Shown here: one piece after another, positions 1 through 64,000 of the stretch
Layout of the letters: the number at the start of each line of letters is the position of its first letter
How positions within the stretch are numbered: position 1 is the stretch's first letter
NCBI GenBank assembly: GCA_017412055.1
Contig: JAFQOW010000041.1
Location: 124,001 to 188,000 of the forward strand
Reading direction: 5' to 3'
Length of the DNA stretch: 64,000 nucleotides
Origin: Lachnospiraceae bacterium
GTDB lineage: Bacteria > Bacillota > Clostridia > Lachnospirales > Lachnospiraceae
Program-made: the position numbers and the translations under genes
The notes under the pieces: model-generated
What the model was told of the DNA's origin: nothing
The model's input: the letters and a program-made list of their open reading frames with translations, nothing else
Databases searched by the model: none

Positions 1-1
1 A

Positions 2-670
2 ACACTTGAAAAATGTAAAAAGGATAAAGATTTTGTTGAATACGATGAAGCAAAGAAACTTTATGATAAATTAAGTCGTAAAGAACAAAAATTTGTTTCT
101 CCAAATGGCAAATATAAAGATTCTCCTAAACTTGTATTCAGATTAGGAGAACATGATAAGGATAATCTTATCGGATTTATTGATGTATATTATTTTCCTA
201 AGGAAAAGAAATCTTTATCTGATGTTGATGAATTAATAGATGATATATCCAGTTCAAAATCATTTGATGGTAGAGATGGATTCATCACAATGGCAGTAGA
301 CCCAAAATATAGAGGAAAGGGTATTGCGAAAAAGTTATTATCAGCTGCTGCTAAGAAAGCTAAGGAGGTTGGTTTAGATGCATTAACGTATGAAGTAGAA
401 TATAAAAATAAGCCTTCTATTAACTTTATACAGAAATTTAGTAGCAAGTTTAAGAATGAAACACCTGCACCTAAGACTGATAAGGATTCTGGAACTTTAA
501 TATTCAGATACCGCTTTGAAAAGGATGAAGATGAAATGACTTCTGCTATTTTATCTACAGCCCCACAGGGTGGAGCATTAGAATGTGGAGATAATTATGC
601 ACCAGGTGACATGCGAGTTCCTAAAGTTTTAGGAAAAATACAACGTCGCAAGAAAAAAAGCATGATATAA
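2..670 (+). CDS. GNAT acetyltransferase with capsid-like C-terminal tail (5' partial)
   Basis: The frame is open from the window edge, so the N-terminus is missing; 222 residues are visible. The acetyl-CoA binding signature of the GNAT family is clear at residues 97-112 (VDPKYRGKGIAKKLL), preceded by a strand resembling the usual beta-4 (GFITMAV). It should transfer an acetyl group from acetyl-CoA to an amine; the substrate is unknown. The last 33 residues do not belong to the GNAT fold. They read GGALxxGDNYAPGDxRxP and end in a basic stretch, and they match residues 79-105 of the major capsid protein encoded at 47989-49920. An ATG at 290 exists, but it lies inside the fold and is not the start. 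The family is certain; the role of the tail is inference. Confidence 0.85.
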   Translation, partial: TLEKCKKDKDFVEYDEAKKLYDKLSRKEQKFVSPNGKYKDSPKLVFRLGEHDKDNLIGFIDVYYFPKEKKSLSDVDELIDDISSSKSFDGRDGFITMAVDPKYRGKGIAKKLLSAAAKKAKEVGLDALTYEVEYKNKPSINFIQKFSSKFKNETPAPKTDKDSGTLIFRYRFEKDEDEMTSAILSTAPQGGALECGDNYAPGDMRVPKVLGKIQRRKKKSMI

Positions 671-676
671 TAAATA
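669..676 (+). promoter_or_regulatory. Late-promoter-like box (AATAAATA)
   Basis: AATAAATA ends 7 bases before the ATG at 684, the same spacing as the exact TATAAATA before 14510. It resembles the T4 late promoter core. It overlaps TATAAT (666-671). Confidence 0.4.
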
Positions 677-683
677 GTCCTAT

Positions 684-1142
684 ATGGACTTAGGTCATTG
701 GGAATTAGGAAATAATGTTACTTTACCGGAAGATTTTGAAGAAAACCCACCTATGGGTTTTGTCTATCGTATTGAAAATAAAGAAACTGGTAAATTTTAT
801 ATTGGTCAGAAAAAGATTATTAAAGTTGAAAAACGTCCTCCATTAAAGGGAAAAGTCAGAAAGCGTAAAATCGTTAAGCAATCTGATTGGAAAACTTATT
901 GCGGTAGCTCTAATGATTTAAAAAATGACGTAAAGACTTTAGGAGAAGATAAGTTTAAGTTTACCATTATTCGTTTTTGTGATTGTAAGTGGAAATGTAG
1001 CTATTGGGAGTTGTATCATCAAATGCATAACCATGTTTTGTTCAGAGAAGATTCATATAACGGTATTATTAACGTAAGAATTTCTAAATTTCAAAAATTC
1101 ATAGACCAATACCGTGAAGAACTACAGAACTTGGACATATAG
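684..1142 (+). CDS. GIY-YIG endonuclease-like protein
   Basis: 152 residues. The N-terminal half holds a GIY-YIG core: FVYRIENKETGKFYIGQKK, then W..YCGSS..L, then an acidic position in YWEL followed by Q. This order matches small GIY-YIG proteins common in T4-like phages, which are free-standing nucleases or homing-endonuclease relatives. A basic insert (about residues 50-70) sits between the YIG motif and the GSS motif. The gene follows the acetyltransferase after 13 bases and is followed by the RlaP-like gene after 5 bases. Whether it is a homing enzyme or acts in DNA processing cannot be told from sequence. Confidence 0.7.
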   Translation: MDLGHWELGNNVTLPEDFEENPPMGFVYRIENKETGKFYIGQKKIIKVEKRPPLKGKVRKRKIVKQSDWKTYCGSSNDLKNDVKTLGEDKFKFTIIRFCDCKWKCSYWELYHQMHNHVLFREDSYNGIINVRISKFQKFIDQYREELQNLDI

Positions 1143-1147
1143 TTATT

Positions 1148-1963
1148 ATGACAATGCTTGAAATAGCAGAAATAGTAAAAGATACGTGTTCAGCTAATGG
1201 AGTTAAGCCATTATTTGCTTTTAAAACTGGTTCTAAAGCGTATGGCACTGATAATGAAAAGTCTGACACTGATATAACATTTATTTTTTATCGTAATCCT
1301 ATAGATTACTTCAGTATTTCTTCCGTTAAAGATGAAATTAAACTTCCTGATGTTGACATTAAAGGTTGGGATATTAGAAAGTTTTTGAATATTATCTCCA
1401 AAGGTGGTTGGAATACTTTTGAAATGTTAAATGCCCCATATTGGTCTGCTACTGAAAGTGCAGATAGACTATTATGTGAAATTCGTAAGGTTAGTATGGA
1501 TAATTTTCCATGTGTTACTATTCCTACGACGTTTCTTCATTGTTCTGAAACAGCATTAAAACGTTTAGGAAGAGACGGAAATGATAATGCAACTATTATT
1601 AAAGAGTTTATATCTTATGCTCGCACAACATATAGTGCTCTTTATATTCAGGAATACGGCAAATACCCACCGCTCAATTTATCTGCATTAGTTAAAGATG
1701 TAACACCTTACCTTAAGGATGAAGGTGTATCTCACCCTAATGCTCTTTCTTCCTATATTCTTTTTGCATTAGGGTTACGAAAGGATATGTTAGAGGACAG
1801 AGTTGATTATTCGTTATTTGCAGAGCAATTGATAATACTTCAGTTATTAAATGCTAAGCTTTTAGATAATTTTGAAGGTAAAAATGATAAAGAAATTAAA
1901 GAAAATCTTTCCATTAAATGTGAAAAAATTCTTCAAAATTTCTTTAGTAACTTTCTTAAATAA
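1148..1963 (+). CDS. RlaP/YcgL-type nucleotidyltransferase (DNA polymerase beta superfamily)
   Basis: 271 residues. The N-terminus has the minimal nucleotidyltransferase signature GSKAYGTDNEKSDTDI (residues 28-43; metal-binding D40 and D42), then the family's D.KGWDIRKFL and a W..FEMLN.P segment. This is the layout of the RlaP family (predicted RNA-repair nucleotidyltransferases found beside RNA ligases). The expected reaction is nucleotide transfer to RNA or to a ligase partner; the exact substrate is unknown. It shares a short plus-strand run with the acetyltransferase and GIY-YIG genes. A second, unrelated beta-type nucleotidyltransferase fused to a ligase is encoded at 52655-54787, so an RNA-repair link is possible. 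Confidence 0.75.
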   Translation: MTMLEIAEIVKDTCSANGVKPLFAFKTGSKAYGTDNEKSDTDITFIFYRNPIDYFSISSVKDEIKLPDVDIKGWDIRKFLNIISKGGWNTFEMLNAPYWSATESADRLLCEIRKVSMDNFPCVTIPTTFLHCSETALKRLGRDGNDNATIIKEFISYARTTYSALYIQEYGKYPPLNLSALVKDVTPYLKDEGVSHPNALSSYILFALGLRKDMLEDRVDYSLFAEQLIILQLLNAKLLDNFEGKNDKEIKENLSIKCEKILQNFFSNFLK

Positions 1964-1968
1964 GTTTT

Positions 1969-2106
1969 ATGAAGACATTTGCTTTAATCGTTACAGCTCT
2001 TGTATTGACTTCTTGCACATTTAGCGGAGCTTATCATTCTGCTACTGGTCAGAATTTTAATTTTGATACATCGATTGTAATTCCTGTCGAAGAGTATAAG
2101 AAGTAA
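1969..2106 (+). CDS. Small lipoprotein, 45 residues
   Basis: This short frame fits exactly between its neighbours (5 bases after the RlaP stop, 1 base before the next ATG). It encodes a lipoprotein precursor: MKTFALIVTALVLTSC, with a positive start, a hydrophobic core and an LTSC lipobox (Cys16), then about 29 polar residues. It should be lipidated and anchored in an envelope membrane. Small phage lipoproteins such as T5 Llp block receptors to stop superinfection; that role here is only analogy. Confidence 0.75.
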   Translation: MKTFALIVTALVLTSCTFSGAYHSATGQNFNFDTSIVIPVEEYKK

Positions 2107-2107
2107 T

Positions 2108-2611
2108 ATGAGAATACGTTCTTTAATCTTATTTGATTTAGAGAATATAGTTATTCACTCCAACAAAAAAGTGTTGGAGTTTATTACTTTATATAATATA
2201 ACAAATAAAACAGATATTAATAACTTATTCACTTTCTATTCTTTATTAGAAATATTAGAAATATATAAAAATAATAAGAATGGATTAATTGTCTTTTATT
2301 TGTCTCAGGAATCATTTAATTCTTTGCAAGAAGATACTGAGATAAAGTATTCTAAGTTTTTAAAGATAATAACTAAGAAAATTAAATTTCCAATTATTAT
2401 TAGTACATTAGGTTTTAGTTATTTTTGTTCTTTAATGGCTACTAATTGTCCTGAGTACGATGAAATTGTCGAAGAATACACATTTTTACCTTCAATATTT
2501 GACGATATTATAAAAATAGTTAAGAAATTAAAATTTTATAAGATAGAAAGAGATTTAGTTCATAATCTTAAAGAAAGAATTAAGCTAATATCTATGTTTG
2601 AAACAAAATAA
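2108..2611 (+). CDS. Hypothetical protein, 167 residues
   Basis: Not recognised. It begins RIRSLILFDLENIVIHSNKK, a hydrophobic strand followed by an acidic loop that resembles the start of an NYN/PIN or HAD-type fold, but later catalytic residues are not clear. It is rich in Ile, Lys and Asn with no Cys cluster or membrane segment. It lies in the plus-strand run 1 base after the lipoprotein gene. Confidence 0.6.
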   Translation: MRIRSLILFDLENIVIHSNKKVLEFITLYNITNKTDINNLFTFYSLLEILEIYKNNKNGLIVFYLSQESFNSLQEDTEIKYSKFLKIITKKIKFPIIISTLGFSYFCSLMATNCPEYDEIVEEYTFLPSIFDDIIKIVKKLKFYKIERDLVHNLKERIKLISMFETK

Positions 2612-2614
2612 ATA
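2607..2614 (+). promoter_or_regulatory. Late-promoter-like box (AATAAATA)
   Basis: AATAAATA overlaps the stop of the preceding gene and ends 8 bases before the ATG at 2623. The same arrangement occurs before 15201, where the box also overlaps the upstream stop codon. Confidence 0.4.
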
Positions 2615-2622
2615 ATTTTACA

Positions 2623-3060
2623 ATGATTAATCGAAAATTTAAGACTTTTGAGACAATCGCAAGATTTAGAAAGCTTTACGAAGCTGATGAAATGGAACAA
2701 GATCCAGCTGCAGACCCATCCGCAGATCCAGCTGCCGGTGATGAAGCTCCAGCTGATGCTACAGACCCTGCCGCCGCTGAAGGTGGTGCAGAAACTGACC
2801 CAAATAAGCAGGCAGACCCTGAAGCAGGTGTTTTCATGTCTGATAATCAAAAGGCAGAAATTGCTAAGATGCTTATCGATGCACTTATGATGACTCCTCC
2901 AGAACCTGGTACAATTCCTTCTAATTTGATGAATGTTACCACTGATAATGCTGATGAAGTTATCAAATATATACAAGGTTTAAATGCTCTTAGTGCTCCT
3001 CTTTCATTAGACAATGATACAGATGAGAATGCAATGGGCGGTGCTTTAAAATCTATCTAA
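2623..3060 (+). CDS. Acidic head-type protein with cleavable-looking leader
   Basis: 145 residues. The N-terminus (MINRKFKTFETIARFRKLYE) is basic and amphipathic and ends in LYE followed by Ala, matching the (I/L)xE sites cut by T4-type prohead proteases. Residues 22-70 are an Asp/Ala/Pro-rich acidic stretch like prohead core or internal proteins. The C-terminal part is helical and the protein ends in GGALKSI, whose GGALK also occurs in the capsid N-arm. A role as an internal head or scaffold component is inferred. It is followed one base later by the nucleotidylyltransferase gene at 3062, whose leader looks similar. Confidence 0.6.
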   Translation: MINRKFKTFETIARFRKLYEADEMEQDPAADPSADPAAGDEAPADATDPAAAEGGAETDPNKQADPEAGVFMSDNQKAEIAKMLIDALMMTPPEPGTIPSNLMNVTTDNADEVIKYIQGLNALSAPLSLDNDTDENAMGGALKSI

Positions 3061-3061
3061 T

Positions 3062-3673
3062 ATGGAAAGCTTTTATTTTAGTAAATTTAATTTCCTTTTG
3101 GAATCAATGGAAAACGAAATGAAAGTTGCCATTGTTCCTGGTTCTTTTAAACCACCTCATAAGGGTCATTACGAAATGATTAAACACTATTCTGAGTTGG
3201 TAGGACCCCAAGGAAATGTATTAGTATTTGTATCTAAACCTTCTGCAAAGGCACAACGTACTACTCCTGATGGTAAAGTAATTTCACCTGAATTGGCTAA
3301 ACAAATTTTAGAAATTTATTGTTCAAATCTTCCTAATGTTCAAGTAGAAATTACTCCAGTATCTCCTGTTAAATCATGTTATGATATTGGTGAACGTTTG
3401 GATTCAGGTGTATTGATTTTTGGTTGCTCAAAGAGAGGTGAAGATATTAAGCGTTTTGCTCAAATTAAAAAGTACATTGAATCAAAAAATCCAAATCTTA
3501 TTGTACTTGACCCTGTAACTACAGCAGTTGACGCATCTGCTTCTGACGATGGCGTAGTTTCTGCTACTGATTTTAGAAATGCTTTCGGAGACCCGAAATT
3601 AATGATGCAATTTTTACCTGACCATCTAAATGATGGGACAAAAATGAAAGTTATAGAAATGCTAATGAAATAA
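3062..3673 (+). CDS. HxGH nucleotidylyltransferase (cytidylyltransferase/NMNAT-like) with leader
   Basis: 203 residues. After a short leader, residues 21-40 (KVAIVPGSFKPPHKGHYEMI) contain the HxGH nucleotide-binding signature (H33, H36), and SATDFRN near residue 166 corresponds to the second phosphate-binding motif (ISGTxxR). The family transfers AMP or CMP to substrates such as nicotinamide mononucleotide; the substrate here is not evident. The first 20 residues (with LLE followed by Ser at residues 12-15) lie outside the fold and look like a prohead-protease-cleaved leader. An internal ATG (residue 20) would give the bare enzyme, so the start is somewhat open. The gene is the last of the plus run before a shared terminator. 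Confidence 0.75.
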   Translation: MESFYFSKFNFLLESMENEMKVAIVPGSFKPPHKGHYEMIKHYSELVGPQGNVLVFVSKPSAKAQRTTPDGKVISPELAKQILEIYCSNLPNVQVEITPVSPVKSCYDIGERLDSGVLIFGCSKRGEDIKRFAQIKKYIESKNPNLIVLDPVTTAVDASASDDGVVSATDFRNAFGDPKLMMQFLPDHLNDGTKMKVIEMLMK

Positions 3674-3700
3674 AAAAGGCGGTTTAAACCGCCTTTTATT
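3672..3700. terminator. Bidirectional intrinsic terminator
   Basis: Perfect palindrome GGCGGTTTAAACCGCC (3678-3693) with an A-run on the left and a T-run on the right, between convergent genes ending at 3673 (+) and 3701 (-). Confidence 0.9.
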
Positions 3701-4171
3701 TTATTGAACTTGTTGTTCGCCACCTTCTTCACCATCTCCAGCGTTTACTTTTTCAATAAACTCTTCCCAAGATTTGAATCCGGCAGTATCATATAATTTT
3801 TTAAACTCGTTATATTTTTTAGCAAATGCTTGCCAAGATTGAGTAATTGTAGGGTCAGCCCCTTGTGTATTAGCTGCTTTTTGCTCCTCCTCGGGATTAA
3901 TCATAGCTGCGTCATTTACTTTTTCTTGGTCATTTGCTTCATCTTGTTGAGGAGCAGGTGGGTCTTGAACCTGTTGCTCTACTTGGCCCTCAACTGGTTG
4001 TTCCGTAGTTTGAGCTTCTTCTGGTGATACTGGTGCAGGTTCTCCTTCGGTTTCTTGACCTTCAGTTTCATCTGTAACTTCTGTATCAGTCGCCTCAATG
4101 TCAGCTCTTTCTTTTTCTTCTTTGATGAAATTTAAAATTTCATTATAATATGTTCCATTAAAAATCTTCAT
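3701..4171 (-). CDS. Acidic low-complexity head-core-like protein
   Basis: 156 residues from the ATG at 4171; a TTG six bases upstream is a less likely start. The N-terminus MKIFNGTYYNEILNFIKEE resembles the leaders of the 44658 and 46290 products. Residues about 28-100 are almost only Glu, Asp, Thr, Pro, Gln and Ala, with a helical C-terminus (W..FAKKYNEFKKLY) and a Gln/Glu tail. This composition is typical of T4 prohead core proteins (gp67/IP type). It follows the protease-domain gene at 4184 by 12 bases and probably shares its transcript. Confidence 0.55.
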   Translation of the reverse strand: MKIFNGTYYNEILNFIKEEKERADIEATDTEVTDETEGQETEGEPAPVSPEEAQTTEQPVEGQVEQQVQDPPAPQQDEANDQEKVNDAAMINPEEEQKAANTQGADPTITQSWQAFAKKYNEFKKLYDTAGFKSWEEFIEKVNAGDGEEGGEQQVQ

Positions 4172-4183
4172 AATCAATAATTA

Positions 4184-5962
4184 TTAATTTGTTGCAATAC
4201 TCGGAAGAGTAACATTAGGCTTATTAGCAAGCCAATGCTCAAAACTATCCATTGTAAAGTTTTCAGGTTGTTCTATATTAGCATCTTCTTCACCAGGGGT
4301 ATCATGTTTAAGATAATACTTAAAAGCATTACTCATCTTAATAAAATCAAGTAAAGCTTTATAATGACCTCCGACAATCTTTGCTGAATATTGAATCCAA
4401 GTTTCTTCGGAAAGATCTTTACCTGACATCTTTTTAAACTCTTCATTAAGTTCCTTATATTTTTCTATAACTTGAGTCTCTTTTTTTGATTGAGCTACTG
4501 ACTCTCCGTGTCCATCATATACACCTGGGTCTATAAAAAATTCAACTTTGCGCTGGTTGGCTGGTTGAGTACATAAGGCAAAAAGTCCTTTACCATCTTC
4601 TTTAACCTTTTCTGCTAACATTTTAGCAAATGGTTCAAACACCCCACGGGACCAATCTTTTCCAGCACAAATTTTTTTATTCCAAGAATCAATATCTGTT
4701 TGAATTGCTCCAATAACATCTTTACCGCTTTTTAATTCAGTTTCACCTGATTTTTTAAAGCAAATCAAATAAAATATAGCTCTATTTCTGGCTTGAAGCT
4801 CTTTAAGAACTGCCTCTACTTCTTCAGGCTTCATATCAGCGATATCTTTTTCATTTTCAGCACCTTGAACTTCTTTAGTCGGGTCTGTTTGATTTTTATC
4901 TTCTGATTTATCTTCATTTGAAGAAGGTTGTTCAGTAGAAGTAGTTGTCGTTGTATTATCAGCAGGTTGCTGAGGTTGTTCAGTTGCTTCTTTTACTATT
5001 CTTTCTTCGGCTTCATCTTTGGCTTCTCGCTTAGCAGTTTCAGCTTTTGTTTCACGTGCATAGGTTTTCCAGGCCTCGAGAGCTTTCTTTAAACGCTCCT
5101 GAAATTCTTTATTGCCATTATCATCTTCAGATTTATTAGTACCGCCGGTATAATCTAAAATTTTAAATACGTCAATATTTTCGCCAGAAACTTCTACATC
5201 TAAATCTACAAGAACTTCTTTTTCTTTCTGTGTCGGTAATTGTTTTCTAATTAATTCAGCATCAGCTTTTAATTGCTCTGCTAATTTAGAAAGAGCATCA
5301 ACTTCATCTTTAAGTTTGGGGTCTATTCTTTTACGCTCATCGGGTGAAGTTTCTTCACCCCACATAGCTTTACGGTTTTTAACAGCCTGCTCATAAGATG
5401 CTTTAGAAGCTTTAGTGCCGTGCATAAGTGCAGATGTTGTTTTATTAATTGCATTTTTAGCATCGGCTAATGCACTTCCAATACCTTCAGTAACATAATC
5501 TACATTTACATTATCATCTGCAATATTATCTTGTGTTACATCTATAAGAGCTTCTAATTCTTTACCAACAAAGTCCTTAGAAAGGAGAACCTTATGCTCA
5601 TTATCCTTTCTGTTAGTAACTGAAAATAATACTTTTTTATAATCTTGGCCTCCGAATTGAACGTTTAACTCAATTACAGGTCTTTCTTGTATATGTCCAC
5701 CGCCGATATTAACATTAATAGTATCTTTAATCTTTTTAGATACACGGCGTTCTTTACCATCTTTATTTTCAGTTTTAAAGGTTAAAATATCGCCTTGAAT
5801 AATTAACTCTTCACCATGTATAACATTATAACCACTATTGCCAGAGTCAACTTTAGCAATAATTTCACCAATTCCTTTAATAAGGATAGGTTCTTCTACT
5901 CCGATTACCATCTTTTCTAATGTCAATCGAAGTAATTTAGGATTTATACAAGTTTTTCTCAT
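4184..5962 (-). CDS. Retropepsin-like aspartic protease domain protein
   Basis: 592 residues. Residues about 20-135 match the RimK-associated 'ATP-dependent zinc protease' family, which has a retropepsin-like aspartic protease fold: an AKVDSGNSGYNVI active-site loop (catalytic D39-S-G, in place of the usual D-T-G), then a GGHIQERPVIEL strand pair, then VTNR..NEHKVLLSKDFVG equivalent to the LLGR-type end. The middle (200-375) is a charged, Glu/Gln/Thr-rich coiled or disordered linker, and the C-terminal 200 residues are helical and unrecognised. The N-terminus (LRLTLEKM) could be a short leader. It sits between the 5971 gene and an acidic core-like gene, suggesting a structural or packaged role. 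Substrate unknown. Confidence 0.6.
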   Translation of the reverse strand: MRKTCINPKLLRLTLEKMVIGVEEPILIKGIGEIIAKVDSGNSGYNVIHGEELIIQGDILTFKTENKDGKERRVSKKIKDTINVNIGGGHIQERPVIELNVQFGGQDYKKVLFSVTNRKDNEHKVLLSKDFVGKELEALIDVTQDNIADDNVNVDYVTEGIGSALADAKNAINKTTSALMHGTKASKASYEQAVKNRKAMWGEETSPDERKRIDPKLKDEVDALSKLAEQLKADAELIRKQLPTQKEKEVLVDLDVEVSGENIDVFKILDYTGGTNKSEDDNGNKEFQERLKKALEAWKTYARETKAETAKREAKDEAEERIVKEATEQPQQPADNTTTTTSTEQPSSNEDKSEDKNQTDPTKEVQGAENEKDIADMKPEEVEAVLKELQARNRAIFYLICFKKSGETELKSGKDVIGAIQTDIDSWNKKICAGKDWSRGVFEPFAKMLAEKVKEDGKGLFALCTQPANQRKVEFFIDPGVYDGHGESVAQSKKETQVIEKYKELNEEFKKMSGKDLSEETWIQYSAKIVGGHYKALLDFIKMSNAFKYYLKHDTPGEEDANIEQPENFTMDSFEHWLANKPNVTLPSIATN

Positions 5963-5970
5963 ATTATAAT

Positions 5971-6378
5971 TTAAAACATTGGCTGACCCATAGGAACTCC
6001 ACCGCCGATAATTGTCATTGAAGCATTTAAATTACCAGCTGTAGAAGATTCATCGATGTCAAGTAAAATTCCATCAATTGAGTTACTAACGCTGATTAAG
6101 CGTGATACTAAATCTTCTTTTGTAATACTATAAGCTTCGCGCTTCTTTTCATCTGGCAAGCTAGAGGATTTATCGGCAATTTCTGCCAATTTTTCACCAA
6201 TCTCTTCAATAAGACTTTTGATATAAGTTAATTCAGCTTCACCCTCAGGTTTAACAACAGTGATATTCATTGCATTGTGAGAATCGCATGGCTGTTCACA
6301 AGACCAACCGATTTCAGCATCTTCTGCAAAAAGTTCATCTAAAAATTTATCCGTATCAGTATATTCGGAATATCGCAT
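5971..6378 (-). CDS. Hypothetical protein, 135 residues
   Basis: Not recognised. It starts MRYSEYTDTDKFLDELFAED, has a central helical coiled-coil segment (residues 45-110) and a glycine-rich end (IIGGGVPMGQPMF). It is acidic and soluble. It is the first gene of a three-gene minus run (with the aspartic protease and the acidic protein) and has a late-type box just upstream. Confidence 0.55.
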   Translation of the reverse strand: MRYSEYTDTDKFLDELFAEDAEIGWSCEQPCDSHNAMNITVVKPEGEAELTYIKSLIEEIGEKLAEIADKSSSLPDEKKREAYSITKEDLVSRLISVSNSIDGILLDIDESSTAGNLNASMTIIGGGVPMGQPMF

Positions 6379-6383
6379 GAAAA

Positions 6384-6391
6384 TATTTATG
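6384..6391 (-). promoter_or_regulatory. Late-promoter-like box (CATAAATA)
   Basis: CATAAATA on the minus strand, 5 bases before the ATG at 6378. It is the only promoter-like signal for this three-gene minus run. Confidence 0.45.
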
Positions 6392-6410
6392 ACTATTTAA
6401 AAACATGTGA

Positions 6411-6416
6411 TATAAT
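6411..6416 (+). promoter_or_regulatory. TATAAT -10-like box
   Basis: TGTGATATAATA precedes the ATG at 6424. The same string precedes the ATG at 13207, so it may be a shared early-type promoter element. No -35 box is evident. Confidence 0.4.
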
Positions 6417-6423
6417 AAGTTTA

Positions 6424-7161
6424 ATGAAAATTGCAATATGTGGAAGTGATGATGAATCACGTAGTAATTTGATTAAGAGTTTTATTTCTCAATGGCCGAT
6501 GTATGCAACTCCGGCAGAAACTATTTTTGATGATGTCAAGTGGCCTGAGAATTGTGAAAAGGATTTAGTCGAACTTAAGGAAAAGTTAAATCCAATTGAG
6601 CAAATGTTGTTTGCTAAAATGATTTTGATTGAAAAACAATATGATACATATAAGGATGTAGGTCATATCATTTATAATGGTTGCGGCATGGATATTCTTG
6701 TTATCTCCTTAATTCTTTGTGAAGAAGGACATGTTAGTGAAGATTTTGTAGAACGTATAATATATCATAATAAGAAACTTCTTAGAAAGATTGATGTTGT
6801 GTATTATCAGCCTAATACTAATCTTACAAAAGAGTCTTCTGAAGATGATAAGCATTTGGAAAATGTTTATTGGAATCTATATGATAACTATCAAACAGAT
6901 TTTGATAATTCACCTTTCTTTGACCAAAAAAATTGTCCGTCTATACTTCTATTAGAGACTAAAAGTCCTATTAATGAGATTAAGATGCTTCTTGATAAAG
7001 ACGGTAATCTTGAAGGAACCTCTCATGGTGGAGATGATTCGCCTCTTATGGATGTTGCAAAACTTAGAAAGGTTTTGCGCAATAACCCTAAATTGTTAGA
7101 TATTGCGTTAGAGTCAATTAAAAATAATAAACCTAGCAACGTAGGAAGTATTATTCTATAA
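6424..7161 (+). CDS. AAA_28/NadR-kinase-like protein with degenerate P-loop
   Basis: 245 residues. The layout follows phage AAA_28-type kinases: MKIAICGS, a following helix ending in FISQWPMYATP, then YNGCGMDILV at the site usually read as YDRCPLDNLV, then FVERIIYHNKKLLRKIDVVYYQP. The P-loop is broken: GSDDESRSN replaces GxxGTGKT(T/S), so the phosphate-binding Lys and Ser/Thr are absent. The fold is probably kept but kinase activity is doubtful; it may be a regulatory or scaffolding pseudo-enzyme. It is a single plus-strand gene between a divergent neighbour and a convergent terminator. Confidence 0.55.
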   Translation: MKIAICGSDDESRSNLIKSFISQWPMYATPAETIFDDVKWPENCEKDLVELKEKLNPIEQMLFAKMILIEKQYDTYKDVGHIIYNGCGMDILVISLILCEEGHVSEDFVERIIYHNKKLLRKIDVVYYQPNTNLTKESSEDDKHLENVYWNLYDNYQTDFDNSPFFDQKNCPSILLLETKSPINEIKMLLDKDGNLEGTSHGGDDSPLMDVAKLRKVLRNNPKLLDIALESIKNNKPSNVGSIIL

Positions 7162-7164
7162 ATT

Positions 7165-7196
7165 AAAAAGAGCAGCTTTTCCGCTGCTCTTTATTT
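7165..7196. terminator. Bidirectional intrinsic terminator
   Basis: Stem AGAGCAGC (7169-7176) / GCTGCTCT (7183-7190), loop TTTTCC, with flanking A and T runs between convergent genes. Confidence 0.9.
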
Positions 7197-7909
7197 TATA
7201 CATTTGTAATTGTAGTCGTTGATGATGAAGTTTTTTTACCCGAACCGTCAAGATTTTCAGTTGTTATTGTAGTAGTTCTTGAGGCATTTGTAGAGGCAGT
7301 ACTCGTCGGTTGATTTACAACTTCGCTATATTTGAAACGGTATTTAGATTGCAATAAAATATCTTTTAATTCAATTGAACTTTCCATCTTACTTACGTAT
7401 TTGTGAATAGTAGACATTAAACCACTATACCATGCAACTGTATTTTTATCCTCTTCAGTTTCAGCAATACTAAAATCTCCAGTATCAGATTTACTAAATC
7501 CTGTAATAAGGAATTGATTTTTAAGTGTATCAATACCTACTTCAGATAACCAATATGAGTTACCACCCAAAATAATAGCTACAATAAACTCTAAAGCTTT
7601 TATACGGCATCTTAACTCATTATTAATAGTATCTTCTACCTTTTTCATTGAATCTTGAAGACTCGTAATTTCATCGCTTACAGTATGAACAAATACCTGA
7701 ATATCACTTGCTAAATTAATCATCTCACTAACAGTAGATTTAAAAGAGCAGTGTTCTAAATCAATAATAAGGTCTGCAAAGTCAACTACTGCAGCACCGT
7801 CACGTGTTTCATTCCATACAATAATTTTATCACCATTACCTATTGATGTATATTGAGGTAAATCTTTAATTGACGCATAAACTTTTTTACCATATGAGCT
7901 GTAAGCCAT
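7196..7909 (-). CDS. Probable virion protein with coiled coil, 237 residues
   Basis: The family is not recognised. The N-terminal SIGNGDKIIVWNETRDGAAVVDF resembles the short 'GDKIxIWN' modules often seen at the start of phage fibre and appendage proteins. Residues 60-105 form a coiled coil, and the C-terminal 35 residues are Thr/Ser-rich (runs of TTT and SSS). It is a single-gene minus unit with its own late-type box and shared terminator, consistent with a virion component. Confidence 0.5.
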   Translation of the reverse strand: MAYSSYGKKVYASIKDLPQYTSIGNGDKIIVWNETRDGAAVVDFADLIIDLEHCSFKSTVSEMINLASDIQVFVHTVSDEITSLQDSMKKVEDTINNELRCRIKALEFIVAIILGGNSYWLSEVGIDTLKNQFLITGFSKSDTGDFSIAETEEDKNTVAWYSGLMSTIHKYVSKMESSIELKDILLQSKYRFKYSEVVNQPTSTASTNASRTTTITTENLDGSGKKTSSSTTTITNV

Positions 7910-7914
7910 GCATT

Positions 7915-7922
7915 TATTTATG
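7915..7922 (-). promoter_or_regulatory. Late-promoter-like box (CATAAATA)
   Basis: CATAAATA on the minus strand, 5 bases before the ATG at 7909. It lies back to back with the plus-strand box at 7926-7942. Confidence 0.45.
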
Positions 7923-7925
7923 AAT

Positions 7926-7942
7926 CAGAACTGAATTATAAG
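7926..7942 (+). promoter_or_regulatory. CAGAAC-N5-TATAAG promoter-like element
   Basis: CAGAAC, 5 bases, then TATAAG, 6 bases before the ATG at 7949. The same pair with the same 5-base gap precedes the genes at 12442 (+), 44629 (-) and 56498 (-). Confidence 0.45.
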
Positions 7943-7948
7943 AGTATT

Positions 7949-8332
7949 ATGAACTTTGATGAATTTTTTCCTCTTTTAAAATCCATCTTTACAAAAAAGT
8001 GTTGTAATATAAATCCAATAGCAGATAATTTTAATACATATCTGGCTGTAAGATACATTTCATTTTATCATCCTAGTTTATGTGAACTTCTTAATGAATC
8101 AGTTAATAAGTTTAAGATTAACAGTATGTTTAATGAAGCAGAAGATGGGTATAATTTTCTTAAAGCTCTGATACCTAAGCTTCCATATAAGCATATCAAG
8201 TATATTAAGAAGGAGTCTATAAAGAATTTGCGTGATAAAAACATTCCGGATGAGACAGTTACCAAATTAGCTAACTATTTGGAGGTATCTCAGCGTGAAA
8301 TTAGACAAATTTTAGAAACAAATTATGAATAA
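7949..8332 (+). CDS. Possible sliding-clamp loader small subunit (gp62-like)
   Basis: 127 residues, all helical. The order of features resembles the short gp62 proteins of T4-like cyanophages: an N-terminal helix, an NPIADNFNTYLAVRYISFY segment (cf. NPFxxNRxLSxF), then YNFLKALIPKLPYKHIKYIKK (cf. DFLLNxIxPxKRFxKWxK), then a C-terminal helix. gp62 partners gp44 to load the gp45 clamp. The gene overlaps the GroES-like gene by 8 bases and leads a run containing a helicase and thymidylate synthase. The match is by pattern only, so this is tentative. Confidence 0.4.
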   Translation: MNFDEFFPLLKSIFTKKCCNINPIADNFNTYLAVRYISFYHPSLCELLNESVNKFKINSMFNEAEDGYNFLKALIPKLPYKHIKYIKKESIKNLRDKNIPDETVTKLANYLEVSQREIRQILETNYE

Positions 8333-8786
8333 AGAACAATTATTGGATACATATCAAGCTGCATCCTATTCAGATATTAATCTTGAAAGCCCTAATTGTG
8401 CCGGTGATATGGCTCTTAGAGGCTTTGCTGTTAAAAAACTATACGATGACTTCGTATTTGCTGATTATATTGATGTGGATAACGGCTTTATTAAGCATGA
8501 ATCTGGCCTTGTAACAATTGAATCTAATGCTACTAAGACCTGGCGTAAAGCTAGAGTACTCATGGTGGGCCCAGCATGTCGTAATACAAAGGTTGGTGAT
8601 ATTATTTTGTTCCCAAATGATAAGGGATTGCCTTGTGGCGAGGTTGAATACACTACTCATCTTGAGGAAAGCGAGCTAGTTCCTGCGCAGGATATAATTG
8701 AAGTAGCTAAAAATGGTATCTTTTTAGGCGAACATCGTATTTTTGCAACTCTGGATAATCTGAACAATGGCCTTCATAAGTCCTGA
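8325..8786 (+). CDS. GroES/gp31-like co-chaperonin candidate
   Basis: 153 residues. The central part follows the GroES beta-barrel pattern: KKLYDDFVFADY, ESGLVTIESNATK (mobile-loop region), ARVLMVGPACRNTKVGDIILF and a final FATLDN strand. T4 gp31 replaces GroES so that the host GroEL can fold gp23; a phage with a large gp23 could need the same. It carries about 25 extra N-terminal residues compared with GroES. It overlaps the genes on both sides (8 and 20 bases), implying translational coupling. Confidence 0.55.
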   Translation: MNKEQLLDTYQAASYSDINLESPNCAGDMALRGFAVKKLYDDFVFADYIDVDNGFIKHESGLVTIESNATKTWRKARVLMVGPACRNTKVGDIILFPNDKGLPCGEVEYTTHLEESELVPAQDIIEVAKNGIFLGEHRIFATLDNLNNGLHKS

Positions 8787-9084
8787 AACACTTGATTCAA
8801 TGCTTTTGGCTAATGTGGTAGACCTTTCTTTCGTAAAGAAGGATGGTTCTATCCGTAATATGACCTGTACAAAGTCATATGAATTGCTTAGTTCATTTGA
8901 AGGTAGGTCATTTTTGAAGTATCAAGAGCCAAAGGGTAATCCTCGTAACCTTCCACCTGGTATGTTAACAGTCTGGGACATCGATTCTCAGGGTTTTAGA
9001 ACAGTAAATTGTGAAACTGTTGACATATTATCAGTAATTCCTGTAGAAAACTTTAGAAAAATGCTAGTTGAGAAGTTCGTTTAA
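8767..9084 (+). CDS. WYL_2/Sm-like SH3-barrel protein (DUF2693 type)
   Basis: 105 residues. Matches the small phage family with the pattern V.F.K.DG..R.M.CT (VVDLSFVKKDGSIRNMTCT), followed by VWD....G.R.....V..L (LTVWDIDSQGFRTVNCETVDIL). These Sm-like barrel proteins are common in T4-like phages, and their function is not established. It starts inside the end of the GroES-like gene (20-base overlap). Confidence 0.6.
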   Translation: MAFISPETLDSMLLANVVDLSFVKKDGSIRNMTCTKSYELLSSFEGRSFLKYQEPKGNPRNLPPGMLTVWDIDSQGFRTVNCETVDILSVIPVENFRKMLVEKFV

Positions 9085-9107
9085 GTTTTTGGTCTTTAAG
9101 TAATTTT

Positions 9108-9455
9108 ATGTCAGATAATAAAATTATTGACTTAAACGAGATTTTTAATGATTATTTCTTTAAAAAGTTTACATTTTTATTAGATAATAAAGTATTAAAA
9201 GAGGGAAGATTGAAGCTTTTTACAATGAAAGGCTTCAATCTTAAATTTTTCTTATTAGACAGCGAAAATGTAATCAAAAATCTTGAAATACCATATCCAT
9301 TTAAACTTGTTAAGACTGAAACAGGATATATTTTCGATTACCGTTTAGAAAAGTTTAAGCTTATAGAAAACACAGAACTTATCAATAATCTAATAGAAAC
9401 CGATTGTCAAAAATCTAGATATTACGATAAACCTTTAATAGTAAAAATTGAATAA
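9108..9455 (+). CDS. Hypothetical protein, 115 residues
   Basis: Not recognised. It is a Lys/Phe/Leu-rich small soluble protein with alternating strands (FTFLLDNKVLKEGRLKLF; FNLKFFLLDSENVIKNLEI). The stop overlaps the helicase start (TAATG), so the two are probably translated together and may act together. Confidence 0.6.
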   Translation: MSDNKIIDLNEIFNDYFFKKFTFLLDNKVLKEGRLKLFTMKGFNLKFFLLDSENVIKNLEIPYPFKLVKTETGYIFDYRLEKFKLIENTELINNLIETDCQKSRYYDKPLIVKIE

Positions 9456-11098
9456 TGCTTAATGAACCGCTAGTTAATTCGTTTCCAGTGGGTGCAGTAC
9501 CTAATGAAGCCCAGGAATATATTATAGATGAAATCGAAAAAGCTATAGCACTTGGTAAGAAATTTATCATTATCAATGCACCGACTGCAACTGGTAAGAG
9601 TTATATAGCGAAAACTATTGCGAATTTCTCAGATGAACCAACCGATGGGTTTGTAACAGCTTGTAATAGCTATCAGATATATGATAGTGAAGACCCGCAA
9701 GTATCTGATGAAGATTTGGCTCCTTTCGGGACTGCTATTTTGACTGTAACTAAGTCTCTTCAAGACCAATATACTGACTTTTTTGAAGATGGTGAGTCTC
9801 TTAAAGGTAAAAGTAATTATGTTTGCGCAGTTAATGACCTTTATACTTGCGAAAACGGCATGTGTACATTTGTTAAAGGTCAGTTGAAGAAGTGTTTATC
9901 TTGCGACCGATGCCCGTATTTTACACAGCGTAATCGAGCAGTGACCAATATTTGCAGTTTTTATAACTATGCAATGTTTGAATCTCTTCCTGAAATTGTA
10001 AAAAATAAGGAATTTATTATTTGTGATGAGGCATCTGAGCTTGAAAGTGAGATTGTAGGACGATATTCTATTGAAATTATATCTAAGGAACTTAAGAAGA
10101 TTAATAGTGAATATCCTATTACTCCGTCTGTCAATGCTTCTCGTGCAGTTATTCTTGATTGGGTTAGTGAAATGTCCGCTCTTTGTGAATATGAATATAA
10201 TTCTTATATGAATCATATTAATAAAGAACTTAAAGATAAAGCTAAAAAGAAGCGTTTGAATAAAGAAGAATCACAAAAACTCGGTTTGCTTAGAAAGTAT
10301 AAGGAAGCATTCTCTACTATTCTTGATGCTTGGGCTGAAACTGAATATATTATAACCCATACAGATAGTGGTTTACTTTTTCAACCTTATAATGTAGATA
10401 AATTGGCAGATCGTATCTTCCGTTTCGGTCAATATATCATCCTAATGTCTGCTACTATTGTTAATCCGGCGAAATTTGCTGAAACTTTAGGTATTAAAGA
10501 CTATTACTTTATTGAAACTGCAACTACTTTGTCTGCTAAGAAGGCTCCTATTAAGTGCACATCTAAGTTTAGACTCAATTATAAGAACAAAGAGCAGCTT
10601 TTGCCTCAGATGTGTAAGGTAGCAGGACAAATCTGTAACATGTATAAGGATAAAAAGGGCATTATTCATACCCATTCTATGGATATTTTACGTTATCTTA
10701 AGGAAGAATTGGGTCATAATAAGCGCTTTTTGTTCCGTGAACAAGGTGTAGATAATGAACAAATACTTGAAATTCATAGTGGTACATCAGAACCTACTGT
10801 GCTTGTTTCACCTTCTATGACCCATGGTGTTGACTTGAAGGGTGATTTGGGTGAATTTCAGGTAGTTATGAAGGCACCATTCCTTCCTCTTAACGATGAA
10901 CGCGTAAAACGTAAATTTGAAAATGATAAAGAATGGTATACTGATGCAATGTTATCTACTTTGGTCCAGATGTGCGGCCGTTGTAACAGAACTGCCTCAG
11001 ATTATAGTGAAACGTATATACTTGATGGACTTATTCTTGATTCAGTTCTTCGTAATAAAGAAAAACTTCCGAAATATTTCCTTGAACGATTTGTATAA
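9455..11098 (+). CDS. DinG/XPD-family DNA helicase with iron-sulfur cysteines
   Basis: 547 residues. Walker A APTATGKS (42-49); a cysteine cluster between motifs Ia and II (CENGMC, CLSCDRC, IC) as in the 4Fe-4S domain of XPD/DinG; DEAS as motif II; HTHSM and SPSMTHGVDLKG near the C-terminal RecA domain; QMCGRCNR as motif VI. These superfamily 2 enzymes unwind DNA 5' to 3' with ATP. T4 itself uses Dda, UvsW and gp41, so this is a distinct choice. It is followed after 2 bases by thymidylate synthase. Confidence 0.85.
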   Translation: MLNEPLVNSFPVGAVPNEAQEYIIDEIEKAIALGKKFIIINAPTATGKSYIAKTIANFSDEPTDGFVTACNSYQIYDSEDPQVSDEDLAPFGTAILTVTKSLQDQYTDFFEDGESLKGKSNYVCAVNDLYTCENGMCTFVKGQLKKCLSCDRCPYFTQRNRAVTNICSFYNYAMFESLPEIVKNKEFIICDEASELESEIVGRYSIEIISKELKKINSEYPITPSVNASRAVILDWVSEMSALCEYEYNSYMNHINKELKDKAKKKRLNKEESQKLGLLRKYKEAFSTILDAWAETEYIITHTDSGLLFQPYNVDKLADRIFRFGQYIILMSATIVNPAKFAETLGIKDYYFIETATTLSAKKAPIKCTSKFRLNYKNKEQLLPQMCKVAGQICNMYKDKKGIIHTHSMDILRYLKEELGHNKRFLFREQGVDNEQILEIHSGTSEPTVLVSPSMTHGVDLKGDLGEFQVVMKAPFLPLNDERVKRKFENDKEWYTDAMLSTLVQMCGRCNRTASDYSETYILDGLILDSVLRNKEKLPKYFLERFV

Positions 11099-11100
11099 TT

Positions 11101-12066
11101 ATGAAATTTGATGAAACATATGTAAAAGTGCTTCAGCATATTATGGAAAATGGTACCCGTAAGCAAAATCGTACGGGTACTGATACTCTTTCTGTGTTTA
11201 ATACACAGATTTGCGCTGAAGAAGATGCAGAAGGATATAATAATATTCCTCTTTCAAACCTTCGAAAGGTTTATTTTAAGGGTGCTTTGATTGAAGTGTT
11301 TTGGATTCTTGGCCTTCATATGAAGGATGAGCGTTATTCTAATCTTCCTCAGACAAATACTCAATATCTTCTTGACCATGGTGTGAAATATTGGCAGCCT
11401 TGGGCAAATAAAGATAATAATCTTGGGCCTGTATATGGTGCACAACTTGTAAATTGGCATGATTATAAGCTGGTATTTCCTGAAGATTATGATTATGGTG
11501 TCCATGGAGTTGAATATAAGAGCGTATATGTAAACCAGATTCAGAATATCATCGATACTCTTCGTACAAATCCTGATGATAGACGTCTTGTAGCAACAAT
11601 GTGGAATCCTGCTAAGCTTTCTAAGATGGCATTGCCTCCTTGTCATCATACAATGGAGTTTTATTCTCAACCGACACCAGATGGTAAGCGTATATTGCAT
11701 ACTCGATGGATGCAGCGTTCTTGTGATATGCCAATTGGTATTCCCTACGATATGCTTCTTTACACCCTTCTTAATAAGATTGTAGCTTTGTGTGCTGGAC
11801 ACATTCCTGGACATGTTTATGGACTTCTTGGTGATAGTCATATCTATGTAAACCAAATTGATGGTGTTAAGGAAATGCTTAATCGAGCCGAAACTGAGGA
11901 GTTCAAAGCATGTCCTCAACCAAAAATCTACATTGAAGACCGTATTTTTGATATTATTACTGAAAAAGGTTGGTGTGATTTGAGCGATTTTAATATTGAT
12001 GGCTCTGATTTTAAACTTGTTGAGTATAAACCTCTTGCAAAGATTGATATACCAGTATCTGTATGA
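11101..12066 (+). CDS. thyA: Thymidylate synthase
   Basis: 321 residues, ThyA type. It makes dTMP from dUMP with methylene-tetrahydrofolate. Visible landmarks: KQNRTGTDTLSVF (phosphate-binding Arg24), PWANKDNNLGPVYGAQL, DDRRLVATMWNP, the catalytic PPCHHT (Cys181), QRSCDMPIGIPYD and GHVYGLLGDSHIYVNQ. No intron interrupts it, unlike T4 td. It pairs functionally with the dihydrofolate reductase at 35150-35785, which regenerates the folate. The stop overlaps the next start by 4 bases. Confidence 0.95.
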   Translation: MKFDETYVKVLQHIMENGTRKQNRTGTDTLSVFNTQICAEEDAEGYNNIPLSNLRKVYFKGALIEVFWILGLHMKDERYSNLPQTNTQYLLDHGVKYWQPWANKDNNLGPVYGAQLVNWHDYKLVFPEDYDYGVHGVEYKSVYVNQIQNIIDTLRTNPDDRRLVATMWNPAKLSKMALPPCHHTMEFYSQPTPDGKRILHTRWMQRSCDMPIGIPYDMLLYTLLNKIVALCAGHIPGHVYGLLGDSHIYVNQIDGVKEMLNRAETEEFKACPQPKIYIEDRIFDIITEKGWCDLSDFNIDGSDFKLVEYKPLAKIDIPVSV

Positions 12067-12416
12067 TTAAACCGAGTACTAAAAAATTTAAATGCCCTCA
12101 TTGCGGAAGTACTAAATTGAATATTATCTGCATGATAGAGGCAGAAAGAAGGTTATTTGAGCCTATTTTTAAAAATGGGAATCTAATTTATTCAAGAGTA
12201 GGTTCATCACTTTTAGATTGGGCTGAATCCCCATCATATAACTATACATATTGTTGTTATAATTGTAAACATCAATGGTATAATGAAGATTTATTAGTTA
12301 GAAGCGGAGCATTTGGTACTATTATGGCGTCTGAAATGCATGCTTTATTTGATAGAACTTATACTAAATCATTAGCTGATGAAGAAGGTAGAGATTTTGA
12401 AATAACTTTGCATTAA
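12063..12416 (+). CDS. Zinc-ribbon protein, 117 residues
   Basis: Two CxxC knuckles, CPHCGS near the N-terminus (residues 11-16) and CYNCKHQW near residue 65, suggest one structural zinc site spanning about 55 residues. The remainder is unrecognised. ATGA overlap with thymidylate synthase points to co-translation. It may be a nucleic-acid-binding or metabolic accessory factor. Confidence 0.6.
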   Translation: MIKPSTKKFKCPHCGSTKLNIICMIEAERRLFEPIFKNGNLIYSRVGSSLLDWAESPSYNYTYCCYNCKHQWYNEDLLVRSGAFGTIMASEMHALFDRTYTKSLADEEGRDFEITLH

Positions 12417-12437
12417 TTTAGAACTGAAATATATAAA
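12417..12437 (+). promoter_or_regulatory. TTTAGAAC-N5-TATATA promoter-like element
   Basis: TTTAGAAC (12417-12424), five bases, then TATATAAA, directly upstream of the ATG at 12442. Same spacing as the elements at 7926, 44638 and 56507. Confidence 0.45.
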
Positions 12438-12441
12438 AATT

Positions 12442-13173
12442 ATGACTTTAAACGATTTTATTATTGATAATAATTGTAAGAATTTTAATGAACTCAAGGA
12501 GCGTCTTTGCAATAAGTACGCTGCCCTTAGAGTTAAGATGAAGGGAGTTGATTATAGTTATATTTTTTCTCTTAATCCTAAAGTTGATAATTGCAATATG
12601 GACCGCTACTTATCAGATGAATGGATTAAAACTATTAATAATGTAACAGCTTGCACATTTTTACATGAAATTAATGGTATGTACATTGAGAGTATTGAAC
12701 CTGTAACTAAGGACACTCTTAATGCTAAGGAAGTTGCTCTACTTTTTGCTCATGAAGCTAATGTATTTGATGATACATTTGATTTCCAGGTGAAATATGG
12801 TCTCATGACTCGTGAGGAAATGTTTGAAAAGGCACCATATTTCATCGAGAAGGATAATTTGATGATGAAGATTGGTCATCTTAAGGAGGAACTTGCAGAA
12901 ATTGAGAAAGCTGCTGAGAATGGTGACCTTGCCGAGTTTGCCGATGGTATTATTGATCTTATCTATGTTGCAGCAGGTCTTGGTAATCTTTGCCGATTGC
13001 CGATGAAGGAGCTTTGGAACGATGTTCAGAACTCTAATATGGTTGGTAAGGAGCGAGTAACGTCTCTTGATAATGCAACAAAACGCGGTTCTACCTTTGA
13101 TGTACGTAAGACAGATAAGTGGGTCGGTCCTCGCGGTGCAGATATTATTAAACATTTTTCACTCGGGAAGTAA
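12442..13173 (+). CDS. MazG-like/PRA-PH family nucleotide pyrophosphohydrolase
   Basis: 243 residues. The C-terminal half fits the all-alpha NTP pyrophosphatase family: HLKEELAEIEKA (ExxE), then LAEFADGIIDLIYV (E..D metal ligands), then DVQNSNMVGKE and GPRGADIIKHF at the end. Such enzymes hydrolyse (d)NTPs to monophosphates; T4-like cyanophage MazG proteins are relatives. The first about 100 residues are an extra domain not recognised. With thymidylate synthase just upstream, a role in nucleotide pool control is likely. Confidence 0.7.
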   Translation: MTLNDFIIDNNCKNFNELKERLCNKYAALRVKMKGVDYSYIFSLNPKVDNCNMDRYLSDEWIKTINNVTACTFLHEINGMYIESIEPVTKDTLNAKEVALLFAHEANVFDDTFDFQVKYGLMTREEMFEKAPYFIEKDNLMMKIGHLKEELAEIEKAAENGDLAEFADGIIDLIYVAAGLGNLCRLPMKELWNDVQNSNMVGKERVTSLDNATKRGSTFDVRKTDKWVGPRGADIIKHFSLGK

Positions 13174-13188
13174 ATCTTCCCGATTTTT
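13163..13188 (+). terminator. Intrinsic terminator
   Basis: Stem TCGGGAAG (13163-13170) / CTTCCCGA (13176-13183), loop TAAAT, then TTTTT. The hairpin overlaps the end of the MazG-like gene. Confidence 0.85.
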
Positions 13189-13192
13189 GTGA

Positions 13193-13198
13193 TATAAT
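13193..13198 (+). promoter_or_regulatory. TATAAT -10-like box
   Basis: TGTGATATAATA immediately after a terminator and before the ATG at 13207; the same string as at 6407-6418. Confidence 0.5.
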
Positions 13199-13206
13199 AT
13201 ATACAT

Positions 13207-13734
13207 ATGAGTGAAACTGAACAAGAAATGGAAGTACCGGTACTTGAGATTGAGTTTGAAAACTTTCTTAAGTTGTGTGAAAGGATTAATTTAGTTGATT
13301 CTGGTGCATTTGCATCAATGCCTAATCATGTAAAGGTTTACGGTGATAGAGAAAAAACTCATATTAAAGACCTTGTTACTGAACTTATTAGTTATCAAGA
13401 AGAAGATAATAAGTGGCGTTTGCGTGAGTTTAAGCTCCAGCCAATAGAGACAACTGATAATTGTGTAAAAATTGAAGATAAAATCATTTATGATGCTTCA
13501 CGTATTATCATTATTTCTCGAATGAATTCTATTTTTATTATTCCAGGAGAGAAATCTATTGCAGAAGGTAATTGTTCACCAAATGAAATCATTCGTTTTA
13601 CTAATTTAATCTCATCTCAGCTTTTTCTTCTTCGATTTACTGATGTAATGGCAGATGATAATAGTGGTTATGACCTTAAAGTTGATTATCTATTAATTGA
13701 CAGAACTAAGGTAGAAGAAAATAATGAAGATTGA
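13207..13734 (+). CDS. Hypothetical protein, 175 residues
   Basis: Not recognised. Acidic N-terminus, then alternating strands including RIIIISRMNSIFIIPGEKS, and a helical C-terminus. Its end overlaps the phosphoesterase start by 11 bases, so it is co-translated with that enzyme and may be its partner. Confidence 0.6.
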   Translation: MSETEQEMEVPVLEIEFENFLKLCERINLVDSGAFASMPNHVKVYGDREKTHIKDLVTELISYQEEDNKWRLREFKLQPIETTDNCVKIEDKIIYDASRIIIISRMNSIFIIPGEKSIAEGNCSPNEIIRFTNLISSQLFLLRFTDVMADDNSGYDLKVDYLLIDRTKVEENNED

Positions 13735-14476
13735 GATTACAGGTGATGTTTATGGTGTCGGTGATATTCACGGAGATACCAGTGTTCTCCGACTTTTAAT
13801 TGAGTTTGAGAATATTACTGACTGTACATTAATCCTGTTAGGTGATGTAGGTATCTGGCGTTATAGAGATTACAAACATTTCCTTAAGTTTGATGAGCTT
13901 TGTAAAGAGCATAATATTATTTGTTACGCTTTTCGAGGTAATCATGATAATCCTGCTTTCTTTTATGCTCCAGAAGAGCAATCTCCTATTGCAAAGAGGT
14001 TCTGGGATAAGTTTACTAACTTCAAAGTAATACCTGATTTAACTCGTATTACAATAAATGGAGCTAGCGGAATAGTTATTGGTGGTGCATGTTCCATAGA
14101 TCGTTGTATACGACGCTCTTTTATCAGTGAGTACCGTCGTTATGGTAACCTTTACAAGCTTAATGACTGGTGGGAGGGTGAAACATTACCTAATACCAAT
14201 GGTATTGATGAGACGTTTGATTTTATTTTAAGTCATACTGGTCCCCGCCCACCAAAGTGCCCACCTCTTACTAAGGATAATTGTGTATTTTTCGAGCGTG
14301 ATTACTTCTTAAATGACTATATTAATAGTGAAAATCAGCGTTTAGAAGAGATTAGAGAGCAATTTAAACCTAAAAGATGGTGGTTTGGACATTATCACAT
14401 TAATCAAGTCTTTGATTTTATAGATACCAGATGTACTGTCGTAGATATTAATTATCTTACACCCATACGCATGTAA
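13724..14476 (+). CDS. Calcineurin-like metallophosphoesterase
   Basis: 250 residues with the complete dimetal signature: GDIHGD (D14, H16), LLGDVG, RGNHDNP, SHTGP and GHYH near the C-terminus. The family hydrolyses phosphomonoesters or diesters; the substrate is not predictable. A clear paralogue lies on the minus strand at 56532-57311: both carry GNHDNP, a (I/L)xHTGP motif and a (K/R)PKRW(W/Y) segment just before GHYH. Confidence 0.85.
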   Translation: MKIEITGDVYGVGDIHGDTSVLRLLIEFENITDCTLILLGDVGIWRYRDYKHFLKFDELCKEHNIICYAFRGNHDNPAFFYAPEEQSPIAKRFWDKFTNFKVIPDLTRITINGASGIVIGGACSIDRCIRRSFISEYRRYGNLYKLNDWWEGETLPNTNGIDETFDFILSHTGPRPPKCPPLTKDNCVFFERDYFLNDYINSENQRLEEIREQFKPKRWWFGHYHINQVFDFIDTRCTVVDINYLTPIRM

Positions 14477-14495
14477 CGTATGGGTGATTTCTTTT
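14460..14495 (+). terminator. Terminator-like hairpin
   Basis: Stem CACCCATACG (14460-14469) / CGTATGGGTG (14477-14486) with loop CATGTAA that includes the stop codon, then ATTTCTTTT. The T-run is weak but the stem is perfect. Confidence 0.6.
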
Positions 14496-14502
14496 ATAAA
14501 TA
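14495..14502 (+). promoter_or_regulatory. T4-type late promoter box TATAAATA
   Basis: Exact TATAAATA, 7 bases before the ATG at 14510 and right after a terminator-like hairpin. If it works like the T4 element, transcription would start at or within a few bases of the start codon. Confidence 0.6.
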
Positions 14503-14509
14503 ATGTATT

Positions 14510-15190
14510 ATGGCAGTATTAAAACCAATAGTTATAGACTTACCAACAAGAGGCAAATGTGCCATTGATTATATCGATTATTTCGATGAAGGTCAATATG
14601 GTCCAGATAAGCCCTTTTTTGTTAGCAGATTTGATGATTTCACTCAAGTTGCTAAACAAATGAGAGCATGTTTGTCTCTACAAGGTAATGAAAATAGTTT
14701 AATTCACTTTAAACGTGAACATATTGATGGTAAATGGGGCGAACCTTTAGTTATTGAGGCCGGAAATGAACCATATCCTTATCGTGCTCAGTATAAAATT
14801 CGTTTCATGCTTCGTATTAAGTTCTATGGAGACTTTGGATACATCGATCTTGGTCAGAAATGGTCTCCGGAAGATGACCCATCTGAAACATATTATGTAG
14901 AAGCTAAAGATTTAGAAGTAGTAAATCGTTGCATGCTTTCTGAAGCTGATGCTAAAAAGATTTTAGAATACATTTTGAATGCTGAAGTAGAATCAGGTAA
15001 AACATTATCTCAAGTAGGTAAAGAACAGTATGTACCTGGTGAAAATGGTGCAGCAGCTACGATTCAACCTTTGACTTCGGGGCCAATTGCAGAAGCTCTT
15101 GCAGCTATTGAAAAAGAAAGAATGGCAACGTATGTAGCCGACGCTAATTATGTTTTAAGCGATGGCGACACATTACTTACAATTGAATAA
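14510..15190 (+). CDS. Probable virion protein, 226 residues
   Basis: The family is not recognised. The N-terminal 110 residues are beta-rich (YKIRFMLRIKFYGDFGYID), followed by Ala/Glu-rich helices and a repetitive end (YVADANYVLSDGDTLLTIE). It opens the long plus-strand structural block and has an exact late box, which supports a virion role. Confidence 0.5.
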   Translation: MAVLKPIVIDLPTRGKCAIDYIDYFDEGQYGPDKPFFVSRFDDFTQVAKQMRACLSLQGNENSLIHFKREHIDGKWGEPLVIEAGNEPYPYRAQYKIRFMLRIKFYGDFGYIDLGQKWSPEDDPSETYYVEAKDLEVVNRCMLSEADAKKILEYILNAEVESGKTLSQVGKEQYVPGENGAAATIQPLTSGPIAEALAAIEKERMATYVADANYVLSDGDTLLTIE

Positions 15191-15193
15191 ATA
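15186..15193 (+). promoter_or_regulatory. Late-promoter-like box (AATAAATA)
   Basis: AATAAATA overlapping the stop of the previous gene, 7 bases before the ATG at 15201. The wider context is nearly identical to that before 2623 (AATAAATAATTTT in both). Confidence 0.4.
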
Positions 15194-15200
15194 ATTTTGT

Positions 15201-15473
15201 ATGGCAGACGAACAGATTAAAAACACACCAGAAACTGACTCAAAGCCAGTTGTATCAGAAGAACAGAAGGCTAACATTATCAAAAAGATTATTGAGTGTG
15301 TTACCGCTGTTATGAAGGCAGCCTTTTCTAAAGGTGATGCTGACACAGTTTGGTATAAGAAAGGTCTTTATTATACCGCCGCTGGTATTCTTGCAGTAAT
15401 CGTATATCTTTTTACATATCATGGTGTAGAGATTATTGATTGGCTTACTGCACTCGTCACAAGCTTATTCTAA
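15201..15473 (+). CDS. Small membrane protein, 90 residues
   Basis: A hydrophilic N-terminal half (1-50) is followed by a membrane segment at 55-73 (GLYYTAAGILAVIVYLFTY) and a second hydrophobic stretch at 77-90. It could be a holin or an inner-membrane anchor; there is no adjacent endolysin to support a lysis role. It has its own late-type box and a strong terminator downstream. Confidence 0.6.
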   Translation: MADEQIKNTPETDSKPVVSEEQKANIIKKIIECVTAVMKAAFSKGDADTVWYKKGLYYTAAGILAVIVYLFTYHGVEIIDWLTALVTSLF

Positions 15474-15494
15474 TAAAATAAACACAGATTTATT

Positions 15495-15526
15495 AAAAGG
15501 TTGTACCTATCAGGGTACAACCTTTT
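15495..15526 (+). terminator. Intrinsic terminator
   Basis: Thirteen-base stem AAAAGGTTGTACC / GGTACAACCTTTT with loop TATCAG, ending in a T-run. Confidence 0.9.
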
Positions 15527-15528
15527 CT

Positions 15529-15536
15529 CATAAATA
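15529..15536 (+). promoter_or_regulatory. Late-promoter-like box (CATAAATA)
   Basis: CATAAATA directly after the terminator and 9 bases before the ATG at 15546, the first gene of the fibre cluster. Confidence 0.5.
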
Positions 15537-15545
15537 GTTTTTAGT

Positions 15546-16232
15546 ATGATTTCTAAATGTCAAAATATAGTAATCAACAGAACGAAATTTTCCGATTTTG
15601 AGGAGTTTTATCCTGAAATTGACTCTACAGAAGGGTTAAAACTTGTTGGTTTTATAGAAACAACCGACTTGTGCACAGGTGAAACAATTAAAAAGAACGT
15701 TTCAGTTGATTATCCTAATGTTAATCCAGTTGTTAAACGTCCTGATAATCTTCTTATCGACAACCTTTATGGCAATTCTAGTTTTTGTATAAAAAATGTA
15801 GTTTGCAATGACGGTGATATGACTCTTACTAGATATACCGTTACTACTGATTTTGAAGGTGATTTAATTCAAATTAATAACCTTAATGATGATAGAGAAA
15901 TTTTCAAAAAGACCGTTTTCTCATCAGGTTACTTAAATATCGGATTTACTAAGAATATTCCGTTTGGGCGTACTATTCAGGTTATCTTTAATAATTTCCC
16001 TGCTAGTGATTATGGTATTATTCTTCGTCAAGTTGATTATAACGAAGATGGTAATCATATTATTTCTGCAGGTTCTCCTGAAATTTTAATTGAAAAAGAC
16101 GAACGTCTTGGTAATAATGCATCAATTTTAATAACTTTCACACAATCTACTGAAAAGGGTACCGTGTCTATTGCAGCAGGTTCTTCTAAACTTCATAAAG
16201 TAGTTGCTTCTGAAATACAAATACTTAACTAA
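15546..16232 (+). CDS. Probable fibre-associated virion protein, 228 residues
   Basis: Beta-rich protein without a recognised family. It contains several strand repeats (LTRYTVTTDFEGDLIQI; SILITFTQSTEKGTVSIAAGSS), suggesting an Ig-like or jelly-roll structure. It lies 3 bases before the giant coiled-coil fibre gene and probably forms part of the same appendage. It is first in the operon after the late-type box. Confidence 0.5.
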   Translation: MISKCQNIVINRTKFSDFEEFYPEIDSTEGLKLVGFIETTDLCTGETIKKNVSVDYPNVNPVVKRPDNLLIDNLYGNSSFCIKNVVCNDGDMTLTRYTVTTDFEGDLIQINNLNDDREIFKKTVFSSGYLNIGFTKNIPFGRTIQVIFNNFPASDYGIILRQVDYNEDGNHIISAGSPEILIEKDERLGNNASILITFTQSTEKGTVSIAAGSSKLHKVVASEIQILN

Positions 16233-16235
16233 TAT

Positions 16236-19200
16236 ATGAGTAATAAATTTTACAAACCTAAGAATGAATATGGTGAGCTTCTTGTCGGACAGCCTGCTTT
16301 AGATAAAGCTATTGCTGACTACAATGCAGCTGATACTAAAATTATCAATGACTATAAAGAAGCTGACGAACTTCTTAAAGCAGAACTTATAGAAAAAATT
16401 GATAATGCTGATACTGAAATTAATAACACAATTAGTGGTCTTAGAACCGAGTTAGAAGCTGCTGATACAGAAATTAGAAAATCTATTCAAGCTCTTGATA
16501 ATAAAGTAGTAGCAGAAGATACAGCATTAGATAATAAGATTGATACCTTTAAAACTATTACTGTAAAGGTTATTGAAAATGACTCAATAGAAAGTTATTT
16601 CCAGCAAGTTATTCAAAATAAAGAGATGACGCTTGAAGAGCTTAAAGTAGAGCTCGGACGCACAGTTTATATTCTTAAAGGTTCTGATGATAATATTAGT
16701 GGAAAAAATACATATGAAGAGTATGTTTGTATAAATCCTGAAATTTTAGATGAAAATGGAAGACCTGAAATGGTTCGTCTCGGAGCTGTTGATTCAATCT
16801 TGGCTCGTTGTGAAGACCCATCTAAAGGTTCTCGTATGGGTTCGGTAGAATTAGTACATAATCTTTATACTGGCGATGATGAGGTCTGGGGCAAATATTT
16901 CACTAGAGATTTAGAAGGAAACCATATTGAAGAACCTATTCCTGGTAAAGCCGTTGCTCCATGCACATTACGCGCATTCTGGAAAGCAGACGAAGAGCTT
17001 AGAAACGCTGATATTCGCATTGTACAAGAATATAAAGAAGCTGATGAAGCCCTTAAATCTATTCTTGAATCAGCTGACGAACAGATTAGAAATGATTTTA
17101 GAGCGGCAGATACTCAACTTAAAGCGGATTTTGAGGCAGCAGACGCTAAACTTACCGAAGATATTAATAATCTTAAGGACGAAGATATTTCTCTTAGCGA
17201 TAGAATTAATGCGATTAAAACTGAATTAATGGGTACTACTGAAGCTGCTGATTACTCAGGTTCTCGTATTGATAAAATTGAAGAAGCTATTGGCATAAGT
17301 GGTTGTCCAAAATGCGGTAGAGAAGTATGTGATCACGATGACCCCGCCGAAGGTCAATGTACAATTTATTGTCGTCTTAAAGATATTGAAACTGATATTC
17401 AGGACCTTGAAGGAAATATCAGTAACGAGCAGGAACGAGCAATTGAGTGTGAAAATGAAATCGAAACAACGTTAAGTAATGCTTTAACTAAAGAAACGGA
17501 AAGAGCTGTTGCACGTGAAGACGAAATAGAAGATGCATTAGCTAATGAAATTAAAAGATCGACAGATAAAGAAAATGAAATCAGCACGGCTTTGATAGTT
17601 GAGACTGATAGAGCAGTTGCACGTGAAAATGAAATTGAAAGTAATTTAACTTCTGGTTTAAATGATGAGATTAATAGAGCTAACGCGGCCGAAAATACTT
17701 TAACTGTTGATTTAAATAGCGAAATTGCTCGAAGTATATCAAAAGATGAAGAGCTTACAAATAGTATCAAAGATATTAATGATACAATCGGTAATCATGA
17801 TTCTTCTTCTACTAAAACTATTTGGGAAACAATCGACGATAATTTCGCTAGCAGCACCGCTCTTACAGAAAGTAAGTTTACTGACGCTAAAAACTACATT
17901 GATGCTAATAGTAAAGCAATTGAAGGTATTAATGAAACAATTGGCAGTCGCGGTTCATCTTCTACTAAGTCTGTTTGGGAAACGATTGATGATAATTTTA
18001 TCGAAAATAATGCCTTTACTGAAGAGAAATTTGACGAAGCCAAAGGACTTATTAATACAAACACTGGTGATATTACTGCAATTAAGACTGTTATAGGTGA
18101 TAAGAATGCTTCTACTATTAATACCGATACACTTTGGGGTTCTATTAAGAAGTCTGCTGATGATATTTCCAATAATACTGCTAATATTGCAAATAATTTA
18201 GCGCAAATTACTACAAATACTAATAGTATTAATACAACTAATAGCAGAGTTGATGCAGCTGAAACTACAATTAGTACACATACTACTGATATTTCTGAAC
18301 TTAAAGGAAGATTAACTAGTGCTGAAAATAATATTACAGCTCATAGTGGTGAAATTACTACAATTAAAGAGACCCTTGGTACTCATAGTAGTAGTTTAAG
18401 TTCTCACGGTGAAAGTTTAGATAAGGCCAAAAATGATATTACTGAAATCAATGAAGCAATAGCTGCAATTAATACTAAATTGGGTGATACTGATGCTGCT
18501 GCAACAGGTTCCTCAATGTGGGCTGCTATCAATGATGCAAAAAATAATATCACTTTGCTTCAAACTAATAAAGCTTCTGAAAAAGCGCTTAATGACGTTA
18601 AGGGAGAGCTCACTGCTAAAATTGAAGATGCTGACAAAGTTCTTACAGATGAGATTACCGCTATTAAAACTTCTCTTGGTGAAAATAAAAACCCTGAGTA
18701 CCCAAATAGCGCATGGTCCTATATAGTAAGTCATGATGCAGCTATTAATAGTGATAACGGTATTTTAAATCGTTTAGCTGCTATTGAATCAAACGTCGAT
18801 ACTAAAGCTGCTTCTTCTGATTTAAATGCTTCTAATACCAGAATTGATGAATTAGAAACCGCTAAACAACAAATCGAAGGTAACATTAGCGATATTAATA
18901 ATAATATTACTTCATTGAGTGAAAGAATTGATGAGGTAAATGATAGTTTAACTGCTCAGATTTCTACATTAGAAGGTCAGGTAACTACATTAAGTACTCA
19001 GCCTGGTGTTGCGGTTATTAACTGTGGATTAACATCAGTAGTAGAAAATGGTGACGTTTGGAGTAATTCAACAACTATTTTTGCTAGCTCACTTATTAAC
19101 TTCCTTCCTAATGTTAATGATGCAAAGAATGTTAATTTCGCTGTAACTTCTGTACGCTATACCACTGATGATACTAACGCTCCAGGTGAGCAAATTACAC

Positions 19201-19346
19201 CTGAAATTCTTTATTATGGTGGAGTTACTAATGATGAAACTAATAACCGCAGCGCTGTTATTACATTTAATGACTTCCAACGTAAACCGCAGTCACTTAT
19301 TGTAACTATTACATATTGGGAAGAAAATTCAGTAATCAACCTTTAA
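16236..19346 (+). CDS. Long coiled-coil tail fibre protein, 1036 residues
   Basis: Trimeric-fibre-type protein. Residues 15-110 and 235-340 are heptad repeats rich in AD and EA pairs (DAADTEIRKS-like units). A cysteine cluster at about 357-381 (CPKC, C, C, C plus His) interrupts the rod. Long helical repeats follow (NEIETAL-like, about 390-500), then WETIDDNF modules. Residues about 925-1036 form a beta-rich C-terminal domain. The repeats DTIGxxxSSSTK(T/S)(I/V)WETIDDNF recur with a 51-residue period, and looser W-containing copies follow. It should extend from the virion and end in, or hold, a receptor-binding tip. The neighbouring leucine-rich gene at 19364 may supply the tip. Confidence 0.7.
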   Translation: MSNKFYKPKNEYGELLVGQPALDKAIADYNAADTKIINDYKEADELLKAELIEKIDNADTEINNTISGLRTELEAADTEIRKSIQALDNKVVAEDTALDNKIDTFKTITVKVIENDSIESYFQQVIQNKEMTLEELKVELGRTVYILKGSDDNISGKNTYEEYVCINPEILDENGRPEMVRLGAVDSILARCEDPSKGSRMGSVELVHNLYTGDDEVWGKYFTRDLEGNHIEEPIPGKAVAPCTLRAFWKADEELRNADIRIVQEYKEADEALKSILESADEQIRNDFRAADTQLKADFEAADAKLTEDINNLKDEDISLSDRINAIKTELMGTTEAADYSGSRIDKIEEAIGISGCPKCGREVCDHDDPAEGQCTIYCRLKDIETDIQDLEGNISNEQERAIECENEIETTLSNALTKETERAVAREDEIEDALANEIKRSTDKENEISTALIVETDRAVARENEIESNLTSGLNDEINRANAAENTLTVDLNSEIARSISKDEELTNSIKDINDTIGNHDSSSTKTIWETIDDNFASSTALTESKFTDAKNYIDANSKAIEGINETIGSRGSSSTKSVWETIDDNFIENNAFTEEKFDEAKGLINTNTGDITAIKTVIGDKNASTINTDTLWGSIKKSADDISNNTANIANNLAQITTNTNSINTTNSRVDAAETTISTHTTDISELKGRLTSAENNITAHSGEITTIKETLGTHSSSLSSHGESLDKAKNDITEINEAIAAINTKLGDTDAAATGSSMWAAINDAKNNITLLQTNKASEKALNDVKGELTAKIEDADKVLTDEITAIKTSLGENKNPEYPNSAWSYIVSHDAAINSDNGILNRLAAIESNVDTKAASSDLNASNTRIDELETAKQQIEGNISDINNNITSLSERIDEVNDSLTAQISTLEGQVTTLSTQPGVAVINCGLTSVVENGDVWSNSTTIFASSLINFLPNVNDAKNVNFAVTSVRYTTDDTNAPGEQITPEILYYGGVTNDETNNRSAVITFNDFQRKPQSLIVTITYWEENSVINL
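17781..18003 (+). repeat. Tandem protein-coding repeat, period 153 bases
   Basis: Two copies of a WETIDDNF-containing module begin at 17781 and 17934 (51 codons apart). The proteins are nearly identical while many third codon positions differ. Weaker copies follow around 18070-18170, 18470-18550 and 18660-18750. Confidence 0.7.
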
Positions 19347-19363
19347 TTTTTATACCTAATACT

Positions 19364-20311
19364 ATGACAAAAACTAAAATTCCCCTTACATATACTGGTT
19401 CTAGTACTGAAGACCTTTATGTTTTAGCACTCAGAAAAGGTAAGGAAGTTAAGCTCCGTGTTAAGGAGCTTAACTGCCATGGTGGTATTTTAACAGAAGG
19501 GATTGTGCAAGATACCACCACTTATGAAGATGAGGATGCTCTCAAAGAAGCTGCTGCAATTCCCGGACAACTTACAAATGGTACAATTTATACCACTACT
19601 GATGAAAATAACAATAAAGTAGATTACATCTATTATAATGATAAGTTATCTCCGCTAGCTGGTATTAACGATGAATCGGGAACTGTTGTAAATGGTCTTG
19701 AATTTGGTGCAACCTATGAGTCTCTGGAGAGATTAATGGAAGCTAAAAATTTAAATTTATTATCCGCTAAAAAAATTTATACAGTTAATGATATTGGCAC
19801 CATTGAGCAATACATTCTTCATAAAGGCAATCTAGTTCAGATTGCAGGTGCTCTTAATGAAATAGTTTCAGGTTCTACTGATAATGAGTCTGAAGTATCT
19901 TCAGTTGTTGAAGACGAAGATGGCGTAATTGATTACAACCTTACTGAACTTAAGAATGGTGATTATAGATATAAAAATCATTCCAATCTTAAAAAAGTAT
20001 ATTGCGATATGCCTAATTTAGTTTCTGGAGTTCAAATGTTCTATGGTACATCTCTTGAGCATTTTTGTGGCAGTCTCTACTCTTTAGAAGATGGCACACA
20101 TATGTTTAGTAAAGGGTGTAAATTAGACCTCGACTCTATCTATAATATAATAGATGGACTTAAAGAAGTTGAATTTGGCACTCATCAAATTAATATCGGT
20201 TATAATAGTGAAAAGGTAACTACAAGTCAATTAGTTGAAATAGCTGAAGAACTTAATCAAAAAGGATGGAATGTAATATGGCACAAAGATGGCTCATTAT
20301 CTATCCAATAA
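19364..20311 (+). CDS. Leucine-rich (BspA-like) tip protein
   Basis: 315 residues from the ATG at 19364; an upstream TTG at 19316 lies inside the previous gene. N-terminal beta region, then about 160 residues of mixed sequence, then a short run of BspA-like repeats (NLVSGVQMFYG.S...F.GSL.SLEDG..MF) capped by DLDSIYNIIDGL and QKGWNVIW. The same cap occurs in the products of 22262 and 59296 and, less closely, 27649. It is likely a receptor-binding component of the appendage built by the preceding fibre gene. Confidence 0.6.
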   Translation: MTKTKIPLTYTGSSTEDLYVLALRKGKEVKLRVKELNCHGGILTEGIVQDTTTYEDEDALKEAAAIPGQLTNGTIYTTTDENNNKVDYIYYNDKLSPLAGINDESGTVVNGLEFGATYESLERLMEAKNLNLLSAKKIYTVNDIGTIEQYILHKGNLVQIAGALNEIVSGSTDNESEVSSVVEDEDGVIDYNLTELKNGDYRYKNHSNLKKVYCDMPNLVSGVQMFYGTSLEHFCGSLYSLEDGTHMFSKGCKLDLDSIYNIIDGLKEVEFGTHQINIGYNSEKVTTSQLVEIAEELNQKGWNVIWHKDGSLSIQ

Positions 20312-20386
20312 AATTTAAATAAAAATATAGGTTTATGGTTCGAGTGAACCAGACCTACACACTAAACAAAAACATTTTTTAAAATT

Positions 20387-22237
20387 ATGGCTAAAAATTA
20401 TACTACTAAAACATCCGCCCTTAAGGCGACTACAATTGATGTTCGTAACATTGAAGCTACGGGTACTATTGATGCCACTAATGTTGAAGCTGATACCCTC
20501 AAGGTTGGAGGCAAAGACATTATGGAAGCTATCGATGAAGCTTCTGACGCAGCTGCTGCCGCTGCTGGTATCGTTGTTGAGCGTGACCTTAATGCTGACT
20601 ATGACTCCGCTGACACAGATGAAGTCATTTCCACGAAGATTCAGAATATGAAGTTCTTCGGTGAATACGTTAACGTAGTTGATAATGGGGACGGTTCCGT
20701 AAGTCTTTATTTCGGTAAGAACAACAACCCTGCCGAGTTCTCCACTGTTACTGCTCCTGCTGGTACTGCTATGTATACATATGTAGATAACGGTACTGAT
20801 TACTCTCTCGGAGCTGCTCCTGCTGGTAACGGTAATACATATGCTCACTGCCAATCAGGTGGTTCTGAAACTGTTTACGCAGGTTCCAGCTCGACTGTTA
20901 TCACTATTCCTAACAAAACTTCTACAGTTAAAGTTGAAGCAGTTGATAACTCAGGTAATACAATCGCTTCTGCTGAGACTGCAGTTATTGATGGTTCTCA
21001 AGCAACTGTAACTGCTACTAATGGTGGTATTACTATTAACGTTACTAACATCCACCTTAATACTTCTGATGATGCAGCCGAGGGTATGACTCCTGGCTTC
21101 ATTCGTTGTAAGGTTTCCGCTACTCTTACTAATGCTACAATTATGCCTAAGGGTGGTTTCTATAAGGTTAAGATGACCGTTGCAGGTAAATCTAATACTA
21201 ACGGTACAGGTATGTTCATTTATACTTCTCCTACAGTTGATCCATCTATTGAAGAAGTAACTGCAACATATGCTTCTACAGGTACTAAGACAGTTTCCGG
21301 TATTACCTATGATAGCGCTGCTAAGGTAACTGTTAATGTAACAGGTATTGAGAATACTCAGTGGATGGCTACAAAAAATCTTAACCGTATTACTGTAAGT
21401 GACAACTCTAATGGTCGTCTCGCTGATATTGGTGCTGTCCCAGTTGCCAGCTTGTCTGCTGCTAATAACACTGATAAGACTAAGAAGAATGCTGAATTCT
21501 CTTACTCTAAGGAAGTTACATTTACTGCTTCTCATGATCCTGCTGTTATGAGCGGTTCTTATACAGCTACTCCTTATAAGCCACTTGATGGTTCTGCTCT
21601 TTCATCTGCTGCTAAGTCTGGCTCTTTCGCTGGTACTCGTTACCTCTGGAATGGCGCTGAAGGAACTGAAAATGATGCAACTTCTAGCTTCCACGTTGAT
21701 GGTAAGCGTCTTGCTTATACAGTTCTTACAGATGACAGTGGTAATGTAACAGGTCTCAACCTTGATACAACCGCCGAGTATGACAGTGATAATCTTCTTA
21801 CAACTGATTATCCTCAACAACTTCTTGTTCAGGGTGGTTACTTGAAGCATCCAGGTGGTGCTAATATGGACGTAACAGGAACATATAACTCCACCAATTG
21901 CACAGGTACTCGTTACTGGACTAAGTTGATTAAGGTTGGTTCTTCTGCTGACGCTAAGACAACATTTACAATTACTGGTTCTAACCTCAACGGTTCAGGA
22001 GTAAAGATTTGGGCTGTTTGTGCTAATACTGACAGCGTTGCTACTGCTGGTGAGAAGTCACTTCTTATCAATGCTCTTGGTTCTGCTGGTGGTTTTGCTA
22101 AATCTGTAAGTTCTACTTCACTCAGCGTTGAAATCCCTGGTGGTCAGATGACATGTAAGCAAAACTCTTGCTTCTATCTCGTAGTTCAGCTTCCTGCAGC
22201 TTCAACCGTTAAACTTGGTGCTATCACAGTCAAGTAA
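20387..22237 (+). CDS. Fibre/adhesin protein A1, 616 residues
   Basis: Beta-rich virion protein. Its N-terminus (NYTTKTSALKATTIDV, then KFFGEYVNVV) is paralogous to that of the product of 25853 (NYTFKTSAFRTTTADV, then EFLGKYVNVV). The bulk is Thr/Ala/Gly-rich with repeated Ig-like strands and a C-terminal domain ending in VVQLPAASTVKLGAITVK, which also matches the 25853 end (VIPSGSSAAVYPYSVTFK). It has strong codon bias (GCT, GGT, ACT, CTT), suggesting high expression. It forms a two-gene unit with 22262, which is repeated downstream. Confidence 0.65.
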   Translation: MAKNYTTKTSALKATTIDVRNIEATGTIDATNVEADTLKVGGKDIMEAIDEASDAAAAAAGIVVERDLNADYDSADTDEVISTKIQNMKFFGEYVNVVDNGDGSVSLYFGKNNNPAEFSTVTAPAGTAMYTYVDNGTDYSLGAAPAGNGNTYAHCQSGGSETVYAGSSSTVITIPNKTSTVKVEAVDNSGNTIASAETAVIDGSQATVTATNGGITINVTNIHLNTSDDAAEGMTPGFIRCKVSATLTNATIMPKGGFYKVKMTVAGKSNTNGTGMFIYTSPTVDPSIEEVTATYASTGTKTVSGITYDSAAKVTVNVTGIENTQWMATKNLNRITVSDNSNGRLADIGAVPVASLSAANNTDKTKKNAEFSYSKEVTFTASHDPAVMSGSYTATPYKPLDGSALSSAAKSGSFAGTRYLWNGAEGTENDATSSFHVDGKRLAYTVLTDDSGNVTGLNLDTTAEYDSDNLLTTDYPQQLLVQGGYLKHPGGANMDVTGTYNSTNCTGTRYWTKLIKVGSSADAKTTFTITGSNLNGSGVKIWAVCANTDSVATAGEKSLLINALGSAGGFAKSVSSTSLSVEIPGGQMTCKQNSCFYLVVQLPAASTVKLGAITVK

Positions 22238-22261
22238 TTCTAACTTAAAAATAATTAAATT

Positions 22262-25200
22262 ATGGCTACATATATTAATAATAACGTAAAATTTCATGGC
22301 TTCTCTAAGTCACCTGTTAGCGGTGATACCACTCTCGGTGGTGCAGTGAACCCATCAGGACATACTATTACAACCTCTCAAGTTCGTTCTCAAGATATTC
22401 CTGCTTTCCTTAATACTTTCCAGGGTACTGAAACACAAGCTCGTACATGGCTTTCTACTAACTATGCGGAACCTGCTCATAATGACATCGCTTATTATGG
22501 TGGTGAGTTCAAGGCTGGTTTCTCTACCCCTAAGTGCTTGAAGTATAATGCTAATACTACATCTTGGGAAAGCTTTGATCTTGTAAATGCTAGCACACTT
22601 AAAAATGCCGACGACCAAGACGTAATTGCAGTTCACCAAAATTGCTCAACAGTTTTCGTTGACGGTAGTAATAATGCTGCTACTAACTCTAACAGATGGT
22701 CTCTTTTCGTAAAACGTGCCGATGGTTCTATTCTTGACCACTTCGTAGCATCTACTGATAAGATTGCTGGTGGTATGCCTTCTCTTGGTTATAACGCTCT
22801 TGTTCTTTGGAACGGTGCTGCTATTGACGAAGGTGAACTTGATGCAAACTATGTAGGTAACACTTTCGCAGGTATTGTTCACCTTAATAAACAGTATTCT
22901 ACTGGTGATGATACAAAGTTCAAGGTAACCTGCTTTGAGTACATTGGTGAAAAACTTGATAAGAAGGTAAGCGACCTTACTGAAGCCGTTTTCGGCGGAA
23001 ATACAGGTAGTGAAGATCTTTCTCTTGCTCAGAAGGTTGCTAATAACACAACTGCTATTAGTACTCTTAATGCTAATGCTTCTACTCCTGGTTCTGTAGC
23101 TCATTCTGTGGCTGCTGGTGTAAGTGAAGCTAAGAGTTATACTGATACTGAGGTTGCTGATGCTAAGTCTGAAGCTATTGCCGATGCTACTGGTAAGATT
23201 AATACTCTTGGCGAAAAGTCTCTTGCTCAAACTTCAACTGGTTCCACTCAGGTAACAGTTACCACAGCTGGTACAGTTGCTTCAGGTCTTACTTCTATCA
23301 CAGTTAGCACTTCTGACATTGCTTCTGCTAATGAACTTTCTCAATTGAAGGCTAAAGTTGAGCAACACCTTACTGATGCTGCAGGTAAGCTCGAAATCAA
23401 TGTAGTTGAAACTCTTCCTACAACTGGTGAAGCTGGTAAGATTTACCTCGTTCCTAATGCAGAGTCTGCTGACAAAAACATTAAAGATGAGTACATTTGG
23501 GTAAATGACGCATGGGAGCTCATTGGTTCCACTCAGATTGACCTTAGCGCATATGCTACAACTGAGTCTGTAACAGAAGCTATTAATACCGCTAAGACTG
23601 AGATTCAGGGCACAACTGATGGTCTTGCTACTCGTATTGGTACTCTTGAAACAGCTGCTCCTTCTTATGCTCTTAAGGCAACTTCCCTTGCTGCCTCAGA
23701 TAGTGACGAAGATGGTCTCGTAACTGTTACAACTACTGGTACTCTCGAAAGTGGTCTTGGTCTTACAGTTACAACTTCTGGTATCGCTACTGCTCAAAGC
23801 GTTTCTACACTTTCTACACTTGTAGGTCAGAATACAACAGCCGCTTCTAATGCTCAAGCTGCCGCTGATGCTGCTCAGGATGCTGCTGATGCTGCTCAGG
23901 CAACTGCTAACCAAGCTGTTCAAGCTGCTGCAAATGCACAGTCTGCTGCAGGTAGTGCTCAGTCTGCTGCTGATGCTGCTCAGGCCGATGCAACTCAAGC
24001 TCTTGAAGATGCCGCTGCTGCTCAGACAGACGCTACTCAGGCTCTCGCTGACGCTGCAACTGCGGATGGTAAAGCTGCTGCCGCTGCTACTGCTGCTGCA
24101 AATGCTCAGACTGCCGCTGAAGGTGCTCAGGCTACCGCTGATGCTAAGATTTCCTCTGTAACAGGTGGTGGTGCTGGTGTTACCGTTACTACTGATAGTG
24201 CTACAAAGGCAGTTACTATTGCTGTTGGTGCTATTAATACTATTACTGAGACAAATGCTTCCGCTGAGACTATTGTAACTGCTAATGCTGTTACTGGTGC
24301 TATCGCTGCTCAGGCTTCTAAGGATGCTGCTGCATATGCTGCTAAGAGTACAGAAACAACTGCTTCTGATGCTCTCACTAATGCTGCAACTGCTCAGACA
24401 ACTGCTAACGAAGCTAAGACTGCTGCTTCTGCTGCTCAAGTTACAGCTAACGAAGCCGTTGCTGCTGCTTCTGTTGCTGATGGCAAAGCAGTTGCTGCTC
24501 AAACAAAGGCCGATGAAGCTTATACTCTTGCAGATGCTGCTACAACTACTGAAGAAGCTACTACAATTGCTGCCGCTGAAGCTGCTAAGGTTAAAGCTAA
24601 GATTCCTACTACTTATGTAAAGAGTGTAAATGGTGTAAGTGATGAAGTAAAAATAACTGGATTTAGTGATTATTATGAAGGTGGTGTTTTTGCTACTATC
24701 TATCCTACTATAGGTACAACTAATGTCCAAAAGAAAGGAAATGATATTTTCTTATCAACTGATGGTTTATGGGAATTTAGTGATGGTCCGAATCTTGAAC
24801 AATATCTCCCTGAAACTACTTCAATCATTAATGGGATACTTGATGATAAAACATTTGTAAACTTAGAAAAATGTACCAGGTGGTTTCGTTCTATCGGTGG
24901 ACAAAGAGGTAAGCTTACTACATTTATTACTGACCTTCCAAACTTAACTGATGGAGGCTCAATGTTCTATGGAGAAACAGCTTTTACAACTTTCCGTGGT
25001 AACCTTGGTTCACTTATAGATGGTGAGTTAATGTTCTACCTTTGCAACCTCGATACTGATTCTATAATGTACATCGCCGACGGTATTAAGGATTGGGGCA
25101 CATCTCCTACTGAAGTTCATACTATCACAATTCACGTTGCTTCCACTCTCACTTCTGATGCTATAATTGCTGGTTACTTCGCCGAGCTTGCTCAGAAGGG

Positions 25201-25444
25201 TTGGACAGTTGCTTCTAACCATAATGGTGTTGCCGCTGCTGCATCTGATACTGGTACAACTAATAGTGCTGTTTACGTAATCGCTCGTCCAAGTGATGAA
25301 GCACATGCTACACATACTACCAAGGATGGTAAGTTTGTTGCAGTTGAAGTTGCTAAGTCTGTAATCGGACCTCACCAACACCTCTGGTCAGTCTACGCAT
25401 CTGAAGCTGATGCTATTCTTGACATGGAGCTTACTGCTATCTAA
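22262..25444 (+). CDS. Fibre/adhesin protein B1 with Ala-rich rod and leucine-rich tip, 1060 residues
   Basis: The N-terminal 240 residues are paralogous to the 27649 product (FHGFSKSPVSGDTTLG vs YHSFSKAPAAAGLTTG; CFEYIGEKLDK vs CFEYVGKYVNE). Then comes helical rod sequence; residues about 525-790 are an extreme Ala/Gln/Asp/Thr coiled rod. From about residue 790 there is an AT-richer segment with BspA-like repeats (NLTDGGSMFYG...F.GNL.SLIDGELMF), a DTDSIMYIADGIK cap and AQKGWTV. The last 70 residues (ATHTTKDGKF...) match the end of the 27649 product. It is probably a receptor-binding fibre subunit assembled with the 20387 product. Confidence 0.65.
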   Translation: MATYINNNVKFHGFSKSPVSGDTTLGGAVNPSGHTITTSQVRSQDIPAFLNTFQGTETQARTWLSTNYAEPAHNDIAYYGGEFKAGFSTPKCLKYNANTTSWESFDLVNASTLKNADDQDVIAVHQNCSTVFVDGSNNAATNSNRWSLFVKRADGSILDHFVASTDKIAGGMPSLGYNALVLWNGAAIDEGELDANYVGNTFAGIVHLNKQYSTGDDTKFKVTCFEYIGEKLDKKVSDLTEAVFGGNTGSEDLSLAQKVANNTTAISTLNANASTPGSVAHSVAAGVSEAKSYTDTEVADAKSEAIADATGKINTLGEKSLAQTSTGSTQVTVTTAGTVASGLTSITVSTSDIASANELSQLKAKVEQHLTDAAGKLEINVVETLPTTGEAGKIYLVPNAESADKNIKDEYIWVNDAWELIGSTQIDLSAYATTESVTEAINTAKTEIQGTTDGLATRIGTLETAAPSYALKATSLAASDSDEDGLVTVTTTGTLESGLGLTVTTSGIATAQSVSTLSTLVGQNTTAASNAQAAADAAQDAADAAQATANQAVQAAANAQSAAGSAQSAADAAQADATQALEDAAAAQTDATQALADAATADGKAAAAATAAANAQTAAEGAQATADAKISSVTGGGAGVTVTTDSATKAVTIAVGAINTITETNASAETIVTANAVTGAIAAQASKDAAAYAAKSTETTASDALTNAATAQTTANEAKTAASAAQVTANEAVAAASVADGKAVAAQTKADEAYTLADAATTTEEATTIAAAEAAKVKAKIPTTYVKSVNGVSDEVKITGFSDYYEGGVFATIYPTIGTTNVQKKGNDIFLSTDGLWEFSDGPNLEQYLPETTSIINGILDDKTFVNLEKCTRWFRSIGGQRGKLTTFITDLPNLTDGGSMFYGETAFTTFRGNLGSLIDGELMFYLCNLDTDSIMYIADGIKDWGTSPTEVHTITIHVASTLTSDAIIAGYFAELAQKGWTVASNHNGVAAAASDTGTTNSAVYVIARPSDEAHATHTTKDGKFVAVEVAKSVIGPHQHLWSVYASEADAILDMELTAI
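23850..24600 (+). repeat. Low-complexity Ala-codon repeat tract
   Basis: About 750 bases of degenerate GCTGATGCTGCTCAG-type units encoding Ala-rich helical rod. Several other frames also stay open here because of the repetition; they are not genes. Confidence 0.75.
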
Positions 25445-25465
25445 TTTTTCAATCTATTAGATAAT

Positions 25466-25499
25466 AAAAAATCTCACTGGTTTTCCAGTGAGATTTTTT
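25466..25499. terminator. Bidirectional intrinsic terminator
   Basis: Fifteen-base stem AAAAAATCTCACTGG / CCAGTGAGATTTTTT with a TTTT loop, between convergent genes. Confidence 0.9.
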
Positions 25500-25518
25500 T
25501 TATTTTATATTCAAATAA

Positions 25519-25785
25519 TTACAAACGAGTAAAGTCCTTATAATACATCTTATCATCTTCGGACATTTTACTATCGTCAATAATTGTCCAGTTAGTAGAG
25601 CGCATCATTCCGTCTGCAAAACTAACTGTTAACACACCTCGGTCAATACGACAGGTGATATTTTCCTCATCCTCAAAGTCTTCTGCATAGATACGACGGT
25701 CGTTTATAACCATAATTGTCGCTTTAAATTCATCAACTGCTTTAGAGGATTCATAACTATAGTCTGAGATTTTAAAATACTCCAT
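25519..25785 (-). CDS. Hypothetical protein, 88 residues
   Basis: Not recognised. Small acidic protein starting MEYFKISDYSYESSKAVDEF, with two beta strands (ATIMVINDRRIYAEDF; ITCRIDRGVLTVSF). It is a lone minus-strand gene inserted between the two copies of the duplicated fibre module, ending at a bidirectional terminator. Confidence 0.55.
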   Translation of the reverse strand: MEYFKISDYSYESSKAVDEFKATIMVINDRRIYAEDFEDEENITCRIDRGVLTVSFADGMMRSTNWTIIDDSKMSEDDKMYYKDFTRL

Positions 25786-25852
25786 GATAATTTCTTTTAT
25801 TTAATTAGTCTATTTTAAATCATTAAAAATAAAATTAAATAATTATACGAAC

Positions 25853-27640
25853 ATGAGTAATAATTACACTTTCAAAACATCAGCTTTTAGAACTACTACT
25901 GCCGATGTTACTAAATTAAGCGTGAAAAAGGAAGGTGAATTTAATGATATTCTTGATATTATTCCATCAGTTAAAGATGGCAACAAAGATATTGACCATA
26001 ATATTCCGCCAAAAATCGAGTTTCTTGGAAAGTATGTAAATGTTGTTCCGGTAACTGATGAAAATGGTAAATTAACCACCTTACAAGTTTATATTCAAGA
26101 AAATAGAAACTATCAAGGTCTTTCTTCTTCAATGGTTACTGACCCCGCTTCTACTAAGAGTTATTGGCTCTTTGAAAATGGTGCCACCAAACCAACTGTA
26201 GCTCCTGCATGGGGTTCAAAATATGATAAATGTATCGGTACTATTATATCAAATGATACAACTACAGGGTGGGGTACTATTTCTCTTACTGTAGGCGCTC
26301 TGGGCGATGCTACCCACCATGGCACTACAAAAGGATTCTCATTACCTAATCTTGAGTCTAAGATACGTGTTACGGTATATACAAATAATGATGCAACGAC
26401 AGTAGTATCAGAAACTCCAGTAATCAACACTTCAGGAGTTTTCGCAGGTTCCACAGAAACTTCTATTACCGATGTAATTACTATTTCAGGTACAGCTAAA
26501 GTACTCGGTGATGAAGCTGCTTCTGATGGTCGTTCACCTAATACAGTTGAAGTAACAGGATTTACAGTAACAGTTAAACCACATGGCATTCTTGATGAAA
26601 CTCTTGGTGGTATGATTCGTTATCGCATCGACCTCGTTGAGGGTTCTAAAGTGACAAAAGTTTTTGAACGTGACGCTAACAACTATCTTTTCTATGGTGT
26701 TTGTGAACCTAGTACCGCTGTAACATTAACTAGTTCTAATAAAGTTGCAAAAACTCGTGTAGTTTGTGGAACAACTTATAATATTGAAGGTTGTTCAGTT
26801 GATATTCTCGCTAGTGGAGGTACCGGTTTCACTGGTGGTGCTCGTAGTAGTTTAAGTCTTTGGACATTAACTCCTAATAAAGGTACTGCTATTACTCGTG
26901 CCTATGGTGATGTATCTCATACACAAATAAATCATAAGACTGATGAAGTTTCTGATTCTAAAACAGTAACATTCACTGGTACCAATTTTGATGGTGCGTA
27001 TTCAATCACTACTAAGAAATTTAACGGAAGTGGTGACTCGTCTTCTGCTCATACTTCTTTTAGTAATGTCTTTACAAATGTATGGGCAAATCCTTCTAGT
27101 GCATCGACCTCTTTAAAAGAAAATTTCGCCGATTCTGATACAACAGTTAATGGTATTCAGGGTACTCTTCGTCTTAACTCTTCTCTTGGAACCAGCTGGA
27201 CTTGGAACGCTACTACTGATGCTAAATGCGTTCCGCAAGGAGCAGGTAATGGTAAAGGTAAATTAACCTCCGCTAATAATACCGCCGCGGTATCTCATAT
27301 ACGTAATATCTATGATAGTTCAATTAATGAAGCTAAGTCTAACTTTGATATTACTTTCGAAACCGCCACAACATGGACAGATTGGACTAAAGTACAAGTT
27401 CTTTGCGCTATTAAGAGCAACCCTAATGTTTGGTATGCAATTAACCAAAAGGCTGATACATATACTTCAGATAGTACACTTGGTATTGCAACAAATAATA
27501 TAACTAATAGTACTACAACATTTAACTGTTCATTCCCGACTGGTATTAATACACCAGGAAAAGACGGTATTTATATTAAAATAGTAATTCCTAGTGGTAG
27601 TTCTGCTGCAGTTTACCCATATTCAGTAACCTTTAAATAA
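25853..27640 (+). CDS. Fibre/adhesin protein A2, 595 residues
   Basis: Paralogue of the 20387 product by N-terminus (NYTFKTSAFRTTTADV; EFLGKYVNVVP) and overall beta-rich, Thr/Ser-rich layout, but much diverged. It is followed 8 bases later by the B2 partner, giving the same A-B order as 20387-22262. Codon choice is less biased than in A1. It probably forms an alternative or additional adhesin. Confidence 0.6.
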   Translation: MSNNYTFKTSAFRTTTADVTKLSVKKEGEFNDILDIIPSVKDGNKDIDHNIPPKIEFLGKYVNVVPVTDENGKLTTLQVYIQENRNYQGLSSSMVTDPASTKSYWLFENGATKPTVAPAWGSKYDKCIGTIISNDTTTGWGTISLTVGALGDATHHGTTKGFSLPNLESKIRVTVYTNNDATTVVSETPVINTSGVFAGSTETSITDVITISGTAKVLGDEAASDGRSPNTVEVTGFTVTVKPHGILDETLGGMIRYRIDLVEGSKVTKVFERDANNYLFYGVCEPSTAVTLTSSNKVAKTRVVCGTTYNIEGCSVDILASGGTGFTGGARSSLSLWTLTPNKGTAITRAYGDVSHTQINHKTDEVSDSKTVTFTGTNFDGAYSITTKKFNGSGDSSSAHTSFSNVFTNVWANPSSASTSLKENFADSDTTVNGIQGTLRLNSSLGTSWTWNATTDAKCVPQGAGNGKGKLTSANNTAAVSHIRNIYDSSINEAKSNFDITFETATTWTDWTKVQVLCAIKSNPNVWYAINQKADTYTSDSTLGIATNNITNSTTTFNCSFPTGINTPGKDGIYIKIVIPSGSSAAVYPYSVTFK

Positions 27641-27648
27641 TTAAAAAT

Positions 27649-29484
27649 ATGCCTACATTTGACGAACTTTACAAATATCACTCTTTCTCTAAAGCTCCTG
27701 CTGCAGCTGGCTTGACGACTGGGCAGAGCGTTAATAAAGCAGGTCATACAGTAGCTGCTAAAGATGTATGGGCTTTTGATGTTCCATATATGTTTAAAGT
27801 TAATAATTTAAGTGACCTTAACTCTAAAAGTCCTAAATTAAATGACTTAGCCTACGTCGGCGCCGTAAAGAAATATTGCCAATTTGATGGTACATCATGG
27901 GTAGATATTACCTCATCCATTGAGTCTGAAGTATTAAAAAATGCTGATGGAAAAGATGTTCTTAAATTCCATAAAGGTCTACTTGAACCACTTGATAACG
28001 ATAATAATGCAGGTGTAACTTCTAATGGTCAGGCATATCGCTTCTTTGTTGATGGTAAGCCAGTTCAACGTTGGGTTGCATCCACTGACTGCATTGATGA
28101 AACAGGTTTCCCATCACTTGGCTATAATGTAATTGTTATCAAAAATGATACAGATACTCTTCTTGATGGTACTGACTTCTTTGCAGACTATTATGGAGGT
28201 ACTATTTTCTTCGCTTCTGGTCAAAATGCTTCAACAGAATTTGAAATTTCTTGTTTTGAATACGTTGGCAAATATGTAAATGAAGAACTTGGTGGTAATT
28301 TAGTAGATAATCGCGGTCTTGATACTACAGAAAACGACCTTTGGGGTCGAAAGGTAGTTAAAACAACTGAATTTACTCGTGTTGGACACGATTGGCTTTC
28401 TGCAACAGCTCTTCCAGAAAATTGGAAAGAAGGAGTTGTTAAAGTTGTTAATAATAAAACATATAACAGCGATAAATCAGTCGTTACTAATATTGAAACT
28501 GATTGCATTAAAGATGGTTCTGGGCTCTTTAAAGATAGTGGGTTGACATATTTTAATGGCAGTTTAGATAATTTAGTAAAAGGAAATGAAATGTTTGCTA
28601 ACTCTCCTGTTACTTCATTTAATATAGACTTACCAAAATTGCAAGAAGGCGAAAAAATGTTTAAGGGAACTTCATTAACTGATTTAGTTAATATGGCATT
28701 GCCTTCTTTATTATATGGAAATGAAATGTTTGCTAATACTTCTAATTTATTAGCTTTAACTACTAGTACTCCGATGCTTTTTGAAGGTAAAAATATGTTT
28801 GCAAACTCTTCAATTTACTCTATTAGTAGTGTTTTCCCATATCTTTATAATGGTAGAGACATGTTTGCCAACTCTAATATATCAACTATTAATTGCACAT
28901 TCCCTGCTTTAATTGATGGTTTAGGTATGTTTGAAAATACATCATTATCTCTATCCTCAATGTATAATTTAGCACATTCAATTCCATTTATTAATGAAGT
29001 ATCTTATGATGATAGTGGTAATGAATACTATGTATGGGAGCAAGGTGGTCACTTTACCTTTATAACTCCTACATGGAATACCTCAACTAATGATATTAAA
29101 CATATAAATCGAAAAGTAGAGATTAAATCAGAGGGTGCAGGTATTATTGTAATTACATGGAAAGATTTTAGTGGTTTGTCTGATACTGATAAATTAGTTA
29201 TCTACAGAGAATTCTTTAAACTTATAAACTTAAAGGGGTGGACTATATTAACTAACCTTTATTGTAATAGTTTAGAAGACCAAACTGCGCCAGAAGGTAT
29301 ATATGTTAAAACAGTAGAAGCATCTGAAGAGTATGCTACTCATACAGATGGATCTGGAAATTATATAAAACTCTATAGTGCTCCGGTTCTTTTAAGTCCT
29401 ACCAATGGTTTCACCACTGAATGGCCACATTATGATACTTTAGAAGAAGCTGAAACTGCATTAAACTTAACTCGATTAAATTAA
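27649..29484 (+). CDS. Fibre/adhesin protein B2 with leucine-rich repeats, 611 residues
   Basis: N-terminal 230 residues are paralogous to the 22262 product. Unlike B1 it has no Ala-rich rod: residues about 295-440 are a compact run of six to seven BspA-like repeats, each of the form PxLxxGxxMFANSxIxxF, about 21-23 residues long. A C-terminal region follows with LKGWTILTN and ATHTDGSGNYIKL, shared with B1. It should present a leucine-rich tip for binding a host surface ligand. Confidence 0.65.
   Translation: MPTFDELYKYHSFSKAPAAAGLTTGQSVNKAGHTVAAKDVWAFDVPYMFKVNNLSDLNSKSPKLNDLAYVGAVKKYCQFDGTSWVDITSSIESEVLKNADGKDVLKFHKGLLEPLDNDNNAGVTSNGQAYRFFVDGKPVQRWVASTDCIDETGFPSLGYNVIVIKNDTDTLLDGTDFFADYYGGTIFFASGQNASTEFEISCFEYVGKYVNEELGGNLVDNRGLDTTENDLWGRKVVKTTEFTRVGHDWLSATALPENWKEGVVKVVNNKTYNSDKSVVTNIETDCIKDGSGLFKDSGLTYFNGSLDNLVKGNEMFANSPVTSFNIDLPKLQEGEKMFKGTSLTDLVNMALPSLLYGNEMFANTSNLLALTTSTPMLFEGKNMFANSSIYSISSVFPYLYNGRDMFANSNISTINCTFPALIDGLGMFENTSLSLSSMYNLAHSIPFINEVSYDDSGNEYYVWEQGGHFTFITPTWNTSTNDIKHINRKVEIKSEGAGIIVITWKDFSGLSDTDKLVIYREFFKLINLKGWTILTNLYCNSLEDQTAPEGIYVKTVEASEEYATHTDGSGNYIKLYSAPVLLSPTNGFTTEWPHYDTLEEAETALNLTRLN
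28555..28970 (+). repeat. BspA-like leucine-rich repeats
   Basis: Six to seven coding units of about 63-69 bases with ATGTTTGC(T/A)AA (MFAN) as the most constant core. Confidence 0.7.
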
Positions 29485-29496
29485 TCTTATTAATAT

Positions 29497-29533
29497 AAAA
29501 AATTAAGCCCCGGAAAACCGGGGCTTAATTTTT
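29497..29533. terminator. Bidirectional intrinsic terminator
   Basis: Stem AATTAAGCCCCGG / CCGGGGCTTAATT with AAAA loop and flanking A/T runs, between convergent genes. Confidence 0.9.
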
Positions 29534-29545
29534 ATTTGTTTAAAA

Positions 29546-29899
29546 TTAGTGCATTTTTAAAAGGTAGATAAACTTATTTGCTAGATTATTAAAATCATCT
29601 ACCAATGACTCCAGCTCAGGTCTATTAGCATATTTTGCTAAAGCAGTCGAAAGGTCATCAAAAGCTCTTTCAAAAATTAAAACTATATCTTCATCAGCAT
29701 CGGGCATTTCAAATGCAACTGATACACTTTGAAATGATTTCGGGTCGTTAACACCAATGCATGATTCAATAAATTCATCAACTTTATCAGAAAACTCTTC
29801 GTGTGCTTCATCTAAAATCTTGTGATGTGCATAAGATTTAGTAAGCCAATGCATTGTTTTTAACGTATTAAGAAATATAAAGAACGGACCAAAGTTCAT
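29546..29899 (-). CDS. Small helical protein resembling Dps/ferritin-like phage proteins
   Basis: 117 residues, all helical. The pattern LNTLKTMHWLTKSYAHHKIL, followed by DEAHEEFSDKVDEFIESCIG, resembles small Dps/ferritin-like phage proteins (hhWxTxSYAxHxxLDE..DxxDxFxE). Whether a metal centre exists is unclear. It is a single gene on the minus strand between fibre genes, with a late-type box. Confidence 0.45.
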   Translation of the reverse strand: MNFGPFFIFLNTLKTMHWLTKSYAHHKILDEAHEEFSDKVDEFIESCIGVNDPKSFQSVSVAFEMPDADEDIVLIFERAFDDLSTALAKYANRPELESLVDDFNNLANKFIYLLKMH

Positions 29900-29906
29900 G
29901 TATGTT

Positions 29907-29914
29907 TATTTATT
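29907..29914 (-). promoter_or_regulatory. Late-promoter-like box (AATAAATA)
   Basis: GAATAAATA on the minus strand, 7 bases before the ATG at 29899. Confidence 0.4.
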
Positions 29915-29949
29915 CTTAATTTATTGCATGTATATTAAATATTTTAAGC

Positions 29950-30576
29950 ATGGGTTATTACTATAAGGACAAATATTCTTCTTTATTAAGTTTCGATAAT
30001 AATGAAGGTAAAACTACTTCATTCTACCCCGAAGGTATTATCATTATTAATAACGAAGAAATAGATTTAGATTTTACTGATTACGTTCAGACTCAGGCAG
30101 TAAACAATATTTTAGAAGAAGCCCATACAGAAGAAGACGAAAATAAACCAAAAGTTGTATTAACTGAGCGTAATACAAATATGTTGTTAGAGGCAGCAGG
30201 TTTCGATGTTAAAGACTGTTTATTTAAAGTAGTCATAAATTACAAAGATGGCACAATTGATACGTTGACTAGACCATCTATGGTCAGCGATAAATCATGG
30301 TTAAGAACTAAACACAAATTTAATTTTTCTAATGAAAATTATTTTAATTTAGACCCTGAAAAAGTATTTGAGTGGCCAACATTGGATATTACTCTATATA
30401 ATTTATATGGATTTAATTCTACTATAAAAGTTCCATTTTCGCTTAAAAAATCTTCTTATAATCAAACTGGTATCAGATTAAAACTTATCAGTGCAAATAT
30501 TAGAAATGATAATAAAGTAGCATATACATTTTTAGATTTAAATACTAATCAAATAATTTTAACTTCTAGTAAGTAA
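29950..30576 (+). CDS. Probable virion protein, 208 residues
   Basis: Not recognised. Beta-rich with an acidic insert around residue 60 (EEAHTEEDENKPK) and strands such as YKDGTIDTLTRPSMV. It lies upstream of a fibre-like gene on the same strand and is likely part of the appendage cluster. Confidence 0.5.
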   Translation: MGYYYKDKYSSLLSFDNNEGKTTSFYPEGIIIINNEEIDLDFTDYVQTQAVNNILEEAHTEEDENKPKVVLTERNTNMLLEAAGFDVKDCLFKVVINYKDGTIDTLTRPSMVSDKSWLRTKHKFNFSNENYFNLDPEKVFEWPTLDITLYNLYGFNSTIKVPFSLKKSSYNQTGIRLKLISANIRNDNKVAYTFLDLNTNQIILTSSK

Positions 30577-30591
30577 TCGCATAATTATTAT

Positions 30592-31008
30592 ATGCGAAAT
30601 CATAATGTAAGCGAATTTAGTGGAGACATTAAAGCTGCTATTAAAAACGGTAATTTTAATTCTATTATATTATTTCCCGAAATCACTAGTGATTTAACTA
30701 AATTTTTAGATACATTCGAAGATAAAAAAGAAATTAGTGAAAATCAAATTTTAATTAAAACTCGCTCACCTTTTAGAATTGGGTTAATTAGATTTAATTT
30801 GCTTTATTTTAAAAATGTATTAACTAAAAAAATTGGTTATAGCTTTAATAAAGAAAATTTTGAAAATCTTATTCAAGAACTTTGTAAAACTCATAAAAAT
30901 AAAATTATTCTCTTTCCGTTTTCCAATCAGTTTACTCAATTCAGAAAAGAAATAGAAACTATTTTAGAAAAAAATGTGCGAGATACTAAGATAGTTGTTT
31001 TAAATTAA
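30592..31008 (+). CDS. Hypothetical protein, 138 residues
   Basis: Not recognised. Lys/Ile/Phe-rich, mixed alpha/beta (NFNSIILFPEI; KNKIILFPFSNQF). It sits between two structural-type genes with spacers of 15 and 9 bases, so it is probably co-transcribed with them. Confidence 0.55.
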   Translation: MRNHNVSEFSGDIKAAIKNGNFNSIILFPEITSDLTKFLDTFEDKKEISENQILIKTRSPFRIGLIRFNLLYFKNVLTKKIGYSFNKENFENLIQELCKTHKNKIILFPFSNQFTQFRKEIETILEKNVRDTKIVVLN

Positions 31009-31017
31009 ATATTTTAT

Positions 31018-32124
31018 ATGGCAAGAATCCAAGATCCAAGAAATGAAAAAGGTATTCCTTTAATAACGGAAACAACCTTTAATGAACATACAGATATTTT
31101 TAATGCACATGTTAAAAATTATGAAGAACATGTTGAAAACTTTAATACGCATGTAGATAATTTTAATAATCATGTCGGTGATTCTAGCCATATAACTGAT
31201 AGCGAACGTACTAAATGGAATAGTGCTATATATACTATTTCTGAAAGTAATTATATAGATATTTCAGATGATGATTCTAACACTATTTCAGTTACAAATA
31301 TTGCAGAATCTATCTCTGATAATACTTCTGATTCATTAGTTACCGAAGGCTCACTTATCAAATATGCAGATGATACAAAAGATGAAAATGGAGAGATTAT
31401 AGAACAAGGTCTATTAACTAAATGGCATATAGAAAATGAATATTTCCATATGCAAAAATCAGTAGCTGATGGCCTTAAATCTTTTAATTTAGATAATTAT
31501 GGAGTTGGTGATACATGTAAAGGCGTTATCATGAAATTGCCATATCTTAGTAAAATAAAATCTATTTCATTAGTAGCTGTAACTGCTAGCGAATATAATC
31601 AACCAATTCCAGAAAAGGCTATGGTTTGGAGTAATTATCGTTTAAAAATAGTAGATACCTTGTCAGGAGAAGTCTTAGCAACATCTGAAATCGGCAAAAA
31701 TGCAGACTATATAACTAATAGCGCAAGCAAAGGATACCCTATTGGACAATTTGATTTCTTAGATATAAATCAGATTTATTGTGATGCTGAAAGAGAGTAT
31801 CAAATATTATTTGTAAATGAGGCAGGTGAAACAGCTAATATAGAATTGGCTTATGCTAATGGTAATGGCAATTATTCTACATATGAAAACTATACATTTG
31901 GTGAGTTATCACCAAATGTAATATTACCAGATGGAACTATTAAGGAGCACCCGCCAACTTTCTCAGTAGCAGGTCAAACAGCTGTAGAATGTAAAGGATA
32001 TGCATGCGACTTCGCAGTAGATACAGTAAAAAGTGAAGAACTTACTCATCTTTCAAAGCAAATAGGTGAACTTAAAAATTATATCGCTTACATGGGTGCT
32101 TATATTAATCAATTAAACAGCTAA
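31018..32124 (+). CDS. Short tail-fibre-like protein, 368 residues
   Basis: N-terminal helical spacer with repeated His-containing heptads (FNAHVKNYEEHVENFNTHV), then HITDSERTKWNSA, a motif found near the base of many phage fibres and adhesins. The C-terminal 200 residues form a beta-rich domain (ITNSASKGYPIGQFDFLD; YQILFVNEAGE). It ends in a helix (LSKQIGELKNYIAYMGAYI), which could trimerise. The operon ends at the terminator that follows. Confidence 0.65.
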   Translation: MARIQDPRNEKGIPLITETTFNEHTDIFNAHVKNYEEHVENFNTHVDNFNNHVGDSSHITDSERTKWNSAIYTISESNYIDISDDDSNTISVTNIAESISDNTSDSLVTEGSLIKYADDTKDENGEIIEQGLLTKWHIENEYFHMQKSVADGLKSFNLDNYGVGDTCKGVIMKLPYLSKIKSISLVAVTASEYNQPIPEKAMVWSNYRLKIVDTLSGEVLATSEIGKNADYITNSASKGYPIGQFDFLDINQIYCDAEREYQILFVNEAGETANIELAYANGNGNYSTYENYTFGELSPNVILPDGTIKEHPPTFSVAGQTAVECKGYACDFAVDTVKSEELTHLSKQIGELKNYIAYMGAYINQLNS

Positions 32125-32149
32125 AGTTTAAAATTAAGTAATTTACTTT

Positions 32150-32182
32150 AAAGGAGTTTGATTATTTCAGACTCCTTTTTGC
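32150..32182 (+). terminator. Intrinsic terminator
   Basis: Stem AAAGGAGTTTGA / TCAGACTCCTTT (one G-T pair) followed by TTTTTG. Confidence 0.8.
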
Positions 32183-32189
32183 TTTTTTA

Positions 32190-32248
32190 TGCTCAGAACA
32201 TTATCAAAATTAAATTATATTTTATAAAATTTCTCAGATAACTGAGCA
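32190..32248 (+). promoter_or_regulatory. Probable nrdD promoter region flanked by inverted repeat
   Basis: TGCTCAG (32190-32196) and CTGAGCA (32242-32248) bracket an AT-rich stretch containing CAGAAC and TATAA-like sequences. It could be an operator or fold as an RNA stem; the nrdD ATG follows at 32267. Confidence 0.35.
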
Positions 32249-32266
32249 TTTAAATAAACTATTATT

Positions 32267-34189
32267 ATGGTAAAAGGAACTCTTATTAATTGTAGCGATA
32301 CAGTAAATGAATATGTAAATCGAGAGGACTGGCGAATTAAAGCGAATGCTAATAGTTCTTTTTCGGCAGCAGGTCTTGTAAACAATCTTGCAGGTAAAGT
32401 AATTGCAAACTGGTGGCTTGATGAGGTATATTCACCTGCGGAAGGTATGGCACACCGTGAGGGTGATTATCATATTCATGACTTGGATGTTTGCGGAGCG
32501 TATTGTTGTGGACATGATCTTCAGAAGCTTCTTCAAGAAGGTTTTAATGGTGTAATCTCCCGAGTAGGTGCGAAACCTCCTAAGCACTTCCGTGAAGCAC
32601 TTTATCAGATGGCCAACTATCTTGGAATTTTGCAAGCAGAATGGGCTGGTGCGCAGGCATTTTCTTCATTTGATACCCTTCTTGCTCCTTATGTATTCTA
32701 TGATATGATGATTGAAGGTATCGACGAAAAGGCTATCCGTAAGGCTATTGTAAACTTTGTATATAATCTTAATGTTCCTTCTCGTTGGGGTCAGTCACCT
32801 TTCACTAATATTACTATTGACTGGACAGTTCCTAGTGTTCTTAAGGACTTAGTGCCAATGCGTGGTGATGTTCCATACTTTGTAGGTATCTATAATAATT
32901 CTCTGAAGGAAAAGATTGAAGCTGCTAAACAGAGTACTGTAGGTGAGTCTAAGTATCTTAAGTTTATTAATGAGATTCGTGCACGCCTTAATGACTTTGA
33001 ATCTGATGATGAAATGCTTATGTATTCTCTTACTTATAAGAATTTCCAGAAGGAGATGGATATTATTAATCGTTGCTTCTATCAGGTAATGTCTGACGGT
33101 GATAAGGATGGGCAGCCATTTACTTTCCCGATTCCTACTATTAATATTACTGAGGACTTCGATTGGGATAATCCTAACTGTGAATATCTCTTTGAAAATA
33201 CAGCAAAGTATGGTCATTCATATTTCCAAAACTTTATCGGTTCTCAGTATCTTCGTGACGAAAATAGTAAACTAACTGTTAAGGACCCGAATGCTTATAG
33301 TCCTAACGATTTGCGTTCCATGTGTTGTCGTCTTCAGCTTGATAAAAAGGCGCTTCGTAAGCGCGGTGGTGGTCTTTTCGGTTCAGACTCACAGACTGGT
33401 TCTATTGGTGTAGTTACTATTAATATGGCTCGTCTCGGGTATCTTTATAAGGGTGATTTTGAAGGTATGAAGAAACGTTTGAAGGAACTTTGTGATATGG
33501 CTTCTTCTACTCTTGAAAAGAAGCGCAAGAAAGTAGTTGAGCTTAATGAAATGGGTCTTTTCCCATATACTCGTCGTTATATTAATACCTTTGATACTTT
33601 CTTCTCTACTATAGGTGTTAATGGTATGAATGAGATGATTCGTAACTTTACGAATGATGAATATGATATTGCGGATTCTCGCGGTCAACAAATGGCTAAG
33701 GAACTTCTTGATTTTATAAATGTGCAGCTTTTGCGCTATCAGGATGAGACCGGCAATCTTTATAATCTTGAGGCAACTCCTGCGGAAGGTACAACTTATC
33801 GATTCGCTCGTGAAGATGCAAAGCGTTTTGATGATATTATTCAGGCCGGTTATGAGGATGCTCCGTATTATACTAACTCTTCTCAGCTTCCCGTTGACTT
33901 TTCAGCTGACCCGTTTGCGGTTCTTGAGCTTCAGGATGACCTTCAGAAGAAATATACCGGTGGTACTGTTCTTCATCTTTATATGAATGAACGTGTTTCT
34001 TCCCCTGAGGTATGTAAGCAGTTGGTTAAGAAGGTGTTGACTAATTATCGTCTTCCTTATATTTCCATAACTCCTTCATTCTCAGTATGTCCGAAGCATG
34101 GATACATCAGCGGTGACCATGAATTCTGTCCGCTTTGTGATAAAGAAATCATGTTAAAGCACGCTGACGAATTGGATTTTAATAAGTGA
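32267..34189 (+). CDS. nrdD: Anaerobic ribonucleotide reductase NrdD, lacking its glycyl-radical domain
   Basis: 640 residues. It reduces ribonucleoside triphosphates without oxygen. Visible landmarks: HIHDLD and CCGHDLQ near residues 70-87, SQTGSIGVVTINMARLGY, GVNGMNEM, and a C-terminal zinc site CPKHGYISGDHEFCPLC. The frame stops about 15 residues after this zinc site, at LDFNK, without the RVxGY glycyl-radical motif required for activity. That motif is instead encoded by the small gene at 34309-34476. The activase NrdG is encoded nearby at 35778-36500. The enzyme implies growth under anaerobic conditions. Confidence 0.9.
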   Translation: MVKGTLINCSDTVNEYVNREDWRIKANANSSFSAAGLVNNLAGKVIANWWLDEVYSPAEGMAHREGDYHIHDLDVCGAYCCGHDLQKLLQEGFNGVISRVGAKPPKHFREALYQMANYLGILQAEWAGAQAFSSFDTLLAPYVFYDMMIEGIDEKAIRKAIVNFVYNLNVPSRWGQSPFTNITIDWTVPSVLKDLVPMRGDVPYFVGIYNNSLKEKIEAAKQSTVGESKYLKFINEIRARLNDFESDDEMLMYSLTYKNFQKEMDIINRCFYQVMSDGDKDGQPFTFPIPTINITEDFDWDNPNCEYLFENTAKYGHSYFQNFIGSQYLRDENSKLTVKDPNAYSPNDLRSMCCRLQLDKKALRKRGGGLFGSDSQTGSIGVVTINMARLGYLYKGDFEGMKKRLKELCDMASSTLEKKRKKVVELNEMGLFPYTRRYINTFDTFFSTIGVNGMNEMIRNFTNDEYDIADSRGQQMAKELLDFINVQLLRYQDETGNLYNLEATPAEGTTYRFAREDAKRFDDIIQAGYEDAPYYTNSSQLPVDFSADPFAVLELQDDLQKKYTGGTVLHLYMNERVSSPEVCKQLVKKVLTNYRLPYISITPSFSVCPKHGYISGDHEFCPLCDKEIMLKHADELDFNK

Positions 34190-34212
34190 AAATTTTTTAA
34201 AAATATTTTTAA

Positions 34213-34255
34213 GGCAGTAAGCCATTGAAACTAAACTCAATGGCTTGATTTTGCC
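34213..34255 (+). other. Hairpin in the 119-base gap of split nrdD
   Basis: Perfect stem AAGCCATTGA (34219-34228) / TCAATGGCTT (34237-34246), possibly extended by GGCA/TGCC. No T-run follows, so it is not a clear terminator. The whole gap (34190-34308) is too short for a group I intron. Confidence 0.6.
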
Positions 34256-34308
34256 AAAAATCATAGCAAATTTCAGTCAAATACTAAAAAGTAAATACTT
34301 TTACAATT

Positions 34309-34476
34309 ATGAGTCGAAACGAGTTATTAAACAAATACAGAAACGAACGTACGGTATGTGAATCATATAGCCGTGTAATGGGATATATCAGAAATAAGAA
34401 TTCTTTCAATACCGGTAAGCAGTCAGAAGCAGCAGAAAGAGTTTATTTCACTGAATCATGTGCTTGCGGACATTGA
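34309..34476 (+). CDS. Stand-alone glycyl-radical domain of NrdD, 55 residues
   Basis: A short frame with its own ATG, 119 bases after the nrdD stop. Residues 20-43 read YSRVMGYIR, then FNTGKQSEAAER: the glycyl-radical end of NrdD (consensus YSRVxGYxRPxxxWNxGKxxEFxxR). The radical glycine would be Gly25. A CxC near the end (CACGH) is unusual. By analogy with GrcA/YfiD, which supplies a separate glycyl radical to pyruvate formate-lyase, this peptide should dock in the NrdD active site and be activated by NrdG. Confidence 0.8.
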   Translation: MSRNELLNKYRNERTVCESYSRVMGYIRNKNSFNTGKQSEAAERVYFTESCACGH

Positions 34477-34503
34477 TATTAAATTATAGTTACGTGTTTA
34501 TAG

Positions 34504-34532
34504 GGCCGGAATAAATCCGGCCTAAACTTTTT
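34504..34532 (+). terminator. Intrinsic terminator
   Basis: Stem GGCCGGA (34504-34510) / TCCGGCC (34516-34522) then a run of T, closing the nrdD unit. Confidence 0.85.
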
Positions 34533-34536
34533 TATA

Positions 34537-34550
34537 TTCAGAACTATAAT
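34537..34550 (+). promoter_or_regulatory. TTCAGAAC/TATAAT promoter-like element
   Basis: TTCAGAAC directly abuts TATAAT after a terminator, upstream of the ATG at 34569. It shares words with the elements at 7926 and 44638, but the 5-base gap is missing, so this is a weaker match. Confidence 0.3.
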
Positions 34551-34568
34551 AAAAAGAAATTATATATT

Positions 34569-35150
34569 ATGAATAAAGAACGATATTTTACTGAAAGTCC
34601 CAATCGTACTCATACTCTGCTGGCACAAATAAAGACTAAAACTGGTAATTGGATTGATTATGAAAAGTTTTATAGCCAAGCAGGATTTACTCAAAAGGAT
34701 TATATTGTGACTTGGTGTGCTGTTATGGCTAAAGCCAATTTTGTAGATGAAATTGATAATTTAGAGATTCGCCTTTTGAATGGTATGAGAAAGCAAGTTT
34801 ACAGCAAAGCCTCATACAGTATTAATATGCTTTTTGGTGGTTGGGGTTCTTCTAACTCATTTAATTCAAGTCCGTTTGCAACTTATAAAGTTTGCCGTCC
34901 TTTTGCTTTTGATGCTAAAATTGCTTCTATTAGATTTAAGAATTCCGAACTTGCAGATATTCTTGTAACTGATATTGAAACTGAAGATGGTTGGAAGAAA
35001 TTTGCAAATGTTTTGCAAGATATTTCATTTAATAATGATGGATTTAAAACATTTACTGAAGTAGCACAAACACCAGAAGATAATAATCTTCATTGGTATA
35101 AAATTAAGTGTAATTCCGGACTTCAGTTCTCTTTTGCTTTGTACGCATAA
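34569..35150 (+). CDS. Hypothetical protein, 193 residues
   Basis: Not recognised. Mixed protein with a helical N-terminus (WIDYEKFYSQAGF) and a beta-rich C-terminus (WYKIKCNSGLQFSFALYA). Its stop overlaps the dihydrofolate reductase start (TAATG), so it belongs to the nucleotide-metabolism operon. Confidence 0.55.
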   Translation: MNKERYFTESPNRTHTLLAQIKTKTGNWIDYEKFYSQAGFTQKDYIVTWCAVMAKANFVDEIDNLEIRLLNGMRKQVYSKASYSINMLFGGWGSSNSFNSSPFATYKVCRPFAFDAKIASIRFKNSELADILVTDIETEDGWKKFANVLQDISFNNDGFKTFTEVAQTPEDNNLHWYKIKCNSGLQFSFALYA

Positions 35151-35785
35151 TGAACGCCATCTTTTGCATTTATAATCGCTCTATTATCGGCATAGATAAT
35201 AAGTTACCTTCTGAAGTTATTCCAGGACTTGCAGAAAGAAAAGCTGTAAAAGCAGATATGTCTATGTTTAGACATATTACAAAAAATGCTTATGTTGTAA
35301 TGGGCAGAAAGACCTGGGAATCGTTGGGTTCTAAACCGCTTCCTGGACGTAAAATGAATATCGTTATTACTTCAGACCCACAGAAGATGTCCAAGGAACA
35401 ACCTCTCTGGAAGTTCAAAACTCCTGTTAATTTTCTGACAAAAGAACAGTTTGAACAGTATTATGCAGAGAAGGATAATGTATGGATTATCGGAGGAGTT
35501 TCTTTATTGAAAGAATATATACCTCGTTGCGAACAAATTTATGTAAACGAAATACACTGTCAGGATGAATTTAATCTTAATAGCATCGAGACTGCTCGTT
35601 GTACATATTTTGACCATACTGAGATGATGAATTTGCTAATGGAGAATGATTTCATCGATAAAGACCGCCCTTATTGGAGCACAATGGCTACAGATTGTTT
35701 GTATGCCCGTGAAAATGTGACTCTTTATTGTTATCATTTTTATAAGAATTATCTAAATGATTGGGAGGAACCAAAGTATGATTGA
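35150..35785 (+). CDS. frd: Dihydrofolate reductase
   Basis: 211 residues. DHFR signatures: N-terminal AIFCIYNRSIIGIDNKLP, KADMSMFRHIT with Asp as the substrate-binding acid, VVMGRKTWESLG, KPLPGRKMNIVIT and VWIIGGVSL. It reduces dihydrofolate with NADPH and supports the thymidylate synthase encoded at 11101. It is longer than typical bacterial DHFR (about 160) because of extra sequence around 95-110 and 145-185. It overlaps the NrdG gene by 8 bases. Confidence 0.9.
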   Translation: MNAIFCIYNRSIIGIDNKLPSEVIPGLAERKAVKADMSMFRHITKNAYVVMGRKTWESLGSKPLPGRKMNIVITSDPQKMSKEQPLWKFKTPVNFLTKEQFEQYYAEKDNVWIIGGVSLLKEYIPRCEQIYVNEIHCQDEFNLNSIETARCTYFDHTEMMNLLMENDFIDKDRPYWSTMATDCLYARENVTLYCYHFYKNYLNDWEEPKYD

Positions 35786-36500
35786 AAACGTTTTTGAGAA
35801 ACGAGTCGCAGGCATCGAGCCGTTTTCAATGTTGGATTTTGGTGAAAATCTTTGTGGAATTATCTTCTTTAATAATTGCAACTACCATTGTGGGTTTTGT
35901 TACAATCTAAAATTGGCACAAGGGGCTGCGAAAACTCTCCCAGCAGAAGAAGTAATTACTTTCCTTAATGAACGTCGTGGAAAACTAGATGGCATTGTAT
36001 TTTCAGGTGGAGAATGCACCGTTTGGGGCCATCGACTTATCAATGACATTTATTATACAAAGAATCTCGGTTATAAGATTAAAGTAGATACTAATGGTTC
36101 TAATCCTGGAATAATCCGTCACTTGATTGAATCTAAAATAGTTGATTATGTTGCTTTGGATTATAAATGTCCACGAGATAAGTGGCCATTGTTTATGAAT
36201 TCAGAAAAGCAATTTGATAATTTTATTGAAACGCTTAAATTGTTACAGGAATCTGATATTCCATTTGAAGTAAGGACCACTGTTCACACTGATATTACTG
36301 ATGAATCCGATATTTTATCTATACTCCGCCATCTCGAAAGTATTGGCTATAAAGGCACGTATTTTATCCAATTCTTCTTTCCAACGGAAGAGACGCTCGG
36401 AAATGTGAATAAAGAAATGCGACATTTTGATACGGAGAAAATTAAATCTGAAACTATCAAGGTTAAGTATCGCAATAAAGAAGGAAACCCTCCTGTTTAA
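35778..36500 (+). CDS. nrdG: Anaerobic ribonucleotide reductase activase NrdG (radical SAM)
   Basis: 240 residues from the ATG at 35778; an earlier ATG at 35757 would overlap DHFR further. The radical SAM motif CNYHCGFCY (Cys34, Cys38, Cys41) binds the 4Fe-4S cluster that cleaves S-adenosylmethionine; FSGGECTVWG is the SAM-binding GGE motif, and KVDTNGSNP follows. It is longer than T4 NrdG (about 155) and has the fuller barrel of the 220-240 residue activases. Its target would be the glycine on the separate 55-residue peptide. Confidence 0.88.
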   Translation: MIENVFEKRVAGIEPFSMLDFGENLCGIIFFNNCNYHCGFCYNLKLAQGAAKTLPAEEVITFLNERRGKLDGIVFSGGECTVWGHRLINDIYYTKNLGYKIKVDTNGSNPGIIRHLIESKIVDYVALDYKCPRDKWPLFMNSEKQFDNFIETLKLLQESDIPFEVRTTVHTDITDESDILSILRHLESIGYKGTYFIQFFFPTEETLGNVNKEMRHFDTEKIKSETIKVKYRNKEGNPPV

Positions 36501-36517
36501 AGGAGGGTTTCTTTTTA
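36485..36517. terminator. Bidirectional intrinsic terminator
   Basis: Stem GAAACCCTCCT / AGGAGGGTTTC followed by TTTTT, between convergent genes. Confidence 0.9.
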
Positions 36518-37033
36518 AGATTTGAAACGCTTACCCAGATGTCGCATCGTTTCAATAAATGCGTCAATTGACATACCCGTTATTGAAGCTAATCTTACAG
36601 GGCCATCACTTCTGAGCAGACAAGATAAGACTCTGGTTTCTTCAGGATTTAAGTCCTTATGTTTATCCCTGATTTCGTTTTCCACCTCAAGTATGGATTT
36701 TCCTTTCATTATATGTTTTTGGTGGTCAACTATTTCGCAGAATAGGACTTCTAAATCTGACTTCTCATCGTCTTTATCTTCGATATTGTGCATATGGTTA
36801 TGCACTTTTTTAGAAAGTTTTTCCATTAATTCTTTGCACTCCATTGACTCAGCAACATGTTTCTTAATAATGGAGCCTAATTCTGAATTAGGATTATTCA
36901 TTACATCGATAATTGTTGCTTCTATCGCACCTCTCATGCTTTTTGTTAATTCCTCATTTGAAGGAACTTGGGGCATTGGAGGAAATGTTATAGGAGGCAT
37001 TGGCGAAAATGGTGTTAAAGGATTTGTAGCCAT
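36515..37033 (-). CDS. Hypothetical Pro-rich/helical protein, 172 residues
   Basis: Not recognised. Residues 4-25 are Pro/Met/Phe-rich (PLTPFSPMPPITFPPMPQ); the rest is helical, with a His-rich loop (VHNHMHNIEDKDDEKSD) and a C-terminal segment (LASITGMSIDAFIETMRHLG) that looks like a helix-turn-helix-like unit. It follows the 37085 virion-type gene by about 50 bases. Confidence 0.5.
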   Translation of the reverse strand: MATNPLTPFSPMPPITFPPMPQVPSNEELTKSMRGAIEATIIDVMNNPNSELGSIIKKHVAESMECKELMEKLSKKVHNHMHNIEDKDDEKSDLEVLFCEIVDHQKHIMKGKSILEVENEIRDKHKDLNPEETRVLSCLLRSDGPVRLASITGMSIDAFIETMRHLGKRFKS

Positions 37034-37084
37034 TGTCTTAGCATTCGGGCATTAGGATATTTCTACCCTAATGCCCTTAATAGG

Positions 37085-37903
37085 TTATGGGGTTGTAGTA
37101 GTTGTGGTTGTTCCGGCTTTAAGAGCAGCAATAATCTCAGCTGTCTGAGCGGCCTGACTATACTTGAAGATTTGACCCTGGAGATGCTCGATTTGAGTAT
37201 TCTTCTGAGTGATAATATCTTCAGTATGAAGGTCACGCATTAACTGTCTTGTAGCATTACCTTCAGCCTGGATAAGCTGTTTAATGCCACAATCCTGAGT
37301 CTGGAGCTGGAACCCTAAATTACTAATACCATTTGCAATATTAGCAAAGCCACGTTCAGCAGAGTCGCGATTGTAATCAATCTGACGCTGTAAGTCATTT
37401 GTTTGCTTTAATATTTCTTTCTCAATACCGCATGCAAGACTATCAATCTTGTTACCGGTAGAGCAGCAACAATCACTTATAGCGGAGACTACGCTCGCAA
37501 TTTCGCGAGAGCTTTGCCACTGCATATTTGTTAACTGGCTGAGAACGGCTGTCTTAGCATCGCAAATAGTGCCATTTACATTAGTAATTGCTACACCATT
37601 TGCACGGGCCTCATTGGCGATTTGTTCCAAGAAGCGCATGCCATTAGCATTGCCGCACTGTACGTCGGACAGAATTCTGCCCACTGTTTCACGGATTGCA
37701 TCTACTTGAGAGGCATTGAGAACCTGACCGGCTCGATCAGCGCCACCTCCATCGACGCCAACTCCATTGCCGAATCCGAAGTTACGAAGAGCGTAAATCC
37801 AGATAAGATAGGCGAACGGGTTGTTCATCCATGTGTTATATCCATTATCATTTATGCCGGCTGTAGTAAGCGGCACCGTCATCATTGGTTGTGTGTATTC
37901 CAT
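37085..37903 (-). CDS. Abundant virion-type protein with CCC motif, 272 residues
   Basis: Family known from gut phages but without an established name. Layout: a hydrophobic, Gly-rich N-terminus (FAYLIWIYALRNFGFGNGVG), a helical region with the ISDCCCSTGNKID motif (three adjacent Cys), then an extended coiled coil with Gln-rich heptads and a Thr-run tail. Strong codon preference and a long leader with an exact late promoter box suggest high late expression. It is likely a structural or tail-associated protein. Confidence 0.5.
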   Translation of the reverse strand: MEYTQPMMTVPLTTAGINDNGYNTWMNNPFAYLIWIYALRNFGFGNGVGVDGGGADRAGQVLNASQVDAIRETVGRILSDVQCGNANGMRFLEQIANEARANGVAITNVNGTICDAKTAVLSQLTNMQWQSSREIASVVSAISDCCCSTGNKIDSLACGIEKEILKQTNDLQRQIDYNRDSAERGFANIANGISNLGFQLQTQDCGIKQLIQAEGNATRQLMRDLHTEDIITQKNTQIEHLQGQIFKYSQAAQTAEIIAALKAGTTTTTTTP

Positions 37904-37930
37904 TGTGGTTATTATTCTATTGGTTGTTAT

Positions 37931-37955
37931 GGTTTGTTTGGTTTGTTTGGTTTTA
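37931..37955. repeat. GGTTTGTTT short tandem repeat
   Basis: Two full copies and one partial copy of a nine-base unit, lying in the leader of the 37085-37903 gene, where the transcript reads AAACCAAACAAACC. Confidence 0.7.
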
Positions 37956-37965
37956 ACAGGGTACT

Positions 37966-37995
37966 AAAAAAGACCTGCACGTTAGCGTAGGCCTT
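37966..37995 (-). terminator. Leader hairpin with T-run
   Basis: Read on the minus strand: AAGGCCTACGC TAAC GTGCAGGTCTT followed by TTTTTT. It lies between the late box at 38087 and the gene it should drive, so it may be an attenuator or the end of a small RNA. The stem has mismatches (8 of 11 pairs). Confidence 0.5.
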
Positions 37996-38086
37996 CCTCT
38001 TTCCCTATTCTATCATTTGGTTATTAGGTTTGGCTTACGCCTGTTAGTTTGGTTGGTTTTGTAAGTTGGTTTAATTCTTACAATTT

Positions 38087-38094
38087 TATTTATA
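38087..38094 (-). promoter_or_regulatory. T4-type late promoter box TATAAATA
   Basis: Exact TATAAATA on the minus strand, about 185 bases upstream of the ATG at 37903, giving a long structured leader. Confidence 0.6.
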
Positions 38095-38141
38095 TCTTAC
38101 AAATGTCATCAAAATTTATCATTTTTTCAAAAATTTTAAAA

Positions 38142-38149
38142 AATAAATA
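38142..38149 (+). promoter_or_regulatory. Late-promoter-like box (AATAAATA)
   Basis: AATAAATA, 9 bases before the ATG at 38159. It is divergent to the box at 38087. Confidence 0.4.
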
Positions 38150-38158
38150 ATTTTATAT

Positions 38159-38596
38159 ATGAGTGAGAAAAAATATTGTTGTGTTCCTGAAACATATAAA
38201 ACTTTATCAATTTATAATGCCGGTACTATAGGTAGAGAAACAAACATTAGTGAAATAGAACCATCATCTAAATTCAAATATTGCATTGATGAATTTGATA
38301 AAGTAAAGACATTTTTCTTCAATCGTCAGGAAAGTATTAATTCAATAGATACAGAAGATTATCTCAAATATAAAATGACTCAATCTATTAAAAGTATTTT
38401 TAGAGTAAGCGAGATATCTGATGTAAAACTTTATTTGGATTCAGACGCAAGAATTGAATTTACAATATTTTATGATACAAATGGTATTCCGCTTACTATA
38501 AGCGAATTATATAATAAAAATATAAGAAATACTATAGTGGGTCACAGATACACCTTTAATCTTTATCAACGATATAATAAAGAAGCCGGTATTTAA
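38159..38596 (+). CDS. Hypothetical protein, 145 residues
   Basis: Not recognised. Mixed alpha/beta protein (EFTIFYDTNGIPLTI; GHRYTFNLYQRYN). It is a single-gene unit with its own late-type box and terminator, so probably a late virion or assembly protein. Confidence 0.5.
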   Translation: MSEKKYCCVPETYKTLSIYNAGTIGRETNISEIEPSSKFKYCIDEFDKVKTFFFNRQESINSIDTEDYLKYKMTQSIKSIFRVSEISDVKLYLDSDARIEFTIFYDTNGIPLTISELYNKNIRNTIVGHRYTFNLYQRYNKEAGI

Positions 38597-38608
38597 ACCG
38601 GCTTTTTA
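38583..38608. terminator. Bidirectional intrinsic terminator
   Basis: Stem AAGCCGGT / ACCGGCTT with a T-run, between convergent genes. Confidence 0.85.
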
Positions 38609-38611
38609 ATT

Positions 38612-40492
38612 TTAATATCTAAACCAATCTATTTGTCCAATGACTTGTGCGGGTTCGTTTAACATTTCCATTGGAGGCAAATATGTAAAACTTAAACGAT
38701 ATAATCTATTAGCTATTAATTTAGGAGCTATATTCTTTTCGCTCTTTACCCATTTTACACCTGTTACATTAGGTGCGGCAGTTTCACTAAATTTAAAATA
38801 AATTACAGTTGTTATATTTTGTTGTGCTTCTAAATTAGATGCATCAAATGAAATATTTAAATTATTGTTATTTGTAAAATATACAGAATTATAATTGTTA
38901 ATATCAATAACACCTGAAGATGGCAATTCGGTAATATATTGATTAACTTCATCACCAAATTCTAATCTATCTGTATTAAGAGAAATCTTAAACTTTTCTT
39001 CTTCCTCATTAAAGTTAACATCAATATATTCATCGCCTTCCAACTCAATTCCGCCTAAATCAAGTTTTTCAGAATTAAATTCAAGTTGGAATTTATCTTT
39101 ATCTGTGTTATAAGAAACATTAATATAATGGTCACCTTCGATAAAATCATCTTTAAGTCCGATTTTCCAGCCGTTTTCCAGTTCAACTGAAGCACTAGGA
39201 TCATCTTCATCTAAATTATTTTCTTGGTCTTTTTTAAGTTGCTCAAATGCTTCTTCAGAAAGAGGCGGAACTATTCTAATACCATTTTCGCCAATTAAAT
39301 TAGTAGTAACATCAACGTTAATTTTTGTATAAGTTCCATTTTCATCATCATCAGCATTCTCAATTACTTCAGTTTTACTATTAACAAAAACACTATTATC
39401 GGGACTATCAATAGTAAATGCAACTACATCTTTAAATCCATTTAATTCAACTGAGCCTTTGAGACGATAAAGAGCATTAATACATGTAACAAATGCTGTT
39501 AGATTAGCATTGTTTGTCCAAGATGCGGTTTCAGGGTCATTAGTTGAAGTTATTTTATCATTTACAACTTCTATATCAAAAACGCAATATCTTGCGTTAT
39601 CATATAATACATTTTTAGTAATATCAATTGGTTCGTTATCTGTATTATTAAGCCAATTAATATTAATTTTTTCATTATCAAAGTTATAAAACTCCCACTT
39701 AAGTGATTTAGTAATCGCCGGACTCCATTTATTTTCCTCTCCTTTTGTGCCTTCTATAAGAATAGAAAAGACAAGCTTATTATGTAAACTACGTTTATTA
39801 ACAGCTTCTGAAAAATGAACTTTAAGAGTAGGTGTTTCTTCGGCTTCTAACTTTTTGAGTTCTTCAGCACGAACAATATATACACAATCATAATCACGAA
39901 TCCAGAAATCAGGTGTCACTTCTACTAAACGTTTAGAAGCAATACGCTCATCGATATAAGATTTAGTTACAATTTTATTGCTATCTGGATGAGGATCACC
40001 GGCTGCAATAGGAAGATTAATAGATTTAACACTACCATCACTATTTGTCTCGGCGGCAACTTCGCCTTTATCTCTATTATTAAGGTCTTCCGTCTCATAT
40101 GGGAATGGAGCATCTTTAATAATATAATAACTATTTTCTAAATCTGCAAACTTTTCAGGATTATAATGTTCATGATTATAGTATTTTGAGTCCCATACCC
40201 AAACATATGATTTATTATGTTCAGCTGCATTATTCCATGAACCATGCCATAATTTCATCTGTTCAGACCAAGGTGCAACTAAAGATTCTATACCAATATA
40301 ACCTTTAATATCAGCACGCAAACTATCTAATGAAATTTTATAGTTATGCCTGTTATAAGTAGTTCCATATACTGTATGGGCGTAACCAAATAAAAAAGTA
40401 TTATCTAATGCAATTTTATTTTTAAATTTGCAGTTTTCTCCTGTTAATGGAATACTTTTAAGGTCTGAAATTCTGTATCCTGATTCAAGCAT
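38612..40492 (-). CDS. Large virion appendage protein, 626 residues
   Basis: Probable baseplate- or fibre-associated protein. The segment PDSNKIVTKSYIDERIAS resembles the 'TKxYxDxxI' connectors in phage fibres. Around residues 455-520 a beta repeat occurs at least twice (GDHYINVSYNTDKDKFQLEF and GDEYIDVNFNEEEEKFKISL). The N-terminal 120 residues are Trp/Tyr-rich. It is a lone minus-strand gene converging on 38159 and diverging from the 40547 operon. Confidence 0.5.
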   Translation of the reverse strand: MLESGYRISDLKSIPLTGENCKFKNKIALDNTFLFGYAHTVYGTTYNRHNYKISLDSLRADIKGYIGIESLVAPWSEQMKLWHGSWNNAAEHNKSYVWVWDSKYYNHEHYNPEKFADLENSYYIIKDAPFPYETEDLNNRDKGEVAAETNSDGSVKSINLPIAAGDPHPDSNKIVTKSYIDERIASKRLVEVTPDFWIRDYDCVYIVRAEELKKLEAEETPTLKVHFSEAVNKRSLHNKLVFSILIEGTKGEENKWSPAITKSLKWEFYNFDNEKININWLNNTDNEPIDITKNVLYDNARYCVFDIEVVNDKITSTNDPETASWTNNANLTAFVTCINALYRLKGSVELNGFKDVVAFTIDSPDNSVFVNSKTEVIENADDDENGTYTKINVDVTTNLIGENGIRIVPPLSEEAFEQLKKDQENNLDEDDPSASVELENGWKIGLKDDFIEGDHYINVSYNTDKDKFQLEFNSEKLDLGGIELEGDEYIDVNFNEEEEKFKISLNTDRLEFGDEVNQYITELPSSGVIDINNYNSVYFTNNNNLNISFDASNLEAQQNITTVIYFKFSETAAPNVTGVKWVKSEKNIAPKLIANRLYRLSFTYLPPMEMLNEPAQVIGQIDWFRY

Positions 40493-40546
40493 GATTATAA
40501 ATTATATTTAATCTTTTTGTAAAAAGCTACTTAAATATACAGCAGA

Positions 40547-41365
40547 ATGGAAAATAAAGCATTAACATTTGACAATTTAATTAATGAATTAAAGAACAAT
40601 AATGCACAGGTTGTTAAAGGTCCATATACATTTAAGGAACTTACTCATAAACAACAGCGTAAAATTTTGAGTGGTAATTTTGATGCAGTAGAAATTCCCG
40701 CTAAACTTGCTAATATCTATACTGATTACATTTCTGAGTCTGTAACAATGTCCGATGATGCAGTTGATTTGGCTCATGTTGTTACACTCGAAACCAAACC
40801 TTATTTTATTAACGTTTTAAGAACTACTAGTTTTGGTAGTACCTATTATAATAAGGGACAAAGTTATGAACTTTATGAAGTAAAGCCGGAAGATTTAACA
40901 CCGAAAGCTAAACCACATACAGTAATTGCAAATAAGTTTAAAATTAATCTTGAAGTTCCAAACCTTTTTGAAGATTCTCGTTATAATAATCTTCTTGTAA
41001 ATGCACTTGGACCACATAAGAAAAAGAAATCTATTGCAGAGGTTAATGTTGGTTCAGTAACGGACCTTTATCAAATGTATGAGCTTTTAAAATATATTGT
41101 AAGTTTTGAGTTTAATGGTGCAGTATATCGTTTTGCTCAGTATTCTATTCAGGACCGAATCAAGTTTTTGAATAATCTTTCTTCTATCACAATTGAAGAG
41201 ATTAAAGAATATGTAAAGGAAAACGTTAAGAAAGCAGAAGAAATTGCGTTAGCTGCAACTTCTCATACAACTGGCGATAAAATTGTAGCGGATATTAATA
41301 CCATCTTCTTCTCCACTACAACACGTAAAGATGACTCAGAAGAAGATGAAGATGACGACGATTAA
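40547..41365 (+). CDS. Possible baseplate assembly protein, 272 residues
   Basis: Tentative. The N-terminal GPYTFKELTHKQQRKIL and the late IVSFEFNG..YRF..YSIQDRIKFLNNLSS followed by IEEIKEYVKEN recall T4-type baseplate hub-assembly proteins (gp26/gp51-like), in which a 'P.T...E..L' region is followed by a helical end. It finishes in an acidic tail (EEDEDDDD). It heads a compact plus-strand run of small genes. Confidence 0.4.
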   Translation: MENKALTFDNLINELKNNNAQVVKGPYTFKELTHKQQRKILSGNFDAVEIPAKLANIYTDYISESVTMSDDAVDLAHVVTLETKPYFINVLRTTSFGSTYYNKGQSYELYEVKPEDLTPKAKPHTVIANKFKINLEVPNLFEDSRYNNLLVNALGPHKKKKSIAEVNVGSVTDLYQMYELLKYIVSFEFNGAVYRFAQYSIQDRIKFLNNLSSITIEEIKEYVKENVKKAEEIALAATSHTTGDKIVADINTIFFSTTTRKDDSEEDEDDDD

Positions 41366-41368
41366 TAT

Positions 41369-41647
41369 ATGAAAACTGTAGCAAATAATCCTATTAATAT
41401 CTCTAAAGGTTCAAAGGGAGGTTACGTAGAAGAACAACTCATTAACTGTGTTAAAGATATTATCGCAAAGGTTCGAATGGAATTCGATGTAGAATATAAA
41501 GATGTTACTTATAAAGACCTTTATATGAAAACCGTTCAATTCGCAAAGGAAATTGATGAAGTATTAAGTGCAGAAATTTCACAGCGCGATGATATGTTTG
41601 ACTCCACCCCTGATTTTTTCTCATTTAGAAACGATAAATTAGTATAA
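41369..41647 (+). CDS. Hypothetical protein, 92 residues
   Basis: Not recognised. Helical, charged; begins MKTVANNPINISKGSKGGYV. It follows the 40547 gene by 3 bases and precedes 41649 by 1 base, so the three are co-translated. Confidence 0.55.
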   Translation: MKTVANNPINISKGSKGGYVEEQLINCVKDIIAKVRMEFDVEYKDVTYKDLYMKTVQFAKEIDEVLSAEISQRDDMFDSTPDFFSFRNDKLV

Positions 41648-41648
41648 T

Positions 41649-41861
41649 ATGAATAGTGTTTTAAAATTAAATCCAAATGGTTCCGTAACACTTTGTGCTC
41701 GTAAAACTTGTTGTCCAGTTATGGAAGAGATTGACGAGCATCGTGTTCGCATCACTGATGATAATGGTAATTCTATCATTGTTAGTAAAGAGCAGGCCGC
41801 TCTAATTAGTGATGGCCTTAAAGTTTTACAATCTAAGGAACAGCAACTTCTTTGTGAATAA
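41649..41861 (+). CDS. Small Cys-containing protein, 70 residues
   Basis: Not recognised. Beta-hairpin-rich with an adjacent Cys pair (LCARKTCCPVMEEID) and a short strand (HRVRITDDNGNSIIVS). It is part of the 40547 run. Confidence 0.55.
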   Translation: MNSVLKLNPNGSVTLCARKTCCPVMEEIDEHRVRITDDNGNSIIVSKEQAALISDGLKVLQSKEQQLLCE

Positions 41862-42216
41862 TATATTATTAATATTAGCGTCTATTGGGCTATTATTAAT
41901 ATTGAAATATGGCTTTATTTTTAGTGCTCCTCGTGAGTTTATTAAGGGTAAAGCCTACTCTATTAATAATACGCTAGGTTTATATATTGAAAAATTACTT
42001 TCTTGTAGTCAATGTCTTGGCTTCTGGAGCGGTTTTATAATTTTTTTACTCACAGGTATTTTAGAACAAAGTTATCATTTATTATTATATTATTCTATAC
42101 TGTTCGGATTTATTACATCTTTCATCTGTAATGTTGTAGATATGTTAATAACATTATTAGATGAGAAGATATTTAAATTACAAAACGAAAATGAGTCAAA
42201 AATTAAAAAAGATTAG
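41854..42216 (+). CDS. Membrane protein with CxxCLGFW motif (DUF1360-like)
   Basis: 120 residues if the GTG at 41854 (8-base overlap with the previous stop) is the start; ATG codons further upstream would lie deep in the preceding gene. Three hydrophobic segments (about 1-20, 53-70 and 76-98) and SCSQCLGFWSGF resemble small DUF1360-type membrane proteins. Its role in infection is unknown; it is possibly inserted in the host inner membrane. Confidence 0.5.
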   Translation: MNNILLILASIGLLLILKYGFIFSAPREFIKGKAYSINNTLGLYIEKLLSCSQCLGFWSGFIIFLLTGILEQSYHLLLYYSILFGFITSFICNVVDMLITLLDEKIFKLQNENESKIKKD

Positions 42217-42550
42217 ATGTAATTTAACAGGAAAACCTCTTCAAATTTATGAAGACTATTATAATAAAAAAATTAGTCAATATGGTTCAGAGGAGAATCT
42301 CCAGAAATATTACCTCCAAAACAAAATTATTAATCTTATCAAGTCTGGCCAGCCTATTGATTACATTGCTGAGCTCTTCGGATTTAAAATCGATAATGAA
42401 AAAAGTGAATTTTATAAAGAATTAATTGAGTTTCATAGAGGTAAGAGTTTATCTGCAGTTATCAAAGATTCGACAACGACCTTTATTGAGACAGATAATG
42501 AAGTTAGTAATTTTATAAAAAATTGGATAAATTATAATAATGGCAAGTAA
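42191..42550 (+). CDS. Hypothetical protein, 119 residues
   Basis: The start is taken at 42191 (MSQKLKKIRCNLTGKPL); an ATG at 42161 is possible but lies inside the membrane protein gene. Basic N-terminus with one Cys, helical middle (YLQNKIINLIKSGQPIDYIA) and acidic C-terminus. The helix 'IKSGQPIDYIAELFGF' looks like a DNA-binding-type turn but is not diagnostic. Confidence 0.5.
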   Translation: MSQKLKKIRCNLTGKPLQIYEDYYNKKISQYGSEENLQKYYLQNKIINLIKSGQPIDYIAELFGFKIDNEKSEFYKELIEFHRGKSLSAVIKDSTTTFIETDNEVSNFIKNWINYNNGK

Positions 42551-42773
42551 TACATATACAGCAGTCGCAGCAAATCAGCATAATATTACCATTTATGATG
42601 CATCTTCAGGTAATTATGTTTCTTCTATTAATGTAACAAGTGGTCAGATTATTGGTCAGCCTATTATTTCTGCTAATACAATTACTGTTACATTTAATGA
42701 AGGAGGATGTAACTATATGAGCGTTTTTGATGCGCACTCCCTTAATTTCCTTCGCAAAATGACATTAAATTAA
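42540..42773 (+). CDS. Small beta-rich protein, 77 residues
   Basis: Reads like two blades of a beta-propeller or a decoration domain: NITIYDASSGNYVSSINV, then TITVTFNEGGCNYMSVFDAH. Its stop overlaps the next ATG by one base. Probably a small structural protein. Confidence 0.5.
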   Translation: MASNTYTAVAANQHNITIYDASSGNYVSSINVTSGQIIGQPIISANTITVTFNEGGCNYMSVFDAHSLNFLRKMTLN

Positions 42774-43564
42774 TGCCAAGTGAAAGACATATTAAATTAG
42801 AGTTACCAAATAACTCTTTGATTAATTGTTTTGGCATTCAACCTATTTTAGTTAAAGGCGAAGTACCTGAGCGTATTTCGCTTTTTTCTTTGTCAAGATA
42901 TACTAAATGGAAAGATAATGCTACTACAAATAATGTATTTTATACTCCAAAATTGTATACAGGGTGGGATGCTAAAAGAATATACTCTAGAGCCATTAAA
43001 TCTGAAATCGCAGATTTATATTGCTTAAATTTGCTTTTGAATAAATCTCTTCATTTAAAGATAAATGCTTCTTTAGCTGAGTTAAAAAAGGATAAAGTTA
43101 AATTGAAAAAACTTCTCCTTTATTATTCAGAAATTTTGAAATATAAGAATCGTTTAAACAAAGGTAATTTCTTTATTACTAGTGATAAAGATATATTTGA
43201 TAATATTAAATTTGCTGCGACTCAACTAAACAAATTTAACAAATATTTTATAGACCCGATTAATCTCGAAGAAAATATTATTATAATAGGGGCTAAGGGG
43301 TGTGTTAATTTCGATAATCCGATAATAGCAGTTCCTTTTATTGATGAATATGACTATAATTCATTTTTATTAAACAAAGGAATTTTTGAAAATAAAGAAT
43401 TGGTTCTTAAAGGGTCTAAATCCTGCTGGCCAATTATGGCAAAGAAACGTAAAGAATTTGATAATTATCAACTTTATATAAATGAAAAAATGCCATCGAA
43501 ATGGCATTTTGAAAGTTTTTTATATCCTGAAATGTATTATATTACTTTACATTTAGAACCTTAA
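42773..43564 (+). CDS. Hypothetical protein, 263 residues
   Basis: Not recognised. Lys/Leu-rich central helices (about 75-130), then an alpha/beta C-terminal region (NIIIIGAKGCVNFDNPIIAV). The last gene of the 40547 run; its end overlaps the convergent 43553 gene by 12 bases. Confidence 0.55.
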   Translation: MPSERHIKLELPNNSLINCFGIQPILVKGEVPERISLFSLSRYTKWKDNATTNNVFYTPKLYTGWDAKRIYSRAIKSEIADLYCLNLLLNKSLHLKINASLAELKKDKVKLKKLLLYYSEILKYKNRLNKGNFFITSDKDIFDNIKFAATQLNKFNKYFIDPINLEENIIIIGAKGCVNFDNPIIAVPFIDEYDYNSFLLNKGIFENKELVLKGSKSCWPIMAKKRKEFDNYQLYINEKMPSKWHFESFLYPEMYYITLHLEP

Positions 43565-43798
43565 TTCTTTTTCATAATATTTTTTAGTAGTCTTTTTCAA
43601 AAGACTTGGAAATAATTTCTTAAATTGTCTAAATGCGTCAGATTGCGATAAAGCATTTAAAATAATTTTATTTGCATTAACTACTTCTAATAAATTTACA
43701 ATATATATTTCACAACCAATAATATTACCGTCTTCTCCCTTCATAATAAAGGTAGAATCAGGATTATCAACATTTATTAGAATGTATGTTCTATTCAT
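43553..43798 (-). CDS. Hypothetical protein, 81 residues
   Basis: Not recognised. Small alpha/beta protein (RTYILINVDNPDSTFIMKGEDG) with a basic C-terminal helix. It overlaps the upstream acidic gene's stop by one base (TAATG) and is the last gene of the head-module strand. Confidence 0.55.
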   Translation of the reverse strand: MNRTYILINVDNPDSTFIMKGEDGNIIGCEIYIVNLLEVVNANKIILNALSQSDAFRQFKKLFPSLLKKTTKKYYEKELRF

Positions 43799-44205
43799 TA
43801 CTTTTTGTGTTGCTGAATATAAGCTTCAATTTCCTTCATAATATCATCAGCTGATTGTTTTAACTGTTGGCTATTTTGTTGGTTTAACAAACCAATTTGA
43901 TTGGTTTCTTCTTGTTTATTTCTAAGCTCTTCAACAGCTTTATGCATTGCTTCAATTTCAGGATCTACTCCTTCTTTTTCTTCAGGCTGTGGTGCAACTA
44001 TAGCATTATTTTGCGGAGCAGGAGCAGTGCCATTATTGCCTATTGGAGTAGTAGTTCCCATTGTATCTTCAGCGTCTTCATCTTCCTTTTCTTCCTCTGT
44101 TGAATTATCAACAATATTATCTGCTACTTTATCTGCAGCAGCATCAACCACTAAATCTTCAACAAATTCTGTTATCTCATCAATGCGCTTTTTTCTGCGT
44201 TTCAT
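43798..44205 (-). CDS. Acidic prohead-core-like protein
   Basis: 135 residues from the ATG at 44205; a TTG two codons upstream is an alternative start. Basic start (MKRRKKRIDEITEFVEDL), then Glu/Asp and Ala-rich sequence, a Pro/Gly/Asn linker and a Gln-rich helical end. This composition resembles T4 core proteins such as gp67. It lies downstream of the capsid genes on the same strand. Confidence 0.5.
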   Translation of the reverse strand: MKRRKKRIDEITEFVEDLVVDAAADKVADNIVDNSTEEEKEDEDAEDTMGTTTPIGNNGTAPAPQNNAIVAPQPEEKEGVDPEIEAMHKAVEELRNKQEETNQIGLLNQQNSQQLKQSADDIMKEIEAYIQQHKK

Positions 44206-44212
44206 TACCAAT

Positions 44213-44220
44213 TATTTACT
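44213..44220 (-). promoter_or_regulatory. Late-promoter-like box (AGTAAATA)
   Basis: AGTAAATA on the minus strand, 7 bases before the ATG at 44205 and overlapping the stop of the 44216 gene. It supports the ATG over the upstream TTG. Confidence 0.4.
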
Positions 44221-44629
44221 CTTCATTATATTGAACTAACATCATAAACGGTCCAGGAGCATCTGGTTCTTGCAAATACAATACTATACCATGCTCATCA
44301 TGAAGGTACGTTAAATTAAAATCATTTTTAGCAGTAAAACGCTTGCAATTATTCAGCCTACCTTTTTTAGCAGATTCCTCAGGAATAATTGCAAAACAAG
44401 TTTCTGTAGACAATACTGGACATTTATCGATATAATCAGTAAAGACTGTTTCTGAAATATCGGGTCTGAAATAATGTATATCAAATTTCTTATTATAACC
44501 ACCCTTTGCTTTAAGTTTGCAAAGACTTGTTTTCATCTTTTTAAAGTCCTTTTCTTCAAAGAGCTTGGATATATCGCCCGCAACATATTTGCCAGCTTTG
44601 AATAAAAATTTTTCCCTCTTAACTTTCAT
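44216..44629 (-). CDS. Hypothetical protein, 137 residues
   Basis: Not recognised. Basic N-terminal half (MKVKREKFLFKAGKYV; KKMKTSLCKLKAKGGYNKK), then beta strands and a short hydrophobic end (GPFMMLVQYNEE). It has its own AGAAC-type promoter element, unlike the late-type boxes of the neighbouring head genes. Confidence 0.55.
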   Translation of the reverse strand: MKVKREKFLFKAGKYVAGDISKLFEEKDFKKMKTSLCKLKAKGGYNKKFDIHYFRPDISETVFTDYIDKCPVLSTETCFAIIPEESAKKGRLNNCKRFTAKNDFNLTYLHDEHGIVLYLQEPDAPGPFMMLVQYNEE

Positions 44630-44637
44630 TAAGAGGG

Positions 44638-44656
44638 ATTATAAGATTGTTCTGAA
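44638..44656 (-). promoter_or_regulatory. TTCAGAAC-N5-TATAAT promoter-like element
   Basis: Minus strand: TTCAGAAC (44656-44649), five bases, TATAAT (44643-44638), then the ATG at 44629. This is the clearest copy of the motif. Confidence 0.5.
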
Positions 44657-44657
44657 A

Positions 44658-46283
44658 TTATTTTAATTGTTTCAAAGTTAACATTGGGCGAGTAGCTCTT
44701 GCTGGATTTTCACCATAAGTTGTAGGTAATTCAGAAAAATATATATCACTACTAAGCACTGAAGCAGGAGTTGATATAAATCCTTCTAAAGTCTCTCTAT
44801 CCAATACCACCATGCGGGCTTTGGGTATTTTTAATTCTTCAGGAGTAGTGCTGATGATAAACATATATTTAAATTCTTCAATTGAAGCATAATGTCCTAG
44901 CATACAACCACAAGCCATTTGAGCAAAATTATTAAAGAGATGATCAGGTATTACTCGTCCGGATTTAGCTATATTAAGAATAGTATTTGAATTAACCATC
45001 TCTGTAATTAATCCTTTAATTGCAGCGTTAGCACCCGTTTGTTTTCCACCTTGCTCTGCTGCATTACAACACCAAATTGATGAATAAAAATTTATTATTT
45101 CATCCTTAATATTTGTAGATACTTCAGGAATTTTATCTACATCGCCTACTATTCCTATTATAAGTTTACATATATCTGAAATAATTGTATCTATAAAGGT
45201 ATACTTAGTATTAGGCTTTAAAGATATATTTTTACATTTTGAATAAAGCGCAAGTTTAGAATTACTATCTTCTCTTAATTTATTAAATGCTTCAGCTTCT
45301 TCAGGTTCTTTGCTAGCCACCTTTTCTTCTGAAGGTATTTGTGAATGAAAAGATGTTTTATAAAATTCCAAAAATTTTTTCAAACCGGATAGATAAGAGC
45401 TTCTAATTCCTGGAATGGCATTAAAACCACCTTGACCGCCGACACGACCGCCGCCAGCACCCATATCAGTTTTTACTTCAATTGGCACTCCATTAATAAT
45501 AATATCACCTTTTAATTCATTCCTATATAAATTTCCTGATTCATTATATGTAGTATCTTTACCTGCTTGGAAACGTCCATTCTTAGATAACAAAACTAAT
45601 AATGTTTCAAATTTACCTCGATTAGGGGTTTTAGAACCTTGAATAGAAGCTAACTCTATTATACACTCTGCAGGTAAACCAGTTTTTAATAACGTATCAA
45701 ATAAGTTATCAGTTGCTTTTATTTCTAATAAATTGCTTAATTCTAAATAATTTCCATTACTATAAAAATTATAAAAAGCTTCAACCCATTCGCCATTTTT
45801 ATAAAAGAATAAAGATTTAATTAAATCAAATAAATCAGTATTTGCATCAAACTTACCTTCTTCATCATAGAATCCGCCTTTATCCTTTTTCTTTTTATTT
45901 CCCTTACTATCATATCCTTGTAATTTACCTATGTTAGTTTGCTTCATTCTTTCTATAACAGCATTAAGTTTATAGTTAGCATTATGCATTAGCCAAAACA
46001 TAGTTTTTAAATTATTTGCATCATATGTTTCAAATAATTCATTAATTGGAACGGTAAGAAGATTAGCAAGAAGATTAATAGAATCATTAACAAATTTTTC
46101 AAAGGCATCTTGAGAAGCAAGAGCATTATTCCATTTTTTAGTCATCTCTGGCTTGCTAAGAGCCTCTGAATCTTTATGTTTGTTTACAGTTGCAGCTATA
46201 TCTTCTTTAGCTGCAACTGTATTAGTATTTTCTAATATAGCTTTATGCTTTTTAATTTTATTAAGAACTTCAAAAATTTTCAT
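44658..46283 (-). CDS. PD-(D/E)XK-like head-associated protein, copy 2
   Basis: 541 residues, paralogue of the next gene upstream (46290-47819). The middle has a nuclease-like core: SKTPNRGKFETLLVLL (Glu225), GDIIINGVPIEVK (Asp260, Glu269, Lys271) and a conserved GAGGGRVGGQ loop, which fits the E..D..ExK arrangement of PD-(D/E)XK nucleases. The N-terminus MKIFEVLNKIKKHKAILEN looks like a cleavable leader (I-L-E then Asn). It lies downstream of the capsid gene in the head operon. A packaged DNA-processing role is inferred. Confidence 0.55.
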   Translation of the reverse strand: MKIFEVLNKIKKHKAILENTNTVAAKEDIAATVNKHKDSEALSKPEMTKKWNNALASQDAFEKFVNDSINLLANLLTVPINELFETYDANNLKTMFWLMHNANYKLNAVIERMKQTNIGKLQGYDSKGNKKKKDKGGFYDEEGKFDANTDLFDLIKSLFFYKNGEWVEAFYNFYSNGNYLELSNLLEIKATDNLFDTLLKTGLPAECIIELASIQGSKTPNRGKFETLLVLLSKNGRFQAGKDTTYNESGNLYRNELKGDIIINGVPIEVKTDMGAGGGRVGGQGGFNAIPGIRSSYLSGLKKFLEFYKTSFHSQIPSEEKVASKEPEEAEAFNKLREDSNSKLALYSKCKNISLKPNTKYTFIDTIISDICKLIIGIVGDVDKIPEVSTNIKDEIINFYSSIWCCNAAEQGGKQTGANAAIKGLITEMVNSNTILNIAKSGRVIPDHLFNNFAQMACGCMLGHYASIEEFKYMFIISTTPEELKIPKARMVVLDRETLEGFISTPASVLSSDIYFSELPTTYGENPARATRPMLTLKQLK

Positions 46284-46289
46284 AACTAA

Positions 46290-47819
46290 TTAAAAATTAA
46301 TATCAATAGAAGGACGAACCTTACGTGCAGGTGCACCGTACATTTGACCGAGCTCTTTAAAGTATAAACCAGAAGCTGCTATTTCTTCAGCAGAAGCATT
46401 ACCTAAACGTTTAACCATCGCATTTGAAAGAACAAGCATTTTAGCATTGTCAAGATTCTTATCTGCATTAATAATGAAAATATAATCAAATGGTTCCAAC
46501 TCTGCATAATATGCAAAAAGCTTAGCACATGCTTGCTGAGTAAATCCAAGATAGTCAGCTTCTGCTAATATACGACCTTCTTTAGCAAACTCAACAATAC
46601 TTCTATTAGCAGTATATCCATCAATTAATTTTGCAATACTATTATTAACTTTATCTTCTACAGTAGAGTTACACCAAATTGACTTATAGAAATTAAGAGC
46701 CTCTTTCTTTACAGCAAGAGCAACTTTAGGTTCAGGGTTACCTACTACTGAAATAACAGCATTACAAATATTAGCAATTACTTCGTCAATAGTTTTTACA
46801 CCTTCACCACGAGCACCCTTAGTCAAGTCAAGAGAAAGTTCAAGATTGCCCATTGCATATGGTCCAACAAGGTCTTCAAATTGAGATGCAAGCTCTGCAT
46901 TATCCTTTGGAATCTGAGAACCGAATGTTTTAATTACATTCTTAGCAAAACTAACCATTGCAGTCTTATAAGCCTTTTTAATAGCTTCAACTGAGTTATA
47001 ACCTTTCTGACCTCCAACACGACCACCACCAGCACCGGCATTAACTTTTAATTCAATACCCTTATTAGCGATAATAACGTCACCAGATTCTTTATCATCA
47101 TATCCGGAAGTCTTAGCAGTTACCTTAAACTTACCACCTTTACAAAGAAGTGCGAAGAGAGTTTCAAATCGTCCACGGTTAGGGGTTTGAGAACCAGTAG
47201 TAGCAGCAATACGCTTAATGCATTCCATTGGCAAACCAGTAGATTCGAATACACTGAAAAGGTCGTCAATACGTTTTACATCTCCAGCTAATGTGTCCAA
47301 CTTAATAGAACGAGCTTCAAAGTTTTCATAGAATTCCGCAAGAGGCTTTACCCAGTCACCGTTTTCATAAAGTAGCATGGACTTCAACTCAGTGTAAAGG
47401 TCCATATTTTGTCCAAGCTCACCCTTAAGAACATTGCCTTTCTTACCAAAACGGGTAAGTTGACCAATCTGAGAACTCTTCATACCATCAATAATACGGT
47501 TCATTTCAAGATTAGAGTTATGAATCAAGTAATAAATTGTCTTAAGGTTCTGAACATTATAAGTTTGCTCAATTTCTTCCTTAGGAAGGGTAGCAACTTG
47601 GGAAAGAAGTGTAATAATCTTTTCGATGAAATCAGAAATGTTAGAACCACCACCGTCCCAGGCCTGAGATACTTCTTTCTTAGAAACTACCTGAGTATTA
47701 ATATAGTTTGTAAGGTGATTCTTAGTTTCTTCTACAGTAGCAGCTTCTACAAGCATACCACGAGATTCATAATACTTTTTCTGTTCATCCAACTTTTTAA
47801 GGATATTATATATTTTCAT
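46290..47819 (-). CDS. PD-(D/E)XK-like head-associated protein, copy 1
   Basis: 509 residues. Homologous along its length to the 44658 product: QTPNRGRFETLFALL, SGDVIIANKGIELK and NAGAGGGRVGGQ. The leader MKIYNILKKLDEQKKYYESR runs to MLVEA, an (L)xE-Ala site like the capsid protein's LKEA. The codon usage of this copy is closer to that of the capsid gene (more G/C at third positions) than that of copy 2, suggesting higher expression. It is preceded by a terminator and TATAA-like sequences at 47830-47850. Confidence 0.55.
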   Translation of the reverse strand: MKIYNILKKLDEQKKYYESRGMLVEAATVEETKNHLTNYINTQVVSKKEVSQAWDGGGSNISDFIEKIITLLSQVATLPKEEIEQTYNVQNLKTIYYLIHNSNLEMNRIIDGMKSSQIGQLTRFGKKGNVLKGELGQNMDLYTELKSMLLYENGDWVKPLAEFYENFEARSIKLDTLAGDVKRIDDLFSVFESTGLPMECIKRIAATTGSQTPNRGRFETLFALLCKGGKFKVTAKTSGYDDKESGDVIIANKGIELKVNAGAGGGRVGGQKGYNSVEAIKKAYKTAMVSFAKNVIKTFGSQIPKDNAELASQFEDLVGPYAMGNLELSLDLTKGARGEGVKTIDEVIANICNAVISVVGNPEPKVALAVKKEALNFYKSIWCNSTVEDKVNNSIAKLIDGYTANRSIVEFAKEGRILAEADYLGFTQQACAKLFAYYAELEPFDYIFIINADKNLDNAKMLVLSNAMVKRLGNASAEEIAASGLYFKELGQMYGAPARKVRPSIDINF

Positions 47820-47935
47820 AATTTTTAATATTGTTATAATGTAAACTTTCCTGCGCTTTTATCTTATTACATGCGTACTTACGGAACACAAAGCTTACGT
47901 TAATACTTATAATGAAGTTCCAAAAAATATAAAGC

Positions 47936-47965
47936 AAAAAAGGTAAGTCCGAAGACTTACCTTTT
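47936..47965 (-). terminator. Intrinsic terminator after the capsid gene
   Basis: Stem GGTAAGTC / GACTTACC with a CGAA loop and A/T runs on both sides. The remaining intergenic sequence to 47829 has only weak TATAA-like boxes. Confidence 0.85.
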
Positions 47966-47988
47966 GAAAGAAGATTTGTTTATCTCAA

Positions 47989-49920
47989 TTACTGAGTGAT
48001 AGGACCAGCAGGATACTGGAATGTAGAACCAAGAGTTGTATCAGCATCGAGAGTTGCAGCAACCTTAGGTGTTACGTAACCGGTTGGGTATACGCCACGA
48101 AGCTGTGCAGGAGCACCAGGCTGTGCGAAGGAATCGATGATAATGCAGTGGTAGTAGAGTTCAGCACCGAAGATGTTGTCAAGAACACCGTAACGAGTCA
48201 TGAGACCAACCTGAGGTGTGAAGTCAACTGGGTTAACTGCCTGCTGAACCATGATTGGAATGTATGGGCAGTAGATGATACCAGCGTCATAGCTTTCAGC
48301 ACCCTTGTAACCAAGCATGCAGTAGTTAGGAAGTTTAGCATCAGATTCCTCGAACATACCCTCATAACCATAACCATAGTCAGAGTTGTCGTAAACAGCG
48401 GAACGAGTATCAACATATACACTGAAACGGTTGCCACCGAGAGTACCTACCTTAGCAGTAGCCATGTTGCCAGTGGAGATATTAGCCTGAGCAGGCATTG
48501 TGGTGAACTCGTCAAGGGACTCGAGAAGAGCAGCAACGTCAGGTGTGCAAACGATGAAGTTAGCAGGTCCACGACGGTTGCGAGTCTGCATACGGATAGA
48601 CATCTTGATGAGGTGCTGATAGAAGGCACGCTGACGTTCAGCAAGCCAACGAGCGTCAGCAAGCTGTGCGTCCCAAAGAGACCACTCACCCTTGCTCAAG
48701 CAGCTGTAAAGCATGCGAACTGTCATTTCACGGTCAATTTCAGCCTGAAGCTCGTAGCTCATCTGCTGAGTAGCTTCCTGCTCGATGTCGATACCGTTAG
48801 TATTCTTAAGGTCTTCCTCAGTTTCAAGTGTCCAGGAGGTGCTGAGACGACGTGTACCAGCTTCTACGGAGCACTTCTCGAAACCGAAAGAGGTCTTAGC
48901 GATAGCGCCAGTGCCTTCATACTGCTGCATGAGAGTAGCAATACCAGTATCCTCAGGACGGAACTTCCAACGACCACCAGCGAGCTCTTCACCAAGGCGA
49001 GCATCTGCACGACCAGTGAAACGAGTATCGACCTTCTGGTAACCCATTTCAGCGGATTCCATTGTCTCAAAGAGTTCACGACCCTTACCATCCTTAGCAG
49101 TGTGGCCCCAAGAGGAAATACCAACTACAAGAGACTTAACTTCAACTGTAGTAGCGCCTTCAGCAACTGTTTCAGGAACATCAAAGGTGTATCCCCAACC
49201 TTGCTCAATGAACTTCTTACCATCCTTAGTAACCTTAACGGATGTAGTCTGAACCTGAGGATAACCCTGACCATCGATAAGAACGATAGTAGCAGCAAGT
49301 TCTTCTTCAGCAGCAGGCTTAGTACCAGCTGTAGAAAGAGTTACAGTAAGAGTAGCTTTAGTTTCGATACCCTTGATACCGGAAGCAGGATATTCAGTCT
49401 CACTCTGGAAGATGTGCTTATCATCGCTCATAATGGTATGATCGATTGTCTTAGAAGCATCACCTCTGTGGATGTGCTTGGTATCAGAATCACCGTGATG
49501 GAGAGCACCCTTAAGGTACTTGTAACGAAGAGCGAAACCAAGAGCTACCGGACCTGGCATTGGCTGAACACCAACAACCTCATTGGACATGAGGGCAGGA
49601 TAAATACGACGAACCATTGGGATCAAGATACGAGGAAGACGATTGTCGCCAGGAGCATAGTTGTCACCAACCTTAAGGGCACCACCGGTAAGACCATTCT
49701 GAGGTCCAAAGATAGAGGTGTTAGTAGCAGCCTCCTTGAGGTAACGATACTGGTTCTCGAGAAGCATAGCTGTGGATTCCTTAGCAGCCTTAGTACGGAT
49801 GGTACCGAAATCCTTACTGTTCTCAAGAAGCTTCTTCCAACGGAAAACAGCCTTCTTGGTGCGCTCACCATTCTGCTGTGTCAAAGACTTTTTGAAATTT
49901 TCTGTAGAAATTAAACTCAT
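47989..49920 (-). CDS. 23: Major capsid protein, T4 gp23 family
   Basis: 643 residues. Order of T4-type landmarks: a propeptide ending LKE-Ala (cut expected after Glu63; T4 gp23 is cut after residue 65), the N-arm GGALKVGDNYAPGDNRLPR, then RRIYPALMSNEVVGVQPMPGP matching T4's RRAIPNLIAFDICGVQPM, and a C-terminal part with NFIVCTPDVAALLE, GYKGAESYDAGIIYCPYIP and MTRYGV. It is about 120 residues longer than T4 gp23, with a beta-rich, Ig-like stretch around 175-260. Codon use is the most biased in the window. It should form the hexamers of the head shell after gp21 cleavage. Confidence 0.95.
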   Translation of the reverse strand: MSLISTENFKKSLTQQNGERTKKAVFRWKKLLENSKDFGTIRTKAAKESTAMLLENQYRYLKEAATNTSIFGPQNGLTGGALKVGDNYAPGDNRLPRILIPMVRRIYPALMSNEVVGVQPMPGPVALGFALRYKYLKGALHHGDSDTKHIHRGDASKTIDHTIMSDDKHIFQSETEYPASGIKGIETKATLTVTLSTAGTKPAAEEELAATIVLIDGQGYPQVQTTSVKVTKDGKKFIEQGWGYTFDVPETVAEGATTVEVKSLVVGISSWGHTAKDGKGRELFETMESAEMGYQKVDTRFTGRADARLGEELAGGRWKFRPEDTGIATLMQQYEGTGAIAKTSFGFEKCSVEAGTRRLSTSWTLETEEDLKNTNGIDIEQEATQQMSYELQAEIDREMTVRMLYSCLSKGEWSLWDAQLADARWLAERQRAFYQHLIKMSIRMQTRNRRGPANFIVCTPDVAALLESLDEFTTMPAQANISTGNMATAKVGTLGGNRFSVYVDTRSAVYDNSDYGYGYEGMFEESDAKLPNYCMLGYKGAESYDAGIIYCPYIPIMVQQAVNPVDFTPQVGLMTRYGVLDNIFGAELYYHCIIIDSFAQPGAPAQLRGVYPTGYVTPKVAATLDADTTLGSTFQYPAGPITQ

Positions 49921-50015
49921 AATATTAAATGTTTGTTAAATTGTTTTGTGTCATTATAACACGAATATGACTCAAGTTAATTAAAACTTCATGTACTTGT
50001 TATAAAAACTATCTT

Positions 50016-50023
50016 TATTTATA
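50016..50023 (-). promoter_or_regulatory. T4-type late promoter box TATAAATA for the capsid gene
   Basis: Exact TATAAATA on the minus strand about 95 bases upstream of the capsid ATG, giving a leader of about 90 bases. A TATAAT also lies within the leader near 49960. Confidence 0.65.
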
Positions 50024-50033
50024 GTGAAATTAC

Positions 50034-50963
50034 TTAATCTTGCCAATCTGCTTCAATTTGATTAATTAAAGCATCAAGATCTCTATCTTCTGTAATCATA
50101 CGGCTAGGAGCAGACTTAGCTGCTAAAGCCTTGCGACTTACATTCTGAAGCTTGTTACGATTTCTGTTATTCATCTCTTTAGCAGCAAGCTCTTTTCTTT
50201 CGTTGATGAGCTTCTTTTCATAAAGAGAATTAATGTAAGACATATTCTCGTTTACATAACCAACGCCTGCCTTCTTAGCCATGCGAATCATAAAGTTCTT
50301 TTGATCTTCATCAAGCTGAGCAAGATTACGCTCGAAAGCATAAGACTCGGCCATTTCATCAAGCTGGGTCTGAAGTTTTTGAGCCTTTTCAGAAGCAGCC
50401 TTCTCAGCCTTCTTAGCAGTCTGAAGCATTGAATAACCCTCCATGATAGCGCTACGTACATTAGCATCTTTCATAGCTTCACCTACGTTAAGCTGCTGCT
50501 TAAAGCTTTCGAGAACCTTCATAGCAGTATCATTCTTAACTGCAGCTTTTACTTCCTCGTAAGGAACGAGCTTATCGATACGAGCATTAATGTATTTGCT
50601 TACGCTTTCAACGAGAGTATTCTTAAACTTAAGTGCTTCACGACCAAGCTGATTCTTGTAATAGTTACGAACCTTTTCAAGATTATTTTCATACTTCTCT
50701 GTAAGGTGGTTAACTACCTTTTCAAGACCAATCTTGTGTGCTTCTTCAATCTTATGAACGAGCTCAGTTGTCTGTCTGTTAACTTCTTCATCAAGAGAAG
50801 TTTCAGCAGCAGCTGTAGCAAGAGCAACTCTTTCAGCAACTTTAGATTCTACAAGTCTCTCAAATTCTTCCTTGAGAGCAGACAATGATTCCTCAGACAA
50901 ATTCTTTACAAGTGCCTCAGGAAGCAAATCTGCAATATTTTTTGTATTATCTTTACTGTTCAT
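50034..50963 (-). CDS. 22: Prohead core scaffold protein, gp22-like
   Basis: 309 residues, almost all helical and coiled coil with heavy Glu/Lys/Ala content, directly upstream of gp23 as in T4. A long helix pair at 60-130 and a C-terminal NRNRNKLQNVSRKALAAKSAP region fit scaffold proteins that are degraded by the gp21 protease. The position between the protease and capsid genes is the main support. Confidence 0.8.
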   Translation of the reverse strand: MNSKDNTKNIADLLPEALVKNLSEESLSALKEEFERLVESKVAERVALATAAAETSLDEEVNRQTTELVHKIEEAHKIGLEKVVNHLTEKYENNLEKVRNYYKNQLGREALKFKNTLVESVSKYINARIDKLVPYEEVKAAVKNDTAMKVLESFKQQLNVGEAMKDANVRSAIMEGYSMLQTAKKAEKAASEKAQKLQTQLDEMAESYAFERNLAQLDEDQKNFMIRMAKKAGVGYVNENMSYINSLYEKKLINERKELAAKEMNNRNRNKLQNVSRKALAAKSAPSRMITEDRDLDALINQIEADWQD

Positions 50964-50973
50964 TGTTAAAAAT

Positions 50974-51153
50974 TTAAATTAATTCTTCTGTGCGTGCGAC
51001 CTTGCGAATCTTAGCACTGATACGATTATTTACCATCTCTTTAAGAGCACTAGTAGCGCTCTTCTTATCCTTATTAATAATACCATCAATGAAAGCAGTA
51101 GCTAAACGCTTTGTCTGCTCATCAATAGCACTTCTTTTAGAAACTTTTGCCAT
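50974..51153 (-). CDS. Small prohead core protein (gp68-like position)
   Basis: 59 residues from the ATG at 51153 (MAKVSKRSAIDEQTKRLA); a longer frame extends into the protease gene and is not supported. Basic and helical. In T4 the small core genes 67 and 68 also lie beside 21 and 22, so it is probably a core component, though the order differs. Confidence 0.6.
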   Translation of the reverse strand: MAKVSKRSAIDEQTKRLATAFIDGIINKDKKSATSALKEMVNNRISAKIRKVARTEELI

Positions 51154-51160
51154 AATAATT

Positions 51161-51826
51161 TTAATGTAATTTACGTAAGAACTCTTTAATCTGTTCGCAG
51201 AGATACTTATCAACCTCATGTCTTGGTAGATTAATAAGAGAATTCTCTAAATTCTCATAAACTTCTTCAAATCTATTATCCTTATTACAATACCACTGTT
51301 TACTTTCAAGAATACCTTCTACGAATGCACTCTGTGAAGAAGGGTCAGAAACAATATCGAATGTGCAAAGTCTAAGATTAGAAACAATACCCGTTTTTGG
51401 GTCAACGCTACCAAGAGAGCGCGAAGATACACCGACTGTACCACCTGCTTCAATAATAATCTCAACTGTCTTACCTGTTTCAGTAGGAAGAATCTTTGAC
51501 TTACCATAGAAAACATTACCGTCTTGTTTTAATTCGGTAATCATATGGCAAGCATTTTTAAGATTAATTTGTGGATATTCAGGGTGTTCAAGTTCACCAT
51601 AAGCACGATTACGAGTTACATAGTTTTCATTAAACTCATTAATCTGTTGAGAAAGCTCCTCTAAAGGATAGATACGCTGATTACGATTGCGTCTGTTAGC
51701 CTCAGTGAACGGTCCTTTAATATAAAGAGTTTTTGGTGCGCCACTATTCTCTGACTCTTTTATAAACTCATAGTCACGAGTATCATATTGGCAATTCTCA
51801 CCAATCAAATTTAAAGCTATAGCCAT
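51161..51826 (-). CDS. 21: Prohead maturation protease, gp21-like
   Basis: 221 residues. Herpesvirus-assemblin-like serine protease of T4-type phages: NRNQRIYPLEEL, AYGELEHPEYP with catalytic His81, and GTVGVSSRSLG with the catalytic Ser (134/135), followed by FDIVSDPSSQSAFVEG. It cleaves scaffold and capsid propeptides after (I/L)xE sites. Gene order gp4-like, 21, small core, 22, 23 supports the call. Confidence 0.92.
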   Translation of the reverse strand: MAIALNLIGENCQYDTRDYEFIKESENSGAPKTLYIKGPFTEANRRNRNQRIYPLEELSQQINEFNENYVTRNRAYGELEHPEYPQINLKNACHMITELKQDGNVFYGKSKILPTETGKTVEIIIEAGGTVGVSSRSLGSVDPKTGIVSNLRLCTFDIVSDPSSQSAFVEGILESKQWYCNKDNRFEEVYENLENSLINLPRHEVDKYLCEQIKEFLRKLH

Positions 51827-51838
51827 TATAATTTATAT

Positions 51839-52303
51839 TTAGTTGAAATTTAAGTCTTTTTCAGTTAAAATATGAAACTCACATCCCTTTTGACTCGCAA
51901 AATTACGTGCTGATTCCCATTTAGACTGATTTTTTGCAAACTCTCTACATTCATTTAAGTATGTACTTTGTTTACGTCTCTTAGACCAAACTGGTTGTAC
52001 TGTCTGCTTATAAGGTTTTAACTCTATTATAAATTTTTTAATTTCTTCCCCTACCTTAAAAATAACAAATATATCAATATAATATTTGTGCCATTTATTT
52101 TCAAAGAAATATGGGACAACGATTTCTTCGCTGCCCCATTTTAAAACATTCGGATTATTATCTAAAATGCGAAAATAATTTAATTCTAAACCGGAGCGAT
52201 AAATGGCGTATCCATCTTTACCAAAAAACTTTTCTTTATTTTTCGGAATATAAACTCCTTGTTTAAATTTTTTAGAGCGGCCATTTAAAGCAAGCTGTCC
52301 CAT
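51839..52303 (-). CDS. 4: Head-completion nuclease, gp4-like
   Basis: 154 residues. TnsA-like endonuclease fold of T4 gp4: YIPKNKEKFFG, YRSGLELNYFRILDNNPNV, KWGSEEIVVPYF, YYIDIFV (metal-binding Asp), FIIELKP (ExK-type Glu-Leu-Lys), then a KRRKQSTYLNE helix. In T4 gp4 acts with gp50 and gp65 in head completion. Its stop shares one base with the ATG of the protein encoded upstream. Confidence 0.85.
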   Translation of the reverse strand: MGQLALNGRSKKFKQGVYIPKNKEKFFGKDGYAIYRSGLELNYFRILDNNPNVLKWGSEEIVVPYFFENKWHKYYIDIFVIFKVGEEIKKFIIELKPYKQTVQPVWSKRRKQSTYLNECREFAKNQSKWESARNFASQKGCEFHILTEKDLNFN

Positions 52304-52644
52304 TACTTAGAAAGAGCGTTATTAACAATTTTTGACCAAGACTCAACTAATTGTTCTTCAGCTACAGGTTTCTTGGTAAATTTATCTTTAATTTTATTCA
52401 TTCCTGAAGTAGCAAGATGCTTTGCACCTGCTTGAACCGCTTTATTTTTAATAAGATCTTTGCCAGTATTAACTGCTGCCTTTACTGCACCTTTACCGAA
52501 TTTCTTAATACCTGCTTTAGCAGCCTTTTTAAAGAGCTTTTTGCCGGCATACTTAAGAAGAGGTTTACCTACAGCACGAAGGACTGCGCCGCCTGCTGCG
52601 GCAACAACTGGAGCTATTTCATTAATTTGTTTCTTTTTAGACAT
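52303..52644 (-). CDS. Very basic internal head-type protein
   Basis: 113 residues, Lys/Ala/Gly-rich with repeated amphipathic segments (KKLFKKAAKAGIKKFGKGAVK). It begins MSKKKQINEIAPVV, where I-N-E could be a prohead-protease site. Such composition fits a DNA-condensing internal protein injected with the genome, although the sequence also resembles membrane-active peptides. It lies in the head operon beside gp4. Confidence 0.6.
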   Translation of the reverse strand: MSKKKQINEIAPVVAAAGGAVLRAVGKPLLKYAGKKLFKKAAKAGIKKFGKGAVKAAVNTGKDLIKNKAVQAGAKHLATSGMNKIKDKFTKKPVAEEQLVESWSKIVNNALSK

Positions 52645-52654
52645 ATATTTTTAT

Positions 52655-54787
52655 TTAGGTAGGTCTTACAAATGCACGTAAAGAGCTAAGTCTAGGTTGC
52701 AGCTTCATTACCTTTTTATATGCGGTTTCTAAGAACTTAGCTTGTTGCTTTTTAGTTGCTCTAGGAATAGAAGTATCATTATCAAATTCATCCTTCAAAC
52801 GTTGCATATCAGCAAGAAAACGAGGAAGCTCTTTCTGATATACTAATTCATAATGTATCTTGGCGTCAGGAGCCTTAAGAAGTTCATAAACCTTTTCACG
52901 TTTAACAAATCCTGTAAGCATCTTAAGGAATTCAGCAATTCTATTAAAGAATGCATCTTGTGATTTCCAATATTCCTTTTTCTTCTCTGCCCAATTGAAA
53001 TTAGTGGCACCATACTTTTGTCCATTTATTTCAAATACAATACCTTCTACTTCAGAATCGCTTAATCCTAAAACTGAACCCTTCTTTCTGATTTCACGAG
53101 AAAATGCATCAGCAATAGCCATTTGCAATTCTTTAAAGTGTTTCTTACATTCCTTAGTAAGCAGTACAGCAGGTTCTTCAAAGATACGATTCATCATATC
53201 TGTATCATAATCAATTTCTAATGTAATTTCTCCTGACCATGCAAAATTAGAATCGTCATAAATTTTAAATTCTGGGTTAGAAAGACCCTTAAATGCTTTC
53301 ACAATTTGTTTCTTAACATTTGATTCAAGTTTCATTAACTGACCATCTGGGGTAATTCCTGAAACGTCAAAAACAACCATAGCACCAATTCTACCCATTT
53401 TCTTAGAATCATACTTTGTTGCTACAAATGTAATACCGGAATCATCATCAATAATGCCTTCATCGTTTACATAGAAAAGTTCGCCTGTAATTTTATACCA
53501 GGTATTAGCAGATTTTGCTATTTGTAAAAGATTATTTGCTTCTTGATTTTGGAAATAAAGAAGTGTTTCCCTAAATGATTCTTGACGTGTTGCTCCAGGA
53601 TTAAAGATAACTCCTGAATAAGAAGATTCAATACCAATTTTTCCATCATAGCATACTAATCTTACACCCTGTCCATCCGCCTTTTCTGATGCATTAAACT
53701 CGCTAAGGTCAAACTTTTTAGAAGAAGTTACTCCTGCATCTTTAAGAGCTTGTAAAAACTCAACAAATTCACTGGCTTTCATCTGGTGAATCTTTGTCAT
53801 TGATTTACGAGGACTATCAAATGTAGTGGCGGTTCTTTCATTTAATGGACTTTGTACATACTCATCAAAGTATGGAGGATAATCAATACCAGATTTAGTA
53901 AGAGATTTGATTGCATTTTTTACAATTGATTTACGTTTATCTGGATATGGAAACTCAGGAGACATCATTGCATCCCAGATTTCCTTTGCACTAATTAAAT
54001 TTTTAGTAGATGCATTGGGCCCAAAAAACAACTTAGCAATAGCTTCAGGATTATCTTCAATAAGTTTACGTCCAATCGTCCATTTATTGGCTTTGCGTTT
54101 ACCAGTTTTAGGAGAAAGGTAACTTTGTTTAATTCGATAAAGGCCTTTCATTCCATTAAAAATAGTACGTTCAAACTCAAGATCTTCTATTTCGCCAGTA
54201 AGTTCATTAGCTTGTTGTTTAAGAGCTTTATAGTCAATTTCATTTGCAATCCAGTAAAGAAGCTCACCTCTAACGGCACCTTTATATTGTTCTACACTTT
54301 GGTGAGGAGAAGCCATACCCCAGGCAGTCATCTTAAGATTATCAGATGGCATAATATCTAGTTGAACAACTTCACCATCCTGCTTACCATCAACACTTTC
54401 AATCGGCCAACCAATAGAAACGATACCTAAACCTTTAAGGAAATTAAACTCATATCCTAAACGCTCAGCCGTATGAATTAAAAAATCATAAAATTCTTTG
54501 GTATCTTTAAGACGGTTTACTTTCATAATAAGCTGCTTATCTACAGCTAAGTCAACATCACCACTGGTACCACCTGGAAGTTTTTTACCTGTTGAACCAA
54601 GAAGAGCAGTGTTATTTTGTCGAATACCTAATAATGGAAGTAATTTCTTATATACAACTTCCATAGTAGCTGCTACGTTTTCTTGATTAATACGAGAAGC
54701 ATTGCTGATAGCATTTCCGCCTTCAGTAATTAAAACGGTCTTAGTAGCTGGTTTATTTAAAATTTTAAAGAGCTCACCAATTAGCAT
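52655..54787 (-). CDS. Nucleotidyltransferase-ligase fusion protein with head leader
   Basis: 710 residues. Leader MLIGELFKILNKPATKTVLI runs into TEGG (I-T-E then Gly). Domain 1 (about 40-180) is a polymerase-beta-type nucleotidyltransferase: LLGSTGKKLPGGTSGDVDLA with Asp77 and Asp79, third acid in VVQLDIMP. Domain 2 (about 360-620) looks like an ATP-dependent nucleic-acid ligase: EKADGQGVR as motif I (Lys369), ITGELFYVND (III), GAMVVFDV (IIIa), SEVEGIVFEI (IV), then a Lys cluster (V). End-sealing of RNA or DNA is plausible. It heads the head operon, so it may be packaged. Confidence 0.65.
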   Translation of the reverse strand: MLIGELFKILNKPATKTVLITEGGNAISNASRINQENVAATMEVVYKKLLPLLGIRQNNTALLGSTGKKLPGGTSGDVDLAVDKQLIMKVNRLKDTKEFYDFLIHTAERLGYEFNFLKGLGIVSIGWPIESVDGKQDGEVVQLDIMPSDNLKMTAWGMASPHQSVEQYKGAVRGELLYWIANEIDYKALKQQANELTGEIEDLEFERTIFNGMKGLYRIKQSYLSPKTGKRKANKWTIGRKLIEDNPEAIAKLFFGPNASTKNLISAKEIWDAMMSPEFPYPDKRKSIVKNAIKSLTKSGIDYPPYFDEYVQSPLNERTATTFDSPRKSMTKIHQMKASEFVEFLQALKDAGVTSSKKFDLSEFNASEKADGQGVRLVCYDGKIGIESSYSGVIFNPGATRQESFRETLLYFQNQEANNLLQIAKSANTWYKITGELFYVNDEGIIDDDSGITFVATKYDSKKMGRIGAMVVFDVSGITPDGQLMKLESNVKKQIVKAFKGLSNPEFKIYDDSNFAWSGEITLEIDYDTDMMNRIFEEPAVLLTKECKKHFKELQMAIADAFSREIRKKGSVLGLSDSEVEGIVFEINGQKYGATNFNWAEKKKEYWKSQDAFFNRIAEFLKMLTGFVKREKVYELLKAPDAKIHYELVYQKELPRFLADMQRLKDEFDNDTSIPRATKKQQAKFLETAYKKVMKLQPRLSSLRAFVRPT

Positions 54788-54795
54788 ACAAGTTT

Positions 54796-54803
54796 TATTT
54801 AAT
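54796..54803 (-). promoter_or_regulatory. Late-promoter-like box (ATTAAATA)
   Basis: ATTAAATA on the minus strand, 8 bases before the ATG at 54787 and right after a terminator. It should start the head-operon transcript. Confidence 0.45.
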
Positions 54804-54813
54804 TAAGATAATT

Positions 54814-54843
54814 AAAAAACCCCGAAGAATTAACTTCGGGGTT
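54814..54843 (-). terminator. Intrinsic terminator
   Basis: Stem AACCCCGAAG / CTTCGGGGTT with loop AATTAA and an A-run that reads as a T-run on the minus strand. Confidence 0.9.
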
Positions 54844-54864
54844 AAACAGACATAGAAAGAAAGT

Positions 54865-55239
54865 TTATTCAGTAATACCAATTAAATTTATTAAACGCTC
54901 TATTTTGTCATGGTCTTCTGATACTACTTCCATATAATCAAATTTAGTAATATGGGCCATATAAAAGCGCTCTTCATCATTATAATCCCTAAAATAACGT
55001 CCAGTCTTATCAGCAAATTTATTATTAAGAAAATCACGTGCTATACTAATAAGTTTACAGCAAGACTTCAAATCATCATTAATAACATAAATCTTAAGAT
55101 ATTGAAGAATGCCATTATTAATCATTTCGATACAATCGTGAGCTTCTTCGCGGGTATATGTTAAATTTTTGATAATTTTAGAATATGCAGTGACAAACTC
55201 CCAAAGAGATACTCTATATGTTCCTTTTAATACTCGCAT
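54865..55239 (-). CDS. Hypothetical protein, 124 residues
   Basis: Not recognised. All-helical, charged; contains LKSCCKLISIARDFL with an adjacent Cys pair and a Tyr/Asp-rich segment (GRYFRDYNDEERFYM). It has its own late-type box and terminator. Confidence 0.55.
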   Translation of the reverse strand: MRVLKGTYRVSLWEFVTAYSKIIKNLTYTREEAHDCIEMINNGILQYLKIYVINDDLKSCCKLISIARDFLNNKFADKTGRYFRDYNDEERFYMAHITKFDYMEVVSEDHDKIERLINLIGITE

Positions 55240-55248
55240 TGTAATGTT

Positions 55249-55256
55249 TATTTACT
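55249..55256 (-). promoter_or_regulatory. Late-promoter-like box (AGTAAATA)
   Basis: AGTAAATA on the minus strand, 9 bases before the ATG at 55239, touching the stop of the small membrane gene upstream. Confidence 0.4.
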
Positions 55257-55431
55257 AAAATATCTTAGATACTAAATGACTAAATCCTTGATATATTAAA
55301 CCTAATGACATAATTTCACAAAGAATAAAGCCGCTAACAGTATATAACAATTCAATCTTCCCAAGAATGGAGCTTTCACTCCATTCTTTAGAAAAATCAA
55401 TATCAGTTAAAAACCAAATTATAGAGTTCAT
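55255..55431 (-). CDS. Small membrane protein, 58 residues
   Basis: A short frame starting at an ATG that overlaps the stop of the upstream gene (TAATG), which supports translation by coupling. It encodes MNSIIWFLTDIDFSKEW, then one membrane segment of about 24 residues (IELLYTVSGFILCEIMSLGL), then a short tail. Function unknown. Confidence 0.6.
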   Translation of the reverse strand: MNSIIWFLTDIDFSKEWSESSILGKIELLYTVSGFILCEIMSLGLIYQGFSHLVSKIF

Positions 55432-56498
55432 TACTCTTCCTTTAAGTTATTAAAAACATTAGAAATACCGCAAGACTCAGAATCTATAATCGTACCATTT
55501 TTCATATAGGTAATACGAATAATATATGTCTTATCTTCATTAGTAATGACAAGATTCTTTCGGTTACAGTCCCAGGTTACAGAGCCATTAATAAAATCAT
55601 CAGGCTTTACAATACTATAAACACCCTTCTTATCAGAACCACCTGCACTGAAATAATAGTATTTCTGCTCGTCTTTCCATTCAGATGTATCAAATACAAA
55701 ACTATATTTATTTGTAGACTTAGTTGTTGTAGATTCATCTTCGTGGGTGAAAGAACGAGATACATTAAACACAATTCGATGAGAAGAATCCTTATTAACC
55801 CACTTATCAGTTAAACTCAAAGCTACCTGAATTTTAGCCAACTTTGCGTAAGGTTCAGGAAGTACGGTTTTCTCTTCTAGTGGCTGGATAACAGTCTGAG
55901 GCATCATTGGAGGAGGATTATTAATGTAGTCAGGTTCATGAGTAATCTTTTCTTCAGGAACATCATGCTTATTAATCTTATCCTTAATCTTATTAAGTAA
56001 GCTCATCGTGTTAGACTCAATACCAGTGCCAGATGCCTCAGTATCATAGCAATTGTGAACTAACTTACATACACTAAGACCCTTAATTGCAACGAAAGGA
56101 GTAAATTTAGGACTACCAGTATTAGTTTCGGAGAACTTAATAATATAAGACGGAATAGGTGTATTACCAAAATCATAGAAAGGCATTCGAGAATTCAATA
56201 CCCACTTATTAGATACATCAATATCAACTGCAAGCTGATAATCGCACACAATTCCGAGAATACCAAACTGAACACGAACAGTATGCTCACCAATCGGAGT
56301 AGCACCAATAAACTTATCAGTGAGAATCATATTACCATCTTCGGTAACAAACTCAATTAGATGCTTGTTATCATAAACTCGCTTCAAAGAATCAATAGTT
56401 TCTGCGCTAGCAGTATACTGCTTAACTGCAGTATAAACTTCCTGAAGCTCACCGACATTCATAGATGCCAAAAGACGAATTAATTCATTTTTATCCAT
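55431..56498 (-). CDS. Hypothetical protein, 355 residues
   Basis: Not recognised. Helical N-terminus (ELIRLLASMNVGELQEVY), a beta-rich domain up to about residue 150, a Pro-rich linker (PPPMMPQTVIQPLEEK), and a second beta-rich domain (250-350) with strands such as NLVITNEDKTYIIRITYMK. The leader carries the AGAAC-N5-TATATT element. Its stop is coupled to the small membrane gene. Confidence 0.55.
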   Translation of the reverse strand: MDKNELIRLLASMNVGELQEVYTAVKQYTASAETIDSLKRVYDNKHLIEFVTEDGNMILTDKFIGATPIGEHTVRVQFGILGIVCDYQLAVDIDVSNKWVLNSRMPFYDFGNTPIPSYIIKFSETNTGSPKFTPFVAIKGLSVCKLVHNCYDTEASGTGIESNTMSLLNKIKDKINKHDVPEEKITHEPDYINNPPPMMPQTVIQPLEEKTVLPEPYAKLAKIQVALSLTDKWVNKDSSHRIVFNVSRSFTHEDESTTTKSTNKYSFVFDTSEWKDEQKYYYFSAGGSDKKGVYSIVKPDDFINGSVTWDCNRKNLVITNEDKTYIIRITYMKNGTIIDSESCGISNVFNNLKEE

Positions 56499-56506
56499 AT
56501 AATTTT

Positions 56507-56525
56507 AATATAAAATAGTTCTAAA
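56507..56525 (-). promoter_or_regulatory. TTTAGAAC-N5-TATATT promoter-like element
   Basis: Minus strand: TTTAGAAC (56525-56518), five bases, TATATT (56512-56507), then the ATG at 56498. Confidence 0.45.
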
Positions 56526-56531
56526 ATAATT

Positions 56532-57311
56532 TTAAGCAATTCTCATAATTTTCTGTTTAGGTACTATCTTCAGATGTATAACCCCATCATCAGACCAATT
56601 ATCCCAAACAAATTTCGTGTCTTTTTCAAAATGATAATGACCACAATACCAACGCTTAGGACGATAACGTCTAAGAATCCCTCGTAATAGTTTCTGTTCA
56701 TTATCTAAATCCTGGACAAGAAAACCATCCTTCAAGTAACGTTCACAACCGGTTTGCTGCTCTTTGAATATATCATTATGTACAGGTCCAGTGTGTCCGA
56801 TAATAAAGTCAATATTCTTTAATCCTTCACCATAATCAATAAAGTCAGGTGGAAGCTCAACTTTATCATATTCAGGCCAGTAATTAATACCTTCTTTAAG
56901 GTCCACACGATTAAGTGTAACAGCGCCAGAAAGAGCAATACCTACATTACCATTGATAGAAATACGTGTATGACTTCCTATCGGTCGGAAGGAAAGGAAC
57001 TTGTTCCAGAAAGGAAGATTATCTCCAACACCTAAATCAAACATTTCAGATTCCCAAAGTTTCGGGTTATCATGGTTGCCTCGGATTACATATGAATTAA
57101 TATTACGTTCATAAAGCATCTTATCCAATTTCTTGAACTGATTATAAGCAGTTTCTTCATCTCGAAAATCCATATCACCAAGGAAGATAAAGGTGCAATC
57201 TTTCAGCGATTCATCACTTTCAAGCTGCTCTTTAAAAACTTTATAGTTTGTATGTAAATCCCCAACGAGATAAAGGGGTTCATTGTCTATTTTGATATTC
57301 TTTATCAGCAT
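56532..57311 (-). CDS. Calcineurin-like metallophosphoesterase, second copy
   Basis: 259 residues with all metal-binding motifs: GDLHTN, FLGDMD, RGNHDNP, GHTGP and CGHYHFE. It is a paralogue of the plus-strand enzyme at 13724 (shared RxKPKRW- or RYRPKRW-type segment before GHYH). The two have diverged widely, so substrates may differ. Confidence 0.85.
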   Translation of the reverse strand: MLIKNIKIDNEPLYLVGDLHTNYKVFKEQLESDESLKDCTFIFLGDMDFRDEETAYNQFKKLDKMLYERNINSYVIRGNHDNPKLWESEMFDLGVGDNLPFWNKFLSFRPIGSHTRISINGNVGIALSGAVTLNRVDLKEGINYWPEYDKVELPPDFIDYGEGLKNIDFIIGHTGPVHNDIFKEQQTGCERYLKDGFLVQDLDNEQKLLRGILRRYRPKRWYCGHYHFEKDTKFVWDNWSDDGVIHLKIVPKQKIMRIA

Positions 57312-57318
57312 AAAATAA

Positions 57319-57338
57319 AAATCCCCTTTCGGGGATTT
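57319..57338 (-). terminator. Intrinsic terminator
   Basis: Stem AAATCCCC / GGGGATTT with a four-base loop, downstream of the 57360 gene. Confidence 0.8.
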
Positions 57339-57359
57339 AATAATTTAGTTTTTATTTGT

Positions 57360-58115
57360 TTAGAATCGAACAACTACACGAGTAGTATTACCATTCACAG
57401 TGCGCTCAATCTTCGGAGTACAACCAGTAGAATTAACAGTTACATTAGGAGTAACATTAGTCTCTGGCTTAGCCTCTTCTGCAGGAGCAGGTGTAGCTGG
57501 CTTAGCAATCTCAGGAGCCGGTGGAGCAGATACTTCAGGCTGTGTCATCGGTGTATTACTATGCCAATGACCACCACGAATAGCATCGTTCACAGCATCA
57601 TTTCGACGCTCCGCCTGACCACGTTCCCATTCGGCCTGCTTAGCAGCCTCTTCGGCCTGAAGGACCTGAGTACGAGCATTAGCATCGGCTGTCGTACGAG
57701 CAACATCAGCATCAGCACTTGCCTTAGTAGTCGTAGCGGCCGCCTCAGCTTCAGTTCGAACACGACTATTAGCAGCATCAGTCTCAGCTCTCAAAAGTTC
57801 AAGATGACGTTCATGCTCATCTTCAGCCTTGCTGGAAGCCTTAAAATCAGCGCTTACCTCACTGCACCACTTGCTTACTGAATTGAAGGTATTGGTAATA
57901 ACACCACCAAAAATCCACCAACCAATAAGAGCAAGAAGAGCCCACTTAATGAAAGTTCGACACTTCCACACTAGATAACAGAAGCCAACGAGAATAAGTG
58001 TTACAAGAACCTTACCAAAGATTCGTGGGCTCTGTGCTTCAGCGAGCTCCTTCTGAAGTTCAGCAACTCGCTTCTCAAGGTACGCAATGCGTTCTGTATC
58101 AGTTTTATCAGCCAT
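57360..58115 (-). CDS. Membrane-anchored coiled-coil protein, 251 residues
   Basis: Cytoplasmic coiled coil (residues 8-28), two hydrophobic segments (about 33-50 and 57-74), then a long Ala/Glu/Arg helix (85-175) and a Pro/Ala/Thr-rich stalk, ending in a beta strand (NGNTTRVVVRF). The layout resembles TolA-like or spanin-like envelope proteins, but there is no lipoprotein partner next to it. Function unknown. Confidence 0.5.
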   Translation of the reverse strand: MADKTDTERIAYLEKRVAELQKELAEAQSPRIFGKVLVTLILVGFCYLVWKCRTFIKWALLALIGWWIFGGVITNTFNSVSKWCSEVSADFKASSKAEDEHERHLELLRAETDAANSRVRTEAEAAATTTKASADADVARTTADANARTQVLQAEEAAKQAEWERGQAERRNDAVNDAIRGGHWHSNTPMTQPEVSAPPAPEIAKPATPAPAEEAKPETNVTPNVTVNSTGCTPKIERTVNGNTTRVVVRF

Positions 58116-58122
58116 AAATTAA

Positions 58123-58332
58123 TTACTTATTATCAGTATTATCCTTTACTTCCTTAATCACCTTATTTACAAGATAACCTGTACCATAAAGAGCAGCGGC
58201 AAGACAAAGTAGTGTAAAACTAAACTTACCAGTCTCCTTATAATTCAGGGTGAAATAATCGCTCGCATCAAATTCCTTAATGGACGCTACGAGCTCTTCT
58301 GCTTTACGTTTAATGCAATCGTAGTTAATCAT
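58123..58332 (-). CDS. Small single-span membrane protein, 69 residues
   Basis: Charged N-terminus (KRKAEELVASIKEF), one membrane segment at about 37-57 (FSFTLLCLAAALYGTGYLV) and a Lys/Asp tail. It sits 7 bases before the 57360 gene on the same strand, so the two are probably co-expressed. Confidence 0.55.
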   Translation of the reverse strand: MINYDCIKRKAEELVASIKEFDASDYFTLNYKETGKFSFTLLCLAAALYGTGYLVNKVIKEVKDNTDNK

Positions 58333-58361
58333 ATTTTTAATTGGTATACTTTATTATTATA

Positions 58362-58598
58362 TCAGTTCTGTTTAAAAAATACAGGTTTATTTTGTTCTTC
58401 GTATATTTTTTTACATCTCATAGATGCTTGAGAAACGAGTAGAAAAATAGAACCTATTATTGTTAAAAATGTTAAAGCTCTTATAATTGCTTCTTTAGGA
58501 AATGGAAGTTCATCCTCCTCAGTATTAGAAATTTTTATTAAAAAACAAAGAGCCAAAGTTAATATAAAAATTCCTATCCAATATAATAGCCACAACAT
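58362..58598 (-). CDS. Two-span membrane protein, 78 residues
   Basis: Hydrophobic segments at 2-20 (LWLLYWIGIFILTLALCFL) and about 38-57 (IIRALTFLTIIGSIFLLV) flank an acidic loop. Holin-like topology, but size and motif give no certain call. It shares one base with the 58598 gene. Confidence 0.55.
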   Translation of the reverse strand: MLWLLYWIGIFILTLALCFLIKISNTEEDELPFPKEAIIRALTFLTIIGSIFLLVSQASMRCKKIYEEQNKPVFFKQN

Positions 58599-59212
58599 TA
58601 CAATAGTTCAAGGGGGTTAGATACAAAATTATATATTAGACTTCTGTCAACTTTATAAGGTTTACCTGCTATTATCTGATTATCTTGCAAAATAAATCTA
58701 ATAAACCCATCTGAGCAAAAGTCTACTCGCTTTAAATCATTAATAGAAAATTTAATAGGTTTAAACTCAGCATCTGGGTGTAAAATATTATTTTCCAAAT
58801 CCATACTTCCCATATCTAAGGTATATGGAAAAAAATCGCCGCAAGAACACCAACTCCCTAGCCAACCAAGAGGAGGATGATTATTCCACTTCTCCCATAC
58901 TTCACTTAAGCTAAGAAGTCTTTCGTCATCCCTTTCATTTACAAAATGAAAAAGATAAGAACCTGTTTGTTTAATATAACTATCTAATTTATTTTTAAAA
59001 TCAGTTATCTCAAATAACGAAAGAATAATATCATAACCTGCATAACCTCGTTCTCTAGCTACTCGGTATGCTTTAGATTCTAATTCTGATTCTTCTTTCT
59101 GAGAAAGCGTTATATTATTATTGTCTACATAATCCAAAAATAAATCATAAAATTCATCTCTATGATACTTTCGTTTTTCTAATGTATCAATAAACTTATC
59201 AGCCAAATCCAT
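58598..59212 (-). CDS. Hypothetical protein, 204 residues
   Basis: Not recognised. Helical, acidic N-terminal half, then a compact C-terminal part with a Trp/Cys-rich loop (HPPLGWLGSWCSCGDFFPY) that could bind metal. Overlap with the membrane gene by one base suggests a functional pair. TTAGAAC and TATA boxes lie upstream at 59215-59238. Confidence 0.55.
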   Translation of the reverse strand: MDLADKFIDTLEKRKYHRDEFYDLFLDYVDNNNITLSQKEESELESKAYRVARERGYAGYDIILSLFEITDFKNKLDSYIKQTGSYLFHFVNERDDERLLSLSEVWEKWNNHPPLGWLGSWCSCGDFFPYTLDMGSMDLENNILHPDAEFKPIKFSINDLKRVDFCSDGFIRFILQDNQIIAGKPYKVDRSLIYNFVSNPLELL

Positions 59213-59240
59213 ATATTATACTTTTATATATGTTCTAATA

Positions 59241-59277
59241 AAAAAGAAGGTACAAAAACCTGTACCTTCTTTTTTTT
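59241..59277 (-). terminator. Intrinsic terminator
   Basis: Stem AAAGAAGGTACA / TGTACCTTCTTT with loop AAAACC and A/T runs, downstream of the leucine-rich gene at 59296. Confidence 0.9.
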
Positions 59278-59295
59278 ATTGTTATAAAAAAACTT

Positions 59296-60777
59296 TTATA
59301 AACCATTAAACTGCCACGTAACTTTCCATCCCTTAGAAGAAATAAAGCTGTTCATTTCGTCCCAAGAAGAAAATGCTCCTGTTTGGATAGCAAAATTATC
59401 TTTGGAAGTTGTGTCATCTATACAATCAACACCTATATTAATAGTAGAAGAAGATTCAGGTAAGCTAACAATAATATTAAGTATCGATTCTGGATATAAT
59501 TTACAACCGCTAAACATAGAAGCACCAACTTGAAGTTTTGGAAGAGTAGCATAAAAATGAGTTAATCCAGTATCTTGGAACATACTAATGCCATTTGTTA
59601 ATGATGAAAGGTCAGCATTAAAAACTCTTAATTTCGTGGCATTTTTAAACATATTGTGTCCAACTACTAAATTACTTAAATTACCATGTATAGAAGTTAA
59701 GTCAGAACTACTTTCATACATACCTGTAGCATTAACTAAATGAGGGTAACTAAGATCAGCTGTAAAAATACCTGTTGTATTTTTGAACATTCCTATAGCT
59801 TCTTGGATTAATGGACACTTTAATTCAAGACTTACTATATTTTGTCCTGCAAATAAATTATCGGCGTATATAAGATTTGGAACATTTAAAATTATAGACT
59901 GAAGAGAACTATAGGTACTAAAAATATTACCCAATGAAAGTACGTTATCAAGTACTAACTCAACCTTTTCTAAATTAGTTGAACCATCAAAAATAGTATC
60001 TATTTTGTTAATTTTATTAGAAACTATTTTAATGCTTTCCAATGAAACACAATTTTCTGCAAGTCGCTCAGCACTTTCAAGAATAGGAGCGTCAATTTCG
60101 ATATTTGTAATACTACTATTATTAGCAAACATCATTTCAGCATTAATAAGTTTTGGTAAAGTTGCACTAAACGTTTCAACCTGCGAATTAGCAAACATAT
60201 TTTTACCATTTTCCAATTCCGGTAATGCTAAAGTGAAAGTAGAAATAGCCGTATTTGCAAACATACCTTCGCCATTTTTTAACGAGTTTAATGTTGAGTT
60301 AAATGTTACTAAATTCGGACAATCTACAAACATTTCCGGCGCTTCTTGTAAAGAATTTAAATTTCCCGTAAATGATTCTAAATTTGAACAATATTCAAAC
60401 ATTTTTTCTACTTTAATAAGAGACGGTAAATCTATATCAATTGTTCTAAGATTAGGACAATTACTAAACATACTATCTGCTATAGTTAATGAAGAAAAGT
60501 TTGCAGGAATACTAATAGTAGTACCATCTTCGTCAATTTCTTCATGAGATTTTACAGAAGTAATATCACTATTTTCAAACATTGATACTGCGCTATTCAA
60601 TGAAATCATATCAATATTAACATCATCCATTAAATTATCGCCAGCAAACATATAATCACAGTTTGTTGCAGTATTGAAAACAAATTTAGTAGGAACGCGA
60701 TAGGTAATAGTTTTAGTACCGCTGACTACTTCATAGTTTAAATCTTTAGTTTTTTCGTAAAAAATTATATTATACAT
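59296..60777 (-). CDS. BspA-like leucine-rich surface protein, 493 residues
   Basis: Almost the whole protein is BspA-like repeats of about 21-24 residues (consensus LxxLxxGxxMFAN(S/T)xIxxF), about 15 copies. A short N-terminal beta region precedes them (YNIIFYEKTKDLNYEVV), and the end is a cap with YPESILNIIVSLPES and SSKGWKVTWQFNGL, the cap seen in the 19364 and 22262 products. The repeats form curved ligand-binding solenoids in bacterial surface proteins; here a receptor-binding or host-surface role is inferred. No signal peptide. Confidence 0.65.
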   Translation of the reverse strand: MYNIIFYEKTKDLNYEVVSGTKTITYRVPTKFVFNTATNCDYMFAGDNLMDDVNIDMISLNSAVSMFENSDITSVKSHEEIDEDGTTISIPANFSSLTIADSMFSNCPNLRTIDIDLPSLIKVEKMFEYCSNLESFTGNLNSLQEAPEMFVDCPNLVTFNSTLNSLKNGEGMFANTAISTFTLALPELENGKNMFANSQVETFSATLPKLINAEMMFANNSSITNIEIDAPILESAERLAENCVSLESIKIVSNKINKIDTIFDGSTNLEKVELVLDNVLSLGNIFSTYSSLQSIILNVPNLIYADNLFAGQNIVSLELKCPLIQEAIGMFKNTTGIFTADLSYPHLVNATGMYESSSDLTSIHGNLSNLVVGHNMFKNATKLRVFNADLSSLTNGISMFQDTGLTHFYATLPKLQVGASMFSGCKLYPESILNIIVSLPESSSTINIGVDCIDDTTSKDNFAIQTGAFSSWDEMNSFISSKGWKVTWQFNGL

Positions 60778-60796
60778 ATTTTTTAATTAAAGAGGG

Positions 60797-63304
60797 TTAG
60801 ATAAAGTATACAATCCATTTATTACTTTGATTATACCATACTAATGAACCTTGGGTCGATTTTACCAGACCTAAACCTTCAATTTCATCTTCAGACCAAT
60901 ATTCTCTTAAACCAATAGTCATACCATTATTATCATCTCCAGGAGGTTCATTTGCTGGCTTATCTTCTTCACCACCCATAGTTGGCGCTGCCATCAATGC
61001 TCCCAAAATAAGTCTAGCTGATTCTTTGTCTAATTTCGATGAGTTTAATACTCCTCTGCCACTTTTTAAGCTTGTAAAGTCTGCGCTAGTAACTTTTTCA
61101 ATCGGACAACCATCGTACATACCATCTACAGTAACTGCATTAGGAACATTTAAATTTGCAATTTTTAAATCCTTGCATCCTGCAAACATACCTTTAGCAT
61201 TATAAGCGCCGATAGCACCTCCTGGTGCTTCAGTTAAACCTGAATCATAAAACATATATTGGCCACTATACCCGCTTGAGCTGTTAGAACCTATTGATAA
61301 CCCATTAACATTTTTAAGAAGACTACATCTATAAAATAATCCATCAGCGTTAGCAGTTGTAATAGAGCCAGTAATTTTTGTTAAATTAGAATCATTATAA
61401 AAAAGATATGAACAATCATTAGCTGATACATTTATGTCGACATTAGTCAATGACGGTAATAATGAGAATGTATCTCCTATTTTATATGCATTGGAACAAC
61501 TAAATGTGAGGTCCCTTAAACTAGTACATCCGGGAACTAAACCACCATCACTATTAGTTGAATTTGCACCACTATTCCAACCATCTGCTGTTATCTTGCA
61601 CCAAAGGGTTTTTAATTTTGAACAATTTTTAAATAAGTTGTTTGTAGCAGTAGAAACTGTAAGAATAGTCGCTTCCTCTAAACTAGAATGTCCTTCAAAA
61701 GCATTATTAGGTTCAACGGTACCTACATTTATATCTACCTTTTTTAACTTATCACAGTACGTAACAGGCCATGTTCCAGTTGCATCTTTAGCTTGTAATG
61801 TTAAAGTCTCAAGCTTAGGTAAACCGTTAATTAATCCAGTAACATCAACTGTAGCTGAATAAAAATTCATATTTACATTAACCAATGCTGGTGAACCGGT
61901 AATAATATTAGTAATATTAGTAACAGAACGAGCAGTTAATGTAAAGTCTTTTAATTCAGGACAATTTGCAAATGCAGCTTGTAAGATAGTAGCAGCTGGA
62001 AGGTCAATATTGACAGTTTTTAATTTGCTACAATTTATCGCTAATCCTTTTGCTTCTGTTAAAGCAGGCAATTGCAATTTAGTAAATGAACCTATTTTAG
62101 TATTTCTAAATGCAAAATTTGCATGTGTAAGTTTAGGAAGGGTCGTAGAACTAAAAATAATACCACTGTTGTTTAATTCTGTGCAACCATCAAATATATA
62201 ATCTATCTTAGTTAAATTTTTGCTTGGAATTTTTGCTTTAGTTAAAGATTTGCAATTCTGGAAAGCGCTAATAGCAGTAGATAAATTAGTTTTTGATAAA
62301 TCAGCAGTTCTCAATACATCATCTTCTAAACATAAGTTATCAGCATTTTTTAAGCGAGGCATATTTAATGTTACAGTATCTAAACAACCACATAATGCGA
62401 ACATGCCAGGAGCCTTTGTAACGCTAGAACTAGTAGAATTTACAGATTGACATGATGAATACCTATACATTTCAGTACCATCCGTTAATTTAGGTAAATT
62501 AAAGGTCACATTTGTTTGGCTCGTTCCAAACATTGCACGGAAAGCAGTATTGAGAATATTAGTATTAGTATAGATACGCGTCATTTTATCCATACGATCA
62601 TATACATCATCTAGTGTCTCGTTGGCTTTGGTACTGGTTTTAACACGTTTAGGTATCTGTTTCATTTCCAAAGTGCCGAGTTCACACCAAGGTTCAGATT
62701 GATATCCGTCAGGAAAATCTGCAATATATTGAGGTTTAATGTCATCCCCCATATTAGCTGCAACTGCTGAATAACAATTAAAATTAGAAACAGGACTCCA
62801 CTCGGGGCCGTCGTCGCCACCACCGCCCCCGCCAAATCCGCCGCCCCCGCCAAATCCGCCGCCTTCTTCCTCATCTTCCTCATCGTCGGAAGGATTGTCA
62901 CCAGGAGGACCTGGAATAGAAGGAGGGGGAGGAGGAACAGGAAGAGGTGTAAATGGGTCATTTGGGTCTATTGGGTCAGGAGGACCAAGCGGAATATTTG
63001 GCCCAGTTGGATGAATTTGTGTTAAAGGCTCATCACCAATAGTGGGATCTTTTAATGTAGTTTCCCCTAATGTTTCTTCTATTTTAATAAATTTACTTTT
63101 ATAAATAGTACTTCCTGCATCATTATGCAAAGTATAGTATATTCTATCTTCAACAACTCCTTCATTTTCAATAGGATGAAGATTAGCTCGTTTAACTAAA
63201 AGAGGATGTATAGAATCACTAATATGCTCACCTGCAAATCTAAGATAATCAAATGTAGCATTTACCGCAGATGTATTAGCAGATAATATTGTATCTTTAT
63301 TCAT
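60797..63304 (-). CDS. Large leucine-rich adhesin-like virion protein, about 835 residues
   Basis: The start is taken at the ATG at 63304 because the late-type box at 63315-63322 is one base from the upstream ATG (63313) but ten from this one. N-terminal domain of about 100 residues, then a Pro-rich linker, an acidic patch and a Gly run (GGGFGGGGGFGGGGGGDDG), then about 25 BspA-like repeats (residues about 255-760) and a C-terminal cap. The Gly/Pro hinge would let the repeat solenoid swing free. It lies in front of a second leucine-rich gene. Confidence 0.6.
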   Translation of the reverse strand: MNKDTILSANTSAVNATFDYLRFAGEHISDSIHPLLVKRANLHPIENEGVVEDRIYYTLHNDAGSTIYKSKFIKIEETLGETTLKDPTIGDEPLTQIHPTGPNIPLGPPDPIDPNDPFTPLPVPPPPPSIPGPPGDNPSDDEEDEEEGGGFGGGGGFGGGGGGDDGPEWSPVSNFNCYSAVAANMGDDIKPQYIADFPDGYQSEPWCELGTLEMKQIPKRVKTSTKANETLDDVYDRMDKMTRIYTNTNILNTAFRAMFGTSQTNVTFNLPKLTDGTEMYRYSSCQSVNSTSSSVTKAPGMFALCGCLDTVTLNMPRLKNADNLCLEDDVLRTADLSKTNLSTAISAFQNCKSLTKAKIPSKNLTKIDYIFDGCTELNNSGIIFSSTTLPKLTHANFAFRNTKIGSFTKLQLPALTEAKGLAINCSKLKTVNIDLPAATILQAAFANCPELKDFTLTARSVTNITNIITGSPALVNVNMNFYSATVDVTGLINGLPKLETLTLQAKDATGTWPVTYCDKLKKVDINVGTVEPNNAFEGHSSLEEATILTVSTATNNLFKNCSKLKTLWCKITADGWNSGANSTNSDGGLVPGCTSLRDLTFSCSNAYKIGDTFSLLPSLTNVDINVSANDCSYLFYNDSNLTKITGSITTANADGLFYRCSLLKNVNGLSIGSNSSSGYSGQYMFYDSGLTEAPGGAIGAYNAKGMFAGCKDLKIANLNVPNAVTVDGMYDGCPIEKVTSADFTSLKSGRGVLNSSKLDKESARLILGALMAAPTMGGEEDKPANEPPGDDNNGMTIGLREYWSEDEIEGLGLVKSTQGSLVWYNQSNKWIVYFI

Positions 63305-63314
63305 AATATACATT

Positions 63315-63322
63315 TATTTAAT
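63315..63322 (-). promoter_or_regulatory. Late-promoter-like box (ATTAAATA)
   Basis: ATTAAATA on the minus strand after the terminator at 63328-63363, at the start of the two-gene leucine-rich operon. Confidence 0.4.
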
Positions 63323-63327
63323 AAAAG

Positions 63328-63363
63328 AAAAAACCTCTTGGATATATTACCCAAGAGGTTTTA
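63328..63363 (-). terminator. Intrinsic terminator
   Basis: Stem AAAACCTCTTGG (63330-63341) / CCAAGAGGTTTT (63351-63362), downstream of the DUF932 gene. Confidence 0.9.
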
Positions 63364-63382
63364 AAAATGTATTGTGAACAAT

Positions 63383-64000
63383 TTATGCAACCATCAATTC
63401 GCTCATTCGATTATATGCGATGTTCCACATATTTTTGTTCAAGTCAATGTCAGTATCAATATTAGTAATTGGTCGCATTACACGGTCCGTAACTCGCTGA
63501 CCACCCTTAATTACGTTTTCCTGAATAACGTTAAAAGTATTATACAGAGAAGGTGTCCAATTATCTTCGTAGCGGCGCAATGTAAGAAGGTTTTCAGGTG
63601 TCTTAATCTTATCAGCTCCAAAGCGCATTTCTGCAATTTCCGCAGCCAAATCACGACGCTGCTTTTCATTAAGGATGATACCCTTCATTGTATTAACGGT
63701 ATCCATAATCTCATCCATTGACTTTGCAGTATTAAGAGAACACTTAATTACTTCATCAAAATTATGGCCAATGTGACGAATACTCTGTTCACCAATACCC
63801 TGCTGCATTACCATCATACCATTAGCACACACCTTACGGAACAAACCAGCCATAATACGGAAGAAAGAAGAACCATCATGTGAATTAGTAAGAACCAATT
63901 CAGGACGTTCATCATTTACTGCAAGAGGGCTTTCAATGAAATCACGATGAGTAAATCGAACCATATGCTTACGGGTATCTACATCAAGATCCTTACGGCT
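63383..64000 (-). CDS. DUF932 protein (5' partial)
   Basis: The frame is open to the right edge, so the N-terminus is missing; 205 residues are visible. LVLTNSHDGSSFFRIMAGLFRKVCANGMMV is the hallmark of DUF932 phage/plasmid proteins, followed by the SIRHIGHN segment. The family's function is not established. An ATG at 63964 lies inside the conserved part and is unlikely to be the start. Confidence 0.8.
   Translation of the reverse strand, partial: SRKDLDVDTRKHMVRFTHRDFIESPLAVNDERPELVLTNSHDGSSFFRIMAGLFRKVCANGMMVMQQGIGEQSIRHIGHNFDEVIKCSLNTAKSMDEIMDTVNTMKGIILNEKQRRDLAAEIAEMRFGADKIKTPENLLTLRRYEDNWTPSLYNTFNVIQENVIKGGQRVTDRVMRPITNIDTDIDLNKNMWNIAYNRMSELMVA

Follow-up and report, generated by a model that had tools for sequence, protein, structure and literature searches.

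An acetyltransferase tagged with the capsid protein N-arm as a probable local form of a conserved head gene in Far-T4-type phages

The GNAT-type acetyltransferase encoded at the left end of the DNA stretch analysed here (64,000 nucleotides, hereafter the window) carries at its C-terminus a copy of the N-fist/N-arm segment of the same phage's major capsid protein, gp23. Judging by the sequences of the family to which it belongs, this gene is probably the form that a conserved head gene of Far-T4-type phages takes here, and its product would be an internal head protein of the T4 type, fastened by mimicry of the shell arm. The same arm motif, D-x-YAPGD-x-R-x-P-K, was found in at least 127 distinct non-capsid ORFs of IMG/VR (two wider scans included).

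Results

The window belongs to contig 44 (G000; 238,712 bases, with T4-like head genes) of a 2.88-Mb genome bin of 65 contigs. Coordinates of the features discussed are collected in Table 1.

Table 1. Positions in the window of the tagged gene, its neighbours and the head genes
Feature	Position	Strand	Basis
GNAT-type protein with gp23-arm tag	2..670	+	residues 49-270 plus stop; first 48 residues outside the window
GNAT acetyltransferase domain (cargo)	134..439	+	Pfam PF00583 Acetyltransf_1, E 2.7e-14, residues 93-194, above cut-off
gp23 N-fist/N-arm copy EMTSAILSTAPQGGALECGDNYAPGDMRVPKVLGKIQRR, strongest from 569	533..649	+	alignment, motif HMM, gp23 profile
Short basic end KKKSMI of GNAT	650..667	+	sequence; in nearly all tagged proteins the arm is followed by an end rich in Lys/Arg
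GIY-YIG SegE-like gene, conserved right neighbour of the tagged gene	684..1142	+	slot count 61/72
Small acidic/proline-rich protein with putative CTS-like leader, same gene row	2623..3060	+	inferred from sequence
Cytidylyltransferase/NMNAT-like protein, leader-like N-terminus (FLLES), same row	3062..3673	+	PHROG cytidyltransferase, E 2e-7
gp23-type major capsid protein, 643 aa	47989..49920	-	Pfam PF07068 (Gp23), E 6e-74; phrog_138
gp23 N-fist/N-arm, residues 64-105, original of the copied segment	49606..49731	-	aligned to T4 gp23 via far-T4 gp23
gp23 propeptide, residues 1-63, end L-K-E	49732..49920	-	L/I-x-E rule, PMC9026906
gp21-type prohead protease, would cut leaders	51161..51826	-	phrog_207, E 6e-55

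The GNAT protein and its tail

The GNAT ORF codes for 270 amino acids and starts 143 bases to the left of the window, at contig position 123,858. The original prediction had assigned it to the GNAT family, and rightly so: Pfam finds the acetyltransferase domain (Table 1), and the acetyl-CoA binding motif R/Q-x-x-G-x-G/A is present as YRGKGIAKKLL. The leader MKIGKVLNLINE, which lies to the left of the window (locus L001) and is followed by N, fits the L/I-x-E motif of the prohead protease. The ORF ends with GGALECGDNYAPGDMRVPKVLGKIQRRKKKSMI and TAA, the former being the translation of positions 569–667 of the plus strand. The first 27 of these 33 residues match residues 79–105 of gp23 (49606–49686, minus strand) without gaps and with 17 identities, at the very positions given in the original prediction. 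The BLOSUM62 score of this match is 92, far above chance (maximum 55 and mean 10.4 in 20,000 shuffles of the tail). The match extends upstream in a weaker form (TSIFGPQ..GGAL of gp23 against TSAILSTAPQGGAL of the GNAT tail).

The sole other match of the tail in the 2.88 Mb of the bin is gp23 (E 2e-6), and the HMM of the arm motif finds two places, gp23 and the GNAT tail. Searched against the 934 ORFs of the contig, the full gp23 profile aligns to the GNAT ORF at its tail only (E 7e-6). The ORF was also considered as a gp24-type capsid paralogue and rejected, as an HK97-fold core homologous to gp23 was not found in it; a gp24-like paralogue was likewise not found on the phage contig by the gp23 profile search. 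AlphaFold models of GNAT (2 sequences) and of the tagged protein of locus L131 (6 sequences) had a pLDDT of about 35 and were discarded as too poor.

The GNAT form of the tagged protein was seen in two phages only, that of the window and its nearest relative IMGVR_UViG_3300012979_000027, in which GNAT is 95% identical, the tail is kept and gp23 is 79% identical in the multiple alignment. With the 33-residue tail and with GNAT as queries, tblastn against cultured phages gave no match.

The copied segment of gp23

When far-T4 gp23 is aligned to T4 gp23, PKxLxxxIRR falls at about T4 residues 92–101 and the part upstream of it covers residues 66–91. In T4, residues 66–91 form the N-fist, an element that touches four subunits belonging to two capsomers and lacks order in the five portal-facing subunits; Met98 belongs to the N-arm (PMC9958956, PMC7136217). 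Both elements are interior and disordered in the prohead and shift to the outer surface at expansion (PMC9958956, PMC7136217). In gp23 of the window, L61-K62-E63 followed by A64 fits the gp21 cleavage motif L/I-x-E (PMC9026906), so that the match with GNAT begins 15 residues past the expected cut.

This gp23 is about 130–150 aa longer than far-T4 gp23s and shows poor conservation over about residues 150–290. Directly downstream of its gene (44658–47819, minus strand) two proteins of 541 and 509 aa are encoded, both without a PHROG match. They start with MKIFEVLNKIKK and MKIYNILKKLDE, close to the leader of GNAT, and can be regarded as candidates for abundant head proteins.

The family of tagged proteins

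The first IMG/VR scan, made with a degenerate DNA pattern for NYAPGDxRxP, matched gp23 genes as well as many other proteins. The core of the tag, YAPGD-x-R-x-P, is invariant, while the D two residues before it and the K after it are present in at least 90%. The next segment of gp23 is also kept in many tags (VPLIRRTFPGM at L106 versus IPMIRRTFPEL in gp23); the Met98 of the T4 N-arm is absent from them.

Most of the tagged proteins among the matches listed have about 60–115 aa and consist of a leader of about 15–25 residues, the arm and a Lys/Arg-rich end, with a median K+R content of 46% over the 35 residues past the arm motif. L/I-x-E is found within the last nine leader residues in 39 of the 53 proteins scored, as compared with 8.3 expected from shuffled leaders; leaders without it, such as YLTDN, exist too. 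An extra domain behind the arm is lacking in 101 of the 121 proteins scored. Among the matches listed, more than 110 ORF residues precede the motif in 11, and at least 90 follow it in about 20. Extra parts before the arm occur in the GNAT relative, in a DUF5661 protein (E 5e-10) and in proteins of 335–476 aa, and those after the arm form an ART-like group, an LDGNHR group, which by eye resembles ParB-type domains, and others. Neither the small tagged proteins nor most of the extra domains have a match in PHROGs or Pfam. The supposition of a fusion specific to the acetyltransferase has thus to be given up: proteins of many kinds bear the arm tag, which is what stays constant in a conserved gene, usually present once, while the enzyme is what varies. 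A module KADRCKR(R/K)ADSVYGKKTSAYKSGAIVRCR.GKIWKKK stands behind the arm tag at L165, L258 and L269, the L165 protein being without a Pfam match.

Ten tagged proteins look like ADP-ribosyltransferases by motif (L175, 11583–12506 on the minus strand; L188, L095, L131, L147, L156, L172, L235, L248 and L253). Pfam gave nothing above threshold for this group (best PF09009 at E 0.014–0.017), and a profile search of the group against the PDB found nothing relevant. All ten have an L-N-E that separates the basic stretch from the extra domain, whereas L/I-x-E comes after the basic stretch in only 4 of the 101 tagged proteins without such a domain; the pattern is suggestive only, since the ten members are related to each other. 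At L175 an I-N-E links two ART-like domains. Alt of T4, a head protein that is injected, is an ADP-ribosyltransferase.

A conserved slot

Copies of gp23 and of the tag were counted in 24 large IMG/VR contigs. Nearly all hold a single gp23 with no more than one tagged gene, and in those that span both loci each of the two is present once; a further weak and partial match in contig G016 is probably due to chance. On the contig of the window phage exactly gp23 and GNAT carry the arm motif. In most of the large contigs the tagged gene shares the strand of gp23 and lies roughly 27–45 kb upstream of it; the GNAT gene, unlike that of most other tagged phages, is on the strand opposite to gp23.

The tagged gene has two constant neighbours. 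One is a divergent gene for a protein of about 130 aa with the motif HFWV, which is present in 66 of the 67 testable loci and has no match in cultured phages; the other is the GIY-YIG SegE-like gene on the strand of the tagged gene (61 of 72 testable loci). GNAT is flanked by both of them (381–782, minus, and 1616–2071, plus, in the numbering of locus L001) and therefore occupies the slot of the family. With an arm copy that matches its own gp23 and with this gene slot, GNAT is a member of the family.

Two genes downstream of GNAT (1148–1963) an RlaP-like nucleotidyltransferase is encoded (PF10127, E 7e-22). The products of the gene row beyond the slot begin with leaders that resemble those found on T4 internal proteins, e.g. 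MKSFKQFILEQ and MKKTLKLFEQ. It is possible that this row is a cluster of head-packaged proteins. The conserved row was seen also at L114 (4166–8628), L166 (3899–8792) and L140 (5680–11241), one of its products having an NMNAT/cytidylyltransferase-like start. The GGALKSI end of the small acidic protein in Table 1 was examined as a further arm copy and rejected as chance; the arm HMM does not find that ORF.

Tag and gp23 of the same phage

In the 14 phages with both sequences available, the part upstream of YAPGD was compared between the tag and gp23 of the same phage, and the scores were set against those of shuffled pairs. Own pairs score above shuffled ones, with p <= 1e-5 for 14 pairs, 2e-5 for 10 pairs and 7e-5 for the 9 pairs that remain when the window clade and the GNQFPSQND clade are left out. 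Good examples are G012 (NEDNTAGNGGVFGSGASIGAAFNPPGKITSGDNYA versus NEDNVAGVGGVFGSGPSIGGVFNPPSQISSGDNYA) and G014 (GNQFPSQNDAAYAQGDAR versus GNQFPSQNDKAYAPGDAR). The likeness is weak in three of the 14 pairs (G004, G016 and G019), and not every own pair is the best match. The original prediction would have been at odds with tails spread over unrelated proteins without a matching gp23. The tails do sit on diverse proteins, yet the 14 pairs match as a set, three of them poorly.

Codons are the same at 6 of the 19 identical residues of the GNAT tail and gp23, in line with the codon divergence described originally, and recent gene conversion between gp23 and the tag is ruled out by this codon identity. 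Over the family, the same codon is used at 34.8% of the identical residues in own pairs versus 35.7% in cross pairs. As codon identity is no higher in own pairs, the copying of the arm is not recent and it is the peptide that is conserved, not a recent DNA copy. The greater closeness of own pairs argues against a single split followed by independent drift of the two genes. The likeness may then be accounted for either by selection holding the two peptides alike or by copying that recurs at long intervals. The notion of an old copy kept for its peptide is accordingly upheld as to age (by the codons), retention in the nearest relative and agreement with the peptide of its own phage, while selection and rare recopying are not separated by these data.

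Distribution of the tag

The tagged phages resemble the Far-T4 type, an uncultured phage group (PMC4360716); the resemblance is judged from similarity and from absence in cultured collections rather than from a tree. Two small tagged proteins gave no match in tblastn against cultured phages. Queries with gp23 N-arms over 10 cultured T4-likes (one member's arm per set) returned gp23 alone in each, and YAPGD is missing from the gp23s of ten cultured T4-likes. No occurrence of the pattern NYAPGDxRxP was found in 257 Gb of contigs from bacterial and archaeal genomes, among which the record of the window itself may not be included. The string YAPGD was not found in the open-access literature searched, nor were arm-tagged proteins found in those portions of the Far-T4 paper (PMC4360716) reached by head and capsid terms. 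Nor did we find, in that literature, a published account of a major capsid protein copied in part whose copy tracks the shell of its own phage in many different phages.

Discussion

From these sequences we infer that the tagged proteins are located in the virion and bind gp23. The leader would send the tagged protein into the prohead core, as the capsid-targeting sequences (CTS) of T4 do, and gp21 would cut it off after L/I-x-E (between MKIGKVLNLINE and N in GNAT). The arm copy would then take the binding place of an N-fist/N-arm on gp23 capsomers, most plausibly at a site lacking its own donor, for example around the portal, where the N-fists of T4 are disordered, and the basic tail would contact packaged DNA. 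The basic form of the protein would be a small, shell-bound and DNA-contacting one. An enzyme added to it would thereby be loaded into or onto the head, and the virion would carry GNAT along and might deliver it to the host. Since T4 N-fists shift to the outer surface on expansion, the tagged protein may lie inside or outside. Docking to the shell, one of the uses originally proposed for the tail, thus appears to be the likeliest; competition with capsid assembly and presentation of a substrate-like segment found no support.

A broader reading, which we put forward tentatively, is that of a general virion-loading system. The partial N-fist/N-arm copy would serve in it as a lattice-binding tag that co-evolves with the shell while the enzyme cargo is swapped, and gp21 sites in some lineages would release the cargo.

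The main rival to anchoring on the shell is that the arm copy binds another head partner (the scaffold gp22, core proteins, portal, gp21 or a chaperone) and is a recruitment signal at the time of assembly instead of a lattice anchor. The N-regions of gp23 are disordered and interior in the T4 prohead (PMC9958956) and so could be seen by the core, and the gp21-type leaders of the tagged proteins, together with L-N-E between tag and extra domain in the ART-like forms, are consistent with such a role. We nevertheless consider it rather unlikely, because the shared segment lies past the gp21 cut, and in T4 the N-fist/N-arm is ordered in the mature shell and its known partners are other gp23 subunits.

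Another possibility is that the tagged protein regulates assembly, its transient occupancy of the arm site setting head size or blocking off-path gp23 polymers, with the extra domains being incidental. The absence of a domain after the arm in most scored proteins and the conserved, usually single-copy state of the gene would agree with this; however, the Lys/Arg-rich tails and the recurrent enzyme-like or compact extra domains suggest a wider role, which makes pure regulation improbable. That the tail is a pseudo-substrate, GNAT acetylating the gp23 arm or itself, could be imagined from the two phages with the tag on an acetyltransferase, but is very hard to reconcile with the shared motif, which is not lysine-centred, and with most tagged proteins, whose enzyme domain is absent or unrelated. 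Chance, an assembly artefact or recent recombination between the gp23 and GNAT genes is refuted by the shuffles, the independent phages, the fixed slot and the codon divergence.

Anchoring by the arm copy would give this finding a wider meaning. An orphan gene family of abundant uncultured phages becomes linked to the capsid through a directly testable peptide, and it may point to a second route, beside the capsid-targeting sequence of T4, for bringing proteins into or onto phage heads. If this is true, the arm peptide would serve as a shell-specific tag for loading HK97-fold capsids, and the tagged genes would be a ready way to virion-carried enzymes in metagenomes.

Among known systems, the cargo-loading peptides of encapsulins also fasten different enzymes to an HK97-fold shell by a short terminal peptide; to our knowledge, these do not reproduce an arm of the shell protein itself. 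Soc and Hoc are added from outside after expansion and are not known to have a gp23 arm copy or a gp21 leader. In T4 both bind gp23 near capsomer junctions, and N-fists form part of the Soc sites (PMC9958956). T4 gp24, a duplicate of gp23, shares with the tagged proteins the gp23-derived sequence and a short propeptide cut by gp21 (PMC9958956), but it has the whole HK97 fold whereas the tagged proteins have the arm alone. The internal proteins of T4 are loaded by CTS propeptides (PMC9026906), and GNAT likewise has an L/I-x-E leader and a prohead protease encoded in the same genome. IPI-III and Alt resemble the tagged proteins in their short N-terminal L/I-x-E leader and in being basic small proteins or enzymes (PMC9026906), as well as in being non-shell head cargo that varies between phages. 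The reviews consulted describe no copy of the shell arm for T4 internal proteins and Alt (PMC9026906), whereas it is constant in the Far-T4-type tagged proteins and follows their own gp23. The CTS-type internal proteins of T4 are the closest known kind, to which the tagged proteins add a partial copy of their own major capsid protein.

Follow-up and report, generated by a model that had tools for sequence, protein, structure and literature searches.

What does a protein that joins a nucleotidyltransferase (NTase) to an ATP-dependent ligase do at the head of the capsid genes of a phage? The first-pass annotation of the window (the whole stretch of DNA analysed, 64,000 nucleotides) had described such a fusion of 710 residues, and it is confirmed as a single ORF, P0001, that occupies exactly 52655–54787 on the minus strand. 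A plus-strand reading of 52655–54787 is ruled out by stops throughout. The source contig is 238,712 bp long and carries a 141-bp direct terminal repeat; because the repeat lies at the contig ends, we take the contig to be a complete phage genome of ~238.6 kb. The phage is T4-like by its capsid genes, though it was binned with a bacterial assembly. We propose, at about even probability, that P0001 is a two-domain nucleic-acid repair enzyme that is packaged in the head and fills and seals gaps at injection.

The P0001 gene ends 10 nt before the gene of a 113-aa protein, after which come the gp4-like, gp21-like, gp22-like and gp23 genes (Table 1). Of the capsid-gene neighbours named from the letters alone, gp4, gp21 and gp23 are borne out by profile matches and gp22 by its position. 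The gp22-like scaffold is without a Pfam family, and the 113-aa protein has no family match in Pfam or PHROGs. Upstream of P0001, the preceding gene ends in an intrinsic-terminator-like hairpin (CCCCGAAG-TTAATT-CTTCGGGG-TTTTTT) with a GC-rich stem of 8 bp, a loop of 6 nt and a T6 tract. Because hairpin and T6 split P0001 from the upstream gene, P0001 opens the capsid unit, in agreement with its earlier placement at the head of a capsid operon. The T4 late promoter sequence TATAAATA occurs in the window less often than expected by chance.

Table 1. Features of the fused gene and its surroundings, with DUF6267 loci of relatives (positions are those of the window unless a locus is named)
Feature	Position	Strand	Basis
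Fused NTase–ligase gene P0001	52655..54787	-	ORF and translation; full-length relatives L003, L004
Leader, residues 1–22, MLIGELFKILNKPATKTVLITE	54722..54787	-	Putative capsid-targeting propeptide, predicted cut after E22 (I-x-E)
NTase domain, residues 23–312	53852..54721	-	AlphaFold, family X-like fold; D77, D79, D144
Ligase-like domain, residues 330–600	52988..53800	-	AlphaFold, fold matches; K369, E436, E581-G582
C-terminal helical extension, residues 601–710	52658..52987	-	Alignment and model
113-aa protein	52303..52644	-	Kept directly downstream of the fusion in L003 and L004
gp4-like head closure / TnsA-like nuclease	51839..52303	-	PF08722 E 9.7e-18; phrog_218 E 1.2e-42
gp21-like prohead protease (S77)	51161..51826	-	PF03420 E 3.3e-24
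gp22-like scaffold	50034..50963	-	Position between gp21 and gp23, composition; conserved in L003, L004
gp23-like major capsid protein	47989..49920	-	PF07068 E 5.8e-74
Intrinsic-terminator-like hairpin	54841-54814	-	Sequence
Genuine RlaP NTase, apart from the fusion	1148..1963	+	PF10127 E 7.4e-22
HxGH nucleotidyltransferase (CTP_transf_like), unlinked from the fusion	3062..3673	+	PF01467 24.5 bits, over cut-off
DUF6267 loci	L010:3387-4634, L018:8846-10099, L024:6725-7975, L030:4820-6031, L040:6803-7981, L082:7968-9869, L084:8001-9875		

Further genes of the window were noted in passing. Two paralogous proteins of ~510–540 aa encoded after gp23 (44658–46283 and 46290–47819, both minus) share a GAGGGRVGGQ motif, have no Pfam or PHROG match and begin with leader-like N-termini (MKIFEVLNKI and MKIYNILKKL). 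Two long repeat-rich genes (59296–60777 and 60797–63313, both minus), judged by eye to be BspA-like (leucine-rich-repeat type), sit upstream of a phosphoesterase gene. The window holds a related pair of metallophosphoesterases (13715–14476, plus; 56532–57311, minus), possible end-healing phosphatases.

In the AlphaFold model of P0001, residues 20–310 have a pLDDT of ~95. This half carries the motif GSTGKK...SGDVDLA, with D144 as the third Asp; the motif of the family is GSxxKK...SGD(I/V)D, and a Gly preceding the first catalytic Asp is typical of family X polymerases. D77, D79 and D144 are invariant in all 36 aligned NTase relatives. Among the solved structures listed as matches, pol lambda, TdT, pol beta and AsfvPolX are best (Z 10.3–10.7; 10.7 for pol lambda, 10.3 for AsfvPolX with 166 residues aligned at 3.2 Å), all of the structures listed being PolX; the half may yet belong to another Pol-beta family. 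When hhalign aligns the NTase with bacterial PolX, the register agrees, though the match is weak (E 0.004, probability 9%). Neither P0001 nor its relatives match Pfam in this half, PHROGs holds no family for it, and a PDB sequence search with P0001 returned nothing credible; DNA_pol_B_palm (PF14792) did not match, and its controls were equally without match. Judged from the model, the NTase half appears family-X-like by fold and is a putative rather than an established member. The earlier label of a polymerase-beta-type enzyme holds for the superfamily and is sharpened by the fold to family-X-polymerase-like.

Two other identities were rejected for this half. RlaP is ruled out, as neither P0001 nor its relatives match PF10127 and a genuine RlaP is encoded elsewhere in the phage; hhalign finds no register between the NTase and a thin set of RlaP sequences. 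A CCA or poly(A) polymerase gives no profile match. The RlaP gene itself adjoins a gene for a SegE-like GIY-YIG endonuclease and lies near the HxGH gene.

The ligase half is poor in the full-length AlphaFold model, and residues 325–710 were modelled separately (pLDDT 90, pTM 0.81). The separate model contains the ligase fold that had been suspected in residues 360–620. Specifically, T4 RNA ligase 2 (Rnl2) is the top Foldseek match (E 3.5e-7), and the Z scores rank Naegleria RNA ligase and TbREL1 (10.5–10.7) above T4 Rnl2 (10.2) and DNA ligases (8–8.8), with 191 residues aligned at 3.8 Å for the Naegleria enzyme (Z 10.7). Ligase motifs I (EKADG, K369), III (GE, E436), IIIa and IV (EG, E581-G582) are all present, as first read. 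The residues of motifs I, III and IV (K369, D371, G372, E436, E581 and G582) are invariant in 18 of 18 aligned relatives, and among them is the lysine whose conservation the first-pass annotation had singled out; neither of the two outcomes that it had named as refuting was seen. The C-terminal helical extension is shared by P0001, L038 and the megaphage ligases, and was assigned no known fold; the ligase half has no recognisable OB domain. The PF09511 profile had no match on the phage's own genome, and its positive controls likewise had none.

A lysine cluster proposed for motif V did not hold up. In the alignment there is no conserved motif V lysine, the residue being replaced or shifted in the closest relatives (L038, L101, L102, L105 and L106): the region reads LLKIVTDNF in canonical relatives, QKYGATNF in P0001, RLYGIHYQ in L101 and LQVAFQNP in L038. 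Adenylylation or ATP use by the ligase half may, on this sequence evidence, be impaired or rewired. P0001 scores 18.7 bits against Pfam RNA_ligase (PF09414), under the 27-bit gathering cut-off that its relatives L012 (36.5 bits) and L049 (27.2 bits) exceed. Without a conserved lysine in motif V, we say only that the ligase half would work like Rnl2 and do not file it there.

The loss of this lysine in the window, L038 and the megaphage group could also mean that the ligase-like domain is catalytically dead, serving as a binder of nucleic acid or AMP or as a structural or regulatory remnant, while the NTase acts alone, possibly on proteins; Pol-beta NTases of conflict proteins have been proposed as protein modifiers (PMC5512222). 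We consider this very unlikely, given the six residues invariant in 18 of 18 relatives, the selection on the ligase core and the independent recurrence of the NTase–ligase pairing. Purifying selection between P0001 and L003 is strong, with a dN/dS of 0.034 for the whole protein, 0.018 for the NTase, 0.034 for the ligase core and 0.27 for the leader. Fold and conservation together lend good support to the reading of P0001 as an enzyme.

The pairing extends well beyond this phage. The NTase-motif scan returned 80 viral loci. The NTase family appears phage-specific, because relatives are absent both from 98 related bacterial genomes, apart from the phage's own record, and, as cellular genes, from a scan of genome contigs. 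Viral contigs L003 (97%) and L004 (81–82%) have the full fusion with the same neighbours, and Lak megaphages have a stand-alone NTase. Among cultivable phages, Sinorhizobium phage Phosso gives a weak match to the NTase. By strict HMM, a KxDG ligase-like gene is fused to or beside the NTase in at least 28 of ~43 distinct viral loci, a count based on iterated profile searches with weak or truncated cases left out. The partners are PF09414-like ligases (11 of 43 distinct loci), a ~430-aa EKTDG family (9) and DUF6267 (8). Conversely, the ligase-anchored scan (A5) returned 25 loci, of which 24 have the NTase adjacent and the remaining one is cut at a contig end. The order is ligase–NTase in L012–L014, L016 and L022 and NTase–ligase in L038; L038/L039 have gp21 and gp23 within ~6 kb. 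No conserved kinase or phosphatase partner was found beside the NTase–ligase pair. The observation is real and general across the viral loci.

The fusion had been called unusual, which stands among named phages, but it recurs on viral contigs. NTase–ligase fusions occur in P0001, L003, L004, L070, L073, L074 and L082–L084, and fusion recurs in four TAG-recoded loci of megaphage type. On these four contigs (59–434 kb), in which TAG is read as Gln, giant proteins have the order NTase-NTase-ligase-HxGH (L101:3877-8724, L102:3910-8724, L105:3877-8727 and L106:3889-7815); they are 1604–1616 aa long, or 1308 aa in L106, and in three of them a third NTase ends the fusion.

The HxGH nucleotidyltransferase (PF01467) of these proteins is a frequent third member. 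It accompanies the NTase in 29 of 43 distinct loci and forms one protein with the ligase in L049, L101, L102 and L105–L109. The HxGH protein of the present phage most closely resembles its megaphage-fused and L038 counterparts and begins with the leader MESFYFSKFNFLLE↓S (arrows mark predicted cuts).

Among named phages, 468 records match DUF6267 (PF19782), most of them from cyanophages. In some loci it replaces the RNA-ligase-like partner beside or fused to the NTase (Table 1). Its motifs KWDG, QGD, PEGF and KLVDR are arranged like ligase motifs I, III, IV and V, and hhalign aligns it in register with the ligases (E 5e-4, probability 31%). Judged by these similarities, DUF6267 is a probable divergent KxDG ligase.

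The leader of P0001 ends in LITE↓GG, the protease-like site to which the first reading had drawn attention. ITE↓GG is also found in L003 and L004, and 33 of 36 NTase relatives retain the P1 Glu. T4 gp21 cleaves after L/I-X-E, and the targeting sequence of T4 internal proteins is 10 residues long, with residues 4, 7, 8 and 10 important (PMC9026906). The P0001 leader has F7 and keeps I-x-E, lacks the position-4 aromatic and is longer than the T4 type; a number of relatives have aromatics at both positions 4 and 7. The gp21-like protease of the capsid unit is the expected cutter. Leader length varies among relatives, and the leader evolves faster than the enzymatic halves. The NTases of Lak megaphages are leaderless, with an N-terminus at the predicted cut point of P0001. 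The conservation of E22 could alternatively serve folding rather than cleavage.

Similar leaders stand on NTase relatives (MLTFKKFIIE↓GG, MITFKQFIVE↓GG, MKYVKLFEQFINE↓SG), on ligases (MKRFKTFVAE↓A, MISFKTFLVE↓T) and on HxGH proteins (MITFRKFIIE↓A, MKTYIEFITE↓A). Counting distinct proteins, a loose T4-like leader motif occurs in 27 of 47 NTases (57%; Fisher p 1e-10), 11 of 16 ligases (69%; p 2e-6) and 14 of 34 HxGH proteins (41%; p 2e-4), against 109 of 745 other ORFs of the same loci (15%) and 6–12% of shuffled sequences. The background among the other ORFs is raised because other proteins of the same phages appear tagged too. The strict four-position T4 pattern is rarer, being found in few NTases (6 of 47, versus 28 of 745; p 0.012), yet among NTases it is ~100-fold over shuffles. 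In L057, the NTase leader MRYVKLFEQFIGE is nearly identical to the HxGH leader MKHIKLFEQFINE, although the two proteins are unrelated. S77 (gp21-type) protease genes are present in 15 of 23 relatives' records, in addition to the PF03420 match in the window. Computation establishes the domains and their intact catalytic residues, the selection, the fused or adjacent genes, and the pattern of leaders. As a separate observation, a small protein of L028 (10400–10876) that has the leader MKSFKTFVTE and matches ART-PolyVal weakly is likely a further capsid-tagged effector.

One leader-bearing homologue has been seen in virions. S-SZBM1_140 was detected in purified cyanophage virions, along with the product of the next gene (PMC9146016); it is an HxGH protein with the leader MRFRQFIIE↓A, homologous to the HxGH partner. 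Its ligase-like neighbour S-SZBM1_141 is absent from the reported S-SZBM1 virion proteins (PMC9146016). NMNAT- or cytidyltransferase-like proteins were reported in the virions of three other cyanophages, with a warning by the authors of carry-over (PMC10665884, PMC9602691). The packaging reading is strengthened by leaders on three unrelated folds, the S77 protease and the HxGH homologue in virions, and we strongly infer that P0001 is packaged in the virion.

It is somewhat unlikely, in our estimate, that P0001 is instead an ordinary, non-packaged tRNA or RNA repair enzyme, a new RlaP-like NTase–ligase pairing made during infection whose leader is a variable N-terminus without targeting. RlaP is known in jumbo phages, where it is predicted to put back missing nucleotides ahead of ligation (PMC7824862), and the present phage encodes RlaP as well as at least 20 tRNAs. 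Many relatives' genes also lie near replication rather than capsid genes, by our own reading of their identities, and short leaders such as MILKE↓GGN in L084 look too short to target. What argues against it is one leader pattern on three unrelated folds over background, near-identical leaders on unrelated proteins of one phage, a gene that opens the capsid unit after a terminator, and the leader-bearing HxGH homologue in virions. The tRNA genes of the phage contig, C44, form a block of ~20 or more, two of them with incomplete anticodon calls; L092 and L093 are likewise listed.

Apart from P0001, the phage has a separate DNA ligase (C44:116935-117306) and another RNA ligase (C44:211384-211884). 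P0001 as the replicative ligase was rejected, since the phage carries its own DNA ligase gene, and with both enzymes at hand a third ligase is unneeded for ordinary replication. This third ligase is fused to an NTase of gap-filling type and carries a head tag, which suggests that it acts at another moment, that of injection.

The substrate of P0001 is, in our estimate, about equally divided between RNA on one side and everything else on the other, with DNA at roughly a third and another substrate improbable. T4 Rnl2 seals nicks having RNA on the 3' side. Because Rnl2 has this need, RNA and a ribonucleotide-patched DNA end are both possible substrates of the ligase half. A packaged enzyme that acts on DNA would repair the injected phage genome where it is gapped or nicked, in the manner of pol X and ligase in base-excision repair or end joining. 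The closest solved NTase folds listed (pol lambda, TdT, pol beta and AsfvPolX), the tagging of the module for co-packaging with DNA and the replication and recombination genes that adjoin relatives all suit this alternative. We nevertheless regard it as unlikely, because the ligase half is nearer RNA ligases (Z 10.2–10.7) than DNA ligases (Z 8–8.8), lacks a recognisable OB domain and would duplicate the DNA ligase that the phage already encodes.

For the favoured reading, a packaged enzyme that fills and seals gaps at injection, we infer packaging, both activities, substrate and timing as follows. The leader would direct P0001 to the prohead core, where the gp21-type protease would cut after E22, and the mature NTase–ligase (residues 23–710) would be packaged with the genome and enter the cell on injection. 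The family-X-like NTase would then extend a 3'-OH within a gap by one or a few nucleotides through its D77/D79/D144 metal site, and the Rnl2-like domain, adenylylated on K369, would seal the nick. With both steps in a single polypeptide ahead of phage gene expression, early damage might be reversed; candidate targets are tRNAs and other structured RNA that host nucleases have cut, or breaks in the phage genome as it enters. The first-pass annotation had suggested a packaged enzyme that tails and seals ends. Its packaging part gains strength here, but its lysine cluster for motif V is not conserved, and should the resemblance to family X reflect function, gap filling would be more likely than end-tailing.

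A broader proposal, which we put forward tentatively and would not yet favour, is that an injected repair kit is widespread in T4-like phages. It would consist of the NTase, an RNA-ligase-type sealer (DUF6267 included) and the HxGH protein, each capsid-tagged and sometimes fused (710 to 1616 aa), and might mend breaks before phage gene expression. In one version, the NTase would put ribonucleotides on DNA ends and so let an RNA-type ligase seal them. If true, phages inject, alongside the genome, a preformed enzyme that fills and seals gaps, and repair begins ahead of phage transcription and late counter-defences. DUF6267, a family of unknown function, and the puzzling cytidyltransferases of cyanophage virions would each gain a likely role, and the function of virion-borne enzymes at injection would become directly testable. 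No earlier report of a capsid-tagged NTase–ligase was found in the literature searched, the coverage of which was partial.

The nearest functional precedent is RlaP (PF10127) with its RNA ligase, the Burroughs–Aravind pairing, for which restoration of lost nucleotides followed by ligation was proposed (PMC7824862). Like P0001, it links a phage NTase of the Pol-beta superfamily to an ATP-dependent RNA ligase; unlike RlaP, the P0001 NTase has no PF10127 match, has a family-X-like fold with GDxD, is fused to the ligase and bears a capsid-targeting leader. With family X polymerases (pol lambda, pol beta, TdT and AsfvPolX) it shares palm and thumb, GS..GDxD and a third Asp in register, but it has no convincing profile match and no visible lyase/HhH domain, and is linked to an RNA-ligase-type domain. 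Similarly, the ligase half has the catalytic fold and motifs I, III and IV of T4 RNA ligase 2 and Naegleria-type ligases (PF09414), whereas the P0001 subgroup lacks a conserved motif V lysine and has its own helical C-terminal extension, NTase and leader.

Cyanophages and pelagiphages have a comparable module, in which a KxDG protein, DUF6267 (PF19782, phrog_455), stands beside an HxGH 'cytidyltransferase', each of the two often bearing a T4-like leader; in some uncultivated phages, the same NTase is added to this pair. Unlike the present phage, named cyanophages have no family-X-like NTase that we could find, and their ligase part, which is annotated as unknown, has diverged strongly. T4 internal proteins and Alt (PMC9026906) resemble P0001 in a leader ending in I-x-E, an S77 protease in the genome and a place in the head-gene unit. 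Those T4 proteins are small anti-restriction or ADP-ribosylating proteins, whereas the cargo represented by P0001 is a fusion of two enzymes.
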